Both the position numbers and the translations under genes were made by a program. Of a stretch of DNA of 56,017 nt, positions 1 to 56,017 are shown one piece after another. This stretch comes from Longimicrobiaceae bacterium. Lineage in GTDB: Bacteria; Gemmatimonadota; Gemmatimonadetes; Longimicrobiales; Longimicrobiaceae. How positions within the stretch are numbered: position 1 is the first letter of the stretch; each line of letters starts with the position of its first letter. The stretch covers positions 1-56,017 of the forward strand of contig DASVBS010000046.1 of NCBI GenBank assembly GCA_036375715.1, given 5' to 3'. The notes beneath the pieces were generated by a model, which worked only from the letters and a program-made list of their open reading frames with translations, had not been told where the DNA came from and did not search any database.

Positions 1-1
1 G

Positions 2-865
2 GTGGGGATCGCCCGGCGGGCGCTGGAGACGGCGCAGCGGGAGCGCGACCGCGTGGTGATCGTCGACACTGCCGGACGCCTGCAGATCGACGAGGAGATG
101 ATGGACGAGCTGAAGCGCCTGAAGCAGGCACTCCAGCCGCACGAGATCCTCTACGTCGCCGACGGCATGACCGGTCAGGAGGCGGTGAAGATCGCCGAGG
201 GTTTCGACCAGGCGCTCGACATCACGGGTGTCGTCCTGACCAAGATGGACGGCGACGCGCGTGGTGGCGCCGCGCTCTCCATCTACGGCGTCACCGGCAA
301 GCCGATCAAGTTCATCGGTGTCGGCGAGAAGCTGGACGGATTGGAGGAGTTCCACCCCGAGCGGATGGCCGGGCGGATCCTCCAGATGGGCGACGTCCTC
401 TCCCTGGTGGAGAAGGCGCAGAGCTCCTTCGACCAGGAACAGGCGGCGAAGCTCGAGAAGAAGATGCTCGGGGCCGGGCGGTTCGACCTCGACGACTTCC
501 TGACCGCGATGCGGCAGCTCCAGAACCTGGGGCCATTGGAGAACCTCCTGAAGCTGCTCCCCGGGGTCAACAACAAGATGTTGAAGAACATCAAGGTCGA
601 CCCGCAGCGGATGAAGCACATCGAGGCGATCATCCTCTCGATGACGCCGCAGGAGCGGAAGAAGCCCGAACTGCTCAACGGCTCCCGCCGCGCCCGCATC
701 GCGCGCGGTTCCGGCCGTCCGGTGCAGGAGATCAATCGTCTCCTCGAGCAGTTCAAGGAGATGCAGAAGTTCATGAAGCAGATGAAGAATCTGCAGGGCA
801 TGATGCCGCGCGGCCTGCCGCGGCTCGGCGGTGGAGCGGGGAGCGGGTTTCCGTTTGTGAGGTAG
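2..865 (+). CDS. ffh: Signal recognition particle protein Ffh (SRP54), 5' end missing
   Basis: C-terminal part of the SRP GTPase that binds signal peptides emerging from ribosomes and delivers them to FtsY at the membrane. The gene runs in from before the window, so the first codon shown is not a real start. Visible GTPase elements are the DTAGR motif (about residues 22-26) and the TKMDGDARGG segment (about 80-89). They are followed by the helical, methionine-rich M domain that binds 4.5S RNA and signal peptides (from about residue 130, ending in a Met/Gly-rich tail). It heads the usual ffh-rpsP-rimM-trmD-rplS order. Identification is secure. Confidence 0.97.
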   Translation: MGIARRALETAQRERDRVVIVDTAGRLQIDEEMMDELKRLKQALQPHEILYVADGMTGQEAVKIAEGFDQALDITGVVLTKMDGDARGGAALSIYGVTGKPIKFIGVGEKLDGLEEFHPERMAGRILQMGDVLSLVEKAQSSFDQEQAAKLEKKMLGAGRFDLDDFLTAMRQLQNLGPLENLLKLLPGVNNKMLKNIKVDPQRMKHIEAIILSMTPQERKKPELLNGSRRARIARGSGRPVQEINRLLEQFKEMQKFMKQMKNLQGMMPRGLPRLGGGAGSGFPFVR

Positions 866-982
866 GGGATATCCGCTATCCGATATCCGTTGTCCGTTGG
901 GCGCTTTCTAACGGGCGGGACATCTGGAGGTTGGTAGCCCGGTCCGGACGGATAACGGATAACCGACAACGGATAACCGGTT
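866..982. repeat. Inverted pair of heptamer arrays (TATCCGN / ACGGATA)
   Basis: Directly after the ffh stop codon there are four 7-base units: TATCCGC 870-876, TATCCGA 877-883, TATCCGT 884-890, TGTCCGT 891-897. After a core of about 50 bases, the complementary array follows as four units: ACGGATA 948-954, ACGGATA 955-961, ACCGACA 962-968, ACGGATA 969-975. As RNA the two arms could pair into a long imperfect hairpin between ffh and rpsP. The remaining gap to rpsP (983-1090) shows nothing clear beyond a ribosome-binding region. Confidence 0.8.
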
Positions 983-1090
983 GCTCGGCCGCCTTCCGGC
1001 CGGGCAACCTTCGATCGTCCGCTTTCATCGTGCTGCGCACTTCGGCGCGGGCGAGGCCGGACGTCACCGTGGGATCGACCAGGAGAATCG

Positions 1091-1714
1091 ATGGCACTGA
1101 GAATTCGTCTCCGCCGCATGGGGCGGAAGAAGGCGCCGAGCTACCGCATCGTGGTGGCCGAGAGCTCGATGCCGCGCGATGGGCGCTTCGTCGCCAGCAT
1201 CGGGCATTACAACCCCCGGACGGAGCCGATCACGCTCAAGGTCGATCGCGAGCGGGCGCTCTACTGGCTGGATAAGGGCGCCAAGCCGACGGATACGGCC
1301 CGGTCGCTGCTGAAGCGCGCCGGTGTCTTCGGGCCGGCCCCCGCGGTGACGGAAGAGGCAGCTGAGACGGCGAAGCAGCCTACCCCCAAGACCTCGGGCC
1401 GGGCACGCGCCGCGGCGGAGAGCGCCGCTGCCGCGGCGGCCGCGGCCGCCAGCGAGGTGCGCGAGGCGGTGGCCGAGGCGGCGGAGGCCGTGCGCGACAC
1501 GGTCGCGGGCGCCCCGGCGGAGCAGGAGGCAGCCCCGGCGAGCGAGCCGCAGGGAGAGGGTGCGGGGGAGGCTAGCGAGGCGCCCGCGGCCGAGGCCGCA
1601 GCTGCCGAGGAGCCTGCTGCAGAGGCGGCGCAAGCCGCGGAGCCGGTGGCCGAGAAGCCCGTGGCGGAGGAACCGGCCGCGGAAGAGGAGAAGCCGGCGA
1701 CGCCGGCCGAGTAA
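1091..1714 (+). CDS. rpsP: 30S ribosomal protein S16 with long acidic/alanine-rich C-terminal extension
   Basis: Residues 1-80 are a standard S16 (start MALRIRLRRMGRKKAPSYRI), a small-subunit assembly protein that contacts 16S rRNA. Family members are usually 80-100 residues; this one is 207. The extra 120 or so residues are almost entirely Ala, Glu, Pro and Val, with a stretch of about 10 alanines, and are probably disordered. The reading frame stays open to a normal stop, and rimM starts 10 bases later, so the tail looks genuine. The KH-domain gene often found between rpsP and rimM is absent. Confidence 0.95.
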   Translation: MALRIRLRRMGRKKAPSYRIVVAESSMPRDGRFVASIGHYNPRTEPITLKVDRERALYWLDKGAKPTDTARSLLKRAGVFGPAPAVTEEAAETAKQPTPKTSGRARAAAESAAAAAAAAASEVREAVAEAAEAVRDTVAGAPAEQEAAPASEPQGEGAGEASEAPAAEAAAAEEPAAEAAQAAEPVAEKPVAEEPAAEEEKPATPAE

Positions 1715-1723
1715 CGCGCGGCG

Positions 1724-2281
1724 ATGGCCGGGCCCGCGGCCAGCGGCGCGGTGGGCGGCGGCGAATACCTTGTCGTCGCCACCATCCGCAAGCCGCACGG
1801 GGTGCGGGGTGAGCTCGCCCTCATGCTGGAGACCGATCGACCGGGCGCGGTGTTCCGGAAGGGGCGCAGACTGATCCTCGGCGACGCCCGCGGCAGGCCG
1901 CTGGGCACGGTGCTGACGGTGGAGCGGGCGCGATCGGTCCCGGACGGTCTGCTGCTGAAGGTCGCGGAGTTCTCGGCGCGCACGCCGGAGGTGGAAGCGC
2001 TGCGTGGCCAATCGCTCCTGATCCGCGCCGACGAGGCGGCCCCGACCGCGGCCGATGAGCTGCACTACCGCGACCTGCTCGGCGTGCGGATTGTCATCGA
2101 GGATCGGGAGATCGGGGTGGTGAGAGACATCACCGAGACCGCCGCGGGCGAGTTGCTGGTCGTGCAGCGGGAGGTCGGAGGAGAGCTGTTGATCCCCTTC
2201 GTCCGCGAGTGGATTCGTCAGGTCGACCTGACCGCGCGACGGCTGGCGCTGGAGCCTCCCGAGGGGCTGTTGGAGCTCTGA
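1724..2281 (+). CDS. rimM: 16S rRNA processing protein RimM
   Basis: Late-stage 30S assembly factor that binds S19 and helps mature the 16S 3' domain. The N-terminal beta-barrel begins with the family-typical KPHGVRGEL motif (about residues 27-35). The C-terminal PRC-barrel ends in the usual LLIPFVREWIRQVD element (about residues 157-170). Length 185 is normal. It starts 10 bases after rpsP and lies upstream of trmD, the common arrangement. Confidence 0.95.
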   Translation: MAGPAASGAVGGGEYLVVATIRKPHGVRGELALMLETDRPGAVFRKGRRLILGDARGRPLGTVLTVERARSVPDGLLLKVAEFSARTPEVEALRGQSLLIRADEAAPTAADELHYRDLLGVRIVIEDREIGVVRDITETAAGELLVVQREVGGELLIPFVREWIRQVDLTARRLALEPPEGLLEL

Positions 2282-2347
2282 GGCCGACGACGACAGAGCG
2301 GCGTTCGGCGATTTCCGGTCTCGAACTGCCAATCTCGCGTCCGAACG

Positions 2348-3046
2348 ATGCGCTTCAACATCGTCACCCTGTTTCCCGACTTCTTTCGGGAGCCGCTGGG
2401 GTTGAGTATCCCGGGGCGGGTAGCAGCGGCGGGATTGGCGGAGTACCGGGTCGTCGACCTGCGCGACTTCACCCACGACCGGCACCGAACGGTCGATGAC
2501 TATCCGTATGGTGGCGGCGCGGGGATGGTGCTCAAGGCCGAGCCCTTCTTCGAGGCGGTGGAGTCGCTGGCGCCGGAAGGGGCGGATCGACCGCCCGGCC
2601 CGATTCTGGTGACCTCGGCCCGCGGAGAGGTCTTCACCCACGACCTGGCGGTGCGGCTGGCCCTCGAGTCGGAGGTGACGATCCTCTGCGGCCACTACAA
2701 GGACATCGACCAGCGAGTGGTCGACGGCCTTGGGGCCATGGAGGTCTCGCTGGGAGACTTCATCCTCTCCGGCGGCGAGGTGGCGGCGCTGGCGATCGTG
2801 GACGCGGTGGTCCGCTTGCTGCCGGGGGCCATCTCGGACCACGAGTCGGCCTCCAGCGACTCGCATTACGAGGGGCTCCTGAGCCCGCCCTCGTACACCC
2901 GCCCCGCGGAGGTGCGGGGCCTTCGGGTTCCCGAGGTCCTCCTGACGGGGGACCACGCGCGCATCGCTGCCTGGCGGCAGCAGGAAGCGGAACGGCTGAC
3001 GCGAGAGCGGAGGCCGGATCTTTGGGAGAAGCTTGAGAAAGAGTGA
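2348..3046 (+). CDS. trmD: tRNA (guanine-N1-)-methyltransferase TrmD
   Basis: SAM-dependent enzyme that makes m1G37 in tRNAs with G at position 36, preventing +1 frameshifts. The trefoil-knot SPOUT fold is marked by GGGAGMVLKAEP (about residues 56-67), CGHYKDIDQR (about 115-124) and SLGDFILSGGE (about 135-145). The C-terminal half carries the GLLSPPSYTRP element. At 232 residues it is close to normal length. The stop codon is immediately followed by the heptamer array starting at 3047. Confidence 0.96.
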   Translation: MRFNIVTLFPDFFREPLGLSIPGRVAAAGLAEYRVVDLRDFTHDRHRTVDDYPYGGGAGMVLKAEPFFEAVESLAPEGADRPPGPILVTSARGEVFTHDLAVRLALESEVTILCGHYKDIDQRVVDGLGAMEVSLGDFILSGGEVAALAIVDAVVRLLPGAISDHESASSDSHYEGLLSPPSYTRPAEVRGLRVPEVLLTGDHARIAAWRQQEAERLTRERRPDLWEKLEKE

Positions 3047-3222
3047 GAAGCTAGAAGCTAGAAGTTAGAAGCTAGAAGTTGGCTGGTTGCGATTCTCGAG
3101 CGTACGAACCGTCGGGGCTGTGGTCATATACGGATTGGCGGACCGCCGCCCCCCAGGTAAAGCGGATTGAACACCCTAGCTCCTAGCTTCTAGCTTCTAA
3201 CTTCTAGCTGGCAACTTTCAAC
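3047..3222. repeat. Inverted pair of heptamer arrays (GAAGCTA / TTCTAGC)
   Basis: The left arm starts on the first base after the trmD stop and holds five in-phase 7-mers: GAAGCTA 3047-3053, GAAGCTA 3054-3060, GAAGTTA 3061-3067, GAAGCTA 3068-3074, GAAGTTG 3075-3081. After a core of about 95 bases, the right arm runs TCCTAGC 3181-3187, TTCTAGC, TTCTAAC, TTCTAGC 3202-3208, TGGCAAC, TTTCAAC 3216-3222. It stops 11 bases before the rplS ATG, so it occupies the whole leader of rplS. The arms are complementary and could form a long stem. Confidence 0.88.
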
Positions 3223-3233
3223 GAAACACGACC

Positions 3234-3581
3234 ATGCATCCGTTCATCGAGACTCAGCGGGAATTCCTGAAGGAGGACATTCCCAACTTCCGCCCCGGCG
3301 ACACGGTCCGCGTCAACGTGCGCGTGCGTGAAGGCGAGAAGGAGCGTATTCAGGCCTTCGAGGGCGTGGTCATCGGGCGTAAGCACGGTGGCGTCAACGA
3401 GACTTTCACCGTGCGGAAGATCTCGAGCGGGGTGGGCGTGGAGCGCATCTTCCCGCTGCACTCGCCGTCCATCGAGTCGATCAAGCTCGTCCGCCAGGGA
3501 CGGGTGCGTCGGGCCAAGCTGTACTACCTGCGGAACCTCCGCGGGAAAGCCGCGCGGATCAAGGAGCGCCGCACCCGCTAG
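3234..3581 (+). CDS. rplS: 50S ribosomal protein L19
   Basis: L19 lies at the interface of the 30S and 50S subunits. The sequence has the standard start with [13 protein letters not shown] (about residues 22-34), the [15 protein letters not shown] strand-turn region (about 39-53) and the [15 protein letters not shown] loop. The basic C terminus is also typical. Length 115 is normal. Its leader is the right arm of the preceding heptamer element, with no obvious strong Shine-Dalgarno sequence next to the ATG. Confidence 0.96.
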
Positions 3582-3587
3582 GGAGCG

Positions 3588-4271
3588 GTGGGTCGGCCGC
3601 GGGCGAAAGCCCAGGCTCCGTCGCGTGCGCGACGGGAAATCCGGCTCCAGAGCCCTCTCGACTACGAACGGGAGTTCTGGAGCCGTGGCGTTCAGTGGGT
3701 GGCCGGCATCGACGAGGTCGGTCGCGGCCCGCTGGCGGGCCCGGTCGTGGCGGCGGCGGTTGTCCTGAAGCCGGGTAGCGATGGTTGCGGCGCGGACGAC
3801 TCGAAGCGTCTCACCGCGCAGCAGCGGAACGAGATCGCTGCCGAGATTCTTCGCAGCGCCGCCGCCGTAGGGATCGGTGCGGCGTCGGCCGCTGAGATCG
3901 ACCGGGTCAACATCCGACGCGCCACCGCGCTCGCGATGCGCCGAGCGCTGCGCCGCCTCTGTCCGGCTCCCGAGCACATCCTGGTCGACGGGCTGATCGT
4001 CCCCGAGCTCGGGCTGGAATGGCAGACCGCGATCGTCGACGGCGATCAGCACGTGCACTCGATCGCCTGCGCGAGCATCATCGCCAAGGTCTGCCGGGAT
4101 CGGCTGATGGAGCGCCTGGCGAGGCGCTATCCCGTCTATGGGTGGGACCGCAACAAGGGATACGCCACCGAGGAGCACCGGGAGGCGCTGAACCGACACG
4201 GTCCGTCGCCTCATCATCGGCGTTCCTTCCAGACGGTCGACCAGCTCAGCCTGCTCGCTGAGCCCCTCTGA
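3588..4271 (+). CDS. rnhB: Ribonuclease HII
   Basis: Cleaves RNA of RNA-DNA hybrids and removes single ribonucleotides from DNA. The catalytic D-E pair is in GIDEVGRGPLAGPV (about residues 40-53). Further motifs are DDSKRL (about 71-76), a second Asp in HILVDG, and the basic SIACASIIAKVCRD segment. The GYATEEH and GPSPHHRRSF elements near the C terminus are family-typical. A GTG start at 3588 is used, 6 bases after the rplS stop; the N-terminal 25 residues are basic and not part of the domain. At 227 residues it is normal. Confidence 0.95.
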   Translation: MGRPRAKAQAPSRARREIRLQSPLDYEREFWSRGVQWVAGIDEVGRGPLAGPVVAAAVVLKPGSDGCGADDSKRLTAQQRNEIAAEILRSAAAVGIGAASAAEIDRVNIRRATALAMRRALRRLCPAPEHILVDGLIVPELGLEWQTAIVDGDQHVHSIACASIIAKVCRDRLMERLARRYPVYGWDRNKGYATEEHREALNRHGPSPHHRRSFQTVDQLSLLAEPL

Positions 4272-4272
4272 C

Positions 4273-4689
4273 ATGTTCGAATCCGTACGTAGCCTTCGCC
4301 CCGCTTGGATCGGTTTCGGCTGGTTCATCGCCGTGGCGCTTACGTCTCTGGTCGTTTTCGTGCTGACGGTGGTCGACTTCATTCAACCGGAAGCCCCCAC
4401 CGAGGGGATGGGAGTGGCGGTAGCGTTGATGGTGGGCTTCCTCGTGGCAGGATTCTTCGTGGGGACGCGGGTGAACGCTGCCCCCATCCTGCACTCGCTG
4501 GCAATGGGGTTGCTGTCGGTGGTGGTCTGGCTCGGCCTGAATCTCTTCGTGGGAGAGGACGCCGGAGACGCGATGGACACCTTCAGCGGCGGCGTGGCGG
4601 GGTCGCTCCTGGCGTTGCAGATCGCGTCTACCATTGTGGGGGCTCGGGCTGGCGTTCGCTTCGCTCGGCGGGCGGGAGCGGCCGGATGA
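4273..4689 (+). CDS. Small integral membrane protein, unknown function
   Basis: 138 residues with four hydrophobic segments (roughly residues 11-35, 48-65, 70-92 and 105-125), so an inner-membrane protein with four predicted helices. I see no catalytic motif. It starts one base after the rnhB stop and its stop overlaps the tex start in an ATGA junction, so it is almost certainly cotranscribed with both. The pattern of Gly and small residues in the helices resembles small TIGR04086-like membrane proteins, but I cannot assign it. Confidence 0.8.
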   Translation: MFESVRSLRPAWIGFGWFIAVALTSLVVFVLTVVDFIQPEAPTEGMGVAVALMVGFLVAGFFVGTRVNAAPILHSLAMGLLSVVVWLGLNLFVGEDAGDAMDTFSGGVAGSLLALQIASTIVGARAGVRFARRAGAAG

Positions 4690-6947
4690 GCGCTACGCAC
4701 GTGCACGCCGAGCGGATCGCTTCCGAGCTGGGGCTGCGATCTGCGCAGGTTCGAGCCGCCCTCGAGTTGCTGGCGGAGGGGAACACCATCCCCTTCGTCG
4801 CCCGCTATCGGAAGGAGGCCACCGGTGAGCTGGACGAGGTGCAGCTCCGGGACATCCGGGATCGCAACGAGTACCTCGTCGAGCTGGATGCGCGACGGGC
4901 GACGATCCTCTCCTCCATCGAGGAGCAGGGAAAGCTCGACGACGAGCTGCGCCGCCGCATCGAACAGGCGGAATCCAAGGCGGAGCTGGAAGACCTGTAT
5001 CGCCCCTTCAAGCCGAAGCGTCGCACGCGCGCGACCATGGCGCAGGAGCGTGGGCTGGGTCCTCTGGCCGAGCTCATCTGGGAGGGGACCGCGTCCGACG
5101 CGGAGGTGCGCCGGCGGGCCGCGGAGTTCGTGGATGCGGAAAAAGGGGTTACCTCAGCCGAGGACGCGCTGGCCGGGGCACGCGACATCCTCGCGGAGCG
5201 GGTCGCCGACGACGCGAATGCCCGCTCCTTCGTCCGGGAGCTCACCCGTCAGAAGGGTCTGCTCGAAAGTAAGGCAGCGCGCGGCAAGGAGGGCGAGACC
5301 TCGAAGTTCCAGGACTACTACGACTTCTCCGAGCCGTTGCGAACGATCCCCAGCCATCGCGTGCTGGCGATCCGGCGCGGAGAGGCAGAGGAGTTCCTGG
5401 TGGCGCGCATTGTCGCTCCCGAGGAGGAGATCGTCGCCGGGCTGATCCGTCGCTTCGCCGAGCCCCGCGCCGCTCGCGAAGAGATGGAGCTGGTCGTCAC
5501 CGACGCGTATCGGCGCCTGATCGCTCCCTCGGTCGAGGTGGAGCTACGCACCGAGCTGAAGGTGGCTGCCGACGACGAGGCGATCCGCATCTTCGGGCAG
5601 AACCTGGAGGGGCTCCTGCTGGCGCCGCCCGCAGGGATGCGGGTCACGCTGGGTATCGACCCCGGCTACCGGACCGGGTGCAAGCTCGCGGTCGTTGGCC
5701 GCACGGGCGCCCTGGTCGCCACCGGCGTCATCTACCTTCACCAGGAGGAGCGCGCGAAGCGCGAGATCGTCCAGCTGGTGGAGAAGTACGGTGTGGAGCT
5801 GGTGGGCATCGGCAACGGCACTGCGAGCCGGGAGACCGATCGGCTCACGCGCGAGGCGTTGAAGGAGGTGCCTGCTGAGCGCCGTCCCGCGGCGGTGTTG
5901 GTGAACGAGGCCGGCGCCTCGGTGTACTCGGCGTCTGACCTGGCTCGCGAGGAGCTCCCGGACCTCGATCTGACATTGCGCTCGGCGGTGTCCATCGCGC
6001 GGCGCCTGCAGGACCCGCTGGCCGAACTGGTGAAGATCGACCCCAAGTCGATCGGCGTGGGCCAGTACCAGCACGACGTCTCGCAGTCCAAGCTGAAGCG
6101 CCGACTGGACGAGACGGTGGAGAGCTGCGTGAACCGCGTGGGGGTCGAGGTCAACACCGCCTCTCCTTCGCTGCTCTCCTACGTGGCGGGGCTGGGGCGC
6201 ACGACCGCCCAGCGGATCGTCGAATACCGGGACAGCCGCGGCCCGTTCCGCTCCCGGCGTGAGCTGCTGGAGGTGCCGGGCGTGGGGGCGCGGACCTTTG
6301 AGCAGGCGGCCGGCTTCCTGCGCATCCGGGATGGGGAGGATCCGCTCGACGCCTCCGCCGTGCACCCCGAGCGCTATCCGGTGGTGGCGCGAATGGCGGC
6401 CGATCTGGGCGTGCCGGTGAAGGAGCTGGTGGGGAACGAAGCGGTGGTGGAGCGGATCCAGCCCGAGCGCTACGTGGACGATTCCGTGGGCCTTCCCACC
6501 CTGCGCGACATCCTGGCCGAGCTACGCAAGCCCGGGAGGGACCCCCGCGAGGCCTTCGAGGCGCCCTCCTTCCGCGAGGACGTCGAGACCATCGAGGACC
6601 TGAAGGAGGGAATGGTCCTGCCTGGGACCGTCACCAACGTAGTGGCCTTCGGGGCCTTCGTGGACATCGGGGTCCACCAGGACGGGCTGGTGCACGTGTC
6701 GCAGCTGTCGGATCGGTTCGTTCAGGATCCGAATGACGTGGTGAAGGTCGGGGATCGCGTGACGGTGCGGGTGATCGGGGTGGATGTTCCGCGTAACCGC
6801 ATCGCGCTGTCGATGAAGAGCGAGGCGGGGGGCGCGGCGAAGGAGGCAGCTGCGCCGCGGGCGCGGAAGGGGGTGAAGGTGGAGCCGCCGGTGCTCAGGG
6901 ATGGGGTGGCGCCGAATGGGATGAGGATTCGGCGCGGAGGGAGGTGA
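4686..6947 (+). CDS. tex: Tex-family RNA-binding transcription accessory protein
   Basis: 753 residues, normal for Tex. An N-terminal helical region (VARYRKEATGELDE near residue 40) is followed by a YqgF/RNase H-like domain (GIDPGYRTGCKLAVV, about 322-336). Helix-hairpin-helix motifs come next (RGPFRSRRELLEVPGVG, about 520-536). A C-terminal S1 RNA-binding domain (GTVTNVVAFGAFVDIG, about 643-658) and a short basic tail complete the protein. Tex homologues influence transcription and are linked to toxin expression and stress survival. The ATG at 4686 is chosen because it overlaps the preceding stop (ATGA) and begins the conserved N terminus; a longer in-frame extension upstream is only read-through of the membrane-protein gene. 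Confidence 0.94.
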   Translation: MSATHVHAERIASELGLRSAQVRAALELLAEGNTIPFVARYRKEATGELDEVQLRDIRDRNEYLVELDARRATILSSIEEQGKLDDELRRRIEQAESKAELEDLYRPFKPKRRTRATMAQERGLGPLAELIWEGTASDAEVRRRAAEFVDAEKGVTSAEDALAGARDILAERVADDANARSFVRELTRQKGLLESKAARGKEGETSKFQDYYDFSEPLRTIPSHRVLAIRRGEAEEFLVARIVAPEEEIVAGLIRRFAEPRAAREEMELVVTDAYRRLIAPSVEVELRTELKVAADDEAIRIFGQNLEGLLLAPPAGMRVTLGIDPGYRTGCKLAVVGRTGALVATGVIYLHQEERAKREIVQLVEKYGVELVGIGNGTASRETDRLTREALKEVPAERRPAAVLVNEAGASVYSASDLAREELPDLDLTLRSAVSIARRLQDPLAELVKIDPKSIGVGQYQHDVSQSKLKRRLDETVESCVNRVGVEVNTASPSLLSYVAGLGRTTAQRIVEYRDSRGPFRSRRELLEVPGVGARTFEQAAGFLRIRDGEDPLDASAVHPERYPVVARMAADLGVPVKELVGNEAVVERIQPERYVDDSVGLPTLRDILAELRKPGRDPREAFEAPSFREDVETIEDLKEGMVLPGTVTNVVAFGAFVDIGVHQDGLVHVSQLSDRFVQDPNDVVKVGDRVTVRVIGVDVPRNRIALSMKSEAGGAAKEAAAPRARKGVKVEPPVLRDGVAPNGMRIRRGGR

Positions 6948-6958
6948 GGGGGCGGGAC

Positions 6959-6999
6959 GGACAAGGAGACAAGAAGTGACGGGGTGACAAGGTGAACGG
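6959..6999 (+). repeat. Octamer array, GTGACAAG family, left arm
   Basis: Begins 11 bases after the tex stop. In-phase 8-mers are GGACAAGG 6959-6966, AGACAAGA 6967-6974, then GTGACGGG 6976-6983, GTGACAAG 6984-6991 and the terminal unit GTGAACGG 6992-6999. The same terminal unit closes the array at 50441-50448. Confidence 0.75.
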
Positions 7000-7078
7000 G
7001 GGGGGCGGCCTTCGAGGGCTTGGGGACGTTGGCGGGAAGGAGTGCGGGGTCGGAAGTATTTTGGTGATATAGGGATAG

Positions 7079-7151
7079 GAGCCGGTAGCTCAGTTGGTAG
7101 AGCAGCGGACTTTTAATCCGTAGGTCGTGGGTTCGAGTCCCACCCGGCTCA
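7079..7151 (+). tRNA. tRNA-Lys (anticodon UUU)
   Basis: A full cloverleaf can be drawn by hand. The acceptor stem GAGCCGG (7079-7085) pairs with CCGGCTC (7144-7150), with discriminator A at 7151. The D arm is GCTC/GAGC. The anticodon stem GCGGA/TCCGT encloses the loop CTTTTAA with anticodon TTT. The T arm GTGGG/CCCAC encloses TTCGAGT. The CCA end is not encoded. It reads lysine AAA/AAG codons. Confidence 0.97.
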
Positions 7152-7263
7152 TTTTCTGTTTCGCGGCCCCATGGCCGATTATCGCTTGGGGCTGCGTGTC
7201 GTAGCCGCTAACGTCGGTCAGCGTGCGGCACCGAGACCGGGTGCGGAATGTGGACAGCTCAGC

Positions 7264-7281
7264 GGTTGTCACCTTGTCACC
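7264..7281 (-). repeat. Octamer array, GTGACAAG family, right arm
   Basis: TTGTCACC occurs twice in a row (7266-7273 and 7274-7281), the reverse complement of the 6984-6999 array. The pair of arms encloses the tRNA-Lys gene. Beyond it, 7282-7363 is C/T-rich with degenerate 8-base periodicity and runs up to the stop of the CPBP protease gene. Confidence 0.6.
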
Positions 7282-7363
7282 CCTTTTTCCCCTCGTCCCT
7301 CTGCGTCCTCCTCGACACCCTCCGCGTCCCTCCGCCTTCAAGCCGTCCCGCAGAGGTCGCACG

Positions 7364-8206
7364 TCAATACGACATCAGGAACAGCACCCACGAGGCCAGC
7401 GTGAACGCCACGTGCACCATGGCGTGCGCCACCATCGCGGACTCGAGGCTGTACCGCCAGAAGAGCCACCCGAATACCACTCCGCCGATGGAGTTCAGCG
7501 CGACGGTGCGGGCGACGATCAGCGGGGTCAGCGCGACCTCGGCGGCCACGGCGCCGAGGTGACCCGCGCCGAAGAGCACCGCCGCCACCACGATTCCGGA
7601 CCAGGCGATCCACGGACGCGGGCGGTCCTGCCCGCGCTGCGCAACGCGCCAGAGGATCCACACGACCAGGGACATCAGCCCCCAACGGCTGATCAGCTCC
7701 TCGGTGATCCCGCCATAAAGGATTCCCGTCAGGGTCATCGACAAGGAGCGCGGTCGCGAGACGTCGAGCACGCTCGGGTCGTCTACCCCGCCGCCCATCA
7801 TCGGGAGGGAAAGGGCGTCGAGGACCACCAGCGCGATCCCCGTCAGCGCGCCGGCGGCCATCGCGCGGGCGAGCTCCGTCGGGATTGGCCGCCCCCGGCG
7901 GCGCACGCCGCGAACCAGCTCCGCCAGGTGTGAGCGTAGGCCCACCCGCGGCGCCAGCGCGGTCCCGACCCCGACGCCCGCCAGCAGCAGCACGAGCGGG
8001 TTGATCAACAACACCGCCTGCAGCGCCGGGGTGGGCAGGTCCGGGCCCCCGGGCATGGCGCGGATCGACTCGGCCGTCGTGCGCATCATGGGGAGGAGCG
8101 ACAGGATTCCCACGAGCCCGGGCGCGAACAGCGCGAGCGAGGCCCTCCAGTAGCTGCCAGCGCTCAGCTCGGCGGACTCAGTGGTGTGCGCAGGGGTCGT
8201 TGTCAT
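7364..8206 (-). CDS. CPBP-family intramembrane metalloprotease
   Basis: 280-residue multi-spanning membrane protein with the three CPBP (CAAX protease and bacteriocin-processing) signatures. These are the EE-x3-R motif in GGITEELISRWG (about residues 164-175), the F-x3-H motif in FGAGHLG (about 210-216) and a final His-rich helix AHAMVHVAF. Family members act as intramembrane glutamate/metal proteases, but the substrate here cannot be told. The ATG at 8206 is chosen because it precedes a plausible cytoplasmic tail before the first helix; the frame stays open another 120 bases upstream. It is divergent from cfa. Confidence 0.85.
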   Translation of the reverse strand: MTTTPAHTTESAELSAGSYWRASLALFAPGLVGILSLLPMMRTTAESIRAMPGGPDLPTPALQAVLLINPLVLLLAGVGVGTALAPRVGLRSHLAELVRGVRRRGRPIPTELARAMAAGALTGIALVVLDALSLPMMGGGVDDPSVLDVSRPRSLSMTLTGILYGGITEELISRWGLMSLVVWILWRVAQRGQDRPRPWIAWSGIVVAAVLFGAGHLGAVAAEVALTPLIVARTVALNSIGGVVFGWLFWRYSLESAMVAHAMVHVAFTLASWVLFLMSY

Positions 8207-8585
8207 CTGGTTCCGAGTTGTTACCGCTCCACTCGTCGTTCGAGTCCTGCCCGACCGACGTTCCAATGCTCGCGGGCCGGCGGCGACCCACGCGAGTAGC
8301 CGCGACGGGCCTCGACGGGTGAGCAACGATGCTCAGCCGCGGGAATGTAATAGGGCGGTCGTACGGCCCACCTGCATGGATGTTCCGGGCGGCACGCACA
8401 AACACGAACTCCAGGGTCATCGGCGGGGCGTTCTCACCGAGACCGCACATCCTCTCGCCGGACGCTCCTGGCAGCTGCTGCCGAAGGCCTGGTGACTCGC
8501 CATCGCGACTGCGACTGACATTGCCGATCGCCCGGCGCGTTCCCACCTTGCCTCATCGACCATCCACCCGTCGAGGAGGCGATCG
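8207..8585. other. Divergent intergenic region between CPBP protease and cfa
   Basis: 379 bases without a convincing gene. It must hold the promoters of two diverging genes. I see no strong -35/-10 pair, no repeat array and no stable terminator. The last bases (GAGGAGG ending about 5 bases before 8586) form the cfa ribosome-binding site. Confidence 0.5.
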
Positions 8586-9980
8586 ATGTCCACGACTGTT
8601 CCGCGCGTGCCGACTGCCGCACCGTCGCCCGAAGTGGCCCGCGCGGTCGAGTTCATGCGCCGTCTCTTCCCGGAGCCGCGCGCGTTCGACATCCGGCTCT
8701 GGGAGGGAACCGTCATCCCCGGCAGCAGCGAGACGGAGCTCACAGTGGTCATCAACCGTCCCGGCTCGTTGCGGCGGATGCTGCGACCGCCTGTCGAGCT
8801 CTCGCTCGGCGAGGCGTACCTGCGAGGCGATTTCGATCTCGAGGGAGAGGTTTGGGCGGCGGGACCGGCGCTGGAAGCATCACGGGGTGCGGCCCGGTCG
8901 CTGCGCGAGATGGGTGCGCTCTTCCGTCTCTGGCGGGCGCTGCCCACGGACGACCTCCCTCGGGCCGGCGAGCGGGTCGGCGACGTGCGCGGGGGCGATC
9001 CATCGGCCTCCGGCGGCTATGGGTCGGCTCCCGCGCGCATCCGGGCGGCGGAACAGTCGCGCGAGTGGGATCGCGAGGGGATTCGCTACCATTACGACGC
9101 GGGGAACGATTTCTACGCCCTCTTCCTCGACCGGCGCATGGTGTACTCGTGCGCCTACTTCGCCACCGGGAGCGAGGACCTGGACACCGCGCAGGAACAG
9201 AAGCTGGATCTCATCTGCCGCAAGCTCCGACTGCGGGACGGGGAGCGATTCCTCGACGTGGGCTGCGGTTGGGGAGCACTGGTCCTGCACGCTGCGCAGC
9301 ACTACGGCGTGCGCGCACTCGGTGTCACCCTCAGTGAACAGCAGTACCGGCTCGCCAGCCAGCGGATCGCCGACGCGGGACTCAGCGACCGGGTCGAGGT
9401 GCGCTGTATCGACTATCGAGATCTGGCAGATGGGCCCTTCGACAAGATGGCCAGCGTGGGGATGTTCGAACATGTCGGACGGGAGCGGCTACCCGAATAC
9501 TTCGGTCACCTCTTCCGCCTCATCAAGCCCGGCGGCCTTTTCCTCAACCATGGGATCGGGGGGCATCCGGCACCTGACCGCGGATTGACCGGTAGGCTGG
9601 CGCGGCGACTGGAGCCGTACCTGGTCGGGGGATCGACCTTCCGCGAGCGATACATCTTCCCCAACGGCGGGCTGGTCGCGGTGAGCGAGGCGAACCTGAT
9701 CGCGGAGAAGGTGGGGTGGGAGGTGCGGGACGTCGAGAATCTACGCGAGCACTACGCGATCACCCTCCGCCACTGGGCGAGCCGCCTCGAGGCGCGCGCG
9801 GACGAGGCGCGGCGCCTCGGCGGCGAGGGGATGTTCCGCCTCTGGCGACTGTACATGGGGATGGCCGCCTGGCAGTTTGCCTGCGGCGAATTCGGGGTCT
9901 TCCAGTCGCTGCTGCAGAAGCCCACGGGCGGCGAGAGCGGACTTCCGCTCAGCCGCGCCGACATCTACTCGCAATCGTGA
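8586..9980 (+). CDS. cfa: Cyclopropane-fatty-acyl-phospholipid synthase (SAM-dependent)
   Basis: Adds a methylene group from SAM across double bonds of membrane phospholipid acyl chains, a stationary-phase and stress membrane modification. The family motif YHYDAGNDFYALFLD (about residues 169-183) is followed by the SAM-binding loop FLDVGCGWGALVLHAA (about 222-237). Conserved C-terminal segments include GMFEHVGRERLPEYF and FPNGGL. 464 residues is somewhat longer than E. coli Cfa, the excess being a roughly 165-residue N-terminal domain as in many actinobacterial relatives. The start is fixed by a GAGGAGG ribosome site. It heads a run of small genes on the same strand. Confidence 0.93.
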   Translation: MSTTVPRVPTAAPSPEVARAVEFMRRLFPEPRAFDIRLWEGTVIPGSSETELTVVINRPGSLRRMLRPPVELSLGEAYLRGDFDLEGEVWAAGPALEASRGAARSLREMGALFRLWRALPTDDLPRAGERVGDVRGGDPSASGGYGSAPARIRAAEQSREWDREGIRYHYDAGNDFYALFLDRRMVYSCAYFATGSEDLDTAQEQKLDLICRKLRLRDGERFLDVGCGWGALVLHAAQHYGVRALGVTLSEQQYRLASQRIADAGLSDRVEVRCIDYRDLADGPFDKMASVGMFEHVGRERLPEYFGHLFRLIKPGGLFLNHGIGGHPAPDRGLTGRLARRLEPYLVGGSTFRERYIFPNGGLVAVSEANLIAEKVGWEVRDVENLREHYAITLRHWASRLEARADEARRLGGEGMFRLWRLYMGMAAWQFACGEFGVFQSLLQKPTGGESGLPLSRADIYSQS

Positions 9981-9993
9981 AGGAGTGCGGCGC

Positions 9994-10167
9994 TTGTTCT
10001 CTTTGCGGACGATCGGGATCCTCTGGGTGGTTGCCGGATTTGCTTCCCTGTTCCTCGCCTACGGACGGGAGCCTCACAACAATGCCCTGCTGGTGGTGGG
10101 GATGATCATCGTGGCGGTGGGCGCAGCCATGATCCGGCGCTCGGTGCGCAGCAAGAGGCGCCGATGA
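9994..10167 (+). CDS. Small two-helix membrane protein
   Basis: About 57 residues with two hydrophobic segments (roughly 5-24 and 32-48) and a strongly basic C terminus ([10 protein letters not shown]). No recognisable family. TTG at 9994 is preferred because an AAGGAG ribosome site at 9980-9985 sits 8 bases upstream; an in-frame GTG at 9985 would overlap that site. Its stop overlaps the start of the ferredoxin gene (ATGA at 10164), which supports it being a real, translationally coupled gene. Confidence 0.65.
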
Positions 10168-10544
10168 CCGAGACTCTTCAGGAAATTGCGGTGTCTTATG
10201 GTGTGGGCGCGATCCGTCGGCACATCTTCCTCTGCTCCGATCAGAGCAAACCCAAGTGCTGCGCGCTCGAGACCGGGCTGGAGGCCTGGGACTACCTGAA
10301 GCGTAGGCTCGACGAGCTGGGCCTCACGCGGAGCGGGGGGATCTACCGCACCAAAGCCAACTGCCTGCGGATCTGCCAACAGGGGCCGATCGCCGTGGTA
10401 TATCCCGAGGGAGCATGGTATCACTCGTGTACCCCCGAGGTGCTGGAGAGAATCATCCAGGAGCACCTTATCGGGGGGCGCGTGGTCGAAGACTATCTCA
10501 TTGTTCAGCAGCCGCTCGAACGAGGAGGAGATGATGCCGGGTAA
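10164..10544 (+). CDS. Thioredoxin-fold [2Fe-2S] ferredoxin
   Basis: 126-residue protein of the NuoE/Shethna-type thioredoxin-like 2Fe-2S family. The cluster ligands are visible as Cys24, Cys32 or Cys33, Cys67 and Cys71 ([12 protein letters not shown] and NCLRIC). The [13 protein letters not shown] strand and the LERIIQEHL helix near the C terminus are typical of stand-alone ferredoxins of this type. Such proteins carry single electrons, but the partner is unknown. It overlaps the previous small gene (ATGA) and the next gene by 14 bases, so it is part of a tight operon downstream of cfa. Confidence 0.88.
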
Positions 10545-11025
10545 TACATCGGCAGAGATCGTGGCAGGGAGCGGGGCAGCGGATTTCTCCACGCGGGTGG
10601 ACAACTGGCTCCTGGCCGTGCTGGTGTTCGCCCTGATCATGTCGACCGGCGCGGTGCTGGTGACCGCGACCCGGGATCCCCGCAGTGCGGCGGTAGCCGG
10701 AGCGGTCGAAATCGGGGCGATAGCGCTGGTCGTGGCGCTCTCCGTGCCCACCCGCTACACGATCGGAGACCGGGAGTTGGTGATCCGCTCCGGGATGCTG
10801 CGCTACCGGATCCCGCTCGAAGCAATCCGCCGGGTATACCCCACGCGCAATCCGCTCTCTGCCCCGGCCTGGTCGCTGGATCGCTTGGGGATCGAGTTCG
10901 AGCGCAAGCGAGGGCGCTCCCTGGCGCTCATCTCCCCTGACCGACGCGACGAGTTTCTCGACCTCCTCGCCGAGAGGGCGGGCCTGGAACGGCGCGGAAA
11001 GGAACTGCGCCGCGAGTGGCCTTGA
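10531..11025 (+). CDS. Membrane-anchored bacterial PH-domain protein
   Basis: 164 residues. Two transmembrane helices (about residues 25-45 and 52-72) precede a bacterial PH-like domain. Its typical core is [21 protein letters not shown] followed by an '[20 protein letters not shown]' strand set (about residues 77-120), matching the short bPH family formerly DUF1200. The start ATG at 10531 follows a GAGGAGG site and overlaps the ferredoxin gene. Function is unknown; a membrane-associated adaptor is the usual guess for this fold. Confidence 0.75.
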
Positions 11026-11097
11026 GGCGCTTTGGCAGGAAAGGTGTTATCTTCCGCGGCTGGTTCCTCCATTCCACTTGACCGGGAGGTAGCATTG

Positions 11098-11334
11098 GTG
11101 CCGATCGATCTGGCCGCTGAGATGGCCGCGGCGCGCAAGCGCCGCGACGAGAAGACCGCCCGTCTGCTTCGCGAATCGCGAGTGCGGGCGATTCAGTCGG
11201 CGATCCGGCCGGGCTCCTCGCGCGCCGAGGTGGAGGAGTGCGCGCGTAGCTTCTATCCGCGCCTGCGCCCCGAGCTGCTTCAGGAGGCGATCGACATCGT
11301 CTGCGCCTCTCAGCGCGATGGCTCGGCACGGTGA
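11098..11334 (+). CDS. Small hypothetical protein, charged and helical
   Basis: 78 residues, rich in Arg, Glu and Ala, with an ARKRRDEKTARLLRESRVRA helix near the N terminus and a RAEVEECARSFYPRLRPELLQEAIDIV segment that looks like a small helical domain. A GTG start at 11098 (or TTG at 11095) follows a GGGAGGT ribosome site at 11084-11090. No family recognised. It continues the same-strand run below cfa. Confidence 0.6.
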   Translation: MPIDLAAEMAAARKRRDEKTARLLRESRVRAIQSAIRPGSSRAEVEECARSFYPRLRPELLQEAIDIVCASQRDGSAR

Positions 11335-11482
11335 GGTGACCTCGCGCGGGGTATTGCGGAGCGTGATAGCCTGGACGGGTCGCGCAACGACGGAGCGACC
11401 GTTCCGAAGAGCGGGACCCGGCCGAACCCTCTCACCGCATTGGCCGCTGGCAGGCGACCCACGCTCCCGCACGCCCACACCT

Positions 11483-11872
11483 ATGAGCAGTAGAATCGGG
11501 CGGCCTCCGGGCTACCGGCAGCCATGGCTGCTGGCGCTGATCGTCAGCGCCTGCGTAAGCCCGTCCTCCTCCGGGCTCCCGGATGGCGAACCCCTGGTCC
11601 GCGGCCCGATCGAATCGATCGATCACCGCGCCACCGCCTCGGGAATCCTGGTGCGCGCCGCTCCGGGTTCGCGGGAGATGTGCGGCATCGCGGCCACGGC
11701 TGACGAAGAGACGCGCTACCTGCGACAGGAAGCCGACGGTCGGCGGGTCTCGCTCGACCGCTCGGAGCTGGAGGTGGGGGATACCGTGGAGGTCTACGTC
11801 ACCGGGCCGATCGCCGAGTCCTGTCCTGTGCAGGGCAGGGCCTCGGCGATCGTGCCGGTGTCCAGGGGGTGA
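11483..11872 (+). CDS. Putative lipoprotein with OB-like C-terminal domain, unknown function
   Basis: 129 residues. The N terminus has a basic start, a hydrophobic stretch and a cysteine (LLALIVSACVS, about residues 16-26) consistent with a lipoprotein signal. The remainder has strand-rich repeats such as GPIESIDHRATASGILVRA and LEVGDTVEVYVTGPI, and two further Cys. This looks like a small exported beta-barrel or OB-fold, comparable to small secreted 'DUF3221-like' proteins, but I cannot assign a family. It is convergent with the dehydrogenase small-subunit gene that ends at 11891. Confidence 0.65.
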   Translation: MSSRIGRPPGYRQPWLLALIVSACVSPSSSGLPDGEPLVRGPIESIDHRATASGILVRAAPGSREMCGIAATADEETRYLRQEADGRRVSLDRSELEVGDTVEVYVTGPIAESCPVQGRASAIVPVSRG

Positions 11873-11890
11873 AGCCGACGCGAGCGAGCG

Positions 11891-12676
11891 CTAGGCGTGC
11901 GGCGCCCAGGCCTTCTCGCCCTCGGTATAGGGAAGGCACGGGTCGAAGCGCCCGGGTGCTTCCACGTAGCGCATCGCCTGGGTGTAGCCGATCTCTGAGG
12001 TGAAGTAGCCCAGCAGTGCCAACTCCTTCATCATCCGGAAGAAGTGCGGAGGAGCGTCGGCACTGATGGCGGCTGCTCCGCCGGCATCCGCGGTTCCCGC
12101 TTCCTCCTGGCGCTGATCGGGGAGATAGGCTTCCCCTTCGGCGGAGTCCTGGGCCGCGGCCGGGGCGGGCTCCGATGGTGGCGTGCCCGCACGCCGGTCC
12201 ATCTCCGCCTTCTGTTCACGGTCGAGCTCCTCCAGGAGCGCAGTGCGCTGCTCGGGAGTCGCCTGCATGAAGCCCACCCCGTGCATCTCCTGGCAGCGCC
12301 TCTCGATCTCGCGCATCCCCTCCCGGAAGGCTTGCTGCTCCGGCGGGTAGTAGGTGTCGGTCACCATCAGGGCCATGAACGGTCCCACACCTGCGGCCTT
12401 GGCGCCGGGGGTGCTCGTCTCCGGGAGGATCGTTTCGGCGATCTCGTCCAGGAAGGCGATCTCCTCCTCGGTGAACGGCTCCATCTCCGTTGCCACCGCG
12501 GCCCCACCCTCGCGATCCTCCCGGCAGCCGGTCAACAGGGCGTTCCCGCCCACCAGTGCCACCCCGCCGAGCAGTGCGGTGACCCGGCGAACCGCTTCGC
12601 GGCGATCGATCAGGCTCGGTGTGCCCGGCTCCCTCGGCCGCTCCACGAGCGGCGCCATTCCAGCATCAGACGACAT
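11891..12676 (-). CDS. Gluconate 2-dehydrogenase subunit 3 family protein (Tat-exported small subunit)
   Basis: 261 residues. A twin-arginine type signal (IDRREAVRRVTALLGG, about residues 23-38) and a Cys after it (LLTGC) mark export. The subunit-3 domain starts with the acidic EEEIAFLDEIAETILPETSTPGA segment (about residues 69-91) and ends with the FFRMMKELALLGYFTSEIGY motif. A low-complexity Pro/Ala/Glu insert (about 160-205) is unusual. In related systems the small subunit carries the Tat signal for a co-folded GMC flavoprotein, which is the gene immediately upstream (starting at 14431). Confidence 0.85.
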   Translation of the reverse strand: MSSDAGMAPLVERPREPGTPSLIDRREAVRRVTALLGGVALVGGNALLTGCREDREGGAAVATEMEPFTEEEIAFLDEIAETILPETSTPGAKAAGVGPFMALMVTDTYYPPEQQAFREGMREIERRCQEMHGVGFMQATPEQRTALLEELDREQKAEMDRRAGTPPSEPAPAAAQDSAEGEAYLPDQRQEEAGTADAGGAAAISADAPPHFFRMMKELALLGYFTSEIGYTQAMRYVEAPGRFDPCLPYTEGEKAWAPHA

Positions 12677-12751
12677 GGTCGGTCCTCGGTTGAGCGTGTT
12701 CAGGCTCCGTTCAGCGCTACGGCCGACGGACGGAGGCGAAAGGCAGCGAGG

Positions 12752-14431
12752 TCACAGGTTCCGGCGCTTCAGCTCGTTCACCGCGTGGTCCACCGCGCGC
12801 GCGGTGAGTGCCATGTAGGTGAGCGATGGGTTCTGGCAGGCGGAGGAGACCATGCACGAGCCGTCGGTGACGAAGACGTTCGGGGCATCCCACACCTGGT
12901 TGTAGGAGTTCAGCACGGAGGTGCGGGGGTCGCGCCCCATACGAGCCGTACCCATCTCGTGGATCCCCATTCCCGGGTAGTACTCGTTGTCGAACGTCGT
13001 CACGTTCTTCACCCCCGCCGCCTCCAGCGACTCAGCCATGTCATTCATCATGTCGCGACGCATCAGGCGCTCGTTCTCACCGATGCCGCAGTCGATGGCG
13101 AGGACGGGAAGGCCCCAGGCGTCGGTCTTGCTCTCGTCGATGAAGACCCGGTTGTCGTGGTTGGGGAGCATTTCGCCGAAGGCTGTCGCCCCGATCGTCC
13201 ACTGTCCGGGCTCCGCCATGGCGTCCTTGAACGCCCCTCCGATCCCGAGCTCGGCCACCGCGCGCTGCCAGCCCTGCCGGCTCGCGCTGCCCTGATAGCC
13301 GAAGCCGCGCAGGTACTCACGCTTGTCGCCGTTCAGGTTGCGATAGCGGGGGATGTAGAAGCCGGTCGGGCGCCGGCCATAGTAGTAGCGATCTTCCAAG
13401 CCCTCGATCGTTCCCTGGGCGCCGCAGCGGAAGTGATGGTCCATGAGGTTGTGCCCCAGCTCTCCCGAGCTGCTCCCCAGCCCTCCGGGCCAGATGTCCG
13501 TGGCCGAGCGCATCAACAGCCAGGTGGAGTTCAGCGTGGAGGCGCAGAGGAAGATCACCGGGGCGCTGTACTCCGTGTACTCGCGATTGACGGCGTCGAG
13601 CACGCGCACGCCGGTCGCGCGCTTGCGATCGGGGTCGTAGACGATTTCGGTGACGATGGCGAACGGCCGCAGGGTGAGCCGGCCCGTGGCCATGGCGGCC
13701 GGGAGAGTGGACGACTGGGTGCTGAAGTAGGCACCGAAGGGGCAGCCCAGCCAGCACGCGTCGCGGTACTGGCACTGCGTCCGACCGGGGAGCGGCCGGG
13801 TGAGGTTGGCGGTCCGGCCCGGGATGATGCGCCGATGGCCGTCGAAGTGCTGGCTCAGGCGCTCCGCCACCAGCTCTTCGCCGCAGTTCAGCGGCATGGG
13901 TGGTTGGAACTGCCCGTCTGGGAGCTGCGGCAGGCCTTCGATCGAGCCGGAGATCCCCGCGTGGCGCTCGACGTAGTCGTACCAGGGCGCCAGGTCCGCA
14001 TAGCGGATGGGCCAGTCGATGGCGATGCCGTCGCGCAGGTTCGCCTCGAAGTCGATGTCGCTCCAGCGATAGCTCTGGCGTCCCCACATCAACGAACGAC
14101 CGCCTACCTGGTATCCTCGGAACCAGTCGAAGCGACGGATCTCCGTGTACGGGCTGTCCTGGTCGGACGCCCACCAGTCGAGATTCTTCTCGTTGAGCGG
14201 ATAGTCGCGGCGGAGGACCGGATATGCCTCCTCCATGGCCACCGTGCGGCCGCCGCGATGCGGGTACTCCCAGGGGCCCTTGGTCGCGTTGACGTAGTCC
14301 TTGACGTGCTCGACGTTCTTGCCGCGTTCCAGGAGCAGCGTGCGGAGGCCCTTCTCGGTGAGCTCTTTGGCGGCCCAGCCGCCGGAGATACCCGATCCGA
14401 CCACGATCGCATCGTAGCTCTGCGACTGCAT
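12752..14431 (-). CDS. GMC-family FAD oxidoreductase (sugar/alcohol dehydrogenase large subunit)
   Basis: 559 residues. The N-terminal FAD-binding Rossmann motif VVGSGISGGWAAKEL (about 9-23) and the C-terminal block HEMGTARMGRDP through NPSLTYMAL, with the catalytic His and Asn, place it with the gluconate/fructose/glucoside-3-dehydrogenase subgroup of GMC enzymes. It lacks its own signal peptide, as expected when it is exported with the Tat subunit encoded just downstream. The substrate cannot be read; a cyclic sugar or glycoside is likely, with electrons passed to a cytochrome c. The start at 14431 is supported by a GGGAGG-like site. Confidence 0.88.
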   Translation of the reverse strand: MQSQSYDAIVVGSGISGGWAAKELTEKGLRTLLLERGKNVEHVKDYVNATKGPWEYPHRGGRTVAMEEAYPVLRRDYPLNEKNLDWWASDQDSPYTEIRRFDWFRGYQVGGRSLMWGRQSYRWSDIDFEANLRDGIAIDWPIRYADLAPWYDYVERHAGISGSIEGLPQLPDGQFQPPMPLNCGEELVAERLSQHFDGHRRIIPGRTANLTRPLPGRTQCQYRDACWLGCPFGAYFSTQSSTLPAAMATGRLTLRPFAIVTEIVYDPDRKRATGVRVLDAVNREYTEYSAPVIFLCASTLNSTWLLMRSATDIWPGGLGSSSGELGHNLMDHHFRCGAQGTIEGLEDRYYYGRRPTGFYIPRYRNLNGDKREYLRGFGYQGSASRQGWQRAVAELGIGGAFKDAMAEPGQWTIGATAFGEMLPNHDNRVFIDESKTDAWGLPVLAIDCGIGENERLMRRDMMNDMAESLEAAGVKNVTTFDNEYYPGMGIHEMGTARMGRDPRTSVLNSYNQVWDAPNVFVTDGSCMVSSACQNPSLTYMALTARAVDHAVNELKRRNL

Positions 14432-14536
14432 CGATTCCTCCCAGTTGACAGGCGGGACAGCGGTGGGGATCGCGGGGTGTCGCTGGATAGAATCGGCCCG
14501 CAAGCTCTGCACCGCCAGGGGGGCCCTACAATGACC

Positions 14537-14642
14537 CACGGAGGATCACAGAGGTTCTCACGGAGGGCACGGAGGAGTAAATCGCTTGGAGTTGCGGCAG
14601 AGCGATCTTTCGTCCTCTGTGTCCCTCCGCGTATCCCCCGTG
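14537..14642. repeat. Inverted arrays of CACGGAGG-type units
   Basis: Left arm: CACGGAGGAT 14537-14546, CACAGAGGTT 14547-14556, CACGGAGGG 14559-14567, CACGGAGGAG 14568-14577. Right arm (about 14612-14642) is C/T-rich and roughly complementary, with CCTCTGTG, CCCTCCGCG and CCCCCGTG. The right arm ends 5 bases before the stop codon of the truncated padR gene. The rest of the 14432-14646 gap is GMC leader sequence. Confidence 0.7.
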
Positions 14643-14646
14643 CCCG

Positions 14647-14838
14647 CTAATCGACGTCCGGAAGCAGGGTGGCGTGGAGCGCGGTGTAGAGCGCGCCCTC
14701 CTCCACCTCCAGCGTCCCGTCCGTCGTCTCGCGGATCCAGCGGGCCACCCCGTATCCGTGCTGCGGCCCGAAGATCAGCGCCATCAGCACCAGCACGTCG
14801 AGCGTGCCCTGCAGCAGATCCAGGCTGTCGTCACTCAT
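14647..14838 (-). pseudogene. Truncated PadR-family transcriptional regulator
   Basis: 63 residues that match the first half of a PadR winged-helix regulator. LLQGTLDVLVLMALIFGPQH is followed by the recognition-helix region GYGVARWIRE and EEGALYTALH. PadR proteins usually continue after this point with the wing and a dimerisation helix to about 105-120 residues. Here the frame gives only eight unrelated residues and stops. The stop lies 5 bases from the CACGGAGG-type repeat arm. It could still fold as a mini-HTH, but loss of the 3' half is the simplest reading. Start ATG at 14838 follows a G-rich ribosome site. Confidence 0.7.
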
Positions 14839-14848
14839 GTGGAGACTC

Positions 14849-14867
14849 CCCCTCAAGTGTTGAGGGG
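14849..14867. promoter_or_regulatory. Dyad in the padR leader (CCCCTCAA-GTG-TTGAGGGG)
   Basis: Perfect 8-base arms with a 3-base spacer, 11 bases upstream of the padR start codon and overlapping its ribosome-binding site. It could be an autoregulatory operator or a leader hairpin that sequesters the ribosome site. Confidence 0.5.
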
Positions 14868-14916
14868 AAGGATGAAGGGGCCAGGGTGGGAGTCAAGGAT
14901 ATTCTGGAACTGTGAC

Positions 14917-14934
14917 CACCCGTGATCACGGGTG
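14917..14934. promoter_or_regulatory. 18-base perfect palindrome, candidate operator
   Basis: CACCCGTGATCACGGGTG reads identically on both strands. It sits in the divergent region between the padR fragment (minus strand) and the membrane-protein gene at 15057 (plus strand), which suits a dimeric regulator such as an intact PadR. It does not match the ATGT-N8-ACAT type known for PadR itself, so the binding protein is open. Confidence 0.5.
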
Positions 14935-15056
14935 CCGAACGCGAAACCCGCCCCATCCGAATCCGTAATTGTCCGAGAACTATTCTCTGAGGCGTGGAAC
15001 CGTGGTCCCCGCTCTCGGTAGGGCCTCTCCACCTCCTGTGCTGCAGACGATCACAC

Positions 15057-15701
15057 ATGCAGACCAAACGCGATCTCCCCCTTGAAAACCTTCAAAGCGG
15101 CAAGGTCTTAGGTCCGCGTCGACCGGAAGATACCTGGTTCCCGGGCCGATGGATCGGAGGATCGTCGTTGATCGTCGGCCCCCTACTGCTTCTCACCGGC
15201 ATACTGCTTCGCCTCCGGTTCCATTTCTTCTTTCCCCAGCAGCTCGCGGCGGTGCAGGAGCACCCGACGCTCATGTTCGCGTCGTACTCGATGTTCCTAG
15301 CCGGCATCATCCTCCTCTGGCCGGCCGTCGCAACGCTTGCCTGGTTGATCGGGAGAAGCAGGCCTGGGTGGGCAATGTGGGGCGGGACTTTGGCGATGCT
15401 GGGTCTCTTCGCTCGCACCTTTCACGCGGGAGTGGACCATCTGGCATTCCAGTTGGTGCATGTGCAGGGATTGGAGGTCGCGACCCAGGCAGTCCGCGAT
15501 TCCTACGGGGCTAACCACATCGTCAAGACGCTCAATCCTGCGATCATGTTGGGCTGGATCGTCCTGGCGATTGGGGCCTACCGCGCTGGCACGCTCGGGC
15601 TGGTTCGGTCTGTCGCCCTGGGGCTGATGGCGTGCCTCATGATGGGCGTCCTGAAGGGAAGTTCGATCGTCTCAGTGATCGCAGCGGGGGGCTCGGCGTA
15701 G
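15057..15701 (+). CDS. Multi-spanning membrane protein, probably frameshifted near its 3' end
   Basis: 214 residues in this frame, with about five hydrophobic helices (for example SSLIVGPLLLLTGILL, FLAGIILLWPAVATLAWLIG, IMLGWIVLAIGAYRAG). No family recognised. The frame ends at TAG 15699-15701, right after a run of six G (15687-15692). In the -1 frame the sequence continues as a hydrophobic tail to 15829, so one extra G would give a 257-residue protein with one more helix. The upstream boundary is uncertain because no good ribosome site precedes 15057. Confidence 0.6.
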   Translation: MQTKRDLPLENLQSGKVLGPRRPEDTWFPGRWIGGSSLIVGPLLLLTGILLRLRFHFFFPQQLAAVQEHPTLMFASYSMFLAGIILLWPAVATLAWLIGRSRPGWAMWGGTLAMLGLFARTFHAGVDHLAFQLVHVQGLEVATQAVRDSYGANHIVKTLNPAIMLGWIVLAIGAYRAGTLGLVRSVALGLMACLMMGVLKGSSIVSVIAAGGSA

Positions 15702-15829
15702 CGCTCGTACCGCTTGGATTCCAGGTGCTCCGGGAAGGACCGCTCCCGAAACCTGGGACGCTTCTGGGTTGGACATTCCTCGTGGTCGCGGGCGTTGTCG
15801 TCATGTACTTCCTCGGCCAAGCGGGATGA
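15693..15829 (+). other. Out-of-frame 3' continuation of the membrane-protein gene
   Basis: Read in the -1 frame relative to 15057-15701, this stretch codes LGVALVPLGFQVL, then GWTFLVVAGVVVMYFLGQ and a stop at 15827-15829. That is a plausible final transmembrane helix of the same protein. The sequence across the join is G GGG GGC, which fits the X XXY YYZ slippery pattern, so programmed -1 frameshifting is possible, but an indel in a homopolymer is as likely. Confidence 0.5.
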
Positions 15830-15902
15830 AGCGCTCTGCCAGCGCTTGGTGAACCTCGGTTCTCGAGGTCGAGCTGGACGGGCGTACGGAAGGGAGCCAA
15901 AG

Positions 15903-15938
15903 AGTTCACGGAGGATTTCACAGAGGTCACGGAGGAGT
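15903..15938 (+). repeat. Single array of CACGGAGG-type units
   Basis: TTCACGGAGGAT, TTCACAGAGG and TCACGGAGGAG follow one another, the same family as 14537-14577 and on the same strand. I see no complementary arm nearby. It lies in the 212-base gap between the membrane protein and the minus-strand gene ending at 16042. Confidence 0.6.
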
Positions 15939-15974
15939 TGTGTTTCCCCTGGCCTTTTTCCAGGCGCGAAATGC

Positions 15975-16011
15975 GGAATCCCGCGCCGACCAGGAGTCAG
16001 CGCGGGATTCC
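15975..16011. other. Stable 12-bp hairpin downstream of the 16042-16743 gene
   Basis: GGAATCCCGCGC (15975-15986) pairs perfectly with GCGCGGGATTCC (16000-16011) across a 13-base loop. Neither strand has a T run directly after the stem, so it is not a classical intrinsic terminator, but its position after the minus-strand stop suits a 3'-end processing or weak termination hairpin. Confidence 0.5.
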
Positions 16012-16041
16012 CCGCTGTTGTCGTGGATGACAAACTCCCGA

Positions 16042-16743
16042 TCACCCCGCCCGCGGTCGCCCCCTTTCGCGGCGCTTCTCCACCACGCGCAGAGCGGTGC
16101 TCCGCGTCTCCCCGCCGCTCCAGGCGCGGCGAGCGAGGGCCGTGGGGGAGAGCCCGGCCGGGCGGCTCGGCGAGCTCCGCTGGTCGAGCACCATGAAGTA
16201 GACCAGCTCTTTCCAGCTGGGCGAGAGCCCCACCTGCTCGGCGTACAGCGCAACGGCGTCTGCGATGCTCCGATGGTGCTCGAGCAGGTCGGCGAACTCG
16301 TGCGCGTTCTCCACGTGCGCCCAGAAGATCGCGGTCTCGGTGCGCCCGGTGTGGAACTCGACCCACTTGCGCAGCTCCAGGTTCACCCGCCCGCGCAGCC
16401 GCCGCCGGATGTGGCGCAGGGTCGAGTCCGGATCCTCCCAGCGCACCTCCCGCTTGGAGTCCGCATCCTCGGTGACCTCGATCGGGCGCGGCAACAGGCG
16501 CCGGCCGAGGGCCACGAAGACCTCCTGGGAAAGGTTCGCGGCCTCCATCGAAGTGAGCTTGTGCAGCCGCGCGTAGATATCCAGCGCCCGGCGCGGCTCC
16601 ATCTCCCCCTCGACGTGCTCCAGCAGCTCCATCGCCTGCTGAAAGTGAACCTCCATCAAGCGCTTGCGCGCGACGGCCGTGGTCAGGTCCAGCTGTCGGC
16701 GCAGCGGGACGGGAAGATTTGACGAATGGATGCTTCGGGCCAT
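16042..16743 (-). CDS. Hypothetical cytoplasmic helical protein
   Basis: 233 residues, mostly charged helices. A segment ARKRLMEVHFQQAMELLEHV (about 25-44) and a middle block RGRVNLELRKWVEFHTGRTE look like a compact helical domain. The C-terminal 45 residues are Arg/Ser-rich and disordered. No signal peptide or membrane helix and no family recognised. The codon pattern and domain-like core make it a better candidate than the longer overlapping open frame in the same region. Confidence 0.65.
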   Translation of the reverse strand: MARSIHSSNLPVPLRRQLDLTTAVARKRLMEVHFQQAMELLEHVEGEMEPRRALDIYARLHKLTSMEAANLSQEVFVALGRRLLPRPIEVTEDADSKREVRWEDPDSTLRHIRRRLRGRVNLELRKWVEFHTGRTETAIFWAHVENAHEFADLLEHHRSIADAVALYAEQVGLSPSWKELVYFMVLDQRSSPSRPAGLSPTALARRAWSGGETRSTALRVVEKRRERGRPRAG

Positions 16744-17029
16744 GCCTCTGGGGAGTGAATCGGGTGGGGAACCTCACCTCGGTTCCGGTCCGGTGCTCGC
16801 GCGCCGGCGGGGCGTGTCCACTGAGTATCGGAACCTCCCATCGGATACTTTCGCGGCGGCACCCGACCGAAACCGTCTCCCTGACAAGCGACGGCGCGGG
16901 CGGAAGCGAGCCTGGCGACTTTTCGCCCGCCGACCCGCCTCACCCGCGCCACCAGGCCACGCCGCGCCACCCGCCCGCTACGTGCTGATTACGCGCGTGA
17001 TCGCGCTCCGCTGCTCGCCCGCTGCAGGC

Positions 17030-17527
17030 TCAACCCGCGTAGGCGCGCCGCAGCTCCCCGATGTCGATCTTCTTCATCTTCAACATTGCTTCCATCGCCC
17101 GTTCCGCCCCCGGAGACATGGGGTCTTTCAGCATCTCTCCCATCCCGGTGGGCACCACCTGCCAGGAGACTCCGAAGCGGTCCTTCAGCCAGCCGCACTG
17201 CTGGGCAGCGGGATCGCCGCCCGCGGTCAGCCGGTCCCAGTAGTAGTCGATCTCCTCCTGTGTCTCGCACAGGATCTGAAGCGAGATCGCCTCGTTGAAG
17301 GTGAAGCTGGGTCCGCCGTTGAGAGCCGTGAACTGCAGGCCATCCAGCTCGAAGTCGACGGTCATGACGCTGCCTGGCTCGCGCCCGTGGATCTCCTGCC
17401 CGGCCTTGCCGTAGCGGACGATCTCGCGGATGCGCGAGTTCGGGAAGATGTCGACGTAGTAGTTCGCGGCCTCCTCGGCCTGGTCGGAGAACCAGAGGCA
17501 TGGTGCGATGCGGCTGGAAACGCTCAT
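17030..17527 (-). CDS. VOC-superfamily protein, PhnB-like
   Basis: 165 residues of the vicinal-oxygen-chelate fold, in the subgroup often labelled '3-demethylubiquinone-9 3-methyltransferase domain' or PhnB-like. Typical elements are the N-terminal ARIAPCLWFSDQAEEAANYY-like strand-helix (about residues 6-25), IFPNSRI, and the C-terminal WQVVPTGMGEML and RAMEAMLKMKKIDI segments. Members bind small hydrophobic ligands or metals, and the substrate is unknown. The gap 16744-17029 upstream of the neighbouring gene shows nothing recognisable. Confidence 0.88.
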   Translation of the reverse strand: MSVSSRIAPCLWFSDQAEEAANYYVDIFPNSRIREIVRYGKAGQEIHGREPGSVMTVDFELDGLQFTALNGGPSFTFNEAISLQILCETQEEIDYYWDRLTAGGDPAAQQCGWLKDRFGVSWQVVPTGMGEMLKDPMSPGAERAMEAMLKMKKIDIGELRRAYAG

Positions 17528-17660
17528 GGATGCCTTCCGCGTGAGGGTGGGTTGACGCAGCCGGCCGGCGCGCGCGGCTGTCGTTCATCCACGCGTCGAA
17601 GAAGGTGGAAGCATTTCGACATCCATCTGCAGGGAGGCGATGCGGATGGCTGTGCTCCGA

Positions 17661-18374
17661 TCAGGGGCGGGTTTTCAGCGAGGTTTCAGGAAGGGGTGAG
17701 CGAGCGTGCAGCATTGCCTCGCTGCTGCGCTGGTCCAGAAGCTTCTCCAGGAACTCGACCTGTTGCTGGAGGCGCTCCACGTCCGCCTGCAACTGGTCGA
17801 CGGCAGCCTCGAGCTGCTCGATCCTGCCGGGGGCGGGCGGTGCCGGTGGAGACAGCCGCGCCACCTTCGACACGATGCCGGAGAAGCCCGGCAGCGTGGC
17901 CACCGTGGTGAGCCCCGGGATCCAGGCGAGTGATTCGACCTCCGGCGGCAGGGGAGCGAGCGCATTCTGCGGCGCGAGCGGCGTCAGCGCGGCGCTGAAC
18001 CGCACGGCATCCTTCTTCGGAATCCGAATCCGGACCCGTCGCCCGGCGCTCTCCACCAGGATCTGGTAGCTGCGAACGCGCGGTCCGTGCTCCAGACGCG
18101 AGATCTGATCGCGGCGCACCTCCACCTGCCGGCGCGCGTAGCGCTCCTGTAGGATACAGAGAAGGCGCTCATCCGTGGCGACCACCAGCCAGCGTCGTGC
18201 CGGGCGCAGGCGCGGACGGCGGGAGAGAAGCAGCTTGCCGAGCACGAGCCCGCGAATGCGCTCCTCCGCTTCGAGCACGTGGGGCAGCGTCCGGAACTCG
18301 CGCAGCTCCCACCAGTGTTCACCTTCGCCGATCTCTCTGAGCTGCGCGTCGATGGCGCCGCGGTCCACTGGCAT
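17661..18374 (-). CDS. Putative bacterial PH-like domain protein with C-terminal coiled coil
   Basis: 237 residues. Residues about 35-130 contain a strand-rich block (RRWLVVATDERLLCILQE, then RRDQISRLEHGPRVRSYQIL) that resembles YokE-like bacterial PH domains, though I am not certain. After a Pro-rich linker, residues about 195-228 form a clear leucine-heptad coiled coil (IEQLEAAVDQLQADVERLQQ), suggesting oligomerisation. No signal peptide. The neighbour upstream is the Cys-rich protein gene at 18396-18629, oriented the same way. Confidence 0.65.
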   Translation of the reverse strand: MPVDRGAIDAQLREIGEGEHWWELREFRTLPHVLEAEERIRGLVLGKLLLSRRPRLRPARRWLVVATDERLLCILQERYARRQVEVRRDQISRLEHGPRVRSYQILVESAGRRVRIRIPKKDAVRFSAALTPLAPQNALAPLPPEVESLAWIPGLTTVATLPGFSGIVSKVARLSPPAPPAPGRIEQLEAAVDQLQADVERLQQQVEFLEKLLDQRSSEAMLHARSPLPETSLKTRP

Positions 18375-18395
18375 CTCTGTCTCTGAAATGGGGCG

Positions 18396-18629
18396 TCAGA
18401 CGTGATCTACCGCCGCCTCGACTCCCTCATGCCGGGCGCAGTGCGCGCAGCAGTAGAAGGTTCCGTTCGCCTCGATCCCGTGCCCGGTGATCTTGACGCC
18501 GCAGTGGTTGCAGACCGGGGCCAGCTTGTGAATCGCGCACTCGAAGCTGTCGAATACGTGGCGATTCCCGGCGGTGATCACCTCGAAGGAGAGGTAGTAG
18601 TCGTTGCCGCAGACCTCACAACTGGCCAT
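18396..18629 (-). CDS. Small cysteine-rich zinc-ribbon protein
   Basis: 77 residues with four Cys pairs or near pairs: CEVCGN, FECAIH, CNHCGV and CCAHCARHEG. This is the arrangement of a two-site zinc-binding protein sometimes annotated as prokaryotic metallothionein-like. Closely similar short proteins are common in Actinobacteria and related high-GC phyla, with no proven role. ATG at 18629 is fixed by an AGGAGG site. It is transcribed toward the PH-like gene, 21 bases from its start. Confidence 0.8.
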   Translation of the reverse strand: MASCEVCGNDYYLSFEVITAGNRHVFDSFECAIHKLAPVCNHCGVKITGHGIEANGTFYCCAHCARHEGVEAAVDHV

Positions 18630-18936
18630 GACGACCTCCTGGTAGGGGAGATAACGACGCCGGATCAGGAGTCTGCATTGATCGCACCATAGGGGGCGGC
18701 GGTACGGGGTTCGCCGAACCGCAAGATGAATTTCAGTGCGATGCGCGGCAAGCCGCCTCTCCCCAGTAGTCGCTCGACACCATCGCCACGTCACCACTCG
18801 ACCTGCGCTCGCGCGCCGGCAGAGTTCTGGCGTGAGTCTTGACGCGAGCCGATGGGCGAAATCGAGCTGGATCCGCCGCAGCACGCCGGCTCCGCGGCCA
18901 TCCGGCCCTCACTCGAAATCAGCGAGGAGGTGCATC
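18630..18936. other. Divergent intergenic region between the Zn-ribbon and lipoprotein genes
   Basis: 307 bases. The open frame over part of it is a continuation of the downstream lipoprotein frame and is not convincing as coding. It should hold promoters for both directions; no strong hexamers are visible. The last bases include the GAGGAGG site that sets the GTG start at 18937. Confidence 0.45.
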
Positions 18937-19335
18937 GTGCGCTTTTCGCTCCTACTCACCGTGGCCGTGCTGCTGGTGGCGGCGTGCTCTCCTTTCCGCC
19001 GGTCCAACCCGAACGACGTGACGGTGTGTGTAATCAACAACACCGTGATGGGAACGCTACGAGTGTGGAGCGACGTCTTCGGTCGCACGCACAACGTGCC
19101 GAGCGGTGATCGCCAGTGCAGCCGCGTGGGAAGTGGCGGAGGCGAGGTCCGGCTCTATGCCGAGACGATCGGCGGGGGTATCGAGGGACCAGCCCGTGGA
19201 GTCGCAGTCGTGCCCAATCGCCCCGGTGAATGCTGGCTGTGGGACTTCCGGGGGTTCAACGACAACGGCAACCTGGTTCCCTGCGAGTTCGAGCGGAACC
19301 GGGATCGCGGCGGAGATCAGAACCAGGAAGGATAG
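18937..19335 (+). CDS. Four-cysteine lipoprotein, paralogue of 42882-43277
   Basis: 132 residues. The signal peptide ends in a lipobox (LLVAAC, Cys at about residue 17). The mature domain has conserved features shared with the protein encoded at 42882-43277: VTVCVINNT, a GTLRVW strand, an 'R.CSRV' Cys, YAETIGGGIEGP, CWLWD and VPCEF. Four Cys in the domain suggest two disulfides. The fold looks like a small beta-sandwich. I do not recognise the family. GTG start at 18937 follows GAGGAGG. It is convergent with the GH43 gene, 24 bases away. Confidence 0.75.
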   Translation: MRFSLLLTVAVLLVAACSPFRRSNPNDVTVCVINNTVMGTLRVWSDVFGRTHNVPSGDRQCSRVGSGGGEVRLYAETIGGGIEGPARGVAVVPNRPGECWLWDFRGFNDNGNLVPCEFERNRDRGGDQNQEG

Positions 19336-19359
19336 CGCCGGGGTGGAGACGGGCCGCCC

Positions 19360-20397
19360 TCACTCGGGTGGAGAGAGCGGCTCCTCGGCCACCGGCCAGC
19401 CATCCTCCTTCCAGGTGAGCGGCCGGATCTGCAGCTTCGAGCGGCCCTCGTCCTCCGCATCGTAAAAGTGGTGGACGAGGTAGTACTGCTCGCCTTCCTG
19501 CAGGATCGAGTTGTGCCCCGGCCCCCGCACCCGTCCCATCGACGAAAGCAGCACCTCTCCCCCGCCGCTCAGCATCGGCTCGCCGCGCTCGTCCTCGTAG
19601 GGTCCGGTGATCTGCTTGGAGCGCCCGACCCGGATGTTGTAACTGCTGCGGATGCCGCGGCAACACATGTCGTACGAGGCGAAAAGGTAGTAGTACTCCC
19701 CGCGGCGCACGATGAACGGCGCCTCCAGCGCCTGCCGGTTGTTCGGCCCCTGTGTCACCGCCGGCCCCCGACGTGACGCGACCGAATAGAGAGTCGTGTC
19801 CGTCTCTGAGAGCAGGCCGGTCGTCGGGTCGACCCGGCGCATCTTGATCCCGCCCCAGAACGATCCCCAGCTCAGCCACGGTTGACCGTCCGCGTCGAGC
19901 GCAAGGTTGGGATCGATCGCGTTGAAGGTGCTCACGCCGGGCTCGGAGGTCACCACCGGGCCGTGGTTCTCCCAGCGATAACGCGGGTCCAGCGGATCGA
20001 GCGTCACGTTGGTCGCCAGACCGATCGCCGAGCGCTGGCTACCGAAGCTGGAGACCGAGTAGTAGAGATGGTAGCGATCGTTGAAGTAGGAGATGTCGGG
20101 CGCCCAGAGGCTGCCGCGTGACTCGGGAACGACCTCGCGGATCCACGCTGGCGCCTCCTGGAACACCCGACCGGCGTCCTCCCACGTCACGAGGTCCTCG
20201 GACCGCTTGATGGGAATGCCCCGCCCGGTCGAGAAGATGTAGTAGGTGTCGCCCGCCTTGATGATGGCGGGATCGTGCACCCGAATGTCGCCCCGCTGGG
20301 CCGCGAGGGGCGCCGCTCCGGCGGAGGAGAGCAGGACCAGCGCTGCCAGAATCGACCACACACTCGCGCGTGAGGCCGAACACAGGCGCGGCCTCAT
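19360..20397 (-). CDS. Glycoside hydrolase family 43, endo-1,5-alpha-L-arabinanase-like
   Basis: 345-residue secreted enzyme. A signal peptide (hydrophobic stretch about residues 13-30) precedes a five-bladed propeller. The GH43 catalytic triad is visible: base Asp42 (VHDPAIIKAGD), pKa-modulating Asp162 (AIDPNLALD) and acid Glu225 (QALEAPFIV). The block CCRGIRSSYNIRVGRS is typical of the arabinanase subgroup. It should cleave alpha-1,5-linked arabinan or arabinose side chains in the periplasm or outside the cell. Its start overlaps the stop of the dehydratase gene by 4 bases, so the two are cotranscribed. Confidence 0.92.
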   Translation of the reverse strand: MRPRLCSASRASVWSILAALVLLSSAGAAPLAAQRGDIRVHDPAIIKAGDTYYIFSTGRGIPIKRSEDLVTWEDAGRVFQEAPAWIREVVPESRGSLWAPDISYFNDRYHLYYSVSSFGSQRSAIGLATNVTLDPLDPRYRWENHGPVVTSEPGVSTFNAIDPNLALDADGQPWLSWGSFWGGIKMRRVDPTTGLLSETDTTLYSVASRRGPAVTQGPNNRQALEAPFIVRRGEYYYLFASYDMCCRGIRSSYNIRVGRSKQITGPYEDERGEPMLSGGGEVLLSSMGRVRGPGHNSILQEGEQYYLVHHFYDAEDEGRSKLQIRPLTWKEDGWPVAEEPLSPPE

Positions 20398-21599
20398 ACG
20401 CCCTCCCGCCCCCTCGACCGCGGCGCGGGCGTCCCCGCCTCTGGAGCGCCGCCCTGGCGCCGGTGCCACTCCTCGCGAAAGAGATCGAAGTGATAGCTCT
20501 GCATGGGGTGTTCGCGGATGAAATCCTCGTTCAGCTCCACTCCCAACCCGGGCCCGCCGGGAATCGGGAAGTAGCCGTCCACCACTTCGGGGTAGCCCGG
20601 CCCGGTGGCCGCCTGCTTCACCCACGGATCGACGAAGTCGTTGAAGTGCTCCTGGATGCGGAAGTTGGTAGTACAGGCGGCAAGGTGCAGGCAGGCGGCG
20701 GTGCTCAGAGGTCCGCCCACGTTATGAGGCGCGAAGGTGACGTAGTGGGCCTCCGCCATCGCCGCGATCTTCTTCCCCTCCAGTAGCCCGCACGACTGGG
20801 TGATGTCAGTCTGCAAAACGTCCACGCAGCCCCGCTCGAGCAGGTCCCTGACCTCGTAGCGGGTGTGGACGCGCTCCCCCGTGGCGATAGGGATGCGGAT
20901 CTTCCTCGCCGCCCTGGCGAGCGCGTCGGCGTTGTCGGGAGGCACGGGCTCCTCGATCCAGCTCGGCTCGAAGGGGGCGAGCTGGCGGGCAATGGAGGCG
21001 GCCGCCGCCGGGCTGAAGCGTCCGTGCATCTCGATCAGGATCTCCACGTCCGGCCCCACCGCATCCCGCACCGCCTCCACCAGCGAGGTCGCCAGCCGCG
21101 CCTCCCGGCGCTCCAGCTCGTAGAAGCCGGCGCCGAAGGGGTCGAGCTTCAGCGCGCGATAGCCCCGCTCCACCACGCGCTGGGCTGCCGCGTGGAACTC
21201 CTCCGGGGTCCTCTCGACCGTATACCAGCCGTTCGCGTAGGCCTTGATGCGGTCGCGGACGGCGCCTCCGAGGAGGCGATATACCGGCTGGCCGAGCGCT
21301 TTACCCATGAGATCCCAGCAGGCCATCTCCACCAGGGCGATCCCCATTCCGGCGATGTCGGCGACGCGGGCGAAATCCCCGTGAAACATGCGGTGAACGA
21401 GCCGCTCCACGTCAAAAGGATCGCTGCCGATCACGTAGCGTCCGCTCGCGGCCGCCAGGTAGGCGAGCACCGCTTCGGTGCGGTTCACGCTGCGCGCTTC
21501 GGAGACTCCCGTGAGGCCTTCGTCGGTCTCCAGCTTCAGGAACACGAGGTTTCGCCAGGGGGTGCCGAGCACCAGGGGAACCACGTTCGTGATGATCAT
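20394..21599 (-). CDS. Mandelate racemase/muconate lactonizing family, sugar-acid (galactonate-type) dehydratase
   Basis: 401 residues, full length for enolase-superfamily acid-sugar dehydratases. The capping domain ends near AYANGW. The barrel shows the LKLDPFG strand, an EMHGRF motif (first metal-ligand strand), WIEEPVPPDN and ATGERVHTRYE (further acidic ligands), and APHNVGGPLSTAA with the C-terminal His. This pattern is nearest to D-galactonate dehydratases and their relatives, which make 2-keto-3-deoxy-galactonate. A KDGal kinase occurs at 39904-40926. Exact substrate is not proven. ATG 21599 is chosen because the conserved N terminus begins there; the upstream frame extension is not conserved-looking. 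Confidence 0.85.
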   Translation of the reverse strand: MIITNVVPLVLGTPWRNLVFLKLETDEGLTGVSEARSVNRTEAVLAYLAAASGRYVIGSDPFDVERLVHRMFHGDFARVADIAGMGIALVEMACWDLMGKALGQPVYRLLGGAVRDRIKAYANGWYTVERTPEEFHAAAQRVVERGYRALKLDPFGAGFYELERREARLATSLVEAVRDAVGPDVEILIEMHGRFSPAAAASIARQLAPFEPSWIEEPVPPDNADALARAARKIRIPIATGERVHTRYEVRDLLERGCVDVLQTDITQSCGLLEGKKIAAMAEAHYVTFAPHNVGGPLSTAACLHLAACTTNFRIQEHFNDFVDPWVKQAATGPGYPEVVDGYFPIPGGPGLGVELNEDFIREHPMQSYHFDLFREEWHRRQGGAPEAGTPAPRSRGREGV

Positions 21600-21806
21600 G
21601 AGGCGACGGTTGGAGGTTGCGATCCCCGGGAAGGGCGGCGTGGACGACAACAGACTACGTCCGGAAGGTGACGATCGCGTGCCCATGAAAAGGAACCGCC
21701 GGACAAGCTGAACTTGCAGCGGCCACGCCGCCAGCGCTATCGTGCGGGCGCGGCGCCTCTCCCACACGGGCGCCTCGTTCGTCATCCACTCCGCTTACCC
21801 ACCAGA

Positions 21807-24800
21807 ATGAGGACCACCGTGCAGCAAGTCAGCCGCAAGGCACGGTTCGGCGTACGCGCCGGCGCCGGGCTCTTTCTGAGCTTTCTCCTGGGCACTGCCT
21901 GTACCGGCTCCGATGCGGAGCGGCAGGGAATGGCCCCGGTCGAGGAGGTCCCACCCTTCGAAGCCTCCGTGGTCACCCTCGATTCCCCCCAGGCCGCGCA
22001 GGCGGCCGCCGCAGCGGAACAGGCGGTGAACGCACAGGTGGCCGACGGACTGGAGCTGAGCCTCTGGGCGTCCGAGCAGCTCATTGCCGATCCGATCGCC
22101 ATCTCCATCGATAGTCTGGGACGAGCCTTCGTGACCCGGACGAGCCGCACGGATCAGGCGGAGATCGATATCCGCGGGCACCAGGACTGGATGGTGGAGT
22201 CGATCACCTTCACCGATGTCGAGGACAAGCGCCGGTTCTACATGCGCGAGCTCGCGCCCGAGCGCAGCGCGGAGAACGAGTGGCTCGAGGACTACAACGG
22301 CGACGGGTCGCGGGATTGGCGCGATCTCACCGTCCACAAGGAGAGCGTCTACCGCCTCGAGGACCGCAACGGAGACGGCGTCGCCGACTTCTCCCAGAAG
22401 GTCATCGAGGGCTTCAACGACGTGATCTCCGACGTCGCGCATGGCATCCTCGCCTACGACGACCAGCTCATCCTCACCCTCTCGCCCGACATCTGGCGCC
22501 TGCGCGACGAGGACGGCGACGGGGTGATGGATACCCGACAATCCATCGCCCACGGTTCGGGTATTCACATCGGCTTCGGTGGCCACGGCCTCTCGAGCCC
22601 GGTGATCGGCCCGGACGGCAGGCTCTACTGGAAGATGGGCGACCTCGGCCTCAGCTACACCACTCCGGAGGGGGAACGCCTCGTCAACACCAACAGCGGC
22701 GCCATCATCCGGGCGGAGCCCGACGGCAGCAACATGGAGCTGTTTGCGACCGGGCTGCGCAACCCGCAGGAGTTCGCCTTCGACAAGTACGGCAACCTCA
22801 TCTCGGTGGACAATGACGGCGATCACCCGGGTGAGTCGGAGCGGGTGGTCTACATCACCCAGGGCTCCGACGCCGGCTGGCGGATCAACTGGCAGTTCGG
22901 TAAGTACGTCGATCCGGACAACAACACCTACAAGGTCTGGATGGACGAGGGGCTGTACCGCCCGCGTTTCGAGGGCCAGGCGGCCTACATCACCCCGCCC
23001 ATCGCCTCGTATCATCCGGGTCCGTCGGGCTTCGCCTACAACCCGGGTACGGCGCTGAGCGACGAGTGGGATGACCACTTCTTCGTCACCATCTTCCCGG
23101 GCTCGCCCAGCAACGCCCGCGTCAACGGCTTCACGCTGGAGCCGAAGGGGGCCGGCTTTGAGCTCGGCGAGGACAAAGAGGTGGTGCGCGGCGTCCTCTC
23201 TGTCGGCATCAATTTCGGGCCCGACGGCGCCCTCTATCTGACGGACTGGACCAACGGGTGGGCGCCGAATGACAGCGGCCGCGTCTGGAAGCTGGATACC
23301 CCGGCCACCGCGAATTCGGAGATTCGCCGGCAGACGCAGCAGCTCATCGCCGAGCCGTTCACCGACCGGCCAACCAACGAGCTGGTGCAGCTCCTCGAGC
23401 ACGAGGATATGCGGGTGCGCCTGAAGGCCCAGTTCCACCTGGTGGACCGCGGCGCGGCGGAGGAGCTGCTCGCAGTGGCGAACGAGTCGGACAACCAGCT
23501 CGCCCGCATCCACGCCCTGTGGGGCATCGGACAGCTCTCCCGTCGCGATTTGTCGCACGCGCAGAAGCTCGTGCCTTTCCTGCAGGACGACGACGGGGAG
23601 ATACGGGCCCAGGCGGCCAAGCTGTTGGGAGACGTCCGCTATGCGGAGGCCGCAGACCAGCTCGTCGCCCTGCTCGCCGACCCGGCACCGCGCGCCCGGT
23701 TCTTTGCCGCGGAGGCGCTGGGGCGCATCGGTTACCGCCCGGCGGTGCAGCCCATCGTGCAGATGCTCGCCGAGAATGACGGCGAGGACGTCTACCTCCG
23801 CCAGGCCGGCGCGACCGCCCTGGCGCGCATCGGTGACGCGAATGCGCTCGCGGCACTGGCGGACCATCCGTCGCGCGCGGTGAGGGTGGCGGCGGTCATC
23901 GCCCTGCGGCGGATGAAGGATCCTGCGATCGCCCGCTTCATGCAGGACGAGGATGAGTACGTGGTCACGGAGGCGGCGCGGGCGATCAACGACGACGGCG
24001 GCATCGAGGGGGCGCTCCCGGCGCTGGCCGCCGCGCTAGAGGAAACCCGGTTCACCAGCGAGCCGCTCCTGCGGCGGGCGATCAACGCCAACCTGCGGTT
24101 GGGCAGCGCCGAGGCCGCCCAGCGCGTCGCCGACTACGCCCTGCGGACAGACGCGCCGGACTCCCTCCGCGCCGAGGCGGTGGCGGTGCTCGGTGTCTGG
24201 CCCGCCCCGTCGATCCTCGACCGGGTAGACGGCTATCACATCGGTGCGGTGCAGCGGGACACCTCCATCGCGCGCGATGCCCTCACCCGCCTGATCGAGC
24301 CGCTCTTCGATTCCGGCAACGCCGTGATCGAGGTGGCGCTCGCCGAAGCGATCGGCCGCCTGGGGGTGATCGAGGCGGCCCCGCAGCTGCTGACCAAGGC
24401 GCAGTCCGGAGAGACACTCGAAGTCCGGATCGCCGCCATCGAGGCGCTGCAGCGGCTGGGAGATCCGCGGCTCGGCGACGCCGTTCGCACGGCGCTGACG
24501 GACGAGGAGACGCGCGTCCGGATGGCCGCGCTGACCGCTCTGACCGAGGCGAACCTCCCTGAGGATACCAAGGTGGAGCTGCTCACCTCGGTGGTACGCG
24601 AGGGGGGCGTTGCGGAGAAGCAGGCGGCGCTCGCGGCGCTCGGCGAGCTCGAGGGGGAGAGCGCCCGAGAGGCGCTCACACAGCTCGTCAACGATCTGAT
24701 CGCGGGCCGGGTGGACCCGGGGATCCAGCTCGACGTGGCCGAGGCAGCTCGGGCGACCGGGCACCAGCCCTTGATCGCGCAGTTGGACCAGTACGACGCC

Positions 24801-25145
24801 GAGCGAAAGGCGAGCGGCGATCCGCTCGTCGAATACGGGGACGCGTTGCACGGCGGGGATGCCCGCGCGGGCCAGCGGGTCGTCTTCCAGAATCCCGCTG
24901 CGCAGTGTACCCGTTGCCACAGCATCACCGGCAACGCGGCGGGGGCTAACGTCGGACCCCCGTTGCGCGGGGTGGCCTCCAGGCTGAGCCGGCAGCAGCT
25001 GCTCGAGGCGCTCGTTGCTCCGAGTGCGAGGATCGCTCCCGGGTTCGGCACGGAGGGCTCGCCTTCCGCGATGCCTCCGATGGGCCAGATCCTCACCCGG
25101 CGCGAGATCCGCGACGTGGTGGAGTTCCTGAGCCAGCTTCAATAG
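21807..25145 (+). CDS. Large lipoprotein: beta-propeller dehydrogenase domain, HEAT repeats and cytochrome c (PVC-type)
   Basis: 1112 residues. The signal peptide ends LLGTACTG (lipobox). Residues about 60-500 form a glucose/sorbosone-dehydrogenase-like propeller (for example NSGAIIRAEPDGSNMELFA and NPQEFAFDKYGNLISVDND). Residues about 525-1000 are a run of HEAT-like repeats (VRLKAQFHLVD, IRAQAAKLLGDVRYAEA, VRVAAVIALRRM and others). The C terminus carries one haem site, CTRCH at residues 1034-1038. This architecture matches the 'PVC-type haem-binding CxxCH protein' family common in Planctomycetota and Verrucomicrobiota. A role in periplasmic sugar oxidation with electron transfer to its own haem is likely. 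It is divergent from the GH43/dehydratase operon. Confidence 0.88.
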   Translation: MRTTVQQVSRKARFGVRAGAGLFLSFLLGTACTGSDAERQGMAPVEEVPPFEASVVTLDSPQAAQAAAAAEQAVNAQVADGLELSLWASEQLIADPIAISIDSLGRAFVTRTSRTDQAEIDIRGHQDWMVESITFTDVEDKRRFYMRELAPERSAENEWLEDYNGDGSRDWRDLTVHKESVYRLEDRNGDGVADFSQKVIEGFNDVISDVAHGILAYDDQLILTLSPDIWRLRDEDGDGVMDTRQSIAHGSGIHIGFGGHGLSSPVIGPDGRLYWKMGDLGLSYTTPEGERLVNTNSGAIIRAEPDGSNMELFATGLRNPQEFAFDKYGNLISVDNDGDHPGESERVVYITQGSDAGWRINWQFGKYVDPDNNTYKVWMDEGLYRPRFEGQAAYITPPIASYHPGPSGFAYNPGTALSDEWDDHFFVTIFPGSPSNARVNGFTLEPKGAGFELGEDKEVVRGVLSVGINFGPDGALYLTDWTNGWAPNDSGRVWKLDTPATANSEIRRQTQQLIAEPFTDRPTNELVQLLEHEDMRVRLKAQFHLVDRGAAEELLAVANESDNQLARIHALWGIGQLSRRDLSHAQKLVPFLQDDDGEIRAQAAKLLGDVRYAEAADQLVALLADPAPRARFFAAEALGRIGYRPAVQPIVQMLAENDGEDVYLRQAGATALARIGDANALAALADHPSRAVRVAAVIALRRMKDPAIARFMQDEDEYVVTEAARAINDDGGIEGALPALAAALEETRFTSEPLLRRAINANLRLGSAEAAQRVADYALRTDAPDSLRAEAVAVLGVWPAPSILDRVDGYHIGAVQRDTSIARDALTRLIEPLFDSGNAVIEVALAEAIGRLGVIEAAPQLLTKAQSGETLEVRIAAIEALQRLGDPRLGDAVRTALTDEETRVRMAALTALTEANLPEDTKVELLTSVVREGGVAEKQAALAALGELEGESAREALTQLVNDLIAGRVDPGIQLDVAEAARATGHQPLIAQLDQYDAERKASGDPLVEYGDALHGGDARAGQRVVFQNPAAQCTRCHSITGNAAGANVGPPLRGVASRLSRQQLLEALVAPSARIAPGFGTEGSPSAMPPMGQILTRREIRDVVEFLSQLQ

Positions 25146-25180
25146 CGCGGGGCAGCGTTGCTGGCACCAGGAGTAAATCG

Positions 25181-25212
25181 CGAAGCCCCGGCGGGCACCC
25201 GCCGGGGCTTCG
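25181..25212. terminator. Strong bidirectional hairpin terminator
   Basis: Perfect 15-bp stem: 25181-25195 against 25198-25212, with only two bases between the arms (effective loop of four). It lies between the convergent genes ending at 25145 (plus) and 25243 (minus). No long T run follows on either strand, but stem strength and position support a shared terminator. Confidence 0.75.
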
Positions 25213-25242
25213 AATCGCCAGTGCCGCTGGCGTTTGGACGGG

Positions 25243-25647
25243 TCAATCCCGTCGACGCCAACTCTCTTCTTCGCGCTCCGCCAGCAAGTCCTCCAGCGCG
25301 GCGATATCTTCCTGCCACAGGTATTTGAGACGGGGATGTAAGCGGGTGTATTCCTGCAGCCCGCGGAGGAGGCAATGAAGGTCCACCCCTTCGAAATCCT
25401 CCCGGAAAGCTTCGAGCAGAGCCTCCTGGCGACCTTTGATCCAGAGGATCTCGCCGTCGTGCATGCGCATGCCGATGGCTTCACCGTCGGTGATGTACTC
25501 GACGGCGTTTCGCCACGGCATGACGTCGCGCACTTTGAGTCCGTTCGGAAGTCTGCGGGGGAGGTAGAAGCGATCGGGGAGGCGGATCCTGCGAATCCGG
25601 CGGTTCCTCCCGACCTCGAGGGGGTTGGATACCGTGGGCGTGCTCAT
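25243..25647 (-). CDS. Hypothetical protein, small and charged
   Basis: 134 residues with an Arg-rich N terminus (GRNRRIRRIRLPDRFYLPRR, about 14-33) and a compact alpha/beta middle (VRDVMPWRNAVEYITDGEAI). The helical acidic C terminus is DIAALEDLLAEREEE. No signal peptide, membrane helix or known motif. ATG at 25647 is set by a GGAGGAG ribosome site. Gene-like codon use and the terminator at its 3' side support it being expressed. Confidence 0.65.
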   Translation of the reverse strand: MSTPTVSNPLEVGRNRRIRRIRLPDRFYLPRRLPNGLKVRDVMPWRNAVEYITDGEAIGMRMHDGEILWIKGRQEALLEAFREDFEGVDLHCLLRGLQEYTRLHPRLKYLWQEDIAALEDLLAEREEESWRRRD

Positions 25648-25980
25648 CGGCTCCTCCGTACGGCTTCCCGGATCGCCACGGCGACTCGGCATCGCCGATC
25701 GGCGTATCGGGGAAGGGGTGGATGGGTGGACGGTAAGCATCATCTCCTGGACACGGTTCTCGCGGGACGGCCCAAGTCTGCGACCGTCCTGAGCTTCCAC
25801 AGCCTATGGCAAGTTGGGCGCCACTGGAGGTGAAGTGCTCGCCGACGGCGTCGCGCCATCGTATCCTATCGGCTATTCCGAGTGATCTGCGCCCGGGTGT
25901 CTCCGTCCGAAGGGCGAAGCCCCCAGCTTCAGCGGAGGCGCCCGCGTGATCTGCTCCCCATCTCCTTCCGGGAACGTCCT
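25648..25980. other. Divergent intergenic region upstream of the SGNH hydrolase
   Basis: 333 bases between diverging genes. I see no convincing short gene, hairpin with T run or repeat array. It presumably contains both promoters; no strong sigma-70-like pair stands out. Confidence 0.45.
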
Positions 25981-26751
25981 ATGGCTCCAATCCAGCGAAT
26001 CACGATGGTTCTGACTCTCCTCGCGGCGCTCTGCTCGGCGACCCCTCTGAGAGGTCAGGAGCCCGCCCGCGATCAGGACGCGGAAGCCCGCGCACGGCAG
26101 GAAAGGCTGCTGAACGACTGGGCGAACCTCGCGCGTTATCGAGAGGAGAACGCGGCTCTGGGGGATCCGAAGCCGGGAGAGCAGCGGGTGGTCTTCATCG
26201 GGAACTCGATCACCGAGGGGTGGGCCCGCTACTTCGACGAGCAGTTCCCCGGCAAGCCCTACATCGGACGGGGGATCGGCGGTCAGACCACGCCGCAGAT
26301 GCTGGTGCGCTTCCGCCAGGACGTGATCGACCTGAAGCCCGCGGTGGTGGTCATTCTCGCGGGGACGAACGACATCGCGGGGAACACGGGCCCATCCACC
26401 CCGGAGATGATCCAGGGGAACCTGGCTTCCATGGCGGAGCTTGCCCGTGCCCACGGGATCGAGGTGGTCCTCTCCTCCATCCTGCCCGCCTCCGACTATC
26501 CCTGGCGTCCCGGCCTGAACCCCGGCCCGAAGATCGTGGCCATCAACGAGTGGCTGAAGCAGTACGCGGAGGAGAACGACTTCGTCTACCTGGACTACCA
26601 TTCCGCCATGGTCAACGACGAGCTCGGCCTTTCCCCGGAGCTAGCGCGGGACGGGGTGCACCCGACCGAGGCCGGCTACCAGATCATGGCGCGGCTCGCT
26701 GAGGAAGCCATCGCCAAGGCACTCGCCAAGCGCGCAGGTCGGTCGCAGTAA
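25981..26751 (+). CDS. Secreted SGNH/GDSL-family hydrolase
   Basis: 256 residues with a cleavable signal peptide (about residues 1-25). The four SGNH blocks are present: FIGNSITEG with nucleophile Ser76, IGRGIGGQTT (Gly), AGTNDI (Asn130), and DGVHPTEAGY with Asp224 and His227. Proteins of this class near SusCD loci are often acetyl-xylan or other carbohydrate esterases, removing acetyl groups from glycans. The substrate here is inferred only from context. It stands alone on the plus strand, 200 bases before the PQQ-dehydrogenase cluster. Confidence 0.9.
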   Translation: MAPIQRITMVLTLLAALCSATPLRGQEPARDQDAEARARQERLLNDWANLARYREENAALGDPKPGEQRVVFIGNSITEGWARYFDEQFPGKPYIGRGIGGQTTPQMLVRFRQDVIDLKPAVVVILAGTNDIAGNTGPSTPEMIQGNLASMAELARAHGIEVVLSSILPASDYPWRPGLNPGPKIVAINEWLKQYAEENDFVYLDYHSAMVNDELGLSPELARDGVHPTEAGYQIMARLAEEAIAKALAKRAGRSQ

Positions 26752-26950
26752 CGGTTGCGGTTCGGGAGCTACGCGGGCGCATGGGGCGTCTGCGGCTGTC
26801 TCATCGGCAGACGAGGGGGGCCGGGTACCGGATCATCGTCGCGTCCGGCCGGTATGTGGATGGGTAGAAAGAGGATGGGCCGGCCGAGGCGCCGGCCGTG
26901 GTGAACCGCAACGTCAGAGAATGATCGTGATCCCTTGTTTCCGGCAATCG

Positions 26951-29746
26951 ATGCGAGCGCTGCGCCCTTTTTGTGCCGCTCTGCTGTTGCCAGCGGTGCT
27001 CATCGGCTGCCGGGATCGTTCGCGTGTGGCCCAAGCCGGCGGCGAAGCGCCGGAAGAGAGCCGCTTCACCCGCACCTTCGTGGCGGAGGGGCTCGACGAG
27101 CCGATGGCGATGGATTTCGATGCGGACGGCCGGGTCTACGTCATCGAGCGCACCGGGGGGTTGCGGCGGATCGACCCCGAGACGGGGGAGAACGTCACCC
27201 TCGGCAAGATTCCCGTCTTCACGGACGGTGAGGGCGGGTTGCTGGGAATCCTGCTCGACCGCGACTTCGAGCGGACCCGGCGGCTCTTCCTCTACTACAC
27301 GGCGGCCGGCGACGAGCGCATCGCCCGCCTTTCCCGGTTCAATCTTGGCCCCGACGGAATGCTCGATCCGAGCTCGGAGAAGGTGTTGCTGAGCTGGGAG
27401 CACGATGTCGCCTCGCACATGGGCGGGGGGATGGCCTGGGAGCCGGGAACCGGGAATCTCCTGCTGGCAGTCGGCGAGAACTCCATCCCCACCCAGTACA
27501 CACCCATCCACTGGACGGAGCCGGGCGGGCGCCGCGAGGACTCACAGCGCACCGCCGCCAACACCAACGACCTCAGAGGCAAGATCCTCCGCATCCACCC
27601 GGAGGAGGACGGCAGCTACACGATCCCGGAGGGCAACCTATTTCCGCCGGGCACGCCCGGAACTCGTCCGGAGATCTATACCATGGGGAACCGCAATCCG
27701 TGGCGGATCTCCTTCGACTCGGAGCGCGGGTCGCTTCACTGGGGCGAGATCGGACCCGACGCTGGGCGCGATTCGGCAGGAATTGGCCCGCGGGGCTACG
27801 ACGAGTTCAACGTGGCCACCGGACCGGGCAATTTCGGGTGGCCGTACTTCATCGGGTACAACCTCGCCTACAACAGCTACGATCGAGAGACGGGCACCTA
27901 CGGCCCCCCTTTCGATCCCGAGCATCCGCAGAACCTCTCGCCCAACAATACCGGGCTGCGAGACCTTCCGCCGGCGCAACCGGCGGTTCTCGCTTACCCG
28001 TACGCGGTCTCGGAGGAGTTTCCGCAACTCAGCAGCGGCGGACGGGCGGCCGTGGGCGGACCGGTGTTCCGCAAGGCGGACTTCGCCGATGCTCCGCGCC
28101 CGTTCCCCGACTACTACGAGGGCGGCTGGTTCGTAGTGGACTTCGTCCGCAACTGGATCATGGTCCTGCGGCTGAACGACGAGCTGACGCGGGTGGTCTC
28201 GATGGAGCGCTTCCTGCCCCGGGAGCGCTACAACATGCCCATCGACATGCGCTTCTCGCCGCTGGGCGACCTGTACGTGCTGGAGTACGGGGCGGCTCCG
28301 AGCGGTCGACTTTCCCGCATCTCCTACAATGCCGGGAATCGTCCACCGGTCGTGACGCTGGCGGCGGATCGCACGGCGGGCGCCGTTCCGCTGCGGGTGG
28401 CGTTGTCCACGGCGGGCACCGTTGACCCCGATGGCGACGAGCTCTCGTTTGACTGGGAGCTGACCGCTCCGGGTACGGCTTCCGGCGCTTCGCCCTCCCT
28501 GCGCGGCGAGCGTCCGGAGCTGACCCTCACGGAGCCCGGCGAGTACCGCGTGCGCCTCGTTGGCACGGACCCGGGGGGAGCGAGCGACACCGCCTCGCTG
28601 GTGATCCTGGCGGGCAACGAGCCGCCCTCGGTGGACCTGACGATCACCGCCGGGAACCGCAGCTTCTACTTCGTCGGCGATACGATCGCTTACACCGTCG
28701 ACGTCGCGGACCAGGAGGATGGGTCCCTCAGCCAGGGCGGGATCGCGGCGGCGGCGGTCGACGTGACGCTGGAGTTCCTGCCCTCGGGGATCAGTGGCGA
28801 GGATCTCGAAGGGATCGACAGCGTGCCGGCCACGGTATCGATGCGGAAGGCGCGGGCCGAGGGGATCATGGCGGGGAGTGACTGCGCTGCCTGTCACAGC
28901 GTGGACGCGCCTCTGGTCGGCCCCGCGTTCGGCCAGGTGGCCGAGCGTTACCGCGAGGATCCCCAGGCGATTCCGTATCTGACGCAGAAGATCATCGCCG
29001 GAGGGAGCGGGGTCTGGGGGGATGTGCCCATGCCCGCCCACCCGGGGCTGAGCACGGCGCAGGCTCGAACGCTTGCGGAGTACGTGCTCTCCCTGGGCGA
29101 CGAAGCCTCGGGGCCGCTGCCAATTCCGCCGAGGGGGTCGGTCGTGCTCGATCCGGGTGAGCCCGCCCGTCCGGGCTCGGCCTACCTCCTGCGCGCGAGC
29201 TATACCGATCAGGGTGCGCCCGGTGCGGCGCCGATCCGGGAGGCGCAGACGATCCTGCTCCGCTATCCGCGCTTCGCGCCGGAAGAAGCGGATTCGATAT
29301 CCGAGGGGACCTCCTTCACACCGTCGACCAACGACCCTGGCTTCATCATCAATGCCGACGGGGCGCACCTTGGTTTCCGCGGGGTCGATCTGGAGGGGAT
29401 CGGAGCGATCGAGGTCGGGGCGCTGACCCGCTTCTACACCTGGTCGCACTTCATTGGCGGGAGCATGGAGGTGCGGCTCGACGCCGTCGACGGATCGCTC
29501 ATCGGTGGCCCGGTGGAGCTCGTGCCGCCGCCGCCGCCGGCACCGAGAGGGGATCCGGGGCAGGCTGCGCCGTCCGCGGGGATGGTGCTCGGCGCTGACC
29601 TGGAGCCGCCGACCCGCATCCCCATCCGGGCCACGACGGGATTGCACGACGTCTACATCGTCTTCCGCAATCCTGACGCACGGGAAACCGACGCCCTCAT
29701 GCTGCTCCGTTCGATTGAGTTCCTCAGGGGAGAGCCGGGCCAGTGA
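26951..29746 (+). CDS. Lipoprotein fusion: PQQ-type sugar dehydrogenase, PKD domain and cytochrome c
   Basis: 931 residues. The N terminus is a lipoprotein signal (LLLPAVLIGC). Residues about 35-460 form a glucose/sorbosone dehydrogenase propeller (for example GLDEPMAMDFDADGRVYVIE, YTMGNRNPWRISFD, GDLYVLEYG). Residues about 462-555 are a PKD-like Ig domain (AGTVDPDGDELSFDWEL). A cytochrome c domain follows, with CAACH at residues 645-649. The final 150 residues look like a CBM6-type sandwich (SHFIGGSMEVRLDAVDG). It would oxidise a sugar in the periplasm and pass electrons to its own haem. ATG 26951 is chosen for the signal peptide; a second ATG at 26921 is possible. The gene overlaps the next one by 4 bases. 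Confidence 0.88.
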   Translation: MRALRPFCAALLLPAVLIGCRDRSRVAQAGGEAPEESRFTRTFVAEGLDEPMAMDFDADGRVYVIERTGGLRRIDPETGENVTLGKIPVFTDGEGGLLGILLDRDFERTRRLFLYYTAAGDERIARLSRFNLGPDGMLDPSSEKVLLSWEHDVASHMGGGMAWEPGTGNLLLAVGENSIPTQYTPIHWTEPGGRREDSQRTAANTNDLRGKILRIHPEEDGSYTIPEGNLFPPGTPGTRPEIYTMGNRNPWRISFDSERGSLHWGEIGPDAGRDSAGIGPRGYDEFNVATGPGNFGWPYFIGYNLAYNSYDRETGTYGPPFDPEHPQNLSPNNTGLRDLPPAQPAVLAYPYAVSEEFPQLSSGGRAAVGGPVFRKADFADAPRPFPDYYEGGWFVVDFVRNWIMVLRLNDELTRVVSMERFLPRERYNMPIDMRFSPLGDLYVLEYGAAPSGRLSRISYNAGNRPPVVTLAADRTAGAVPLRVALSTAGTVDPDGDELSFDWELTAPGTASGASPSLRGERPELTLTEPGEYRVRLVGTDPGGASDTASLVILAGNEPPSVDLTITAGNRSFYFVGDTIAYTVDVADQEDGSLSQGGIAAAAVDVTLEFLPSGISGEDLEGIDSVPATVSMRKARAEGIMAGSDCAACHSVDAPLVGPAFGQVAERYREDPQAIPYLTQKIIAGGSGVWGDVPMPAHPGLSTAQARTLAEYVLSLGDEASGPLPIPPRGSVVLDPGEPARPGSAYLLRASYTDQGAPGAAPIREAQTILLRYPRFAPEEADSISEGTSFTPSTNDPGFIINADGAHLGFRGVDLEGIGAIEVGALTRFYTWSHFIGGSMEVRLDAVDGSLIGGPVELVPPPPPAPRGDPGQAAPSAGMVLGADLEPPTRIPIRATTGLHDVYIVFRNPDARETDALMLLRSIEFLRGEPGQ

Positions 29747-30567
29747 GTGTTCTGCGCCGGTTCACCCGTTGCTTCCGTAGCGCCGGCGCGGGCGAACGCG
29801 CCACGCGGGCTGTTGGACGAGCGGTCCGGGGCTGTAGATGCGCCGCCCGGACGGGTGCGAGGGCAACCGCGATCGTTACCATCTGCTGGAGCGCCGGCCT
29901 CGCCGCGTGCGCTCCGTCGGTCCGCCCGCCTGCGTCGGCCCCGCCGGGATTCGTTTCGCTTTTCGACGGGCGCACCCTGAACGGCTGGCACGTCAGCCGG
30001 ACCTCTCACCAGGGCACCACCCCCGACGTGCGGGTCGAGGACGGAGCGATTGTCCTGCGGCAGAACCCCTACGGCCAGGGGGGCGTGCTGCTGACGGACC
30101 GCGAGTACGGCGATTTCGAGCTGTACCTGGAGGTCCTCCCGGATCGGGGCACCAACGGCGGCATCTTCTTCCGCTCCACGGAGAGCGGCTCGGCGTACCA
30201 GATCGAGGTGGAGGGCGCCGGCCTCGGCGGAACCGGCAACCTGCTGGGGGAGATGCTGAGGGTGACCACCGACGCCCGGGCGGAACGGCTGAGGGAGGTG
30301 TGGAAGGAGGGGAGCTGGAACTCCTTCCGCCTGCGCGTCCAGGGCGAAGTCCCCAGGATCACCCTCTGGGTGAACGAGACGTTGATGTGGGACGTGGTGG
30401 CGGAGCGAAACGACCACGTCGTCGGGGCGCGTGAGGGGCACATCGGGCTGCAGGTGCACTGGAGCAGCACCTACTCGCCGGTGCCTGGTGGAAGCTGCTG
30501 CGAGCGCTCGTGGCGCCCGGGCGCGGCGCACCGCTACCGCAACGTCTGGATCCGCGAGCTGCCATGA
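29743..30567 (+). CDS. DUF1080 (3-keto-disaccharide hydrolase-type) exported protein
   Basis: 274 residues. An N-terminal region with a hydrophobic stretch and lipobox-like Cys (SAGLAACAP, about residues 50-58) leads into a DUF1080 concanavalin-like sandwich. The signatures are GFVSLFDGRTLNGWH (about 68-82), NGGIFFRS (about 139-146), YQIEVEG and the closing YRNVWIRELP. DUF1080 proteins include hydrolases acting on 3-keto-glucosides and often occur near GMC or Gfo/Idh/MocA oxidoreductases. Start GTG overlaps the preceding stop (GTGA), and its own stop overlaps the next start (ATGA). The N terminus before the Cys is long and Arg-rich for a signal, so the true start may be further in. Confidence 0.85.
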   Translation: MSVLRRFTRCFRSAGAGERATRAVGRAVRGCRCAARTGARATAIVTICWSAGLAACAPSVRPPASAPPGFVSLFDGRTLNGWHVSRTSHQGTTPDVRVEDGAIVLRQNPYGQGGVLLTDREYGDFELYLEVLPDRGTNGGIFFRSTESGSAYQIEVEGAGLGGTGNLLGEMLRVTTDARAERLREVWKEGSWNSFRLRVQGEVPRITLWVNETLMWDVVAERNDHVVGAREGHIGLQVHWSSTYSPVPGGSCCERSWRPGAAHRYRNVWIRELP

Positions 30568-31400
30568 TCGGTCGGTCGCTTCTCGCTGCGCTCTTTTTGA
30601 TTCTCCTGGTCGTCGCGAACGGAGCCGGCCAGGAGCGAGTGGTGACCAACCAGCTCGGCATGGAGTTCGTGCGGATCGAGCCGGGGAGCATGGTCGTTGG
30701 GCGCTTTCAACCCACCTGCGCGGAGCCGGACCCGCAGGCGGATGCGGATCCGCGCACCGCGTGGACCGAGCAGGACTATCGCCGTTGTCGGGAGATCGTG
30801 AACCGTCAGGCATCGCCAGGATTCACGGTAACGATCCAGGAGCCTTTCTACATCGGCCGCTATGAAGTGACGCAGGACGAGTGGCGGCAGGTGATGGGGT
30901 CGAATCCCTCCTTCTTCCAGGGCGATCGGATAGAGGGAGGCTCCGGCAGGCACCCGGTGGAGAGCGTGACCTGGGAGGAGGCGCTCGCCTTCGCCAAGCG
31001 CCTCAGCGAGCTCGATCCCGAGGCCGACTACCGGCTTCCCACCGAATTCGAGTGGGAATACGCGGCCCGCGCCGGGATGGATCGCGAGCCAAGCTGGGAG
31101 GAGATCCGGGCGAGTGCCTGGATCGGCCTGGTCGACAAGGGGACTACGCAACCGGTGGGCGGGAAGGCACCGAATGCCTGGGGGCTGTACGACATGCTCG
31201 GCAACGTCTGGGAATGGGTGGCGGACTTCTACAACGGTAGAGTCTTCCCCGACCCGGAGCCGCCAACGGAAGGTGCCACCCACGTGCTGCGGGGCGGCAG
31301 CTTCCTCTCCGACGTGAAGAACGCCACCTGGTTCACGCACGCCGGAGGTCCTGGTAACGGCTTCGACGTCGGTCTCCGCCTCGTCCGCGAGGCCCACTGA
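30564..31400 (+). CDS. Secreted SUMF1/formylglycine-generating-enzyme-fold protein lacking the active-site cysteines
   Basis: 278 residues with a signal peptide (hydrophobic about 5-20). The SUMF1 fold is shown by NQLGMEFVRIEPGSMVVGRF near the N terminus, PFYIGRYEVTQDEWRQVMG, HPVESVTWEEALAFAKRLSE, YRLPTEFEWEYAARAG, GLYDMLGNVWEWVADFYNG and HVLRGGSFLSD. True formylglycine-generating enzymes have two Cys that bind copper close to the C terminus. Here the segment after GGSFLSD has none, so sulfatase activation is unlikely; a binding or structural role is more probable. It is translationally coupled to the DUF1080 gene. Confidence 0.88.
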   Translation: MIGRSLLAALFLILLVVANGAGQERVVTNQLGMEFVRIEPGSMVVGRFQPTCAEPDPQADADPRTAWTEQDYRRCREIVNRQASPGFTVTIQEPFYIGRYEVTQDEWRQVMGSNPSFFQGDRIEGGSGRHPVESVTWEEALAFAKRLSELDPEADYRLPTEFEWEYAARAGMDREPSWEEIRASAWIGLVDKGTTQPVGGKAPNAWGLYDMLGNVWEWVADFYNGRVFPDPEPPTEGATHVLRGGSFLSDVKNATWFTHAGGPGNGFDVGLRLVREAH

Positions 31401-31540
31401 CGCACCCGATCGCCACTGGCCTGCTCTGGATACGGCGTGTCCGCTCTGGACAACGACCGCCGCTCGTCCCAACCTAACGTGGCCTTCCGAACGCCTCATC
31501 GGAAGCTACTCCCCCTTTTCCTGAAGCCCGTCAGAAGCCG

Positions 31541-34500
31541 ATGAGACTTCCGTCCCTATCTGCCGGCCGCTTTCTGCTGGCCGCGATTCTCGTTCTCCTG
31601 CTCGGCTGCGATCGCTCTCGGGCCGAGCCCCGTGTTCTCGTCTTCGGCTCCCCTGATGCGGGGACGCGTGAGATGGTTGGCGTGCTCGCGGAGGAGGCGA
31701 GTCGCAACGACGTGGAGCTGCGGATGAGCAGCGATCCGGCGGTGGTCACGGAAGACAGCCTGGCCCTCTATCGCGGCTTCGTCCTCCTGAACACCTCGGC
31801 CGACGAGCTGACCCATCGTGCGCAGGCTGACCTGCGCCGCTTCATCGAGGCTGGCGGCGGGTTCCTGTTCATCGGAGCGAAGCCGGCTCGCACCTGGCCG
31901 TGGCTGGACTCGATTGCCGCGGGCCCCGAGGGTCCGGTGGAAGCCGCGGAAAACGTGTATCTGATCCGTTCTGGTACGCAGCCAGAGGACTGGCAGGACC
32001 AGGGCTTCCTCGAGCGCCTGAGGGAGGGCTTCGCGCTGGCCGCCGGCGGCGAACCGCGCTATGGACGAATCGAGTCCGAGCGTGTGCCTGACGCCAGCCG
32101 CTTCGAGCAGCAGATTCTGGTGGAGGGAACGCTGAACGAGCCGACGGAGCTCGCCGTCGCCTCCGACGGACGGGTGTTCTTCACCGAGCGGCAGGGCGCG
32201 CTGAAGCTGTACGATCCGGCAACCGGCAGTGACCGGGTGATCCACCAGTTCGACGTCTTCACCGAGGAGGAGAACGGGCTGATCGGGATCACCCTGGATC
32301 CGAACTTCGACAGCAACGGTTGGATCTACATCACCCGCACGGTGGGCGATACGCTCGACGCCCGTCATCGGGTGGCGCGCTTTACCTTCGACGGCCAAGC
32401 CATCGGCGACGAGCGCGTGCTCCTCGAGGTGCCCATCGACCGCGGTTGCTGTCACACCGGCGGGTCGATGACCTTCGACGGTCACGGCAACCTGCTCGTC
32501 TCCTTCGGCGACAACTCGAACCCCTTCGCCACCTCCTACGCCCCTCTCGACGACCGGCCCGGTCGGGAGCTGTGGGACGCGCGCCGGTCCAGCGCGAACA
32601 CGCAGGACCTTCGCGGTAAGATCATCCGCATTCGCCCGCAACCGGACGGGACGTACACGATCCCTGAGGGGAACCTCTTCACGGATCCGGAACAGGGGCG
32701 CCCCGAGATCTACACCATGGGGCACCGAAACCCGTACCGGATCAGCTACGACCCGGTGCGTGATTACCTCTTCTGGGGGGATGTGGGACCGGACGCGCGA
32801 GCCGACAGCACCACCGGCCCGATGGGTTACGACGAGGTGAATCGTGCGCGGGAGGCAGGGAACTTCGGCTGGCCTCTGTTCATCGCCGACAACAAGGCCT
32901 ACCACGATCGTGATTTCGCTACGGGTACGGTGGGCGAGCCTTTCGATCCTGCGCGGCCGATCAACGACTCCCGCAACAACACGGGAGCGCGCGTGCTTCC
33001 CCCCGCGCAGCCGGCGATGATCTACTACCCTTACGAGCGGAGCGAGGAGTTTCCCCGCGTCGGGGAAGGGGGAAGGACCGCGATGGCCGGTCCCCTGTAC
33101 CGGACGGCTCCGTTCGGCGATTCCGACGTGCGCCTGCCCGACTACTACGACGGCAAGTTCATCCACTACGACTGGATCCGTGGGTGGATGATGGCCACCA
33201 CGCTGGACGAGAACGGCGACTACGTCTCCATGGAGCCGTTTCTCGAGCACCTGACCTTCGATCACCCCATGGATCTGGAGGTCGGTCCGGACGGCTCGCT
33301 GTACCTGCTCGAGTACGGGCCGCTCTGGTTCGCGCCGAATCCCGCGGCGCGGCTGAGCCGCATCGTCTACCACCGTGACAACCGGCCGCCGCGGGCGGTG
33401 ATCTCCGCCAGTCCCGCGGAGGGCGCCGCTCCGCTCGAGGTGACCCTTTCCGCGGAGGGCTCCGCCGATCCGGACGAGGACGACCGGCTGGAGTACCGCT
33501 GGCTCTTCGCCGACGGTAGCTCTCTCACCGGGCAGTCGATCACGCGCACCTTCGAGCAGGCCGGCGAGCACGTCGTGCAGCTCGTCGTCTCCGACGGCTC
33601 CGGTGCCGCGGACACCGCGGCGACTACCGTGACGGTCGGCAACGACCCGCCGGTCCTGACGATCGACCTCGAGGGCAATCGGTCCTTCTTCTGGAATGCC
33701 GCCACGCGCAACTACCATGTCTCGGTTCGGGACACGGAAGATGGCACGCTGGGGGAGGGAGCGGACCCGACGCGCCTGCGGGTTGCTCTTGAGTTCCAGC
33801 CGGGAATCCCGCTCGCCGCCGAGCCTGTCGGCCATCAGACCGAGCAGACTCCGGCCGGATTGGCCTACATCCAGCAAAGTGACTGCAGCGGGTGCCACGG
33901 GATCAACGAGGCCTCCGTGGGCCCGAGCTTCCGTCGAGTCGCCGAGCGCTACGCTGGCGCGGACACTGCAGCAGAGCGCCTCGTCCGCAAGATCATCGAG
34001 GGAGGGAGCGGGGTCTGGGGAGACCAGGTGATGCCTGCCCACCCGGATATGAGCGAGGACGTGGCGGCCGAGATCGTCCGCTACATCTTCTCCCTGGTTG
34101 CTCCGGGAGAGACCCTGCCGACGGAAGGAATGCTGACGCTCAACCGGCACCAGCCGGGAGAGACCGGGGCCTACGTGCTCACGGCGACCTACGTCGATGG
34201 CGGGGCGAGTGGAGCGCCCCCGCTGGAGGCGCGGCAACAGGTGGTGCTTCATGCCCCCGTGATTCGCGCCACGGATGTGGCAGACCGGTGGGGGATGCTG
34301 GCTCCGGCGGATTCGGCCAACGCGGCCGAGGGAAGCCCGCTGGCCGTGGTGGCGGACGGAGCGTACCTCCACCTCGGCGCGCTCGACCTCACTGGCGTGG
34401 CCCAGTTGGTGGTGACGCTGGAGGAGGTGAGCGGCGAAATCACCCTCGAGCTCCGCGCCGGAGCTCCTGATGGCGAGAGGATTGCGACAGGATCGGTGAC

Positions 34501-34687
34501 GGCACCGTCTATGGCGGCACCGGTCGAGGCGCCTCTGACGCTAGCCGCCGAAGGTGAGCACGACCTCTATCTCGTTGTACGCACGCAGGATCCGCTGGTT
34601 GGTCCCTGGTCACCTGCGGCGCGCATTCGATCGCTTCGCTTCGATCAGCGCGGGACCGGCGGGGCCGCGGGAACGGAGGCCGAATGA
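31541..34687 (+). CDS. Lipoprotein fusion: ThuA-like domain, PQQ-type sugar dehydrogenase, PKD domain, cytochrome c
   Basis: 1048 residues. A lipoprotein signal (LVLLLGCDR) is followed by a ThuA-like flavodoxin-fold domain (about residues 26-165; FVLLNTSADELTH, IEAGGGFLFIGAK). A sugar dehydrogenase propeller follows (about 189-610; EPTELAVASDGRVFFTE, YTMGHRNPYRISYD). Then come a PKD domain (about 612-703; SADPDEDDRLEYRWLF) and a cytochrome c with CSGCH at residues 782-786. A C-terminal CBM-like sandwich ends the protein. It is a paralogue of the 26951 gene with an added N-terminal module. ThuA proteins are linked to disaccharide use, so a keto-sugar or disaccharide substrate is plausible but unproven. 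Confidence 0.88.
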   Translation: MRLPSLSAGRFLLAAILVLLLGCDRSRAEPRVLVFGSPDAGTREMVGVLAEEASRNDVELRMSSDPAVVTEDSLALYRGFVLLNTSADELTHRAQADLRRFIEAGGGFLFIGAKPARTWPWLDSIAAGPEGPVEAAENVYLIRSGTQPEDWQDQGFLERLREGFALAAGGEPRYGRIESERVPDASRFEQQILVEGTLNEPTELAVASDGRVFFTERQGALKLYDPATGSDRVIHQFDVFTEEENGLIGITLDPNFDSNGWIYITRTVGDTLDARHRVARFTFDGQAIGDERVLLEVPIDRGCCHTGGSMTFDGHGNLLVSFGDNSNPFATSYAPLDDRPGRELWDARRSSANTQDLRGKIIRIRPQPDGTYTIPEGNLFTDPEQGRPEIYTMGHRNPYRISYDPVRDYLFWGDVGPDARADSTTGPMGYDEVNRAREAGNFGWPLFIADNKAYHDRDFATGTVGEPFDPARPINDSRNNTGARVLPPAQPAMIYYPYERSEEFPRVGEGGRTAMAGPLYRTAPFGDSDVRLPDYYDGKFIHYDWIRGWMMATTLDENGDYVSMEPFLEHLTFDHPMDLEVGPDGSLYLLEYGPLWFAPNPAARLSRIVYHRDNRPPRAVISASPAEGAAPLEVTLSAEGSADPDEDDRLEYRWLFADGSSLTGQSITRTFEQAGEHVVQLVVSDGSGAADTAATTVTVGNDPPVLTIDLEGNRSFFWNAATRNYHVSVRDTEDGTLGEGADPTRLRVALEFQPGIPLAAEPVGHQTEQTPAGLAYIQQSDCSGCHGINEASVGPSFRRVAERYAGADTAAERLVRKIIEGGSGVWGDQVMPAHPDMSEDVAAEIVRYIFSLVAPGETLPTEGMLTLNRHQPGETGAYVLTATYVDGGASGAPPLEARQQVVLHAPVIRATDVADRWGMLAPADSANAAEGSPLAVVADGAYLHLGALDLTGVAQLVVTLEEVSGEITLELRAGAPDGERIATGSVTAPSMAAPVEAPLTLAAEGEHDLYLVVRTQDPLVGPWSPAARIRSLRFDQRGTGGAAGTEAE

Positions 34688-34816
34688 GGTTTTGAGCTCG
34701 AGCTCAGGCATCCGTACCCAAAACCCGATCCGTCAATAGAGCAGTAGACGCGTCCGAGTCTGTCATCGCCGGCTGAAGCCGAGCCGGTCGCCCGGTCATC
34801 AACAGCGGAGGTGCAC

Positions 34817-35653
34817 ATGCCGAGTGGACAGCTCAAGCAGGCTCTTGGACAGCTCTTCGGTAGAGGCGCCGCGGGGGTGGCGATGCCCACGCCGATGAAT
34901 CGGGCGGAGGTGGAGGCGGCGGTCGGAGAGAAGCGGAGCCTCGCCGGTGTGGATCTGAGCGGCGTCGACCTCACCGGCCTCTCCCTGGCAGGTATGGATC
35001 TGCAGGGGACGAACCTCCAGGGAGCCAACCTGCGAGGGGTGGTCCTGAGCGGTGCGAACCTCAGCGACACGCGGCTCTCCGGGGTCGATCTGACGGGCGC
35101 CAACCTCGCCGGCGCGAACCTCACGGACGCTAACTGCCTCCGCACCGGGGCGAACCCGGATCAACCGGTGGTGTTACGTGAGGCCAATCTGGTTGGGGCG
35201 GTGATGCTCGGCTCCAACCTTGCGCACGCGGATCTCTCCGGGGCCAACCTGGAGGGCGCCGTCCTCAGGGAGGCGAACTTCAACGCCGCCGACTTCACGG
35301 GCGCCCGGCTGGTCAATGCGAACCTCGATGGGGTCAATCTACGCCGCGCGCGGCTCGAGGGCGCGGACCTGACCGGCGCCGATCTCTCCACCGCCGACCT
35401 GACCCGCGCTGCCTGCGCGCGCGCATCCTTCGCGGGGGCTACGCTGCGGCGCGCCAGTCTCGCCGAGGCCGACCTGCAGGACTGCGACTTCACCGGGGCA
35501 AACCTGACGGAGACCGACCTGGAGCGTAGCGATCTCCGCCGCGCGCGGGTTCGGGACGCGACCGTGCTGCGGGCCGACTTCGACGACGCGAAATTGGAGG
35601 ATGCGGATCTATCCGGTCTCGATACGAGCACCGCATACAACCTGAACGGGTAG
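34817..35653 (+). CDS. Pentapeptide-repeat protein
   Basis: 278 residues. From about residue 38 to the end the sequence is built of five-residue A(D/N)LxG repeats (for example VDLSGVDLTG, ANLRGVVLSGANLSD, ADLSGANLEGAVL, SDLRR), about 45 in total. This predicts a right-handed quadrilateral beta-helix. Such proteins range from gyrase-protecting mimics to proteins of unknown role. There is no signal peptide. A GGAGG ribosome site fixes ATG 34817 over an in-frame GTG at 34811. It ends before a classical terminator, so it is a single-gene unit. The small gap before it holds a 14-base palindrome at 34693-34706. Confidence 0.92.
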   Translation: MPSGQLKQALGQLFGRGAAGVAMPTPMNRAEVEAAVGEKRSLAGVDLSGVDLTGLSLAGMDLQGTNLQGANLRGVVLSGANLSDTRLSGVDLTGANLAGANLTDANCLRTGANPDQPVVLREANLVGAVMLGSNLAHADLSGANLEGAVLREANFNAADFTGARLVNANLDGVNLRRARLEGADLTGADLSTADLTRAACARASFAGATLRRASLAEADLQDCDFTGANLTETDLERSDLRRARVRDATVLRADFDDAKLEDADLSGLDTSTAYNLNG

Positions 35654-35729
35654 GCGGGTCAGACCGCGGTGAGGAAGTCGGGCGCTCAGCCCCGACCAAC
35701 GTCGCACCGACCCCGCCTGTAGAAGACAG

Positions 35730-35760
35730 GGCCGCCCCTCCGGCGAGGGGCGGCCTTTTT
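35730..35760 (+). terminator. Rho-independent terminator
   Basis: Stem GGCCGCCCCT (35730-35739) and AGGGGCGGCC (35746-35755) with a 6-base loop, followed by TTTTT (35756-35760). It closes the pentapeptide-repeat gene. Confidence 0.9.
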
Positions 35761-35814
35761 AGGGAGGCGCAGTGCGTCCGCGCGTCCCGGCGTACACCCG
35801 CACTTCGATCTGGT

Positions 35815-36495
35815 ATGTTGAAGAAACCGTCCTACGTCCTGCTGCTCCTCTCGGCGAGCCTGTCGCTCGCTGCCTTTGCCTGGTCCACGCCGCGCACGAC
35901 CACGGCTGTGCCTCGAGCTGTGATCGAGTCTCACGCCGCGGCGGCACCCATACGGCTGACGGTGGCTCCCAGCGGCAACGTGGCTCGCTATCGCGTGCGG
36001 GAGCAGCTCGTGGGGCGAGATCTACCCAACGACGCCGTTGGCGAGACCAGCAAGGTGAGCGGCGCCATCGTAATCGACGAGTCCGGGAAGATCGTGCGCG
36101 AGGAGTCGCGGATCGTGGTGGACGTGACGGCGCTGAAGAGCGACTCGGATCGGCGGGACGGCTACGTGCAGCGCCGGCTGCTGGAGGGCGAGCAGCATCC
36201 GATGGTGACCTTCGTGCCCACCGAGGTGCACGGGCTCAGCGGAGCGCTCCCGACCAGCGGGACCGCGAATCTTCACCTGGTCGGCGACCTGACGGTGAAG
36301 GGCGTGACCCGGCCCACCGCCTGGCAGGTGACGGCTCGCTTCAACGGCCAGCAGATCACCGGCTCCGCCTCCACCGCCTTCACCTTCGATGACTTCAATC
36401 TGACCCAGCCGAGGGTACCGGTACTCCTCAGCGTGGCGGACACGATCCGGCTGGAATACGACTTTACGCTGGTGCGGGAGGGGGAGACGGAATAG
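35815..36495 (+). CDS. YceI-family periplasmic lipocalin-like protein
   Basis: 226 residues with a signal peptide (hydrophobic about 6-22). The YceI lipocalin fold is marked by IVVDVTALKSDSDRRDGYVQ (about 101-120), then HPMVTFVPTEV (about 127-137), and GDLTVKGVTRPTAW (about 156-169). Family members bind polyisoprenoids or other amphiphiles in the periplasm and are often induced by pH or osmotic stress. It stands alone on the plus strand, convergent with the gene ending at 36640. The AT-rich heptamer element starts 8 bases after its stop. Confidence 0.92.
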   Translation: MLKKPSYVLLLLSASLSLAAFAWSTPRTTTAVPRAVIESHAAAAPIRLTVAPSGNVARYRVREQLVGRDLPNDAVGETSKVSGAIVIDESGKIVREESRIVVDVTALKSDSDRRDGYVQRRLLEGEQHPMVTFVPTEVHGLSGALPTSGTANLHLVGDLTVKGVTRPTAWQVTARFNGQQITGSASTAFTFDDFNLTQPRVPVLLSVADTIRLEYDFTLVREGETE

Positions 36496-36503
36496 CCGAG
36501 GAT

Positions 36504-36636
36504 AATTACGAATTACGAGTTGCGAATTACTTTCTGGCAATTTTGGATTTTGAATTTTGGATTTCGAATTGGGGGTGGCGCCGAGAATCGAGCCCGGGCG
36601 CGGCCCCCAATTCGTAATTCGTAGTTCGTAATTTGC
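36504..36636. repeat. AT-rich inverted heptamer arrays (ATTACGA / AATTCGT) with an internal ATTTTGG array
   Basis: Left arm: ATTACGA 36504-36510, ATTACGA 36511-36517, GTTGCGA 36518-36524, ATTACTT 36525-36531. A second 7-base array follows immediately: ATTTTGG 36540-36546, ATTTTGA 36547-36553, ATTTTGG 36554-36560, ATTTCGA 36561-36567. The right arm is AATTCGT 36609-36615, AATTCGT 36616-36622, AGTTCGT 36623-36629, AATTTGC 36630-36636, ending 3 bases before the stop codon (36640) of the minus-strand gene. The whole is far more AT-rich than its surroundings. Confidence 0.85.
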
Positions 36637-36639
36637 GCC

Positions 36640-37764
36640 TCAGTCCTTCGGCTTAGCAGTGCGCGTGCCTCGGCTCGATCCCCCGGAGCCGCCGGAGCGG
36701 GCGGAGGAGCCCTCGCTGCTGGGGCGGGAGGTGGGCTGGGTGGCGGCGCCGCCGCGATCACCCCGGCGATAGCCTTCACCCTTCACCGCCTTCCCTCCGT
36801 TGCTCCTCGATCCGTCCGGCTGCCGCACGATGATTACCCCGGGGTAGCCCCCGTACCATCCCCAGTAGCGCCGGCCATACGGGTAATACCCGTAACCCGG
36901 CCCCCACCAGGGATCCCAGACCGGTCCGCGCGGACCGCCGACGCGTGGGGGCACCTGGCGGGCGGAGTTGTCCACCGCGAAGACCTCGGGGTAGGCGAGT
37001 GCCACGAGCAGGTCGATCACCCGCGTCGGCACTCCGGCGTCCGCGAGGCGCGTCAGCGTGCGCGCATCGACCGTGAAGCTCTGGTCCCGCTCCACCAGCC
37101 ACGCCTCCAGGGCCGTCGCGTCGAGGTTCCGGGACGCCTCGATCACGTCGTCCGGGCCGATCCGCGCGGCCGCGGCCATGCGCGCCGCATCCGCGGCGAG
37201 GGTTCGATTCTCCAGCGAGGCGCGGATCTCAGCCGGGAGATCAGCGGTGTTGGAGGCCGGTCGATAGCGGACCACCTGGACACCGCTGTTCCCGCCGACA
37301 CTGACCGCCTGCACGTCGATCCACTCCTGGTCGGGGGCGAAGGCCATCACGCCTGATGAGATGCGCTCGAGTCCTCCCTCGCAATTGAACTGCGAACGGA
37401 GGTAGAGGCGCGTCCCGTTGGCGGACCAGGAGGCGCTCTCCCAACCCGTGCATCCCTCTCGCTCCGCCCGGTGCTGTTCGCCGTCCGCGCGGACGGTCGA
37501 GCGCGACTCGACCTCGCCGTCGGCGATGCTCACCATCTCCGCGGCGTCCGATTGCGCCGTGGGCACCACGCAGAGCTTGCGGTCGACGTCCGGCGCATCG
37601 CTAGGCGCCGCCGCGTCCGCGGTGGGTTCCCAGCACCCGATCCACGCCTGCCAGCGCGGACCCTCGGCCGTCTGCTGCGCCGGCGCCGGCGCAGCAGCCA
37701 TGAGGAGCAAGCCCGCGACCAGCGCACCGCCGGTCAGTGCACGATTCCGGATCGTGATGTTCAT
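36640..37764 (-). CDS. Exported hypothetical protein with Gly/Tyr/Trp-rich and basic C-terminal tail
   Basis: 374 residues. A signal peptide ends at about residue 26 (LLMAAAPAPAQQ). The N-terminal half has a small domain with two Cys (GCWEP and KLCVV) and GCTGWESASWSANGTRLYLR. A middle helical block includes LTRLADAGVPTRVIDLLVAL. The C terminus is low complexity: a WDPWWGPGYGYYPYG run, then Arg/Ser/Gly-rich. Aromatic-Gly tails are typical of surface or matrix-interacting proteins, but no family is recognised. It follows the outer-membrane protein gene at 37776 (same strand, 11 bases apart), so the two may act together. Confidence 0.75.
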   Translation of the reverse strand: MNITIRNRALTGGALVAGLLLMAAAPAPAQQTAEGPRWQAWIGCWEPTADAAAPSDAPDVDRKLCVVPTAQSDAAEMVSIADGEVESRSTVRADGEQHRAEREGCTGWESASWSANGTRLYLRSQFNCEGGLERISSGVMAFAPDQEWIDVQAVSVGGNSGVQVVRYRPASNTADLPAEIRASLENRTLAADAARMAAAARIGPDDVIEASRNLDATALEAWLVERDQSFTVDARTLTRLADAGVPTRVIDLLVALAYPEVFAVDNSARQVPPRVGGPRGPVWDPWWGPGYGYYPYGRRYWGWYGGYPGVIIVRQPDGSRSNGGKAVKGEGYRRGDRGGAATQPTSRPSSEGSSARSGGSGGSSRGTRTAKPKD

Positions 37765-37775
37765 CGGTTCACTCC

Positions 37776-38534
37776 TCATTGCCTGAAGCTGACGCCGACG
37801 GTGATGACGAAGCCCGCCAGGTCGATCGGATCGAATCCCTCGAACGCATCGGAGGGCTCCGCCTCCGCCCAGGTATAACGCCCCTCACCGGTTATGGCCA
37901 TGCGAGGGGTGATGGTATATTCGAGGCCGGCAAAGGCTTCGGCGGTGGGCGCCCAGCCGTTGGAATCCAGCTCGTCCTCGAAGATGATGGGTGGGTCCGT
38001 GGACTCGTCCACGAACTCGCCAGTCTGCCTGAAGCGATACCACATGCCGCCCGCAGCGGCGCCAACGTAAGGCACCAACCGCGCCGGGATCCAGGCGTAA
38101 CGGCCGACCGAGCGACCCGGCGCGAGCGGATAGAGCCGCACGCCCGCCGTCAAGGGGACGCGTCGGAACTCGGTGCGCTGGAGAATCGGAAGGTCGTCCT
38201 CGCCCTCCCAATCCCGGGACTCCGATCGGGCGGAGGAGCCCACATAGCCGACCGATGCCACGAGATCGAGCCGGGGCAGGACGCGGACGCCGACATCCCC
38301 GGAAGCCGAGAAGCCGTTGAAATCGCCGCGGCTCAGGGTCAGCTCCTGGCGCACGAAATCAAAGAGGTCGCTGCCTGCGCTGGCGACGCCGAATCCCCCG
38401 CGCGCTCCGAGGATCACGTTGGGCTCGTCGAAGAGGAAGCCGCGTCCCGTCTGAGCCTCGGAGGGTGAGGCCGAGGCGGCGAGGGCGAGAGCAAGGCCCA
38501 CGGCGACGCCGCGGACAGGAAGGGAGAACTGCAT
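37776..38534 (-). CDS. Outer-membrane beta-barrel protein (OmpW/OMP_b-brl type)
   Basis: 252 residues. The signal peptide ends at about residue 28 (ASASPSEAQ). The mature part alternates hydrophobic and polar residues in strands separated by short turns (ILGARGGFGVAS, RLDLVASVGYVGSS, LVPYVGAAAGGMWYRF, AFAGLEYTITPRMAITGEGRYTW). It ends with an aromatic-rich last strand (VITVGVSFRQ). This matches small 8-stranded outer-membrane proteins of the OmpA/OmpW-like class. ATG 38534 is supported by an AGGAGG site. It leads a two-gene unit with the 36640-37764 gene. Confidence 0.82.
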   Translation of the reverse strand: MQFSLPVRGVAVGLALALAASASPSEAQTGRGFLFDEPNVILGARGGFGVASAGSDLFDFVRQELTLSRGDFNGFSASGDVGVRVLPRLDLVASVGYVGSSARSESRDWEGEDDLPILQRTEFRRVPLTAGVRLYPLAPGRSVGRYAWIPARLVPYVGAAAGGMWYRFRQTGEFVDESTDPPIIFEDELDSNGWAPTAEAFAGLEYTITPRMAITGEGRYTWAEAEPSDAFEGFDPIDLAGFVITVGVSFRQ

Positions 38535-38822
38535 GAGGAGACCTCCTGGAGCAACCGGCGGAATCCGAGCGCCACCGGCGCTGCGAAATGCTTCTCTCTG
38601 TACCGCTGGCAGTTCGATAGAGTTCCGTGGGACGGGGCCGGGAGCTTGCAGCCAACGTGCCCCAGGACCAGCTTGTATGCGTTGCGGCCGGTACATTACG
38701 GGGCCCGCCATGCGGCGCCGCGCAGCGGTGGCCGGCTCGCCGTGAAAGGGCAGCCGTCTCGAGACGTCAGGACGAGCTTGGAACGAGACCTTCGATATCA
38801 GAACGTTTTCTCAGGCCGACTC

Positions 38823-39293
38823 GTGACCACCCTGGACGTCCAACCGAGCTCCGCGGGCGATGTCGACGCGAGGGGCGAACCGATTCGTCAGCTGCTCCTC
38901 GCGCTCATCTTCCTGGGCGCCGCCGGGTTGGTGGCGGAACTCCTGCTGCTGGAGCACACCGAGAACGTGTACCAGTGGATGCCACTGGTCATGCTCGCCC
39001 TCGTTCTCGTCTTCAGTCTCCTGCTCGGCTTTCGTCCGTCGCCCCGCGTGCTCCGCCTCTTCCGGGGGCTGATGGTCCTCGTCATCCTGGTGGGGTTGGT
39101 GGGCATCTACCTGCACTACGACGGCAACCGCGAGTTCGAGCTGGAGATGGACCCTCAGGCGAGCGGCTTCGACTTGCTGTGGAAGGTGCTCCACGGGGCG
39201 ACCCCCACGCTCGCCCCGGGAGCAATGGTCCAGCTCGGTTTGCTGGGGCTCGTCTTCGCCTATAGACATCCTCTCCTGCGCCTGCGGGCGTAG
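38823..39293 (+). CDS. Small integral membrane protein, unknown function
   Basis: 156 residues from a GTG at 38823; the frame is open further upstream, so the exact start is uncertain. Four hydrophobic stretches are visible (LLLALIFLGAAGLVAELLLL, WMPLVMLALVLVFSLLLGF, LMVLVILVGLVGIYL and a C-terminal MVQLGLLGLVFAY). Short loops carry HTENVY and HYDGN. No catalytic motif and no family recognised. It lies just before the HhH lipoprotein gene on the same strand. Confidence 0.65.
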   Translation: MTTLDVQPSSAGDVDARGEPIRQLLLALIFLGAAGLVAELLLLEHTENVYQWMPLVMLALVLVFSLLLGFRPSPRVLRLFRGLMVLVILVGLVGIYLHYDGNREFELEMDPQASGFDLLWKVLHGATPTLAPGAMVQLGLLGLVFAYRHPLLRLRA

Positions 39294-39345
39294 GTTCTTT
39301 CTCCACCCTGGAAGTCTCTCCGCCAGAAACCGATCGGAGGATCGA

Positions 39346-39882
39346 ATGAAACGACTGCTCTCGAAGACGCTGGTCGCGATTTCCTTCGTGGGTCTCATTG
39401 CCTGCGGCGGAGAGGCCGCCGATGGTGGCGATGCGGCGGCCGGCGACACCGCCGTCGACTCTATGGCAACCACCGACGCCGACACGACCAGCACGGCACA
39501 AGACGCCGCCGGCGGGCTTCTCGACCCCGAGTCCGCCACCCGCGACCAGCTCACCGCCATCCCCGGGATCGATGCTGCCCTCGCCGACTCGCTGATCGCG
39601 GCGCGCCCTTTCACTGACATGACGGAGGTGGACTCGATCCTCGCGACCAGCCTGGACGAAGCGCAGCGGGAAGAGGTCTACCGTCGGCTCTGGAAGCGGA
39701 TCGACCTGAACACTGCCTCGGACGAGGAGATCCTCCTGATCCCCGGTATCGGCGAGCGGATGCTCGGCGAGTTCAAGGAGTACCGTCCGTATCGGGCAAT
39801 CGAGCAGTTCCGGCGCGAGATCGGCAAGTACGTGGACGAGGAGGAGGTCGCCCGTCTCGAACAGTACGTGGAGATTCGCTGA
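39346..39882 (+). CDS. Lipoprotein with ComEA-like helix-hairpin-helix motifs
   Basis: 178 residues. The signal peptide has a lipobox (VGLIAC, Cys about residue 21), followed by an acidic Ala/Asp/Thr linker of about 45 residues. Two helix-hairpin-helix motifs follow: LTAIPGIDAALADSLIAARP and, after IDLNTASDEEILLIPGIGERM, a second hairpin with FKEYRPYRAIEQ. HhH domains bind DNA without sequence preference. Exported lipoprotein forms resemble ComEA of DNA-uptake systems, but no other com gene is in the window. It precedes the KDGal kinase by 21 bases. Confidence 0.85.
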   Translation: MKRLLSKTLVAISFVGLIACGGEAADGGDAAAGDTAVDSMATTDADTTSTAQDAAGGLLDPESATRDQLTAIPGIDAALADSLIAARPFTDMTEVDSILATSLDEAQREEVYRRLWKRIDLNTASDEEILLIPGIGERMLGEFKEYRPYRAIEQFRREIGKYVDEEEVARLEQYVEIR

Positions 39883-39903
39883 GCGCGGGGGAGGCAGGGA
39901 AGG

Positions 39904-40926
39904 ATGAACGGCGGGGCGCGAGCCAGCTTCATCGGCGTCGACATGGGGACGACCAACACCCGTGTCTGGCGCATCGTCGACGGGCGCATCGTCCAGCGAG
40001 TGCAAGCTGGCGTGGGAATCCGCGACTCCGCCGTTGCGGGCAGGCCGGAGGTGCTGTGCGAGGTGCTGCGCAGGCTGCTCCAGCAACTGGACGCGGCGGC
40101 TGGGGCCGAGGCCGCACCACCACCCGTCGCCCTGGTCGCGGCCGGGATGATCACCTCCGATCACGGGCTACTGGAGGTCCCGCATCTGCCGGCGCCGGCG
40201 GGGCTCCTGGAGCTCTCAGCGGCGGTCCGAGTCTGCAACATGCCGGAACTGTGCGCCCTGACGGTGCATCTGGTCCCGGGGGTGCGGACTGGGGAACCGT
40301 TGGTGGCGCGGGAGCGCGTCGGACAGACCGACATCATGCGGGGGGAGGAGACTCTGTGCGTAGGGCTGCACGCCGCGGGTATTCTCCCGGCGGGCGGATC
40401 CCTGTTGAACCTCGGATCACACTGGAAAGTGATCCACCTGGACTCCGCCGGGCGGGTCGCACGCAGCGCCACCGCGCTGACCGGGGAGTTGCTACACGCA
40501 GCCCAGACCCAGACCCTCCTCGCCGGCTCCGTTCCTTCGGAGCGCCCCGAACGTCTGCATCCCGACTGGGTGGAGGGCGGGCTGCGCGAGGCTCGCGGCT
40601 CGGGGCTGGAGCGGGCGCTATTCTGCGTGCGCCTGCTCGAGCAGCGCGCCGAATCCACGCCGGAGCAGCGCCTCTCCTATCTGGTGGGGGCGTTCATAGG
40701 CTCCGCGTTGCCCTGGCTCGAGCGGGAGATTCCGCTGCGCGGATCGGTCGCGGTGGCGGGTGGCGGCCCGATCGCCGAGCGGGTCGGGCGCGTACTCGAG
40801 CGAATGGGCCGGAAGGCGCGTCTGGTGGACGCAGCGGAGGTGGAAGAGGGGATGGCTCGTGGGCTCGCCCTCATCGCGGCCGAACGGCTACGAGCCGAGC
40901 GGAGTAGTACCCCGACTTCGCCCTGA
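39904..40926 (+). CDS. dgoK: 2-dehydro-3-deoxygalactonokinase
   Basis: 340 residues of the DgoK family, an ASKHA-fold sugar-acid kinase. It starts with the phosphate-binding GVDMGTTNTRVWRI (about residues 11-24). Further typical segments are GMITSDHGLLEVPHLPAPAG, MRGEETLC and GSHWKVIHLDSAGRV, with PAGGSLLNLGSHWK marking the active centre. It phosphorylates 2-keto-3-deoxy-galactonate in the De Ley-Doudoroff pathway of galactose/galactonate breakdown, which fits the galactonate-type dehydratase at 20394-21599. The partner aldolase (dgoA) is not in this window. An AGGGAAGG ribosome site supports the ATG. Confidence 0.9.
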   Translation: MNGGARASFIGVDMGTTNTRVWRIVDGRIVQRVQAGVGIRDSAVAGRPEVLCEVLRRLLQQLDAAAGAEAAPPPVALVAAGMITSDHGLLEVPHLPAPAGLLELSAAVRVCNMPELCALTVHLVPGVRTGEPLVARERVGQTDIMRGEETLCVGLHAAGILPAGGSLLNLGSHWKVIHLDSAGRVARSATALTGELLHAAQTQTLLAGSVPSERPERLHPDWVEGGLREARGSGLERALFCVRLLEQRAESTPEQRLSYLVGAFIGSALPWLEREIPLRGSVAVAGGGPIAERVGRVLERMGRKARLVDAAEVEEGMARGLALIAAERLRAERSSTPTSP

Positions 40927-40957
40927 TACCCGATATCGAGATCGTGGCCGGAACCTC

Positions 40958-40986
40958 TTTTCAAATCGTAACGAGCGGCCTATAGT
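40958..40986 (+). promoter_or_regulatory. Candidate sigma-70-type promoter upstream of the Gfo/Idh/MocA gene
   Basis: TTTTCA (40958-40963) and TATAGT (40981-40986) are spaced by 17 bases, matching 4 of 6 and 5 of 6 consensus positions. They lie about 140 bases before the start of the oxidoreductase gene. Confidence 0.5.
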
Positions 40987-41123
40987 GGTAGCTAATTCCC
41001 ACAACCCGTGCTGTGCCTGGCCGCGTCCGGGCTGCGCGGGTTCGCGCCCCGTTCGACGCGGGACCCGCGAGATCCGCGGGGTCGATCCCCGTGTCCTCAC
41101 TCCACGCCTCTCTGGAGACCACC

Positions 41124-42572
41124 ATGTCTGATGGAAAGGGTATCTCCCGTCGGAGCTTCTTCAAGCACTCCACGACCGGGATCGCCGCCGCAGCCGCATT
41201 CCCCACCATCATTCCGAGTCGGGCGTTCGGCGCCAACGACCGCGTGAACCTCGCGGTGGTGGGCATTCGGGGGCAGGGAGGTGCACACCTGAGCGGCTTC
41301 AGCCGCATCGAGAACGTCCGCATCGCGGCGATCTGCGACGTCGACCAGAACCTCTTTCCCGACCGCGTGAGCGAGTTGCGGGAGCGGACGGGCGAGGAGC
41401 CGCGCACGTACACGGATATGCGCCGGCTGTTCGAGAACCGCGACATCGACGCGGTCACTTTCGCCATCCCGAACCACTGGCATGCGCTGGCGTCGATCTG
41501 GGCGGCGCAGGCGGGCAAGCACGTGTACGTGGAGAAGCCGTCTTGCCACAGCGTCTGGGAGGGGCGGCAGATGGTCAACGCGGCGCGCGCCAACAATGTG
41601 GTGATGCAGGTTGGCTTCCAGAACCGCTCACGCCCGAACGTCAACGCCGCGATCAAGTTCATGCGCGAGGGTGGGATCGGTAAGATCTACATGGCGCGCG
41701 GGCTCTGCCACAAAGCACGGCCGAATATCGGCCGCTATCCAGACGGCCCCATGCCCGATGGGTCGGCGCCCTTCTCCTTCACCGTCGGTGGGCGCGGCTC
41801 CGTGGGTCCGTACACCCGGGCCTACCTGGACAAGGTGGATTACGACATGTGGATCGGACCGGCTCCGGCGAAGCCGTTCAACCCCAACCGCTTCCACTAC
41901 AACTGGCACTGGCAGTGGGAGTACGGCAACGGAGACACCGGAAACCAGGGTCCGCACCAGCTCGACGTGGGCCGCTGGGGCCTCGGGCGTGACGACTATC
42001 CGGTCAAGATCACCTCTCACGGTGGCACCTTCATCCACACCGATTCGGCCCAGACCACGCCGAACACGCAGACCACGATCTTCGAATACGCCGACGGCAC
42101 GATCTTCGAGTTCAGCACCCGCGGCCTGCCGACCAACGCCGACGGTGAGATCATGATCGGCGACATCTTCTACGGCAGCGAGGGCCGCCTGGAGATCGAC
42201 GACGGCGGCAACTGGAAGACCTACATGGGCTACAACAACGAGCCCGGACCGGATTCGTCCAACATCGAGACCGAGGCCTCCGACGCGCGGATCACGGTGG
42301 GCACGGGGTCCTCGGGCCACTACGGCAACTTTATCAACGCCGTGCGCTCCGGGAATCCGGCGGATCTGAACTGCGACATCGAGGAGGGCTACCGCTCGAG
42401 CGTGCTCGCCCACCTCGCCAACATCTCCTACCGGCTCGGTCGCGAGCTCAAGTTCGACGGCGCCACCGAGACCTTCGTCGGCGACGACGAGGCCAACGCC
42501 ATGCTCAAGGACGTTTACCGGGAGCCGTTCGTGGTACCGGATCTCTCGGGCCCGAGGACGACGAGTCGGTGA
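41124..42572 (+). CDS. Tat-exported Gfo/Idh/MocA-family oxidoreductase
   Basis: 482 residues. The N terminus carries a twin-arginine signal (SRRSFFKHSTTGIAAAAAF, about residues 9-27). The NAD(P)-binding Rossmann motif is AVVGIRGQGGAHLSGF (about 45-60), followed by the family EKP motif (YVEKPSCHSVWEG, about 135-147). The C-terminal domain has WHWQWEYGNGDTGNQGPHQLDVGRW-type residues (a GNQGPHQLDV signature). Exported members retain a tightly bound cofactor and act on sugars or glycosides, including 3-keto interconversions. The ATG at 41124 begins the Tat signal; upstream frame extension is spurious. Confidence 0.92.
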   Translation: MSDGKGISRRSFFKHSTTGIAAAAAFPTIIPSRAFGANDRVNLAVVGIRGQGGAHLSGFSRIENVRIAAICDVDQNLFPDRVSELRERTGEEPRTYTDMRRLFENRDIDAVTFAIPNHWHALASIWAAQAGKHVYVEKPSCHSVWEGRQMVNAARANNVVMQVGFQNRSRPNVNAAIKFMREGGIGKIYMARGLCHKARPNIGRYPDGPMPDGSAPFSFTVGGRGSVGPYTRAYLDKVDYDMWIGPAPAKPFNPNRFHYNWHWQWEYGNGDTGNQGPHQLDVGRWGLGRDDYPVKITSHGGTFIHTDSAQTTPNTQTTIFEYADGTIFEFSTRGLPTNADGEIMIGDIFYGSEGRLEIDDGGNWKTYMGYNNEPGPDSSNIETEASDARITVGTGSSGHYGNFINAVRSGNPADLNCDIEEGYRSSVLAHLANISYRLGRELKFDGATETFVGDDEANAMLKDVYREPFVVPDLSGPRTTSR

Positions 42573-42620
42573 GCTGGAAGCTAGGAGCCAGAATTCTTTG
42601 ATTCCTGGCTTGGGCGAGAA

Positions 42621-42655
42621 GGAGCCGGCACCCACGTTGGTGCCGGCTCCTTTTT
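42621..42655 (+). terminator. Rho-independent terminator after the Gfo/Idh/MocA gene
   Basis: Perfect 12-bp stem GGAGCCGGCACC (42621-42632) with GGTGCCGGCTCC (42639-42650), 6-base loop, then TTTTT (42651-42655). Confidence 0.93.
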
Positions 42656-42747
42656 CGTGTTGGCCTTTTCGCGAGATCTGCGGTGTTTCCGATTTGGTTG
42701 GGCGTCCGGAGGGGCTGCAGCCTGTGATGACAGGATTGCTCACAATG

Positions 42748-42779
42748 AAGGCCAGCGGCCTATCGGCGCTGGCCTTTTT
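42748..42779 (+). terminator. Second Rho-independent terminator in tandem
   Basis: Stem AAGGCCAGCG (42748-42757) with CGCTGGCCTT (42767-42776) and a T run to 42779. It lies about 95 bases after the first one, so this convergent gap has two plus-strand terminators. Confidence 0.8.
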
Positions 42780-42881
42780 CGTCTGATCGTCCCCGGAGCT
42801 GGCCTCGAAGACAGACGCCCGCCTTCTCCCGAGCGCCAGGAATGAAGACAAGAATTCTAGCTTCTAGCTTCCAGCTCCTAG

Positions 42882-43277
42882 CTAATCTTCCCGCTTCGTA
42901 AACGAACACGGCACCAGCCGCGCTTCGCTCGCCGCGCTGTCGCGAAGGATCCAGTCCCAGCAGTCCACGTCGGAGGTGTTCAGGAAGCTGGCGTATTGAA
43001 CGGGGCCACGGATTCCGCCGCCGAAGCTCTCGGCACGCAGCGTGGACCCGGCGGAGGTCTCCCGGATGGTGCGGCAGACGCGTTTGCCGGAACTCACCGT
43101 GTGCGTGCGGAAGTCGTCGACCCAGACGCGGATCGTGCCCACGGCTTCGCTCAGGTTCTCGACGCACAGCATTACGGACCCGTCACGTGGTCCATGCGAG
43201 TACGCCCTGTGCCGCGACGGAGCACATGCAGACAGTGCCAGCAGGACCAAGATGGGGAGGGAGAGGCGGCGGATCAT
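42882..43277 (-). CDS. Four-cysteine lipoprotein, paralogue of 18937-19335
   Basis: 131 residues. The signal ends in a lipobox (LLALSAC, Cys about 18). The mature domain aligns by eye with the 18937-19335 protein: VMLCVENLS, GTIRVWVDDF, 'R.CRTI', FGGGIRGP, CWDW and a C-terminal VPCSF. Cys positions match, predicting two disulfides. Length is almost identical. The family is unrecognised. It stands alone on the minus strand, and its stop codon lies inside a heptamer repeat unit. ATG 43277 is chosen because the signal peptide starts there. Confidence 0.75.
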   Translation of the reverse strand: MIRRLSLPILVLLALSACAPSRHRAYSHGPRDGSVMLCVENLSEAVGTIRVWVDDFRTHTVSSGKRVCRTIRETSAGSTLRAESFGGGIRGPVQYASFLNTSDVDCWDWILRDSAASEARLVPCSFTKRED

Positions 43278-43442
43278 GGGGGCTCCCGCGTGCGAGGAAG
43301 CAGATTGGAGGAGCGGCAATCAGGGTGAGGGTGGTCGCATGCGGAACAATAGAAATAGGAAGCAGGTTTCGCGCCGTGCGGTCAAGGCCGACGTTGCCTC
43401 GCGTCTGGGTCGAAACTGGCGTCCGCCTCCGCGCCAGATCGA

Positions 43443-43480
43443 CAAAAAATCGGCCCCTCCCCGAACCTCCGGGGAGGGAC
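43443..43480 (-). terminator. Rho-independent terminator after susD (first pair)
   Basis: On the minus strand, CCCTCCCCG pairs with CGGGGAGGG across GAGGTT, followed by GGCCGA and a T run (complement of the A run at 43444-43449). It lies about 23 bases after the SusD stop codon at 43503. The rest of the 43278-43502 gap has no gene. Confidence 0.85.
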
Positions 43481-43502
43481 CGTCCATCATGATCCGGTCG
43501 AC

Positions 43503-45278
43503 TCAGTAACCGGGGTTCTGCACGATCATCGAGTTACGGTTCAACTCGTCGCGGTGGATCGGCATGAAGTACAGCTTGTCGTCCCACGCGCGCGGCTGAA
43601 TGACCCGCGTCTCGTAGCGGTAGTCCGTCCAGGTTTCCCGATTGACGCGGTCCGCTCCCTTCAGGAAGATGTTAATGCCGCGAGCATCTTCGCTCAGCTC
43701 GTCCGGCGCGATCATCCAGCGACGGACATCGAAGAACCGCTGTTCCTCGAAGGCCATCTCGATGCGCCGTTCGCGACGATAGAGCTGGCGCAGCGAATCC
43801 TGGCTGATGCCGGCCGGGATCAGCGGCATGCCAGCCCGGGTGCGAAGCTGGTTCAGCACCCTGATCGCGTCATCCAGCTCGTTCAGCTCGATGGAAGCCT
43901 CGGCATAGTTCAGCAGGGTCTCCGCGTAGCGGAAGAAGATCCACGGGACCTCCTGCTTCACGAACTGGTGGTTCACCGACGGGTCGATGAACTTCTTGAG
44001 ATAGTACCCCGAGTAGGCCCCATTCCAGTCCTCGATCGGACCGTCGCGGGTATCCAGCCCGCCAACGGTGGTGCCGTCAGGCAGCGTCAGCTCGCGGAAG
44101 GTCTGGATGATCCCGTAGGGGTCGAGCTCCTTCACATCGTCCGGACGCTCGCGCCAGGGCGCGCCGTCGTACAGGATCGTGGCATAGAACCGCGGATCGC
44201 GGTTCTCGTAGGGCGCCGCCGCGTGCTCCGGGTTGTTCCAGTCGAACTCGGTGCCATCCGCCATCAGGAAATCGTCTACCAGGTTCTGGATCGGCGTGTT
44301 GCCGCCCCAGTTGTGGTAGCCGTTGGGCCCATTGTGCAGACCCGGATGGTAGCCGTCTCCCCGGTTCACCAGGAAGAACCGGCTCATGATGGCCTCGGAG
44401 CTCGTCTTCTGCAGGAAGAGCTCGTGGAAGTTCTGAGCCGCTTCCTCCGGAGACGCGGGATTCGGGGCGAACAGCTCGTAGAGGCCGAGGTTCATCACGT
44501 CCTCGTTGGCCTGCTTCGCTGCCCGCCACATCGCCGCGCGATCCTGGGCCGTGGGATAGCCCGTCTCGGCCGTGGCGCCTGCACGATGGTAGAGATCGCT
44601 GGCGGCGTAGGTAAGCACCCTGGCTTTCAGCGCGAGCGCGGCGCCCTTGGTGGCGCGGCCCACGTCCGCTCCGCTGTAGCTGAGCGGAAGGAGGTCCGCG
44701 GCGGCCTGGGCGTCCGCGACGATGAAGTCCACCGTCTCCTGGAAGCTGTTCCGCGGCACCTCATACTCCTCATTGAGTCCGTAGACTTTGGTGATCAGCG
44801 GAACGCCGCCATACATCCGCATCAGGTTGTGGTAGAAGTAGGCCCGGAGGAAGAGCGCCTCTCCCTTCATCCGGTTCTTCAGTTCCTCGTCGAAATCGGT
44901 CTGTTCGATATTCTCGAGGAAGATGTTCGTCTGACGGATGCGGAAGTAGTTGTTCGACCAGTCGAAATGGTCGAAGCGGCCATCGTCGATGGCGCCGCGA
45001 TCGCTCGAGGTGAGCGTCGCCTGGACCACGTCGCTGGTGCTGTAGTCGTGGATGAAGTGGGACTCATCGGTCATCGACGAGAGCATGATCTCGTACAGGC
45101 CGTGCCCCATCCCGATGTAGATGTCGTTCAGGAACGTCTCGGCCAGAGACGGATCGGCGAATACCGCCTCGTCCGAGATCTGATCTACTGGAGACAGGTC
45201 CAGGACGTCGTTGTCGCAACCCGTCAGGCCGAGCAGGACCAGCGTCGCTGCCGCGGCGGTGCGAATCTGTCGTCTCAT
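43503..45278 (-). CDS. SusD/RagB-family outer-membrane glycan-binding lipoprotein (pair 1)
   Basis: 591 residues. A lipoprotein signal (LVLLGLTGCDN) leads to the SusD helical scaffold with TPR-like repeats. Typical elements are DQISDEAVFADPSLAETFLN near the N terminus, GEALFLRAYFYHNLMRMYGG (about 116-135), and the C-terminal RTRAGMPL and YRRERRIEMAFEEQRFFDVR. It forms the surface lid of the SusC transporter encoded 12 bases upstream and captures oligosaccharides. The specificity cannot be read from sequence. Confidence 0.94.
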   Translation of the reverse strand: MRRQIRTAAAATLVLLGLTGCDNDVLDLSPVDQISDEAVFADPSLAETFLNDIYIGMGHGLYEIMLSSMTDESHFIHDYSTSDVVQATLTSSDRGAIDDGRFDHFDWSNNYFRIRQTNIFLENIEQTDFDEELKNRMKGEALFLRAYFYHNLMRMYGGVPLITKVYGLNEEYEVPRNSFQETVDFIVADAQAAADLLPLSYSGADVGRATKGAALALKARVLTYAASDLYHRAGATAETGYPTAQDRAAMWRAAKQANEDVMNLGLYELFAPNPASPEEAAQNFHELFLQKTSSEAIMSRFFLVNRGDGYHPGLHNGPNGYHNWGGNTPIQNLVDDFLMADGTEFDWNNPEHAAAPYENRDPRFYATILYDGAPWRERPDDVKELDPYGIIQTFRELTLPDGTTVGGLDTRDGPIEDWNGAYSGYYLKKFIDPSVNHQFVKQEVPWIFFRYAETLLNYAEASIELNELDDAIRVLNQLRTRAGMPLIPAGISQDSLRQLYRRERRIEMAFEEQRFFDVRRWMIAPDELSEDARGINIFLKGADRVNRETWTDYRYETRVIQPRAWDDKLYFMPIHRDELNRNSMIVQNPGY

Positions 45279-45290
45279 TATTGTCAGTCC

Positions 45291-48200
45291 TCAGAACGTG
45301 GCGGATGCGCCGATGTTGAAGACGCGCTTCTGCGGGTAGTACTGACCCGAGCTGCTCCGCGCCTCCGGATCCATCAGCTTGAACTTGTCCCAGGTGACGA
45401 GGTTGAACCCGCTCACGTACAGCCGCAGGTTGCTCATCCCCAACTGGTCAAGCACGCTGTCCGGAACGCGGTAACCAAGCTCGAGCGTCTTCAGACGCAC
45501 GTAGTCCGTCGAGCGCAGGAAGTACGTGTTGTTGTTGGAAACCCAGTACTCGTCCTGCCGGTTGTACGCCCGCGGATGCTTGTCGTTAGGCGCGTCGGGC
45601 CGCCAGCGCTTGTCCGCGTAGTCCTTCAGGTAGTTGCCGATGTCGCCCGACTCGGTCTCCAGGTACTGGACCGCTCCCCAGGCGCCCTGGAAGAAGGCGG
45701 TGACGTCGAAGTCCTTCACCTGCGCACCGAGCGTCAAGCCACCGGTCCAGGTGGGCTCGCCGTTCTTGTTGATCCGCACCCGGTCGTCGGAGGTGATCTC
45801 GTTGTCGCCGTTGACATCCTCGAAGATGATGTCCCCGGGCATGGCACCCGGCCAGTGCGGGTACGCCTCGAGGGCCGCCGAGTCCTCGAACACGCCGATC
45901 GCCCTGTAATAGAGACCGGTGTTCATCTTATGGCCGGTCGACTTCTGATAGTCCGGCGCGCCGGGCGGCTCGTCCCAGTACTTGATGCGGTTCTGGGCGT
46001 AGCCGAAGTTCAGTGTGATGTCGTAGGAGATCTCCGGCGCCACCGCCTCCCGCCACATCAGCGAGCCGTCGTAGCCCCAGCTCTCCACCTGGCCGATGTT
46101 CTCACGCGGCAGGCTGAGGCCGGTCGTCTGCGGAACCGACGCGTTGCGATAGTGCAGAATGTCGTCGCGCAGATAGCTGAAGTAGTCCAGCTCGAAGGCC
46201 AGACGACCGGAGAGCATCTGGCCGTCCAGACCGATGTCCAGCTGGTTGGCAACCTCCCAGGTTACATCCGGGTTGGGCGTGCGGGTCTGGTAGATGCTCT
46301 TGACCTCGTTGTTCACGCCGAAGACGTAACCCCCGCCGAAGCCATAGGTCGCCATGTACTGCCACTGGTCGATCCGGTCGTTACCGGTCTGACCCCAGGA
46401 GGCACGCAGCTTCAGGTCGTCAAAGACGGGCAGCGCATTCTGGAAGAACGGCTCTTCCGAGATTCGCCATCCCGCCGAGACCGCCGGGAAGAAGCCGAAG
46501 CGCTTGTCCTTGGGGAAGATGTACGACCCGTCGTAGCGGCCGATGAACTCGAGCAGGTACTTGTCGGCGAAGTCGTAGTTCAGTCGGGTGAAGTAGTTCT
46601 GCCGCGCTCCGTGGCCGGCGCTGCCCCAGTTGTCCATCTCCGCCTCACCGCCCGCGAACATCTGGTCGATCTCGGAGGAGATGAAGTACTTGCGGAAGGC
46701 ACCGAGGTTGGAGTCCTTGGACGTCTGCCGCTCGACACCGCCCAGGATCGACACCGAGTGGTCGCCGAAGTCCCGCTGGTACTGCGCGACCAGGTTCAGG
46801 AGGACGTCGGTGTCGCGATAGTCCGTCTGACTCAGCTCGGGGTCGCTGAAGCCGCGCTGGGCCGGCGTGAGAACCGGCTCACCGTTCTCGTCCCGGGTGA
46901 CGTAGTCCCAGGTGTACAGCGTCCAGGGCGTCCGCCACTGCTTCTGGTACCGGAACATCTCGTCGTAGGCGGCGTTCGCGCGGAAGGTCAGCCCGTCGAC
47001 GCCCGGCACCGTGATGTCGAAGCCCAGGTTCCCCTGCAGGAAATACCGCTCGTCGTTGTCGTAGCCCGTCGCAGGGGTTCCGATCACGACCGGGTTGTCA
47101 CCGTACTCGATGTCCGGCCCCGGCAGCCCGTTCGGCCAGTAGGCAGGCAGGTTGGGCTTACCGCGCATGATGGAGCGGAAGATCGCGCCCGCGCTGCGGT
47201 TCGGGAAGTTACGGTCCTCCAACCGGCCGCTGACGTCGAAGCGGAGGTTCAGCCAGTCGGTGACCTGACCGTCGATGTTGCTGCGGAAGCTGTACTGGTT
47301 GTAGCGAGTGGCGCTGTTCCGGTAGAAACCGTCCTCGGTGAGGCCGCCCAGGGAGAGATAGTAGCTCACCCGCTCGGCGCCTCCGCGCAGCGAGATGTCT
47401 CCTCGGGTCTGCGTCGACAGCGGCTTGATCACCTCGTCGAACCAGTCGGTGTTCGGGTACAGCCAGGGATCGGCGTTCGGATCCCGGTAGTTCGCGATCT
47501 CATCCTGGGAGTAGCGCGGCTGCCGGCCCCGGTAGATGTCGATCTCGTTGAGCATCTCCATGTAGGTGGCCGCGTCGGCCATCTCCGGGATGCGGGTGGG
47601 CTGGTTGAAGCCCTGGTTGATGTTCATCGACAGCTGCGGGGCGCCGGGCCTACCGCGCTTGGTGGTGATCAGGATCACGCCATTGGCCGCGCGCGATCCG
47701 TAGATCGCCGCCGACGCGTCCTTCAGCACCGAGATGCTCTCGATGTCCTGCGGGTTGAGGCGCTCGAGACCACCGGCGCGGTCCGGAACGCCGTCGATCA
47801 CGATGAGCGGGCTGTTGTTGTTCAGGGTCTGGCTACCGCGGATGCGGATCGAGGAGCCGTCGTAACCAGGCTCGCCGCTCGAGTTGACGGTGACCACACC
47901 CGGCAGCCTGCCGCCGATCGTGTTGGAGACGTTGACCGCCGGCGTGTTCTCGATCGCGTCGCCGGAGATCGCGCTCACGGAGCCAGTCAGGGTCGCCTTT
48001 CGTTGCGTGCCGTAGCCGACCGCCACGATCCCCTCGAGCTGCACCGCCGATGCGGACAGCACCAGGTTAGCCGTGGCGCTCTGGCCCGCCGTGACCGTGA
48101 CCGTGGTGGTCGCCTGCGTGTAGCCGATCATGCTTGCCTGGAGGGTCTGTTGGCCCGCCGGCACGCCCGTCAGGGTGTAGCGCCCGTCGGCGTCCGTGAG

Positions 48201-48380
48201 CCCAACGATCCCCGTTCCCTGCACGGTCACGCTCGCGCCGGAGAGGGGACTGCCGTCGTCCCCGGTCACTGTGCCCGTGACCTGACCCGTTGCCTGCGCC
48301 GAGAGTGACCCGTGCGAGGCAAGCAGGGCGGCTGCCACGATGGCCAGCAACCATCGCTTGCCGTACCTGAGTCCTTTCAT
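45291..48380 (-). CDS. SusC/RagA-family TonB-linked outer-membrane transporter (pair 1)
   Basis: 1029 residues. The signal peptide (ends about residue 28) is followed by a carboxypeptidase-regulatory-like Ig domain (GTVTGDDGSPLSGASVTVQG through VPAGQQTLQASMIGY). The TonB plug has the SusC signature VAVGYGTQRKATLTGSVS and IYGSRAANGVILITTK, and the 22-strand barrel ends in the aromatic motif FNIGASATF. With its SusD it imports oligosaccharides using TonB energy. It is the first gene of the pair; GH30 is divergent from it at 48793. Confidence 0.95.
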   Translation of the reverse strand: MKGLRYGKRWLLAIVAAALLASHGSLSAQATGQVTGTVTGDDGSPLSGASVTVQGTGIVGLTDADGRYTLTGVPAGQQTLQASMIGYTQATTTVTVTAGQSATANLVLSASAVQLEGIVAVGYGTQRKATLTGSVSAISGDAIENTPAVNVSNTIGGRLPGVVTVNSSGEPGYDGSSIRIRGSQTLNNNSPLIVIDGVPDRAGGLERLNPQDIESISVLKDASAAIYGSRAANGVILITTKRGRPGAPQLSMNINQGFNQPTRIPEMADAATYMEMLNEIDIYRGRQPRYSQDEIANYRDPNADPWLYPNTDWFDEVIKPLSTQTRGDISLRGGAERVSYYLSLGGLTEDGFYRNSATRYNQYSFRSNIDGQVTDWLNLRFDVSGRLEDRNFPNRSAGAIFRSIMRGKPNLPAYWPNGLPGPDIEYGDNPVVIGTPATGYDNDERYFLQGNLGFDITVPGVDGLTFRANAAYDEMFRYQKQWRTPWTLYTWDYVTRDENGEPVLTPAQRGFSDPELSQTDYRDTDVLLNLVAQYQRDFGDHSVSILGGVERQTSKDSNLGAFRKYFISSEIDQMFAGGEAEMDNWGSAGHGARQNYFTRLNYDFADKYLLEFIGRYDGSYIFPKDKRFGFFPAVSAGWRISEEPFFQNALPVFDDLKLRASWGQTGNDRIDQWQYMATYGFGGGYVFGVNNEVKSIYQTRTPNPDVTWEVANQLDIGLDGQMLSGRLAFELDYFSYLRDDILHYRNASVPQTTGLSLPRENIGQVESWGYDGSLMWREAVAPEISYDITLNFGYAQNRIKYWDEPPGAPDYQKSTGHKMNTGLYYRAIGVFEDSAALEAYPHWPGAMPGDIIFEDVNGDNEITSDDRVRINKNGEPTWTGGLTLGAQVKDFDVTAFFQGAWGAVQYLETESGDIGNYLKDYADKRWRPDAPNDKHPRAYNRQDEYWVSNNNTYFLRSTDYVRLKTLELGYRVPDSVLDQLGMSNLRLYVSGFNLVTWDKFKLMDPEARSSSGQYYPQKRVFNIGASATF

Positions 48381-48792
48381 CCGAAACCTCCAGAGGGGTT
48401 GGGAGGAATCCCATCAGCCATCACGAGCGGCGATCGAGATGGCCGATGGGTACAACGCCGGGTGCTTGGAACAGCCCCGGCCGAAATAGTTCAAAGCTCT
48501 GGAATTGTCGGTGACTGGCGACGCCGAGCTCGGTGTTTCTCCATGACCGGCTGCGGCGGTGCCCGGACGCACGAGCCTCCGGGCGGCGAACCATCTAGCG
48601 ACGGTCGGCCACGCGACCCCTGATTCTTCGGAAATGCCGGACTCGCGCGATTCGGTGAGATAAGCGCGCGTCGAAATCGACGGTGTTCGTTTGGGGTTTC
48701 AAGTCGAGCGATACACCGATAATGTACCGCCGCCGGTTAGTCAACAGGTCCGCGCCACCTGGCTTTTTCTCCCCTACCCCCCGGTTCACCCG
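48381..48792. other. Divergent region between susC (pair 1) and GH30
   Basis: 412 bases with no convincing gene. A GATAAT hexamer at 48718-48723 could be a -10 for GH30, but no good -35 is present at the right spacing. The susC side shows no clear promoter. No repeat array and no terminator are visible, consistent with a regulatory region between diverging genes. Confidence 0.5.
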
Positions 48793-50412
48793 ATGAATCG
48801 CGCCCCGAGTCAGCACAGGAATCTCCGTATCTTGCGTTTATCCAAGGACTTGTGGCGGATCGCGGCGACCTTTTTGGTCGCTTCCTGTACGGTCGTGGAG
48901 ACGGGTGGAGCGCGAGTGGGGACGGCGGACGAAGAGGTGATCGAGGTCACCCTGCACCCCGACCGGGAGCGCCAGACGATCCACAACTTCGGCGCCTCCG
49001 ACGCCTGGAGCATCCAGTTCGTGGGCGAACACTGGCCGGAGGTCAAGCGGGAGCGCATCGCGGACCTGCTCTTCAGCACCGACACGACCGCGGATGGATC
49101 CCCGATCGGGATCGGCTTGAGCGCCTGGCGCTTCAACCTCGGTGCGGGGAGCGTGGAGCAGGGCAGGGAGAGCGGGATCCGTGACCGCTGGCGCCGAGCC
49201 GAGTCCTTCCTGCGCGCCGACGGCTCGTTCGATGCCGCGGCGCAGCCAGGCCAGCGTGCCTTCCTCCGGGCGGCGCGCGCGCGAGGCGTCGAGCAGTTCT
49301 ACGCCTTCACCAACAGCCCGCCGGTGGCAATCACCCGGAACGGTCGGGCCCACTCCAGCGGCGGAGACGCCGCCAACCTCGCTCCGGAGCGCTATGCCGA
49401 CTACGCGCGCGTCCTGGTGCGCGCGCTCGACGAGATCCGCCGGACCGACGGCGTGACCTTCACCTATGTCAGCCCGGTGAACGAGCCCCAATGGGATTGG
49501 ACGGGAGGGCAGGAGGGGGGCCCCTGGAGGAATGAGGAGATCGCGGCCTTCGCGCGCGAGCTCAGCGGCGCGCTGGTCGAAGCGGGACTCCCGACCCGGA
49601 TCGAGCTGGCCGAGACCGCCCGGCTCAACTACCTCTACGAGACCGCCGACAAGCCCACCCGCGGAGCACAGGCGCGAGCCTTCTTCGATCCCGCATCACC
49701 CCACTTCGTGGGCGATCTCCCCCACGTCTCCCCGAGCCTCGCCGCGCACAGCTATTTCACCACCTATCCGGCCGACACTCTGCGCTCGGTGCGGCGGCGG
49801 GTGCGCGAGGAGCTGCGGGCCGTCGACCCCGAGCTCGAGCTGGTCATCAGCGAGTACTGCGTGCTGGAGGACAACCCGCTGATCGAGGGCAGCGGTCGTG
49901 ACCTGGGGATGAACACTGCCCTGTATGTGACCGGGGTGATTCACTCCGACCTGGTGGACGCGGAGGCGAGCGCCTGGCAGTGGTGGCTCGCCGTGAGCCC
50001 CTACGACTACAAGGACGGCCTGATCTACATCGACCGCGATACGCTGGACGGCGCTGTCTACGAGTCGAAGCTGTTGTGGGCGTTGGGACATTACTCCCGC
50101 TTCGTCCGTCCGGGCATGCGGCGCATCGAGGTCACCGCCCGGGACACCGTGCTCGTAAACGGCACCGACGCTGAGCTGCTCACCTCCGCTTATCGGGATC
50201 CCGTCACCGGCCGGATGGTCGCCGTCCTCGTCAACCGAGGCGAGGAGGCTCGGCGGGTGAGGCTGATCGGGATGCGGGGGGGAGCGGTCTACCGCACTAC
50301 GGAGGATCCGGATGTGAACCTGCGGCGCGACGGGAGCCTATCCGCGGAGGGGGAGCTGCTGGTACCGGGGAGGAGTCTGGTGACGGTGGCGGGGGAGGGA
50401 GTGACAGGGTGA
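48793..50412 (+). CDS. Glycoside hydrolase family 30, endo-beta-1,6-galactanase-like, lipoprotein
   Basis: 539 residues. A signal with lipobox-like Cys (TFLVASCTV) precedes a (beta/alpha)8 catalytic domain plus a C-terminal beta domain. The GH30 acid/base Glu231 is in SPVNEPQWDW and the nucleophile Glu354 in LVISEYCVLEDNP. The substrate-side block HNFGASDAWSIQFVGEHWP and GIGLSAWRFNLGAGS match endo-beta-1,6-galactanases better than glucosylceramidases or xylanases. It should cut beta-1,6-galactan side chains of type II arabinogalactan at the cell surface. The last codons and the stop lie inside the GTGACAAG repeat array. It is convergent with the second susD. Confidence 0.88.
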   Translation: MNRAPSQHRNLRILRLSKDLWRIAATFLVASCTVVETGGARVGTADEEVIEVTLHPDRERQTIHNFGASDAWSIQFVGEHWPEVKRERIADLLFSTDTTADGSPIGIGLSAWRFNLGAGSVEQGRESGIRDRWRRAESFLRADGSFDAAAQPGQRAFLRAARARGVEQFYAFTNSPPVAITRNGRAHSSGGDAANLAPERYADYARVLVRALDEIRRTDGVTFTYVSPVNEPQWDWTGGQEGGPWRNEEIAAFARELSGALVEAGLPTRIELAETARLNYLYETADKPTRGAQARAFFDPASPHFVGDLPHVSPSLAAHSYFTTYPADTLRSVRRRVREELRAVDPELELVISEYCVLEDNPLIEGSGRDLGMNTALYVTGVIHSDLVDAEASAWQWWLAVSPYDYKDGLIYIDRDTLDGAVYESKLLWALGHYSRFVRPGMRRIEVTARDTVLVNGTDAELLTSAYRDPVTGRMVAVLVNRGEEARRVRLIGMRGGAVYRTTEDPDVNLRRDGSLSAEGELLVPGRSLVTVAGEGVTG

Positions 50413-50556
50413 CAAGGTGACAAGGTGACAAGGTGACAAGGTGAACGGCACGCAGGGCATCCATCCGAGCCACACGCCATCCACGATTGCGTTGACCAGC
50501 ACGGCAGCATCCGATTCCGCGCCGCCGTTCACCTTGTCACCTTGTCACTGTTCACC
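50401..50556. repeat. Inverted octamer arrays (GTGACAAG / CTTGTCAC) between convergent genes
   Basis: Left arm, six in-phase 8-mers: GTGACAGG 50401-50408, GTGACAAG four times (50409-50440), then the cap unit GTGAACGG 50441-50448. Right arm: cap CCGTTCAC 50525-50532, then CTTGTCAC 50533-50540 and 50541-50548, and a decayed unit. The core of 76 bases is unrelated. The first units encode the end of GH30 and supply its stop codon (TGA 50410-50412). The right arm ends about 10 bases before the susD stop at 50567. Confidence 0.92.
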
Positions 50557-50566
50557 CACCGTGCCC

Positions 50567-52159
50567 TCAATACCCCGGGTTCTGCGAGATATTTGAATTC
50601 AGATCCACCTCCTTCTGCGGAATGGGCCAGAGCATGTCGCGCGCGGGATCGAACGAGCGGAAATCGGCCGGGATGGTCTGCAGGTTTCCGTTCTCGTCGA
50701 TGTAGTCGATCCCGTAGTGCTGACCCGCCATCACCTGCTGGGCGATGCCCCAGCGCCGGATGTCGAACAGGCGTAGCCCTTCGAAGGCCAGCTCGATACG
50801 CCGCTCGTGCCGCACGATCTCACGCAGCTCATCCTGCGTGTGCGGCGGCGTGATCTCCGGCATGTCCGCCCGGGAACGCACCGCGTTGATGGCGTCGTAG
50901 ACCGTCTGATCGATCTGGTTCAGCTCGATCTTGGCTTCGGCGTACATCAACAGGACGTCCGCATAGCGCATCAGGATGAAGTCCACGCCGCTGTTGCCGC
51001 GATCGTTCTTATCCTCCGGGTTTACGTACTTGATGAACTGGTACCCGGTGGCGGTGGCGTTGAAGTCGCTGCGCACCTGGTCGGGCGTGGTGCTGCTCGG
51101 CAGCGAGTTGTACACGACCCCGTCGAAGAGTGCGCCGGGATACAGCAGGGTCGAGTACATCCGCGGATCACGGTTCTCGTACGGGTTGTCCGGGTCGAAG
51201 AGCGGAGACTCGTCGATGGGCAGCCCGTCGATCATGTGGTAGTCGTCCACCAGCGAGCGGAGCGGGGTGAAGGTGCTCCCTCCCTGGAAGGAGCGCGGGC
51301 CGTAGTCCGCGAACGCCCCTTGCGGACGGATGGTCTGGGCACGGCGGTCGGCGAAGATGATCTCCCGACTCTCGTCGCCGGCGTAGCGGGTGAGATTATG
51401 GTAATCAGGCTCCAGGATGTACTCCCCGCTGGCCATGACCTCCTGCGCCGCGGCCACCACGGTGTTCCAGTCGTTCGCCCAGAGGGCCGCACGGGCCTTG
51501 TAGCCGAGTGCCGCACCACGGGTGGCGCGCCCGTACTGCTCCGGAGGGTACTCCGACCTCTCGGGGAGCACTGCTGCGGCCGCGTCCAGGTCGGCGTAGA
51601 TCTGCTCCTGGATCTGGGCTCGCGGCGTGCGCGTCACGCTGGATGCGGCCGCGATGTCGTCCAGCGGCTCCAGCACCAGCGGTACGTCGCCGAAGAGGTT
51701 GATGAGGTACATGTAGTGGAAGGCGCGATGGAAGCGCGTCTCGGCGATGAGCCGCTCCTTGAGCCCCGCATCGATCGCCTCGATCTCGTCGATGTGCGCG
51801 AGGATCTCGTTGGCCCGGCGAATCGAGCGGTAGGAGTCCGCCCAGAAATCACCGAAGTTGCCGTTGAGCGGCGTGGCCGCGCCCTGCCCGATGGAGTACC
51901 AGTTGTCGAACGATTTCTGCGCCCAGGCGTTGTCGGTCAACGCGTCGAGCTGATACGCGATGCGGTTCGTCCGGTTGGTGCCTCCCGCCTGGTAGAGCTG
52001 GTAGAGGGCGTTCACCGCCAGCTCCGCATCCTTCTGCTGCGTCCAGAAGATCGCGTCGGATACCTCGTCGGGTGGCCGCGTCTCCAGGAAGCTGTCGTCG
52101 CACGCTGCCACCACGATGGCCCCTCCCAGTAGGAGGGCGAGTGCTCTATGTCGTTTCAT
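50567..52159 (-). CDS. SusD/RagB-family outer-membrane glycan-binding lipoprotein (pair 2)
   Basis: 530 residues. Lipoprotein signal GGAIVVAACDDSFLETRPPDE, then the SusD scaffold: FHRAFHYMYLINLFGDVPLV (about 140-159), ATRGAALGYKARAALWANDW, and the C-terminal RSRADMPEITPP and HERRIELAFEGLRLFDIRRWG. The two SusD proteins in the window share only general family features, so they are likely to bind different glycans. ATG 52159 is chosen over a TTG 12 bases upstream. It follows susC of pair 2 by 67 bases. Confidence 0.94.
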   Translation of the reverse strand: MKRHRALALLLGGAIVVAACDDSFLETRPPDEVSDAIFWTQQKDAELAVNALYQLYQAGGTNRTNRIAYQLDALTDNAWAQKSFDNWYSIGQGAATPLNGNFGDFWADSYRSIRRANEILAHIDEIEAIDAGLKERLIAETRFHRAFHYMYLINLFGDVPLVLEPLDDIAAASSVTRTPRAQIQEQIYADLDAAAAVLPERSEYPPEQYGRATRGAALGYKARAALWANDWNTVVAAAQEVMASGEYILEPDYHNLTRYAGDESREIIFADRRAQTIRPQGAFADYGPRSFQGGSTFTPLRSLVDDYHMIDGLPIDESPLFDPDNPYENRDPRMYSTLLYPGALFDGVVYNSLPSSTTPDQVRSDFNATATGYQFIKYVNPEDKNDRGNSGVDFILMRYADVLLMYAEAKIELNQIDQTVYDAINAVRSRADMPEITPPHTQDELREIVRHERRIELAFEGLRLFDIRRWGIAQQVMAGQHYGIDYIDENGNLQTIPADFRSFDPARDMLWPIPQKEVDLNSNISQNPGY

Positions 52160-52226
52160 GAGTATTCGCAATCACCAAGTCGTTGGATAACCCTGTCGCA
52201 GGCGCCACGCGCCCGCGAGCGCCGCC

Positions 52227-55200
52227 TCAGAATCCGATGCTCGTGCCGAACGAGATCGTGCGCGTCTGCGGATACACGGTTCCGCGGCCGCTCGGGAACT
52301 CCGGATCGAGCAGCAGGTCCTGGTCGGTGAACGTCAGGAGATTCTGACCGGAGATGTAGATCCTCATCCGGTCGATCCTCAGCCGCTCCGTGACCGACAG
52401 CGGCAGGGTGTAGCCGATCTGGGCGTTGCGCAGCTTGATGTACGAAGCGTCCTGCACCCAGAAGGAGTTCCGGTCACCGAAGTTGTGGTGCACCTGGAGC
52501 GCCGGCTTGGGCATGCGTGCATGCGGATCGGGGTTGTCCGGCGTCCAGCGGTCGAGCCACGCCTCGGTGGTGAAATTCTCCCACACGGGCCCCTCTACCA
52601 GCGCGCCCTCGAGGTACGCGTCCACCTTCAGCACGCCCTGAAAGAACGCGCTCACGTCGAAGCCTTTCCAGCTGGCGGCGAGGTTCGAGCCGACGGTGTA
52701 GCGAGGCAGATCGTTGCCGACCACCGTGCGATCGTCGGCGTTGATGATGCCGTCGTTGTTCTGATCGACGAACTTGATGTCGCCCGGCCCGGTGAGCGGG
52801 TTCTGCTGGGCGTGAGCATCCACCTCGGCCTGGTCCACGAAGAGACCATCCGCCTCGTACGCCCACATCGTCCCCAGCGGCAGGCCTTCCTGGATGATGA
52901 AGACGCCGTTGATGTAGGGTCCAGTGCCCTTGAGATCGAGGACCTTGTTCTTGTTGTCCGAGAGATTGAACCCCAGCGAGTAGCTACCGTCTCGGAAGGT
53001 GTCCTGCCAGTTGAGGGCCGCCTCCCAGCCGCGGTTCTCGATGGAGCCGGCGTTCTGGGTGGGCTCACCCAGGCCCATGATGTCCGGGATGGGGAGCTCG
53101 ATGAGGTTGCCAGTCGTCACCTTCCGATAGATGTCTCCGATGAAGCTGAGGCGGCCATCGAACAGGGAGATGTCGATGCCGAAGTCCGTCATCTCCGTGG
53201 TCTCCCAGGAGATGTCGCGGTTGGCGAGATCTTCCTTGGCGGCGCCCGGAGTAAGGGTGCTGCCGAAGAGGTAATCCCGGCCGAATTCGATGCTACCGAA
53301 GTAGCGATAGAGGCCGATGTTCTGGTTCCCCATCTCACCCCAGGAGGCGCGCAGCTTCAGCTCGTTCACCCAGGGAACGTTGAAGAAGTGCTCCTGTGAG
53401 ATGCGCCATGCGCCGGAGACGGAGGGGAAGAAGCCGAAGCGATTCCCCTCGGCGAAGCGGCTCGAACCGTCGTAGCGGGCACTCAGCTCGAGCAGGTAGC
53501 GGTCGTCGAAGCCATAAGACAGGCGTCCGAAACCCGAGCGGAGCCGCCAGGCCTCGGAGGTGCCCCAGTTGCCGTCGCGGCTCGCATCGCCGGCGTTGAT
53601 CTCCTGCAGCTCGTTGCTGTAGAAGACGTCGCGGTCGGCGCGGATCTCGTCCCAGTCGAACTGTGTCTGGTCGTATCCGAGGGTGGCCGAGACGCTGTGG
53701 CGGTCGAAGGTGCGATCGAGGTCGAGTTGTCCCCGGAGGTAGTACTCACGGGTGGTCGACTTGCGGCGGTCGAGCCGGTTGGTGTCGATCGACCTGCGCA
53801 CGATCGAGGGGTCGAAGAAGTCACGGAACTCCGCCTGGTTGCGCCAGTAGGCGTAGTCCCAGTTGTCCACGTCCGCCGAAGCCTGGGTGCGCACCGCCAG
53901 CCAGTCGAAGAGCTGGTAGTCCGCCTTGGTGTTCAGCGTCCCGTGATAGGTGGTGCGGTCGACCGTACCCCACGCCTCGGCGTAGGCCAGCGGGTTGTGG
54001 TTGTTGCGGCTCCAGCCATAGGTGCCGTCCGGGTACTTCGCCATCACCGTGGGAGGCGTGTCGTGGAAGGCCCGGAAGTACACCTCTCCCTGGTTGCTCG
54101 ACTCCTCGTACCAGTTGCGCCGCAGGGCGAGGTCGGCGCCGGCGGTGAGCCGGCTGGTCAAGTTGAAGTCGGTGTTCAGCCGCAGCCCGTACCGATTGGC
54201 CGCGGTGTTCGGCAGCATCCCATCCTGGTCGAAGTAGTTCAGGGAGAGATTGAAGCGCGCGAGATCGTTGCCGCCGACCACGCCCAGGGTGTGGTCCATG
54301 ATCGGGGCAGGGTCGTAGAGCACGTCGATCCAGTCGGTCCACGGATACTGCAGCGGGTCGACGCTCGGATCGCCGCGCAGCGCCTTCTCGGTATTGGAGA
54401 TGTACTCCTCGCTGTAGAAGTTGGGCGGCTGCCCGGCATTGACGCGCGCCTCGTTGATGAGCGTGAGGTAGTCCCGCGGGCCGACCGCCTTCGGCATCGT
54501 GCCCACGCCCTGGATGCCGTAGTAGCCGTCATAGGTGACCTGAAGCCGCCCGGTGGCGGTGCCGCGCTTGGTGGTGATCAGGATCACCCCATTCGCGGCT
54601 CGCGAGCCGTAGATGGCGGCGGACGAAGCGTCCTTCAGCACCGAGATGCTGGCGATGTCGAGGGGGTTGATCTGGTTGATGTCGCCCTCGATGCCGTCGA
54701 TCAGGACGAGCGGGGTGGTGCTGTTCTGGATCGATCCGCGGCCGCGGATGTTGAACTGGATCGACTGGGCGCCCGGCTGCGAGGAGCGCTGGATCACCGT
54801 CAGCCCGGGCGTGGTCCCGGCGAGCGCCTCGGTGATCCGGGCGATCGGCCGCGACTCGAGCTGTTCGGTGGAGACGCTGGCCACCGCTCCGGTGATGTCG
54901 GCGCGGCGTTGCGTGCCATATCCGACCGCCACCACGCCCTCCAGCTCCACTGCGGAAGAGGTGAGCTGGAAGTTCTGCTCCACTGCCTGCCCGGCCGCTA
55001 TCGTGACCGTGGCCTCCTGCTCCGTGTAGCCGATGAGCACCGCGCGGATCGTGCGCTGGCCTGGCTGGACGCCGGAGATGGTGTAGCGACCATCCTGTCC
55101 CGAGAGCGCGCCCGCGGCCGTCCCGACTACCGAAATACTGGCCCCGGCCAGAGGCTGTCCGTTCTCGTCCGTCACCGTCCCGAACACCTGCCCCGTCACC

Positions 55201-55286
55201 TGCGCCGCCGTGGCCGATGGCACAGCGATCAACGCCGTAGCCGTCAGCGCGAGCAGCCTACCTCGCACGGACTGGAGTGGACTCAT
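52227..55286 (-). CDS. SusC/RagA-family TonB-linked outer-membrane transporter (pair 2)
   Basis: 1019 residues. After a signal peptide (about residues 1-28) come the regulatory Ig-like domain (GTVTDENGQPLAGASISVVG, GVQPGQRTIRAVLIGY), the plug (VAVGYGTQRRADITGAVAS, IYGSRAANGVILITTK), and a barrel with closing ISFGTSIGF. Both SusC proteins share the plug signature but differ widely in the barrel loops. It should form the transport channel with the SusD encoded downstream. No sigma or anti-sigma gene lies beside either pair, so regulation is not by a local ECF/FecR system within the window. Confidence 0.95.
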   Translation of the reverse strand: MSPLQSVRGRLLALTATALIAVPSATAAQVTGQVFGTVTDENGQPLAGASISVVGTAAGALSGQDGRYTISGVQPGQRTIRAVLIGYTEQEATVTIAAGQAVEQNFQLTSSAVELEGVVAVGYGTQRRADITGAVASVSTEQLESRPIARITEALAGTTPGLTVIQRSSQPGAQSIQFNIRGRGSIQNSTTPLVLIDGIEGDINQINPLDIASISVLKDASSAAIYGSRAANGVILITTKRGTATGRLQVTYDGYYGIQGVGTMPKAVGPRDYLTLINEARVNAGQPPNFYSEEYISNTEKALRGDPSVDPLQYPWTDWIDVLYDPAPIMDHTLGVVGGNDLARFNLSLNYFDQDGMLPNTAANRYGLRLNTDFNLTSRLTAGADLALRRNWYEESSNQGEVYFRAFHDTPPTVMAKYPDGTYGWSRNNHNPLAYAEAWGTVDRTTYHGTLNTKADYQLFDWLAVRTQASADVDNWDYAYWRNQAEFRDFFDPSIVRRSIDTNRLDRRKSTTREYYLRGQLDLDRTFDRHSVSATLGYDQTQFDWDEIRADRDVFYSNELQEINAGDASRDGNWGTSEAWRLRSGFGRLSYGFDDRYLLELSARYDGSSRFAEGNRFGFFPSVSGAWRISQEHFFNVPWVNELKLRASWGEMGNQNIGLYRYFGSIEFGRDYLFGSTLTPGAAKEDLANRDISWETTEMTDFGIDISLFDGRLSFIGDIYRKVTTGNLIELPIPDIMGLGEPTQNAGSIENRGWEAALNWQDTFRDGSYSLGFNLSDNKNKVLDLKGTGPYINGVFIIQEGLPLGTMWAYEADGLFVDQAEVDAHAQQNPLTGPGDIKFVDQNNDGIINADDRTVVGNDLPRYTVGSNLAASWKGFDVSAFFQGVLKVDAYLEGALVEGPVWENFTTEAWLDRWTPDNPDPHARMPKPALQVHHNFGDRNSFWVQDASYIKLRNAQIGYTLPLSVTERLRIDRMRIYISGQNLLTFTDQDLLLDPEFPSGRGTVYPQTRTISFGTSIGF

Positions 55287-55742
55287 TCTGCACCTCCAGG
55301 GGAAGGAAAACGCCCCACCGCGCCTGGGCCGGATGGTCCGGGACGCCGGGGGCGTGGGTTCGGGCGCGTGCGAGCGCCCGGCGGGAGACGGAGGGATTAA
55401 ACCAGCAGGACCGCGGAGGGGCTCCGACGGTGGCCGTGGTCATGGTTGCTGGAAGAGCGATCGCGTCGGCCCGCGGGGGCCGGCGTGTGGAGGCGCGGCA
55501 CCGGAGCAGGAGCGCTCCGGCAGGTACACTGCACCGGACTTTCGGCTGCGGCCGACGGCGCGGCCGCCTGACACTTACCGAATACCGAGCTTATCGTGCA
55601 CGCCGCGGCGTCTCGTCTCCACTTGGGGAAGGGGTGGCGGGAGCCGTGGTGGAAGTGCCGGTGGGCTTTGTTCCATCGATATCGTTGGAACCAGGGGAAG
55701 TCAAGGGGCAGGGGAGGTGGGGCAGGGGTGGGGGAGGTTGCG
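55287..55742. other. Region upstream of susC (pair 2), G-rich toward its right end
   Basis: 456 bases. Presumed promoter region of the second susCD pair on the minus strand; no strong hexamers found. From about 55685 the plus strand becomes markedly G-rich (runs such as GGGGCAGGGG) and merges into the octamer array at 55743. Open frames in it are low complexity and not convincing. Confidence 0.45.
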
Positions 55743-55782
55743 GGACAAGGAGACAAGGAGAAGAGGAGACAAGGAGGAACGG
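55743..55782 (+). repeat. Octamer array, ACAAGG family, single arm
   Basis: Five in-phase 8-mers: GGACAAGG 55743-55750, AGACAAGG 55751-55758, AGAAGAGG 55759-55766, AGACAAGG 55767-55774, AGGAACGG 55775-55782. The closing unit resembles the GTGAACGG cap at 6992-6999 and 50441-50448. No facing arm is visible before the IS481 sequence begins. Confidence 0.65.
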
Positions 55783-55809
55783 GCCAGCGGGTGCAGACGC
55801 AGCGAGGGT

Positions 55810-56017
55810 ACAGACCGGCCACATAGGTAACAGTTTAAACCGGGCACATAGGTAACACACAGCGCAAACTAGAGCACCCCGAACTTGGAGGTGCTCGATG
55901 CCCTGGAGTGAGACCTGCCCGATGGAAGAGCGAGCGCGGTTTGTACTCGAGGCTCTCGAGGGCTGGACCTCGATGAGCGAGATCTGCCAGAAGTTCGGGA
56001 TCAGTCGGCGGATTGGT
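55810..56017 (+). mobile_element. IS481-family insertion sequence, left end (cut by window)
   Basis: The 13-base word CACATAGGTAACA occurs as direct copies at 55820-55832 and 55845-55857, the kind of double end-motif seen at IS481-family termini. The transposase start follows at 55898. The exact outer tip and any target duplication cannot be fixed without the right end. Confidence 0.75.
55898..56017 (+). CDS. IS481-family transposase, N-terminal fragment (cut by window)
   Basis: 40 codons before the window ends. The start MPWSETCPMEERARFVLEAL and the helix-turn-helix stretch MSEICQKFGISRR match the conserved N terminus of IS481-type DDE transposases. The catalytic DDE core lies beyond the window, so integrity cannot be judged. 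Confidence 0.85.
   Translation, partial: MPWSETCPMEERARFVLEALEGWTSMSEICQKFGISRRIG

Follow-up and report, generated by a model that had tools for sequence, protein, structure and literature searches.

A 56,017-nt stretch of DNA from a Longimicrobiaceae bacterium (here called the window) carries two genes for large lipoproteins on either side of genes for a DUF1080 protein and a SUMF1-fold protein. The question raised by this locus is whether the encoded proteins oxidize a sugar outside the cytoplasm, hand the electrons to a fused cytochrome, and then cleave the oxidized product. Oxidative 3-keto glycoside cleavage is a recently recognized alternative to ordinary glycosidases; to our knowledge, the oxidants described for it depend on flavin or NAD. 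The region is rich in sugar genes, and those discussed below are as follows.

26951..29746, + strand: GSDH-type six-bladed propeller/PKD/c551-type cytochrome c lipoprotein 1 (P0001), from Pfam and fold
29743..30567, + strand: DUF1080 (3-keto-disaccharide hydrolase, PF06439) lipoprotein, starting at a GTG that overlaps the preceding stop
30564..31400, + strand: secreted SUMF1/FGE-fold protein lacking C-terminal cysteines, starting at an ATG that overlaps the preceding stop
31541..34687, + strand: truncated ThuA/GSDH propeller/PKD/c551-type cytochrome c/CBM6-like lipoprotein 2 (P0004), from Pfam and fold
11891..14539, − strand (context): Gluconate_2-dh3 subunit (11891–12676) and GMC oxidoreductase (12752–14539)
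21714..25145, + strand (context): DUF7133 propeller/HEAT/cytochrome c protein; start approximate
25882..26751, + strand (context): GDSL-type esterase/lipase, just upstream of the lipoprotein 1 gene
41013..42572, + strand (context): Gfo/Idh/MocA oxidoreductase

Composition and conservation of the cluster

Pfam searches bore out the initial annotation of four real coding sequences, with two GSDH/PKD/cytochrome lipoproteins bracketing the DUF1080 and SUMF1-fold genes. GSDH, PKD, and Cytochrom_C domains were detected in both large proteins, both have CxxCH motifs, and their heme domain matches c551/c552 structures; no GMC domain was found by Pfam in the proteins of the four-gene cluster. Lipobox-like ends (LIGC, LLGC, and LAAC) were read from the translations. 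The reading frame of lipoprotein 1 opens at 26921, but a better signal peptide is obtained from the ATG at 26951. A common order of propeller, PKD, cytochrome c, and CBM-like tail had been proposed for the two proteins; the first three elements are present in both, and the tail does not extend to protein 1. The CBM6 match is confined to protein 2, where it is sub-threshold (20.6 vs. a cut-off of 28.9), and the predicted fold of that tail supports a CBM6 sandwich (1gmm, E 2.4e-7). The ThuA domain (PF06283) of protein 2, previously described as an addition, is partial and below the cut-off (31.4 vs. 33.4 bits, profile 2–100 of 209), while many relatives carry a full-length ThuA (242–247 bits); by sequence comparison it therefore reads as an eroded, truncated remnant of a full domain. 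Proteins 1 and 2 are 40% identical to each other and 45–52% identical to proteins of other genomes, which argues against a recent tandem duplication of the two genes and marks them as apparently old paralogues, judged by BLAST identities and not by a tree.

The DUF1080 protein matches PF06439 over the whole profile (1–187 of 187; 108.5 bits, cut-off 26.8). Elsewhere, DUF1080 proteins act on 3-keto sugars, and certain members have another chemistry, as in a xanthanase (PMC9007349, excerpt). The 278-aa SUMF1-fold protein matches PF03781 at 132.4 bits (cut-off 23.3). Its only cysteines are Cys52 and Cys75, and the C-terminal part, where we take the active-site cysteine pair of formylglycine-generating enzymes to lie, has none; the homologue in a related genome, G001, likewise lacks them. 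The protein is therefore not considered a formylglycine-generating enzyme. Its best sequence match among solved structures is TvpA of Treponema (2y3c, E 1.8e-29), a C-lectin protein of the SUMF1/FGE fold. TvpA is a diversity-generating-retroelement target; for the window protein, the association is with DUF1080, and in two genomes only. Close SUMF1 homologues occur in five other genomes of the 395 from the phylum, and no DUF1080 or GSDH gene was found within ~1.5 kb of them.

The GTGA (29743) and ATGA (30564) overlaps reported earlier are present, such that the first gene overlaps the second, and the second the third, by 4 nt each; the fourth begins 140 bp past the stop of the third. A co-occurrence check recovered only the GSDH-DUF1080-SUMF1 trio, in G001, a second genus in which the four-nt overlaps are also found and the gene for lipoprotein 2 does not adjoin the trio. 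No SUMF1 gene was found near the GSDH-PKD-cytochrome genes of 80 named loci. The idea of a self-contained, conserved four-gene unit was abandoned because the trio alone recurs.

The propeller and its cofactor pocket

AlphaFold models place a six-bladed GSDH propeller in both large proteins, and the closest solved folds are PQQ sugar dehydrogenases. For P0004, the nearest is 3a9g (Z 37.5, rmsd 2.7 over 331), with PQQ-bound 3das at Z 33.6 and 1cq1 at Z 31.2; for P0001, the values are Z 39.8 (rmsd 2.2 over 327) for 3a9g and Z 36.3 for 3das. The likeness to the soluble PQQ sugar dehydrogenases (sGDH, Asd/YliI; PF07995) covers the fold, the catalytic His, and the Arg-Asn motif. In contrast to those enzymes, the window proteins have a fused PKD domain and cytochrome c, a lipoprotein anchor, no RxR pair, and an out-of-register Lys377, and they score far below the cut-off of NCBIfam TIGR03606 (64.9 and 74.9 bits vs. 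434.55).

Pocket residues were compared, with ligand geometry judged from the sequence alignment, in 96 family members. Besides P0001 and P0004, these were the open reading frames of the 80 named loci and the in-phylum regions whose GSDH match exceeded 380 residues; truncated and shorter matches were left out, and the fusion protein P0005 was displayed separately. The roles of the His144 and Arg228-Asn229 equivalents are partly those given in PMC6881789 (excerpt), which also ties Arg408 and Lys377 to the PQQ site; PMC1781467 (excerpt) places both Arg406 and Arg408 beside the glucose site. We take Gly247-Pro248 to be calcium ligands and Arg406 to be a PQQ-site residue. Equivalents of His144, Arg228, and Asn229 are present in 96/96 members, both window proteins included. 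Arginine is absent from the R408 position in every member (0/96; I/M/V/T/S instead) and occupies the R406 column in nine, leaving 87/96 without it. Lys377 is replaced in register by M/I/A/S/V, and an invariant Arg stands one column later (n = 96). Both window proteins have GP at the Gly247-Pro248 column, where a nearby insertion (GPDA...GPxG) leaves the register ambiguous. For the PQQ and calcium ligands that the initial annotation proposed to check, the picture is mixed: the His and the Arg-Asn are kept and a Gly-Pro apparently so, whereas the RxR pair is lost and Lys377 falls out of register. The cofactor site looks altered. Conserved arginines (R396, R400, R547, and also R512 in P0004) are candidates for taking the place of RxR.

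Searches for PQQ biosynthesis genes bear on the same question. No PqqC match was obtained in the window's genome, where the control was also silent in that genome's own search, or in the genomes of 50 named carriers, again with a silent control. Among the 395 phylum genomes, PqqC was found in 0/24 carriers; the same model matches 50/395, the window's genome not among them. PqqE matches in the window's genome were all sub-cut-off, and the controls gave matches in 14/14, so this search is given little weight. The window's genome also encodes two classical RxRD GSDHs (L005 and L006), so the lack of PqqC does not discriminate and was rejected as proof against PQQ. E. coli, similarly, has YliI yet is not known to make PQQ. 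The label "PQQ-dependent" therefore keeps the backing of the fold, the catalytic His, and the Arg-Asn motif, and is weakened by the lost RxR pair and the undetected PqqC in carriers.

The AA12 quinohemoprotein CcPDH of Coprinopsis joins a propeller to a built-in heme and a carbohydrate-binding module (PMC6881789, excerpt), and the GSDH-cytochrome c-CBM proteins of Teredinibacter turnerae follow the same three-part plan (PMC12055684, excerpt). The window proteins are set apart by a c551-type heme rather than an AA8 heme b, PKD and ThuA modules, and a link to DUF1080. Their sequence identity to AA12 is 12–16%, and the similarity is a fold-level comparison (Z 27.9–28.9 for P0004 and 27.8–30.0 for P0001), with Arg273, His539, and His560 forming the AA12 PQQ site.

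DUF1080 and GSDH genes in other genomes

The named loci are the best 80 of at least 590 confirmed, not a random sample. A DUF1080 gene lies directly upstream of, and co-directional with, the GSDH-PKD-cytochrome gene at 7/80 (gaps of 10–1332 bp). The background density of DUF1080 matches (785 across 294.6 Mb) would give ~0.16 such cases at distances of up to 1.5 kb. This density was taken from the genomes of 50 of the 80 loci, which also served for the PqqC and fusion searches. The corresponding Poisson value (4.6e-10) should not be taken at face value, because the 1.5-kb distance was set after the seven cases were known and the loci lack independence, with L082, L095, and L103 apparently belonging together. 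When the flanks are considered as a whole, the excess of DUF1080 is weak (7 observed vs. 3.5 expected, P 0.06), and it stands out only in the position directly upstream; the DNA retrieved around GSDH contains none at 73/80 loci, and DUF1080 is abundant in the carrier genomes examined. In-phylum regions have DUF1080 near GSDH at 2/19, one of them operonic.

The window's own genome encodes P0005, a DUF1080-ThuA-GSDH lipoprotein in a single open reading frame followed by a cytochrome c gene; its ThuA scores 138.7 bits, above the Pfam cut-off. No other such triple fusion was found in the 395 phylum genomes or in the 50 named-carrier genomes, the latter searched without a positive control. PA14-cytochrome c-DUF7133-DUF1080 fusions were found. 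In Chitinophaga niastensis, all modules lie within one cassette, and locus L145 reads MFS, Gfo/Idh/MocA, TIM isomerase, cytochrome c, DUF1080, ThuA, and ThuA/GSDH/PKD/cytochrome c. An isomerase homologue is near GSDH at 6/80 named and 4/19 in-phylum loci. From gene order and fusion, a functional tie between the GSDH-cytochrome lipoproteins and DUF1080 is supported; this link was not found in the literature searched, a set with few subscription papers.

A candidate oxidize-then-cleave module

The cluster is, tentatively and with slightly less than even confidence, best read as a periplasmic oxidize-then-cleave module with a candidate substrate and cofactor. The GSDH-DUF1080 tie upholds that part of the original proposal, which fails for a self-contained four-gene unit. 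The large proteins would be membrane-anchored extracytoplasmic sugar dehydrogenases of the sGDH/Asd fold, whose propeller may oxidize a glycoside hydroxyl, putatively at C3; the remodeled pocket would contain PQQ or a similar cofactor, and the conserved His would act as the base. The fused c551-type cytochrome would take up the electrons and pass them on to respiration, the PKD and CBM6-like domains could hold the protein on polysaccharide, and the DUF1080 lipoprotein would then cleave the resulting keto-glycoside. The SUMF1-fold protein is a possible lineage-specific, C-lectin-like binding partner.

Periplasmic oxidation followed by DUF1080 cleavage resembles the LacABC and BT2156–BT2160 pathways, similar companion genes to which occur at loci L145 and L097. 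There, oxidation is presumably the task of a GMC complex with FAD or of an enzyme of the Gfo/Idh/MocA type, rather than of a GSDH propeller. LacABC consists of a GMC subunit, a Gluconate_2-dh3 subunit, and a cytochrome c; the window encodes the first two domains at 11891–14539, which we take to be a LacA/LacC-like pair (compare LacABC in PMC9007349, excerpt). BT2158 is described as a periplasmic glycoside 3-dehydrogenase (PMC11300592, excerpt), and deletion of BT2157 or BT2158 is reported to have left growth on raffinose-family oligosaccharides unimpaired (PMC11501099, excerpt).

The GMC pair suggests another division of labor, in which this LacA-like FAD dehydrogenase makes the 3-keto-glycoside, and the sugar that DUF1080 releases from it is then oxidized at C1 by the GSDH-cytochrome proteins. 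The nearest solved relatives of the large proteins are, we assume, aldose C1 oxidizers, and LacABC with DUF1080 is an established pairing (PMC9007349, excerpt). We consider this somewhat unlikely, as the pair lies ~12 kb away on the opposite strand, outside the operon, and the single DUF1080-ThuA-GSDH reading frame would go unexplained.

The altered pocket also allows a propeller without PQQ that serves as a sugar- or polymer-binding module, its cytochrome relaying electrons for another dehydrogenase. HHIP, a hedgehog-binding protein for which we know of no enzyme activity, shares the fold (Z 30.4 for P0004 and 33.2 for P0001). The loss of the RxR pair in nearly all members, the out-of-register Lys377, and the undetected PqqC in carriers also speak for this reading. 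The universal His, Arg, and Asn and the invariant Arg beside the Lys377 column nevertheless argue for a retained active site, and PQQ binding in AA12 enzymes relies on ligands at shifted positions (PMC6881789, excerpt), making a pure binding role improbable. Least probable is an ordinary glycan-utilization neighborhood of independent sugar-catabolism genes with no joint function. The unconserved four-gene order, the lack of SUMF1 at the named loci, and the abundance of sugar and DUF1080 genes speak for it, but the four-nt overlaps in a second genus, the fusion protein, and the enrichment directly upstream make it very unlikely.

Returning to the oxidize-then-cleave reading, it is possible, if doubtful, that the widespread ThuA/GSDH/PKD/cytochrome c lipoproteins form a further glycoside 3-dehydrogenase class: six-bladed propeller quinohemoproteins with a remodeled cofactor site that would supply keto-glycosides made outside the cytoplasm to DUF1080, sometimes within the same polypeptide. 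If so, they would be a third kind of oxidant for this chemistry. At least 590 Bacteroidota loci would then gain a class of substrates to test, and the alteration at RxR would caution curators against assuming PQQ.

Domain content of the four genes

Translation and domain profile matches bore out all four open reading frames proposed in the initial annotation.

26921 or 26951 to 29746: protein 1, GSDH, PKD and Cytochrom_C
29743-30567 (+): DUF1080 protein
30564-31400 (+): SUMF1-fold protein
31541-34687: protein 4, GSDH, PKD, Cytochrom_C, truncated ThuA and sub-threshold CBM6

In the profile search, GSDH (PF07995, the six-bladed sugar dehydrogenase propeller family) scored 109.6 bits in protein 1 and 141.8 bits in protein 4, and the DUF1080 and SUMF1-fold proteins scored well over their respective cut-offs. 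The ThuA domain claimed for protein 4 is present but truncated (31.4 bits, below the 33.4 cut-off), and the claimed CBM-like part is a CBM6 match in protein 4, below threshold. The reported overlaps are genuine: junctions 1/2 and 2/3 share four bases each (GTGA and ATGA), and 140 bp separate genes 3 and 4. Read from the sequence, proteins 1, 2 and 4 have putative lipobox-like cysteines and protein 3 a putative plain signal peptide.

The best match of the SUMF1-fold protein among solved structures is TvpA (E 1.8e-29), a C-lectin-fold protein. Its only two cysteines both lie within the N-terminal third; therefore, it lacks the C-terminal cysteine pair of FGE. It may have a binding role.

Just upstream lies another heme-linked propeller, a DUF7133 propeller/HEAT/cytochrome c protein (21714-25145, +), and immediately downstream are a pentapeptide-repeat protein and a YceI-like protein (34811-36495, +). 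At 36504-36633, amid 67% GC, AATTACGAATT-type units form an AT-rich inverted repeat. It has two copies in the window versus none expected by chance, and may be a small repeat of mobile or intergenic type. Positions 39904-55286 form a glycan-utilisation region with a DGOK kinase, Gfo/Idh/MocA, two SusC/SusD-like pairs and GH30_2.

Propeller fold and cofactor site

AlphaFold models of proteins 1 and 4, built with 25-sequence alignments, had mean pLDDT values of 80.8 and 81.6, respectively. Both propellers were nearest to PQQ-type sugar dehydrogenases (3a9g, 2ism, 7cdy, 2g8s, PQQ-bound 3das and PQQ-bound soluble glucose dehydrogenase, sGDH), with HHIP and AA12 the next nearest folds. The window proteins scored 65-75 against TIGR03606, short of its 434.55 cut-off.

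The assignment of PQQ to these propellers held in part in an alignment of 96 family propellers that took E. coli YliI and two standalone GSDHs from the window's genome as references. The catalytic His and Arg-Asn pair are conserved in 96/96, but the RxRD seen in the references is lost (second Arg 0/96, first Arg 9/96), and the Lys377 position has another residue in register, with Arg one column later in 96/96. PMC6881789 describes sGDH Lys377 and Arg408 as PQQ-site residues, and AA12 enzymes as binding PQQ through ligands relocated elsewhere; the aligned site is therefore remodelled, not proven empty.

A PqqC model matched 50 of the 395 phylum genomes (44 above cut-off); comparison of the two genome lists gave 0/24 among phylum genomes with a protein-4 homologue (E <= 1e-30), and PqqC was not found by this model in the window's own genome. 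Nor was it found in 50 named-carrier genomes, a search in which controls were also silent. The window's genome nevertheless encodes two standalone GSDHs with classical RxRD (L005 and L006), which would likewise need scavenged PQQ; missing PqqC is therefore weak evidence against PQQ use.

Gene order and domain fusions

The four genes had been proposed as a self-contained unit, but the whole order was found nowhere else among the named loci and phylum regions compared. The GSDH-DUF1080-SUMF1 trio recurs on contig C60 of G001 (same family, other genus), with a DUF1080 protein 67% identical to the window's and four-base ATGA overlaps at both corresponding junctions.

The named loci of the GSDH-PKD-cytochrome family are the best 80 of at least 590, nearly all from Bacteroidota, with one Rhodothermales record. 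Among these 80, the proposed co-occurrence was seen for DUF1080 (7/80) but not SUMF1 (0/80). All seven DUF1080 genes are co-directional with and upstream of the GSDH gene, at gaps of 10 to 1332 bp. From a background of 785 DUF1080 matches in 294.6 Mb (50 of the named-carrier genomes), chance would place about 0.16 co-directional DUF1080 genes in the 1.5 kb upstream of GSDH and 3.5 anywhere in the flanks, versus seven observed in these best 80 of at least 590 loci. In the window's phylum, DUF1080 lies near GSDH in 2/19 regions, operonic in L153 and on the opposite strand in L169.

Contig C76 of the window's own genome (locus L171) encodes a fusion, P0005, beside a cytochrome.

L171:10044-12788 (-): P0005, DUF1080-ThuA-GSDH in one ORF
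L171:9402-10040 (-): next ORF, c-type cytochrome (58.3 bits)

P0005 scored 156.5 bits for DUF1080, 138.7 for a full ThuA and 124.6 for GSDH, and has a putative lipobox-like cysteine. No further triple fusion was found among 395 phylum and 50 named genomes; in G097, G106 and G370, DUF1080 is fused to ThuA, and the DNA stretch examined around each showed no GSDH. In Chitinophaga niastensis (L145), a single-strand cassette runs MFS, Gfo/Idh/MocA, xylose-isomerase-like TIM barrel, cytochrome c, DUF1080, ThuA and ThuA/GSDH/PKD/cytochrome c, and L097 partly resembles it. Isomerase homologues lie near GSDH in 6/80 named loci (best 80 of at least 590) and 4/19 in-phylum loci. Two Bacteroidota proteins fuse PA14, cytochrome c, DUF7133 and DUF1080 (L178:2738-6499, -; L180:2292-5963, -). 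A HEAT-repeat protein (L179:2394-5876, -) ends in two C-terminal DUF1080 domains, and L181 and L182 have two each in ORFs of about that length.

Candidate pathway and its alternative

The best-supported reading is a putative two-step pathway in which a GSDH-fold, heme-linked lipoprotein would oxidise a substrate outside the cytoplasm and DUF1080 would cleave the oxidised product. PMC9007349 links DUF1080 to 3-keto sugars in other systems (BT2157 characterised, CCNA_01705 proposed), PMC11300592 describes BT2158 as a periplasmic glycoside 3-dehydrogenase, and PMC4765114, citing Ampomah et al. (2013), links ThuA/ThuB to 3-keto-disaccharides. The GSDH protein may itself make the 3-keto product. 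Alternatively, it could oxidise C1 of sugars freed by a LacABC-like route, an explanation that is live because the same window holds the following pair, about 12 kb from the four genes.

11891-14539 (-): GMC oxidoreductase and adjoining Gluconate_2-dh3 genes

This pair is LacC/LacA-like.

The four-gene finding is real and conserved in part. It represents known parts in a new combination, plus an unexpected change of the cofactor site, and is a useful lead, short of a discovery.

What the first reader, a model, noticed from the sequence alone, without database searches (positions are those of the whole stretch)
50401..50556. Octamer element with a conserved cap unit, supplying a stop codon
Six GTGACAAG-type units, then GTGAACGG, a 76-base core, CCGTTCAC and two CTTGTCAC units. 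The same GTGAACGG cap closes the array at 6992-6999, and AGGAACGG closes the one at 55775-55782. A recurring terminal unit at separate loci argues for a defined element end and not simple slippage. The first units encode the last residues of the GH30 protein and its stop, so insertion or growth of the array has shaped a coding end.
Basis: seen in the sequence. Interest (0 to 1): 0.72.

Follow-up and report, generated by a model that had tools for sequence, protein, structure and literature searches.

The report
Stop-codon-anchored octamer repeats forming hairpins
Runs of an eight-base DNA repeat sit right after the stop codons of many genes in this Gemmatimonadota bacterium, always on the gene's sense strand and often facing a mirrored run so that the message could fold into a long hairpin; some relatives build the same layout from a completely different eight-base repeat, which makes this look like a gene-end element whose sequence gets replaced between genera.

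Summary
50401-50448 holds GTGACAGG, four GTGACAAG and GTGAACGG (five units plus cap, not six). A 76-bp core follows, then CCGTTCAC and two CTTGTCAC. The array supplies GH30's last codons (VTG) and its stop. The genome carries at least 53 such clusters; reversed-pattern controls give none. The cap is a real but minority feature: exact GTGAACGG follows 15 of 50 unbiased arrays (GTGANNGG 31) and precedes 2. The larger finding is an architecture. In this genome 46 of 99 arrays begin within -40..+30 nt of a sense stop codon, none of an antisense one (null about 11 each); 21 have the stop at or inside them. All 28 inverted pairs have the purine arm first. A same-family relative (G016) uses an unrelated octamer, AGTGCGNN, with the same layout: 37 sense versus 2 antisense, 25 of 25 pairs purine-first, its own inner cap. 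Best reading: a post-stop (3'-UTR) hairpin or array element built from genus-specific octamers, most likely acting at mRNA 3' ends. RNA function is inferred. Arm covariation is weak here and absent in G016, so tolerated slippage DNA remains a serious rival. Location resembles published stop-proximal G-rich heptamers: a new variant of a known kind.

The parts
50401..50448 (+). Purine-rich octamer arm: GTGACAGG, 4x GTGACAAG, cap GTGAACGG; sense strand of the GH30 gene
50410..50412 (+). Stop codon TGA of the GH30 gene, inside the second octamer; the array encodes the last residues V-T-G
   Evidence: homologous domain (3clw) ends at residue 569 of 573
50441..50448 (+). Inner cap unit GTGAACGG
50449..50524 (.). 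76-bp core between the arms (loop side of the predicted hairpin); no Rfam match
50525..50548 (-). Opposite arm: on the - strand GTGACAAG, GTGACAAG, GTGAACGG; begins 19 nt after the stop of the convergent SusD gene, on its sense strand
   Evidence: with the first arm forms a 26-bp predicted stem, MFE -77 kcal/mol, z=-6.4
48691..50412 (+). Neighbour: GH30 glycoside hydrolase (PF14587) whose end is supplied by the array
50567..52171 (-). Neighbour: SusD/RagB-like gene (PF07980), convergent with GH30
6976..6999 (+). Second array: GTGACGGG GTGACAAG GTGAACGG, 29 nt after the stop of the Tex gene
7265..7280 (-). Short pyrimidine arm facing the 6976 array; the core between them contains tRNA-Lys (7079-7151)
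55742..55782 (+). GGGACAAG/GAGACAAG-type array followed out of register by AGGAACGG

Best explanation
A post-stop-codon (3'-UTR) element made of tandem octamers. On the sense strand it begins at or a few bases after the stop codon as a purine-rich array, often ends inward in a cap unit, and is often followed after a core by the mirrored pyrimidine array, so the transcript from either side reads purine arm, core, pyrimidine arm and can fold into a long hairpin. The most likely role is at mRNA 3' ends: it terminates or insulates transcription arriving from both sides and/or shields the 3' end from exonucleases. The array changes length and sequence by slippage, so the octamer differs between genera while position, strand and mirrored layout persist. 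Shown: sequence, position, strand, order of arms, cap polarity, recurrence with a different octamer in another genus. Inferred: RNA folding in vivo, termination or protection, slippage.
For: Sense stop anchoring: G000 46 sense vs 0 antisense in -40..+30 nt (null 11.2, max 20 of 300); G016 37 vs 2 in -5..+20 nt (null 4.0, max 10). Single-arm clusters alone: 14 sense vs 1 antisense. Stop at or inside the array in 21 runs, 25 more within 30 nt. Purine arm first in 28/28 pairs (G000) and 25/25 (G016). Both arms also occur between co-directional genes (15 of 28), so the inverted layout is not merely two convergent gene ends. Four G016-genus genomes hold short-loop hairpins of the other octamer (49-83 pattern matches each, overlapping ones counted; control 0). 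Window hairpin z=-6.4. In G016, 19% of convergent, 14% of tandem and 7% of divergent gaps of 40 bp or more carry an arm.
Against: No arm covariation in G016 (own duplexes not better than swapped, p=0.95; G-U 17 vs A-C 29 on the anchored strand) and only weak covariation in G000 (p=0.016). 25 of 53 clusters show only one arm. No strong U-tract follows the 3' arm. In G019 the GGGACAAG arrays are not stop-anchored (3 sense, 2 antisense, null 2.5). About half of arms have no adjacent predicted stop, although the gene finder was home-made.
Confidence: 0.45

Rival explanations
1. Neutral or selfish short tandem repeats. Octamers arise and grow by replication slippage and hairpin-mediated template switching, and survive mainly just after stop codons because that is the safest place. 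Strand bias reflects a mutational asymmetry such as a G-rich non-template strand downstream of transcribed genes.
For: Unit sequence changes completely between genera and most phylum genomes lack it; no covariation between arms in G016; degenerate units at array edges; G019 arrays are not anchored.
Against: 46:0 and 37:2 sense bias and invariably purine-first pairs need an added mechanism. Antisense arms between co-directional genes are not explained by transcription asymmetry. A recurrent inner cap in each genus is unexpected for plain slippage.
Confidence: 0.35
2. Binding sites for a genus-specific protein that reads a 6-bp motif at 8-bp spacing, as DNA or mRNA; the octamer tracks its binder.
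For: In the relatives the hexamer AGTGCG is constant while the NN spacer varies freely and does not covary.
Against: No candidate binder was sought or found; the octamers are not enriched as singletons outside clusters in G000 (GTGACAAG 1 seen, 2.6 expected).
Confidence: 0.12
3. REP/BIME- or MITE-like mobile palindromes moved by a transposase.
For: Dispersed, palindromic, extragenic, with a recurring inner end.
Against: No Y1 transposase (PF01797) in the genome although the search rings in 5 control genomes; arm length and core sequence vary from locus to locus; target duplications were not tested systematically.
Confidence: 0.05
4. DNA-uptake-type sequences doubling as terminators, with genus dialects.
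For: Inverted pairs at gene ends and genus-specific words.
Against: Tandem arrays rather than singletons; no singleton enrichment in G000.
Confidence: 0.03

Closest known systems
GGGNATC / GGGGA(C/T)T heptamer repeats of Xanthomonas and Nostoc (PMC4692102)
   Same: Short G-rich tandem units dispersed over the genome; [quoted passage not shown]
   Different: Period 7 with quadruplex-forming G-tracts there; period 8, inverted arms, inner cap and genus-swapped units here. The abstract and intergenic section that I read do not describe inverted arms.
TAACTGA heptamers of Beggiatoaceae, Cyanobacteria and Bacteroidetes (PMC4679880)
   Same: Tandem direct repeats with stop codons in all three forward frames, so they can overlap ORF ends; patchy distribution across phyla.
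   Different: Mostly just upstream of start codons; a single inverted pair; 819 singletons.
REP/BIME and related palindromic families (PMC3733652; PMC3116915)
   Same: Extragenic palindromes hypothesised to act in termination and mRNA stabilisation (abstract).
   Different: 20-40 bp palindromes in the REP literature; here octamer arrays and no Y1 transposase in the genome.
GNGACAAG-type octamer arrays in Nostocales, Chloroflexota, Planctomycetota, Acidobacteria and others
   Same: Same octamer core; in intergenic cases with two flanking ORFs the 5' neighbour is co-oriented in 47 of 74, median distance 14-30 nt; some have inverted arms (L137, L158, L203).
   Different: No paper in the library searched holds these repeat strings; relationship to the present arrays (shared origin or convergence) unknown.

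Membership tests
Stop-proximal G-rich short tandem repeats (Xanthomonas/Nostoc kind) | Tandem short G-rich units dispersed through the genome | tested here: met
   124 hits, reversed control 0
[quoted passage not shown]
   46 sense vs 0 antisense, null 11
Stop-proximal G-rich short tandem repeats (Xanthomonas/Nostoc kind) | Heptamer with G-tracts of three or more able to form quadruplexes | tested here: not met
   Period 8; the main unit GTGACAAG has only GG tracts by reading; no biophysics possible
REP/BIME elements | RAYT (Y1) transposase in the genome | tested here: not met
   PF01797 absent, 5 of 14 controls positive
REP/BIME elements | Conserved 20-40 bp palindrome | tested here: not met
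   Runs of 2-9 octamers, cores 31-228 bp of differing sequence
Intrinsic transcription terminators | Stable hairpin soon after the stop codon | tested here: met
   MFE -77 kcal/mol, z=-6.4 at the window locus; stop anchoring
Intrinsic transcription terminators | U-tract after the hairpin | tested here: not met
   T fraction after the 3' arm mostly 0.1-0.5 with no run in either genus, except position +1 in G016
Intrinsic transcription terminators | RNA 3' ends mapped there | not testable with these tools
   no transcript data
DNA uptake sequences | Over-represented as single copies genome-wide | tested here: not met
   GTGACAAG 1 vs 2.6 expected, GTGAACGG 14 vs 12.1 in 248 kb outside clusters

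The most novel reading that the evidence does not exclude
In this bacterial family gene ends carry a dedicated 3'-end element whose layout (stop codon, sense octamer array, inner cap, core, mirrored array) persists while its octamer alphabet is replaced wholesale between genera, because an unidentified factor reads the octamer and the two co-evolve as a dialect.
Probability: 0.15. Interest if true: 0.85.

Novelty: new variant of a known kind. Interest (0 to 1): 0.5.

Why it matters
Short tandem repeats in bacteria are usually read as slippage noise or phase-variation switches. Here two unrelated octamers in two genera of one family show the same strand-specific anchoring at stop codons and the same mirrored order, which asks for a common cause at gene ends: transcript 3'-end formation, a reading factor, or a mutational process tied to transcription. 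It also shows arrays supplying stop codons and C-terminal residues in about twenty genes, so repeat growth edits proteome ends. The predictions are testable with ordinary RNA 3'-end mapping.

Tried and rejected
(1) A shared GAACGG motif between the G000 cap and the 5' head of G016 arrays looked real in hand-picked examples but holds in only 2 of 93 arms: rejected. (2) Mirrored variants between arms as evidence for RNA selection: weak in G000 (p=0.016), absent in G016 (p=0.95; G-U not favoured over A-C). (3) Cap-to-cap matching within a locus: r=0.16, p=0.25. (4) Rare units shared by both arms: one locus only, p=0.31. (5) RAYT/REP: no Y1 transposase. (6) DNA-uptake words: no singleton enrichment. 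(7) GH30 orthologues for the replaced-codon test: none in 60 relatives. (8) Plasmid database match of the element: none; Rfam: only tRNA. Part of the cap set was found by a cap pattern, corrected.

Full report
OBSERVATION. The described structure is in the sequence, with one correction: five GTGAC-type units (GTGACAGG, then four GTGACAAG) precede the cap GTGAACGG at 50441-50448. The core is 76 bp (50449-50524), and CCGTTCAC plus two CTTGTCAC follow to 50548. The cap at 6992-6999 is exact. The AGGAACGG at 55775-55782 is out of register and not the same word. In the window (GTGACAAG)2 with up to three mismatches occurs 12 times against 0.07 expected. In the whole genome (G000, 4.37 Mb, 87 contigs) GACAAGGNGACAAGG has 124 exact matches and GACAAGGNGAACGG 24, with 0 for the reversed controls.

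ANATOMY. I fetched 49 stretches around the hits, which with the window give 53 clusters and 99 in-register octamer runs. Units are mostly GTGACAAG, with GAGACAAG, GGGACAAG, GTGACGGG, GTGACAGG, GTGAGGGG and GTGAACGG. In 28 clusters both orientations are present, always with the purine arm first and the pyrimidine arm second, separated by 31-228 bp (median 105). Cores differ, but several share a GGCC-type hairpin (L066, L068, L070, L093), and the core of the 6976/7265 pair contains tRNA-Lys. RNA of the window element folds to -77 kcal/mol, z=-6.4, with a continuous 26-bp stem made of two units plus cap and two further pairs against their mirror.

THE CAP. Among runs containing GTGAACGG it is the last unit in 21 and the first in 2; shuffling unit order gives 7.7 last on average and never more than 18. 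Because some loci were found with a cap pattern, I recounted on runs with two consecutive GTGACAAG: 15 of 50 are followed by the exact cap, 31 of 50 by GTGANNGG, and 2 are preceded by it. So the cap is a real polar feature of a minority. It is also an octamer variant that can itself repeat.

THE STOP CODON. A simple codon-model gene finder (home-made) puts a sense stop at or inside 21 of 99 runs and within 30 nt before another 25. Tails often read ...VTG*...VTR* or ...ETR*, as GTG ACA RGG TGA dictates. For GH30 (PF14587) the solved relative 3clw aligns to residue 569 of 573, so the array lies beyond the domain and supplies only the last residues and the stop. Orthologues for a direct before/after comparison were not found in 60 relatives. 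Against random placement in intergenic space of the same loci, 46 arrays begin within -40..+30 nt of a sense stop (null mean 11.2, max 20 of 300 trials) and none relative to an antisense stop.

RELATIVES. The GTGACAAG form is nearly confined to this genome: 90 hits here, 1 in one of 20 same-family genomes, none in 40 same-order ones. That one genome, G019, instead has 52 GACAAGG(A/G/C)GACAAGG hits, nearly all listed ones of the G form. Its contig C310 appears identical to L131, a record titled 'Gemmatimonadetes bacterium isolate 0707_bin15' (same length of 5728 and same array), which places the family in Gemmatimonadota. None of the other genomes in a 395-genome phylum sample has three units in a row. 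Other family members carry a different octamer, AGTGCGNN, in 11 of 18 searched same-family genomes and up to 1,071 three-unit hits. G000 has none. In 606 kb of one of these (G016) I found 93 arms: 37 begin within -5..+20 nt of a sense stop against 2 antisense (null 4.0 and 3.8), 25 of 25 inverted pairs are purine-arm-first, and 31 of 93 arrays are followed inward by [CT][CT]GG, a second, different inner cap. Part of that 606 kb was chosen because it held hairpins, so the frequency of pairs is not a genome average; the strand and order statistics do not depend on this choice in an obvious way. Four genomes of that genus hold short-loop hairpins of this octamer (49-83 pattern matches each, overlapping matches counted; controls 0). 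G019 is the exception: its arrays are not stop-anchored.

BEYOND THE PHYLUM. In intergenic cases with both neighbours visible, the 5' neighbour on the purine strand is co-oriented in 47 of 74, median distance 14-30 nt, and a few have inverted arms. These ORF calls are rough.

MECHANISM. The strand-specific anchoring and the fixed order of arms, reproduced with unrelated octamers in two genera, point to a cause acting at gene 3' ends. I favour a 3'-UTR element that can fold into a hairpin from either direction and act in termination, insulation or 3'-end protection, with array length and sequence drifting by slippage (0.45). Against it: no compensatory pairing in G016 and only weak pairing in G000, single-armed clusters (25 of 53), and no U-tract. 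Slippage DNA tolerated after stop codons (0.35) fits the turnover, but not, without more, the strand bias, the arm order or the inner caps. A sequence-reading factor (0.12) fits the constant hexamer with free spacer.

KNOWN KINDS. The location matches what Rehm et al. (PMC4692102) report for GGGNATC-type heptamers: coding strand, 0-50 bp from the stop, including overlap with the stop. TAACTGA repeats (PMC4679880) also carry stops in all frames and overlap ORF ends, but lie mostly before start codons. REP elements are excluded as a membership by the missing Y1 transposase. No paper in the held library contains the octamer strings. Hence: new variant of a known kind.

LIMITS.

Noticed in passing
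window 55793-56017: Start of an insertion-sequence-like element directly after the 55742 array; the ORF at 55898 begins with a helix-turn-helix (PF13518). The same end sequence follows an array at the end of contig C56 (L079), so insertion sequences may favour these arrays.
   Followed up: partly
L055, L072, L073, L079, L087, L103: Several arrays lie within about 350 bp of a contig end, as expected if repeated elements next to arrays broke the assembly.
   Followed up: no
L066, L068, L070, L093 cores: A recurrent hairpin of the kind GAGGCCGGYATC...GATRCCGGCCTC inside the cores, resembling an intrinsic terminator, shared by at least four loci.
   Followed up: partly
G016, G015, G014, G018, G010: Very high load of AGTGCGNN octamer arrays (hundreds to over a thousand three-unit hits per genome) in one genus of the family.
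   Followed up: yes
L137, L158 (Zavarzinella), L203, L114: Inverted-arm versions of GNGACAAG arrays in other phyla, e.g. a compact hairpin in Zavarzinella formosa.
   Followed up: partly
cyanobacterial loci such as L132, L144, L162: Cyanobacterial GNGACAAG arrays often end in a recurring GGAGAATAATT tail, possibly another cap.
   Followed up: no
window 43503-48380 and 50567-55286: Two SusC/SusD-type pairs flank the GH30 gene, a carbohydrate-utilisation layout.
   Followed up: no
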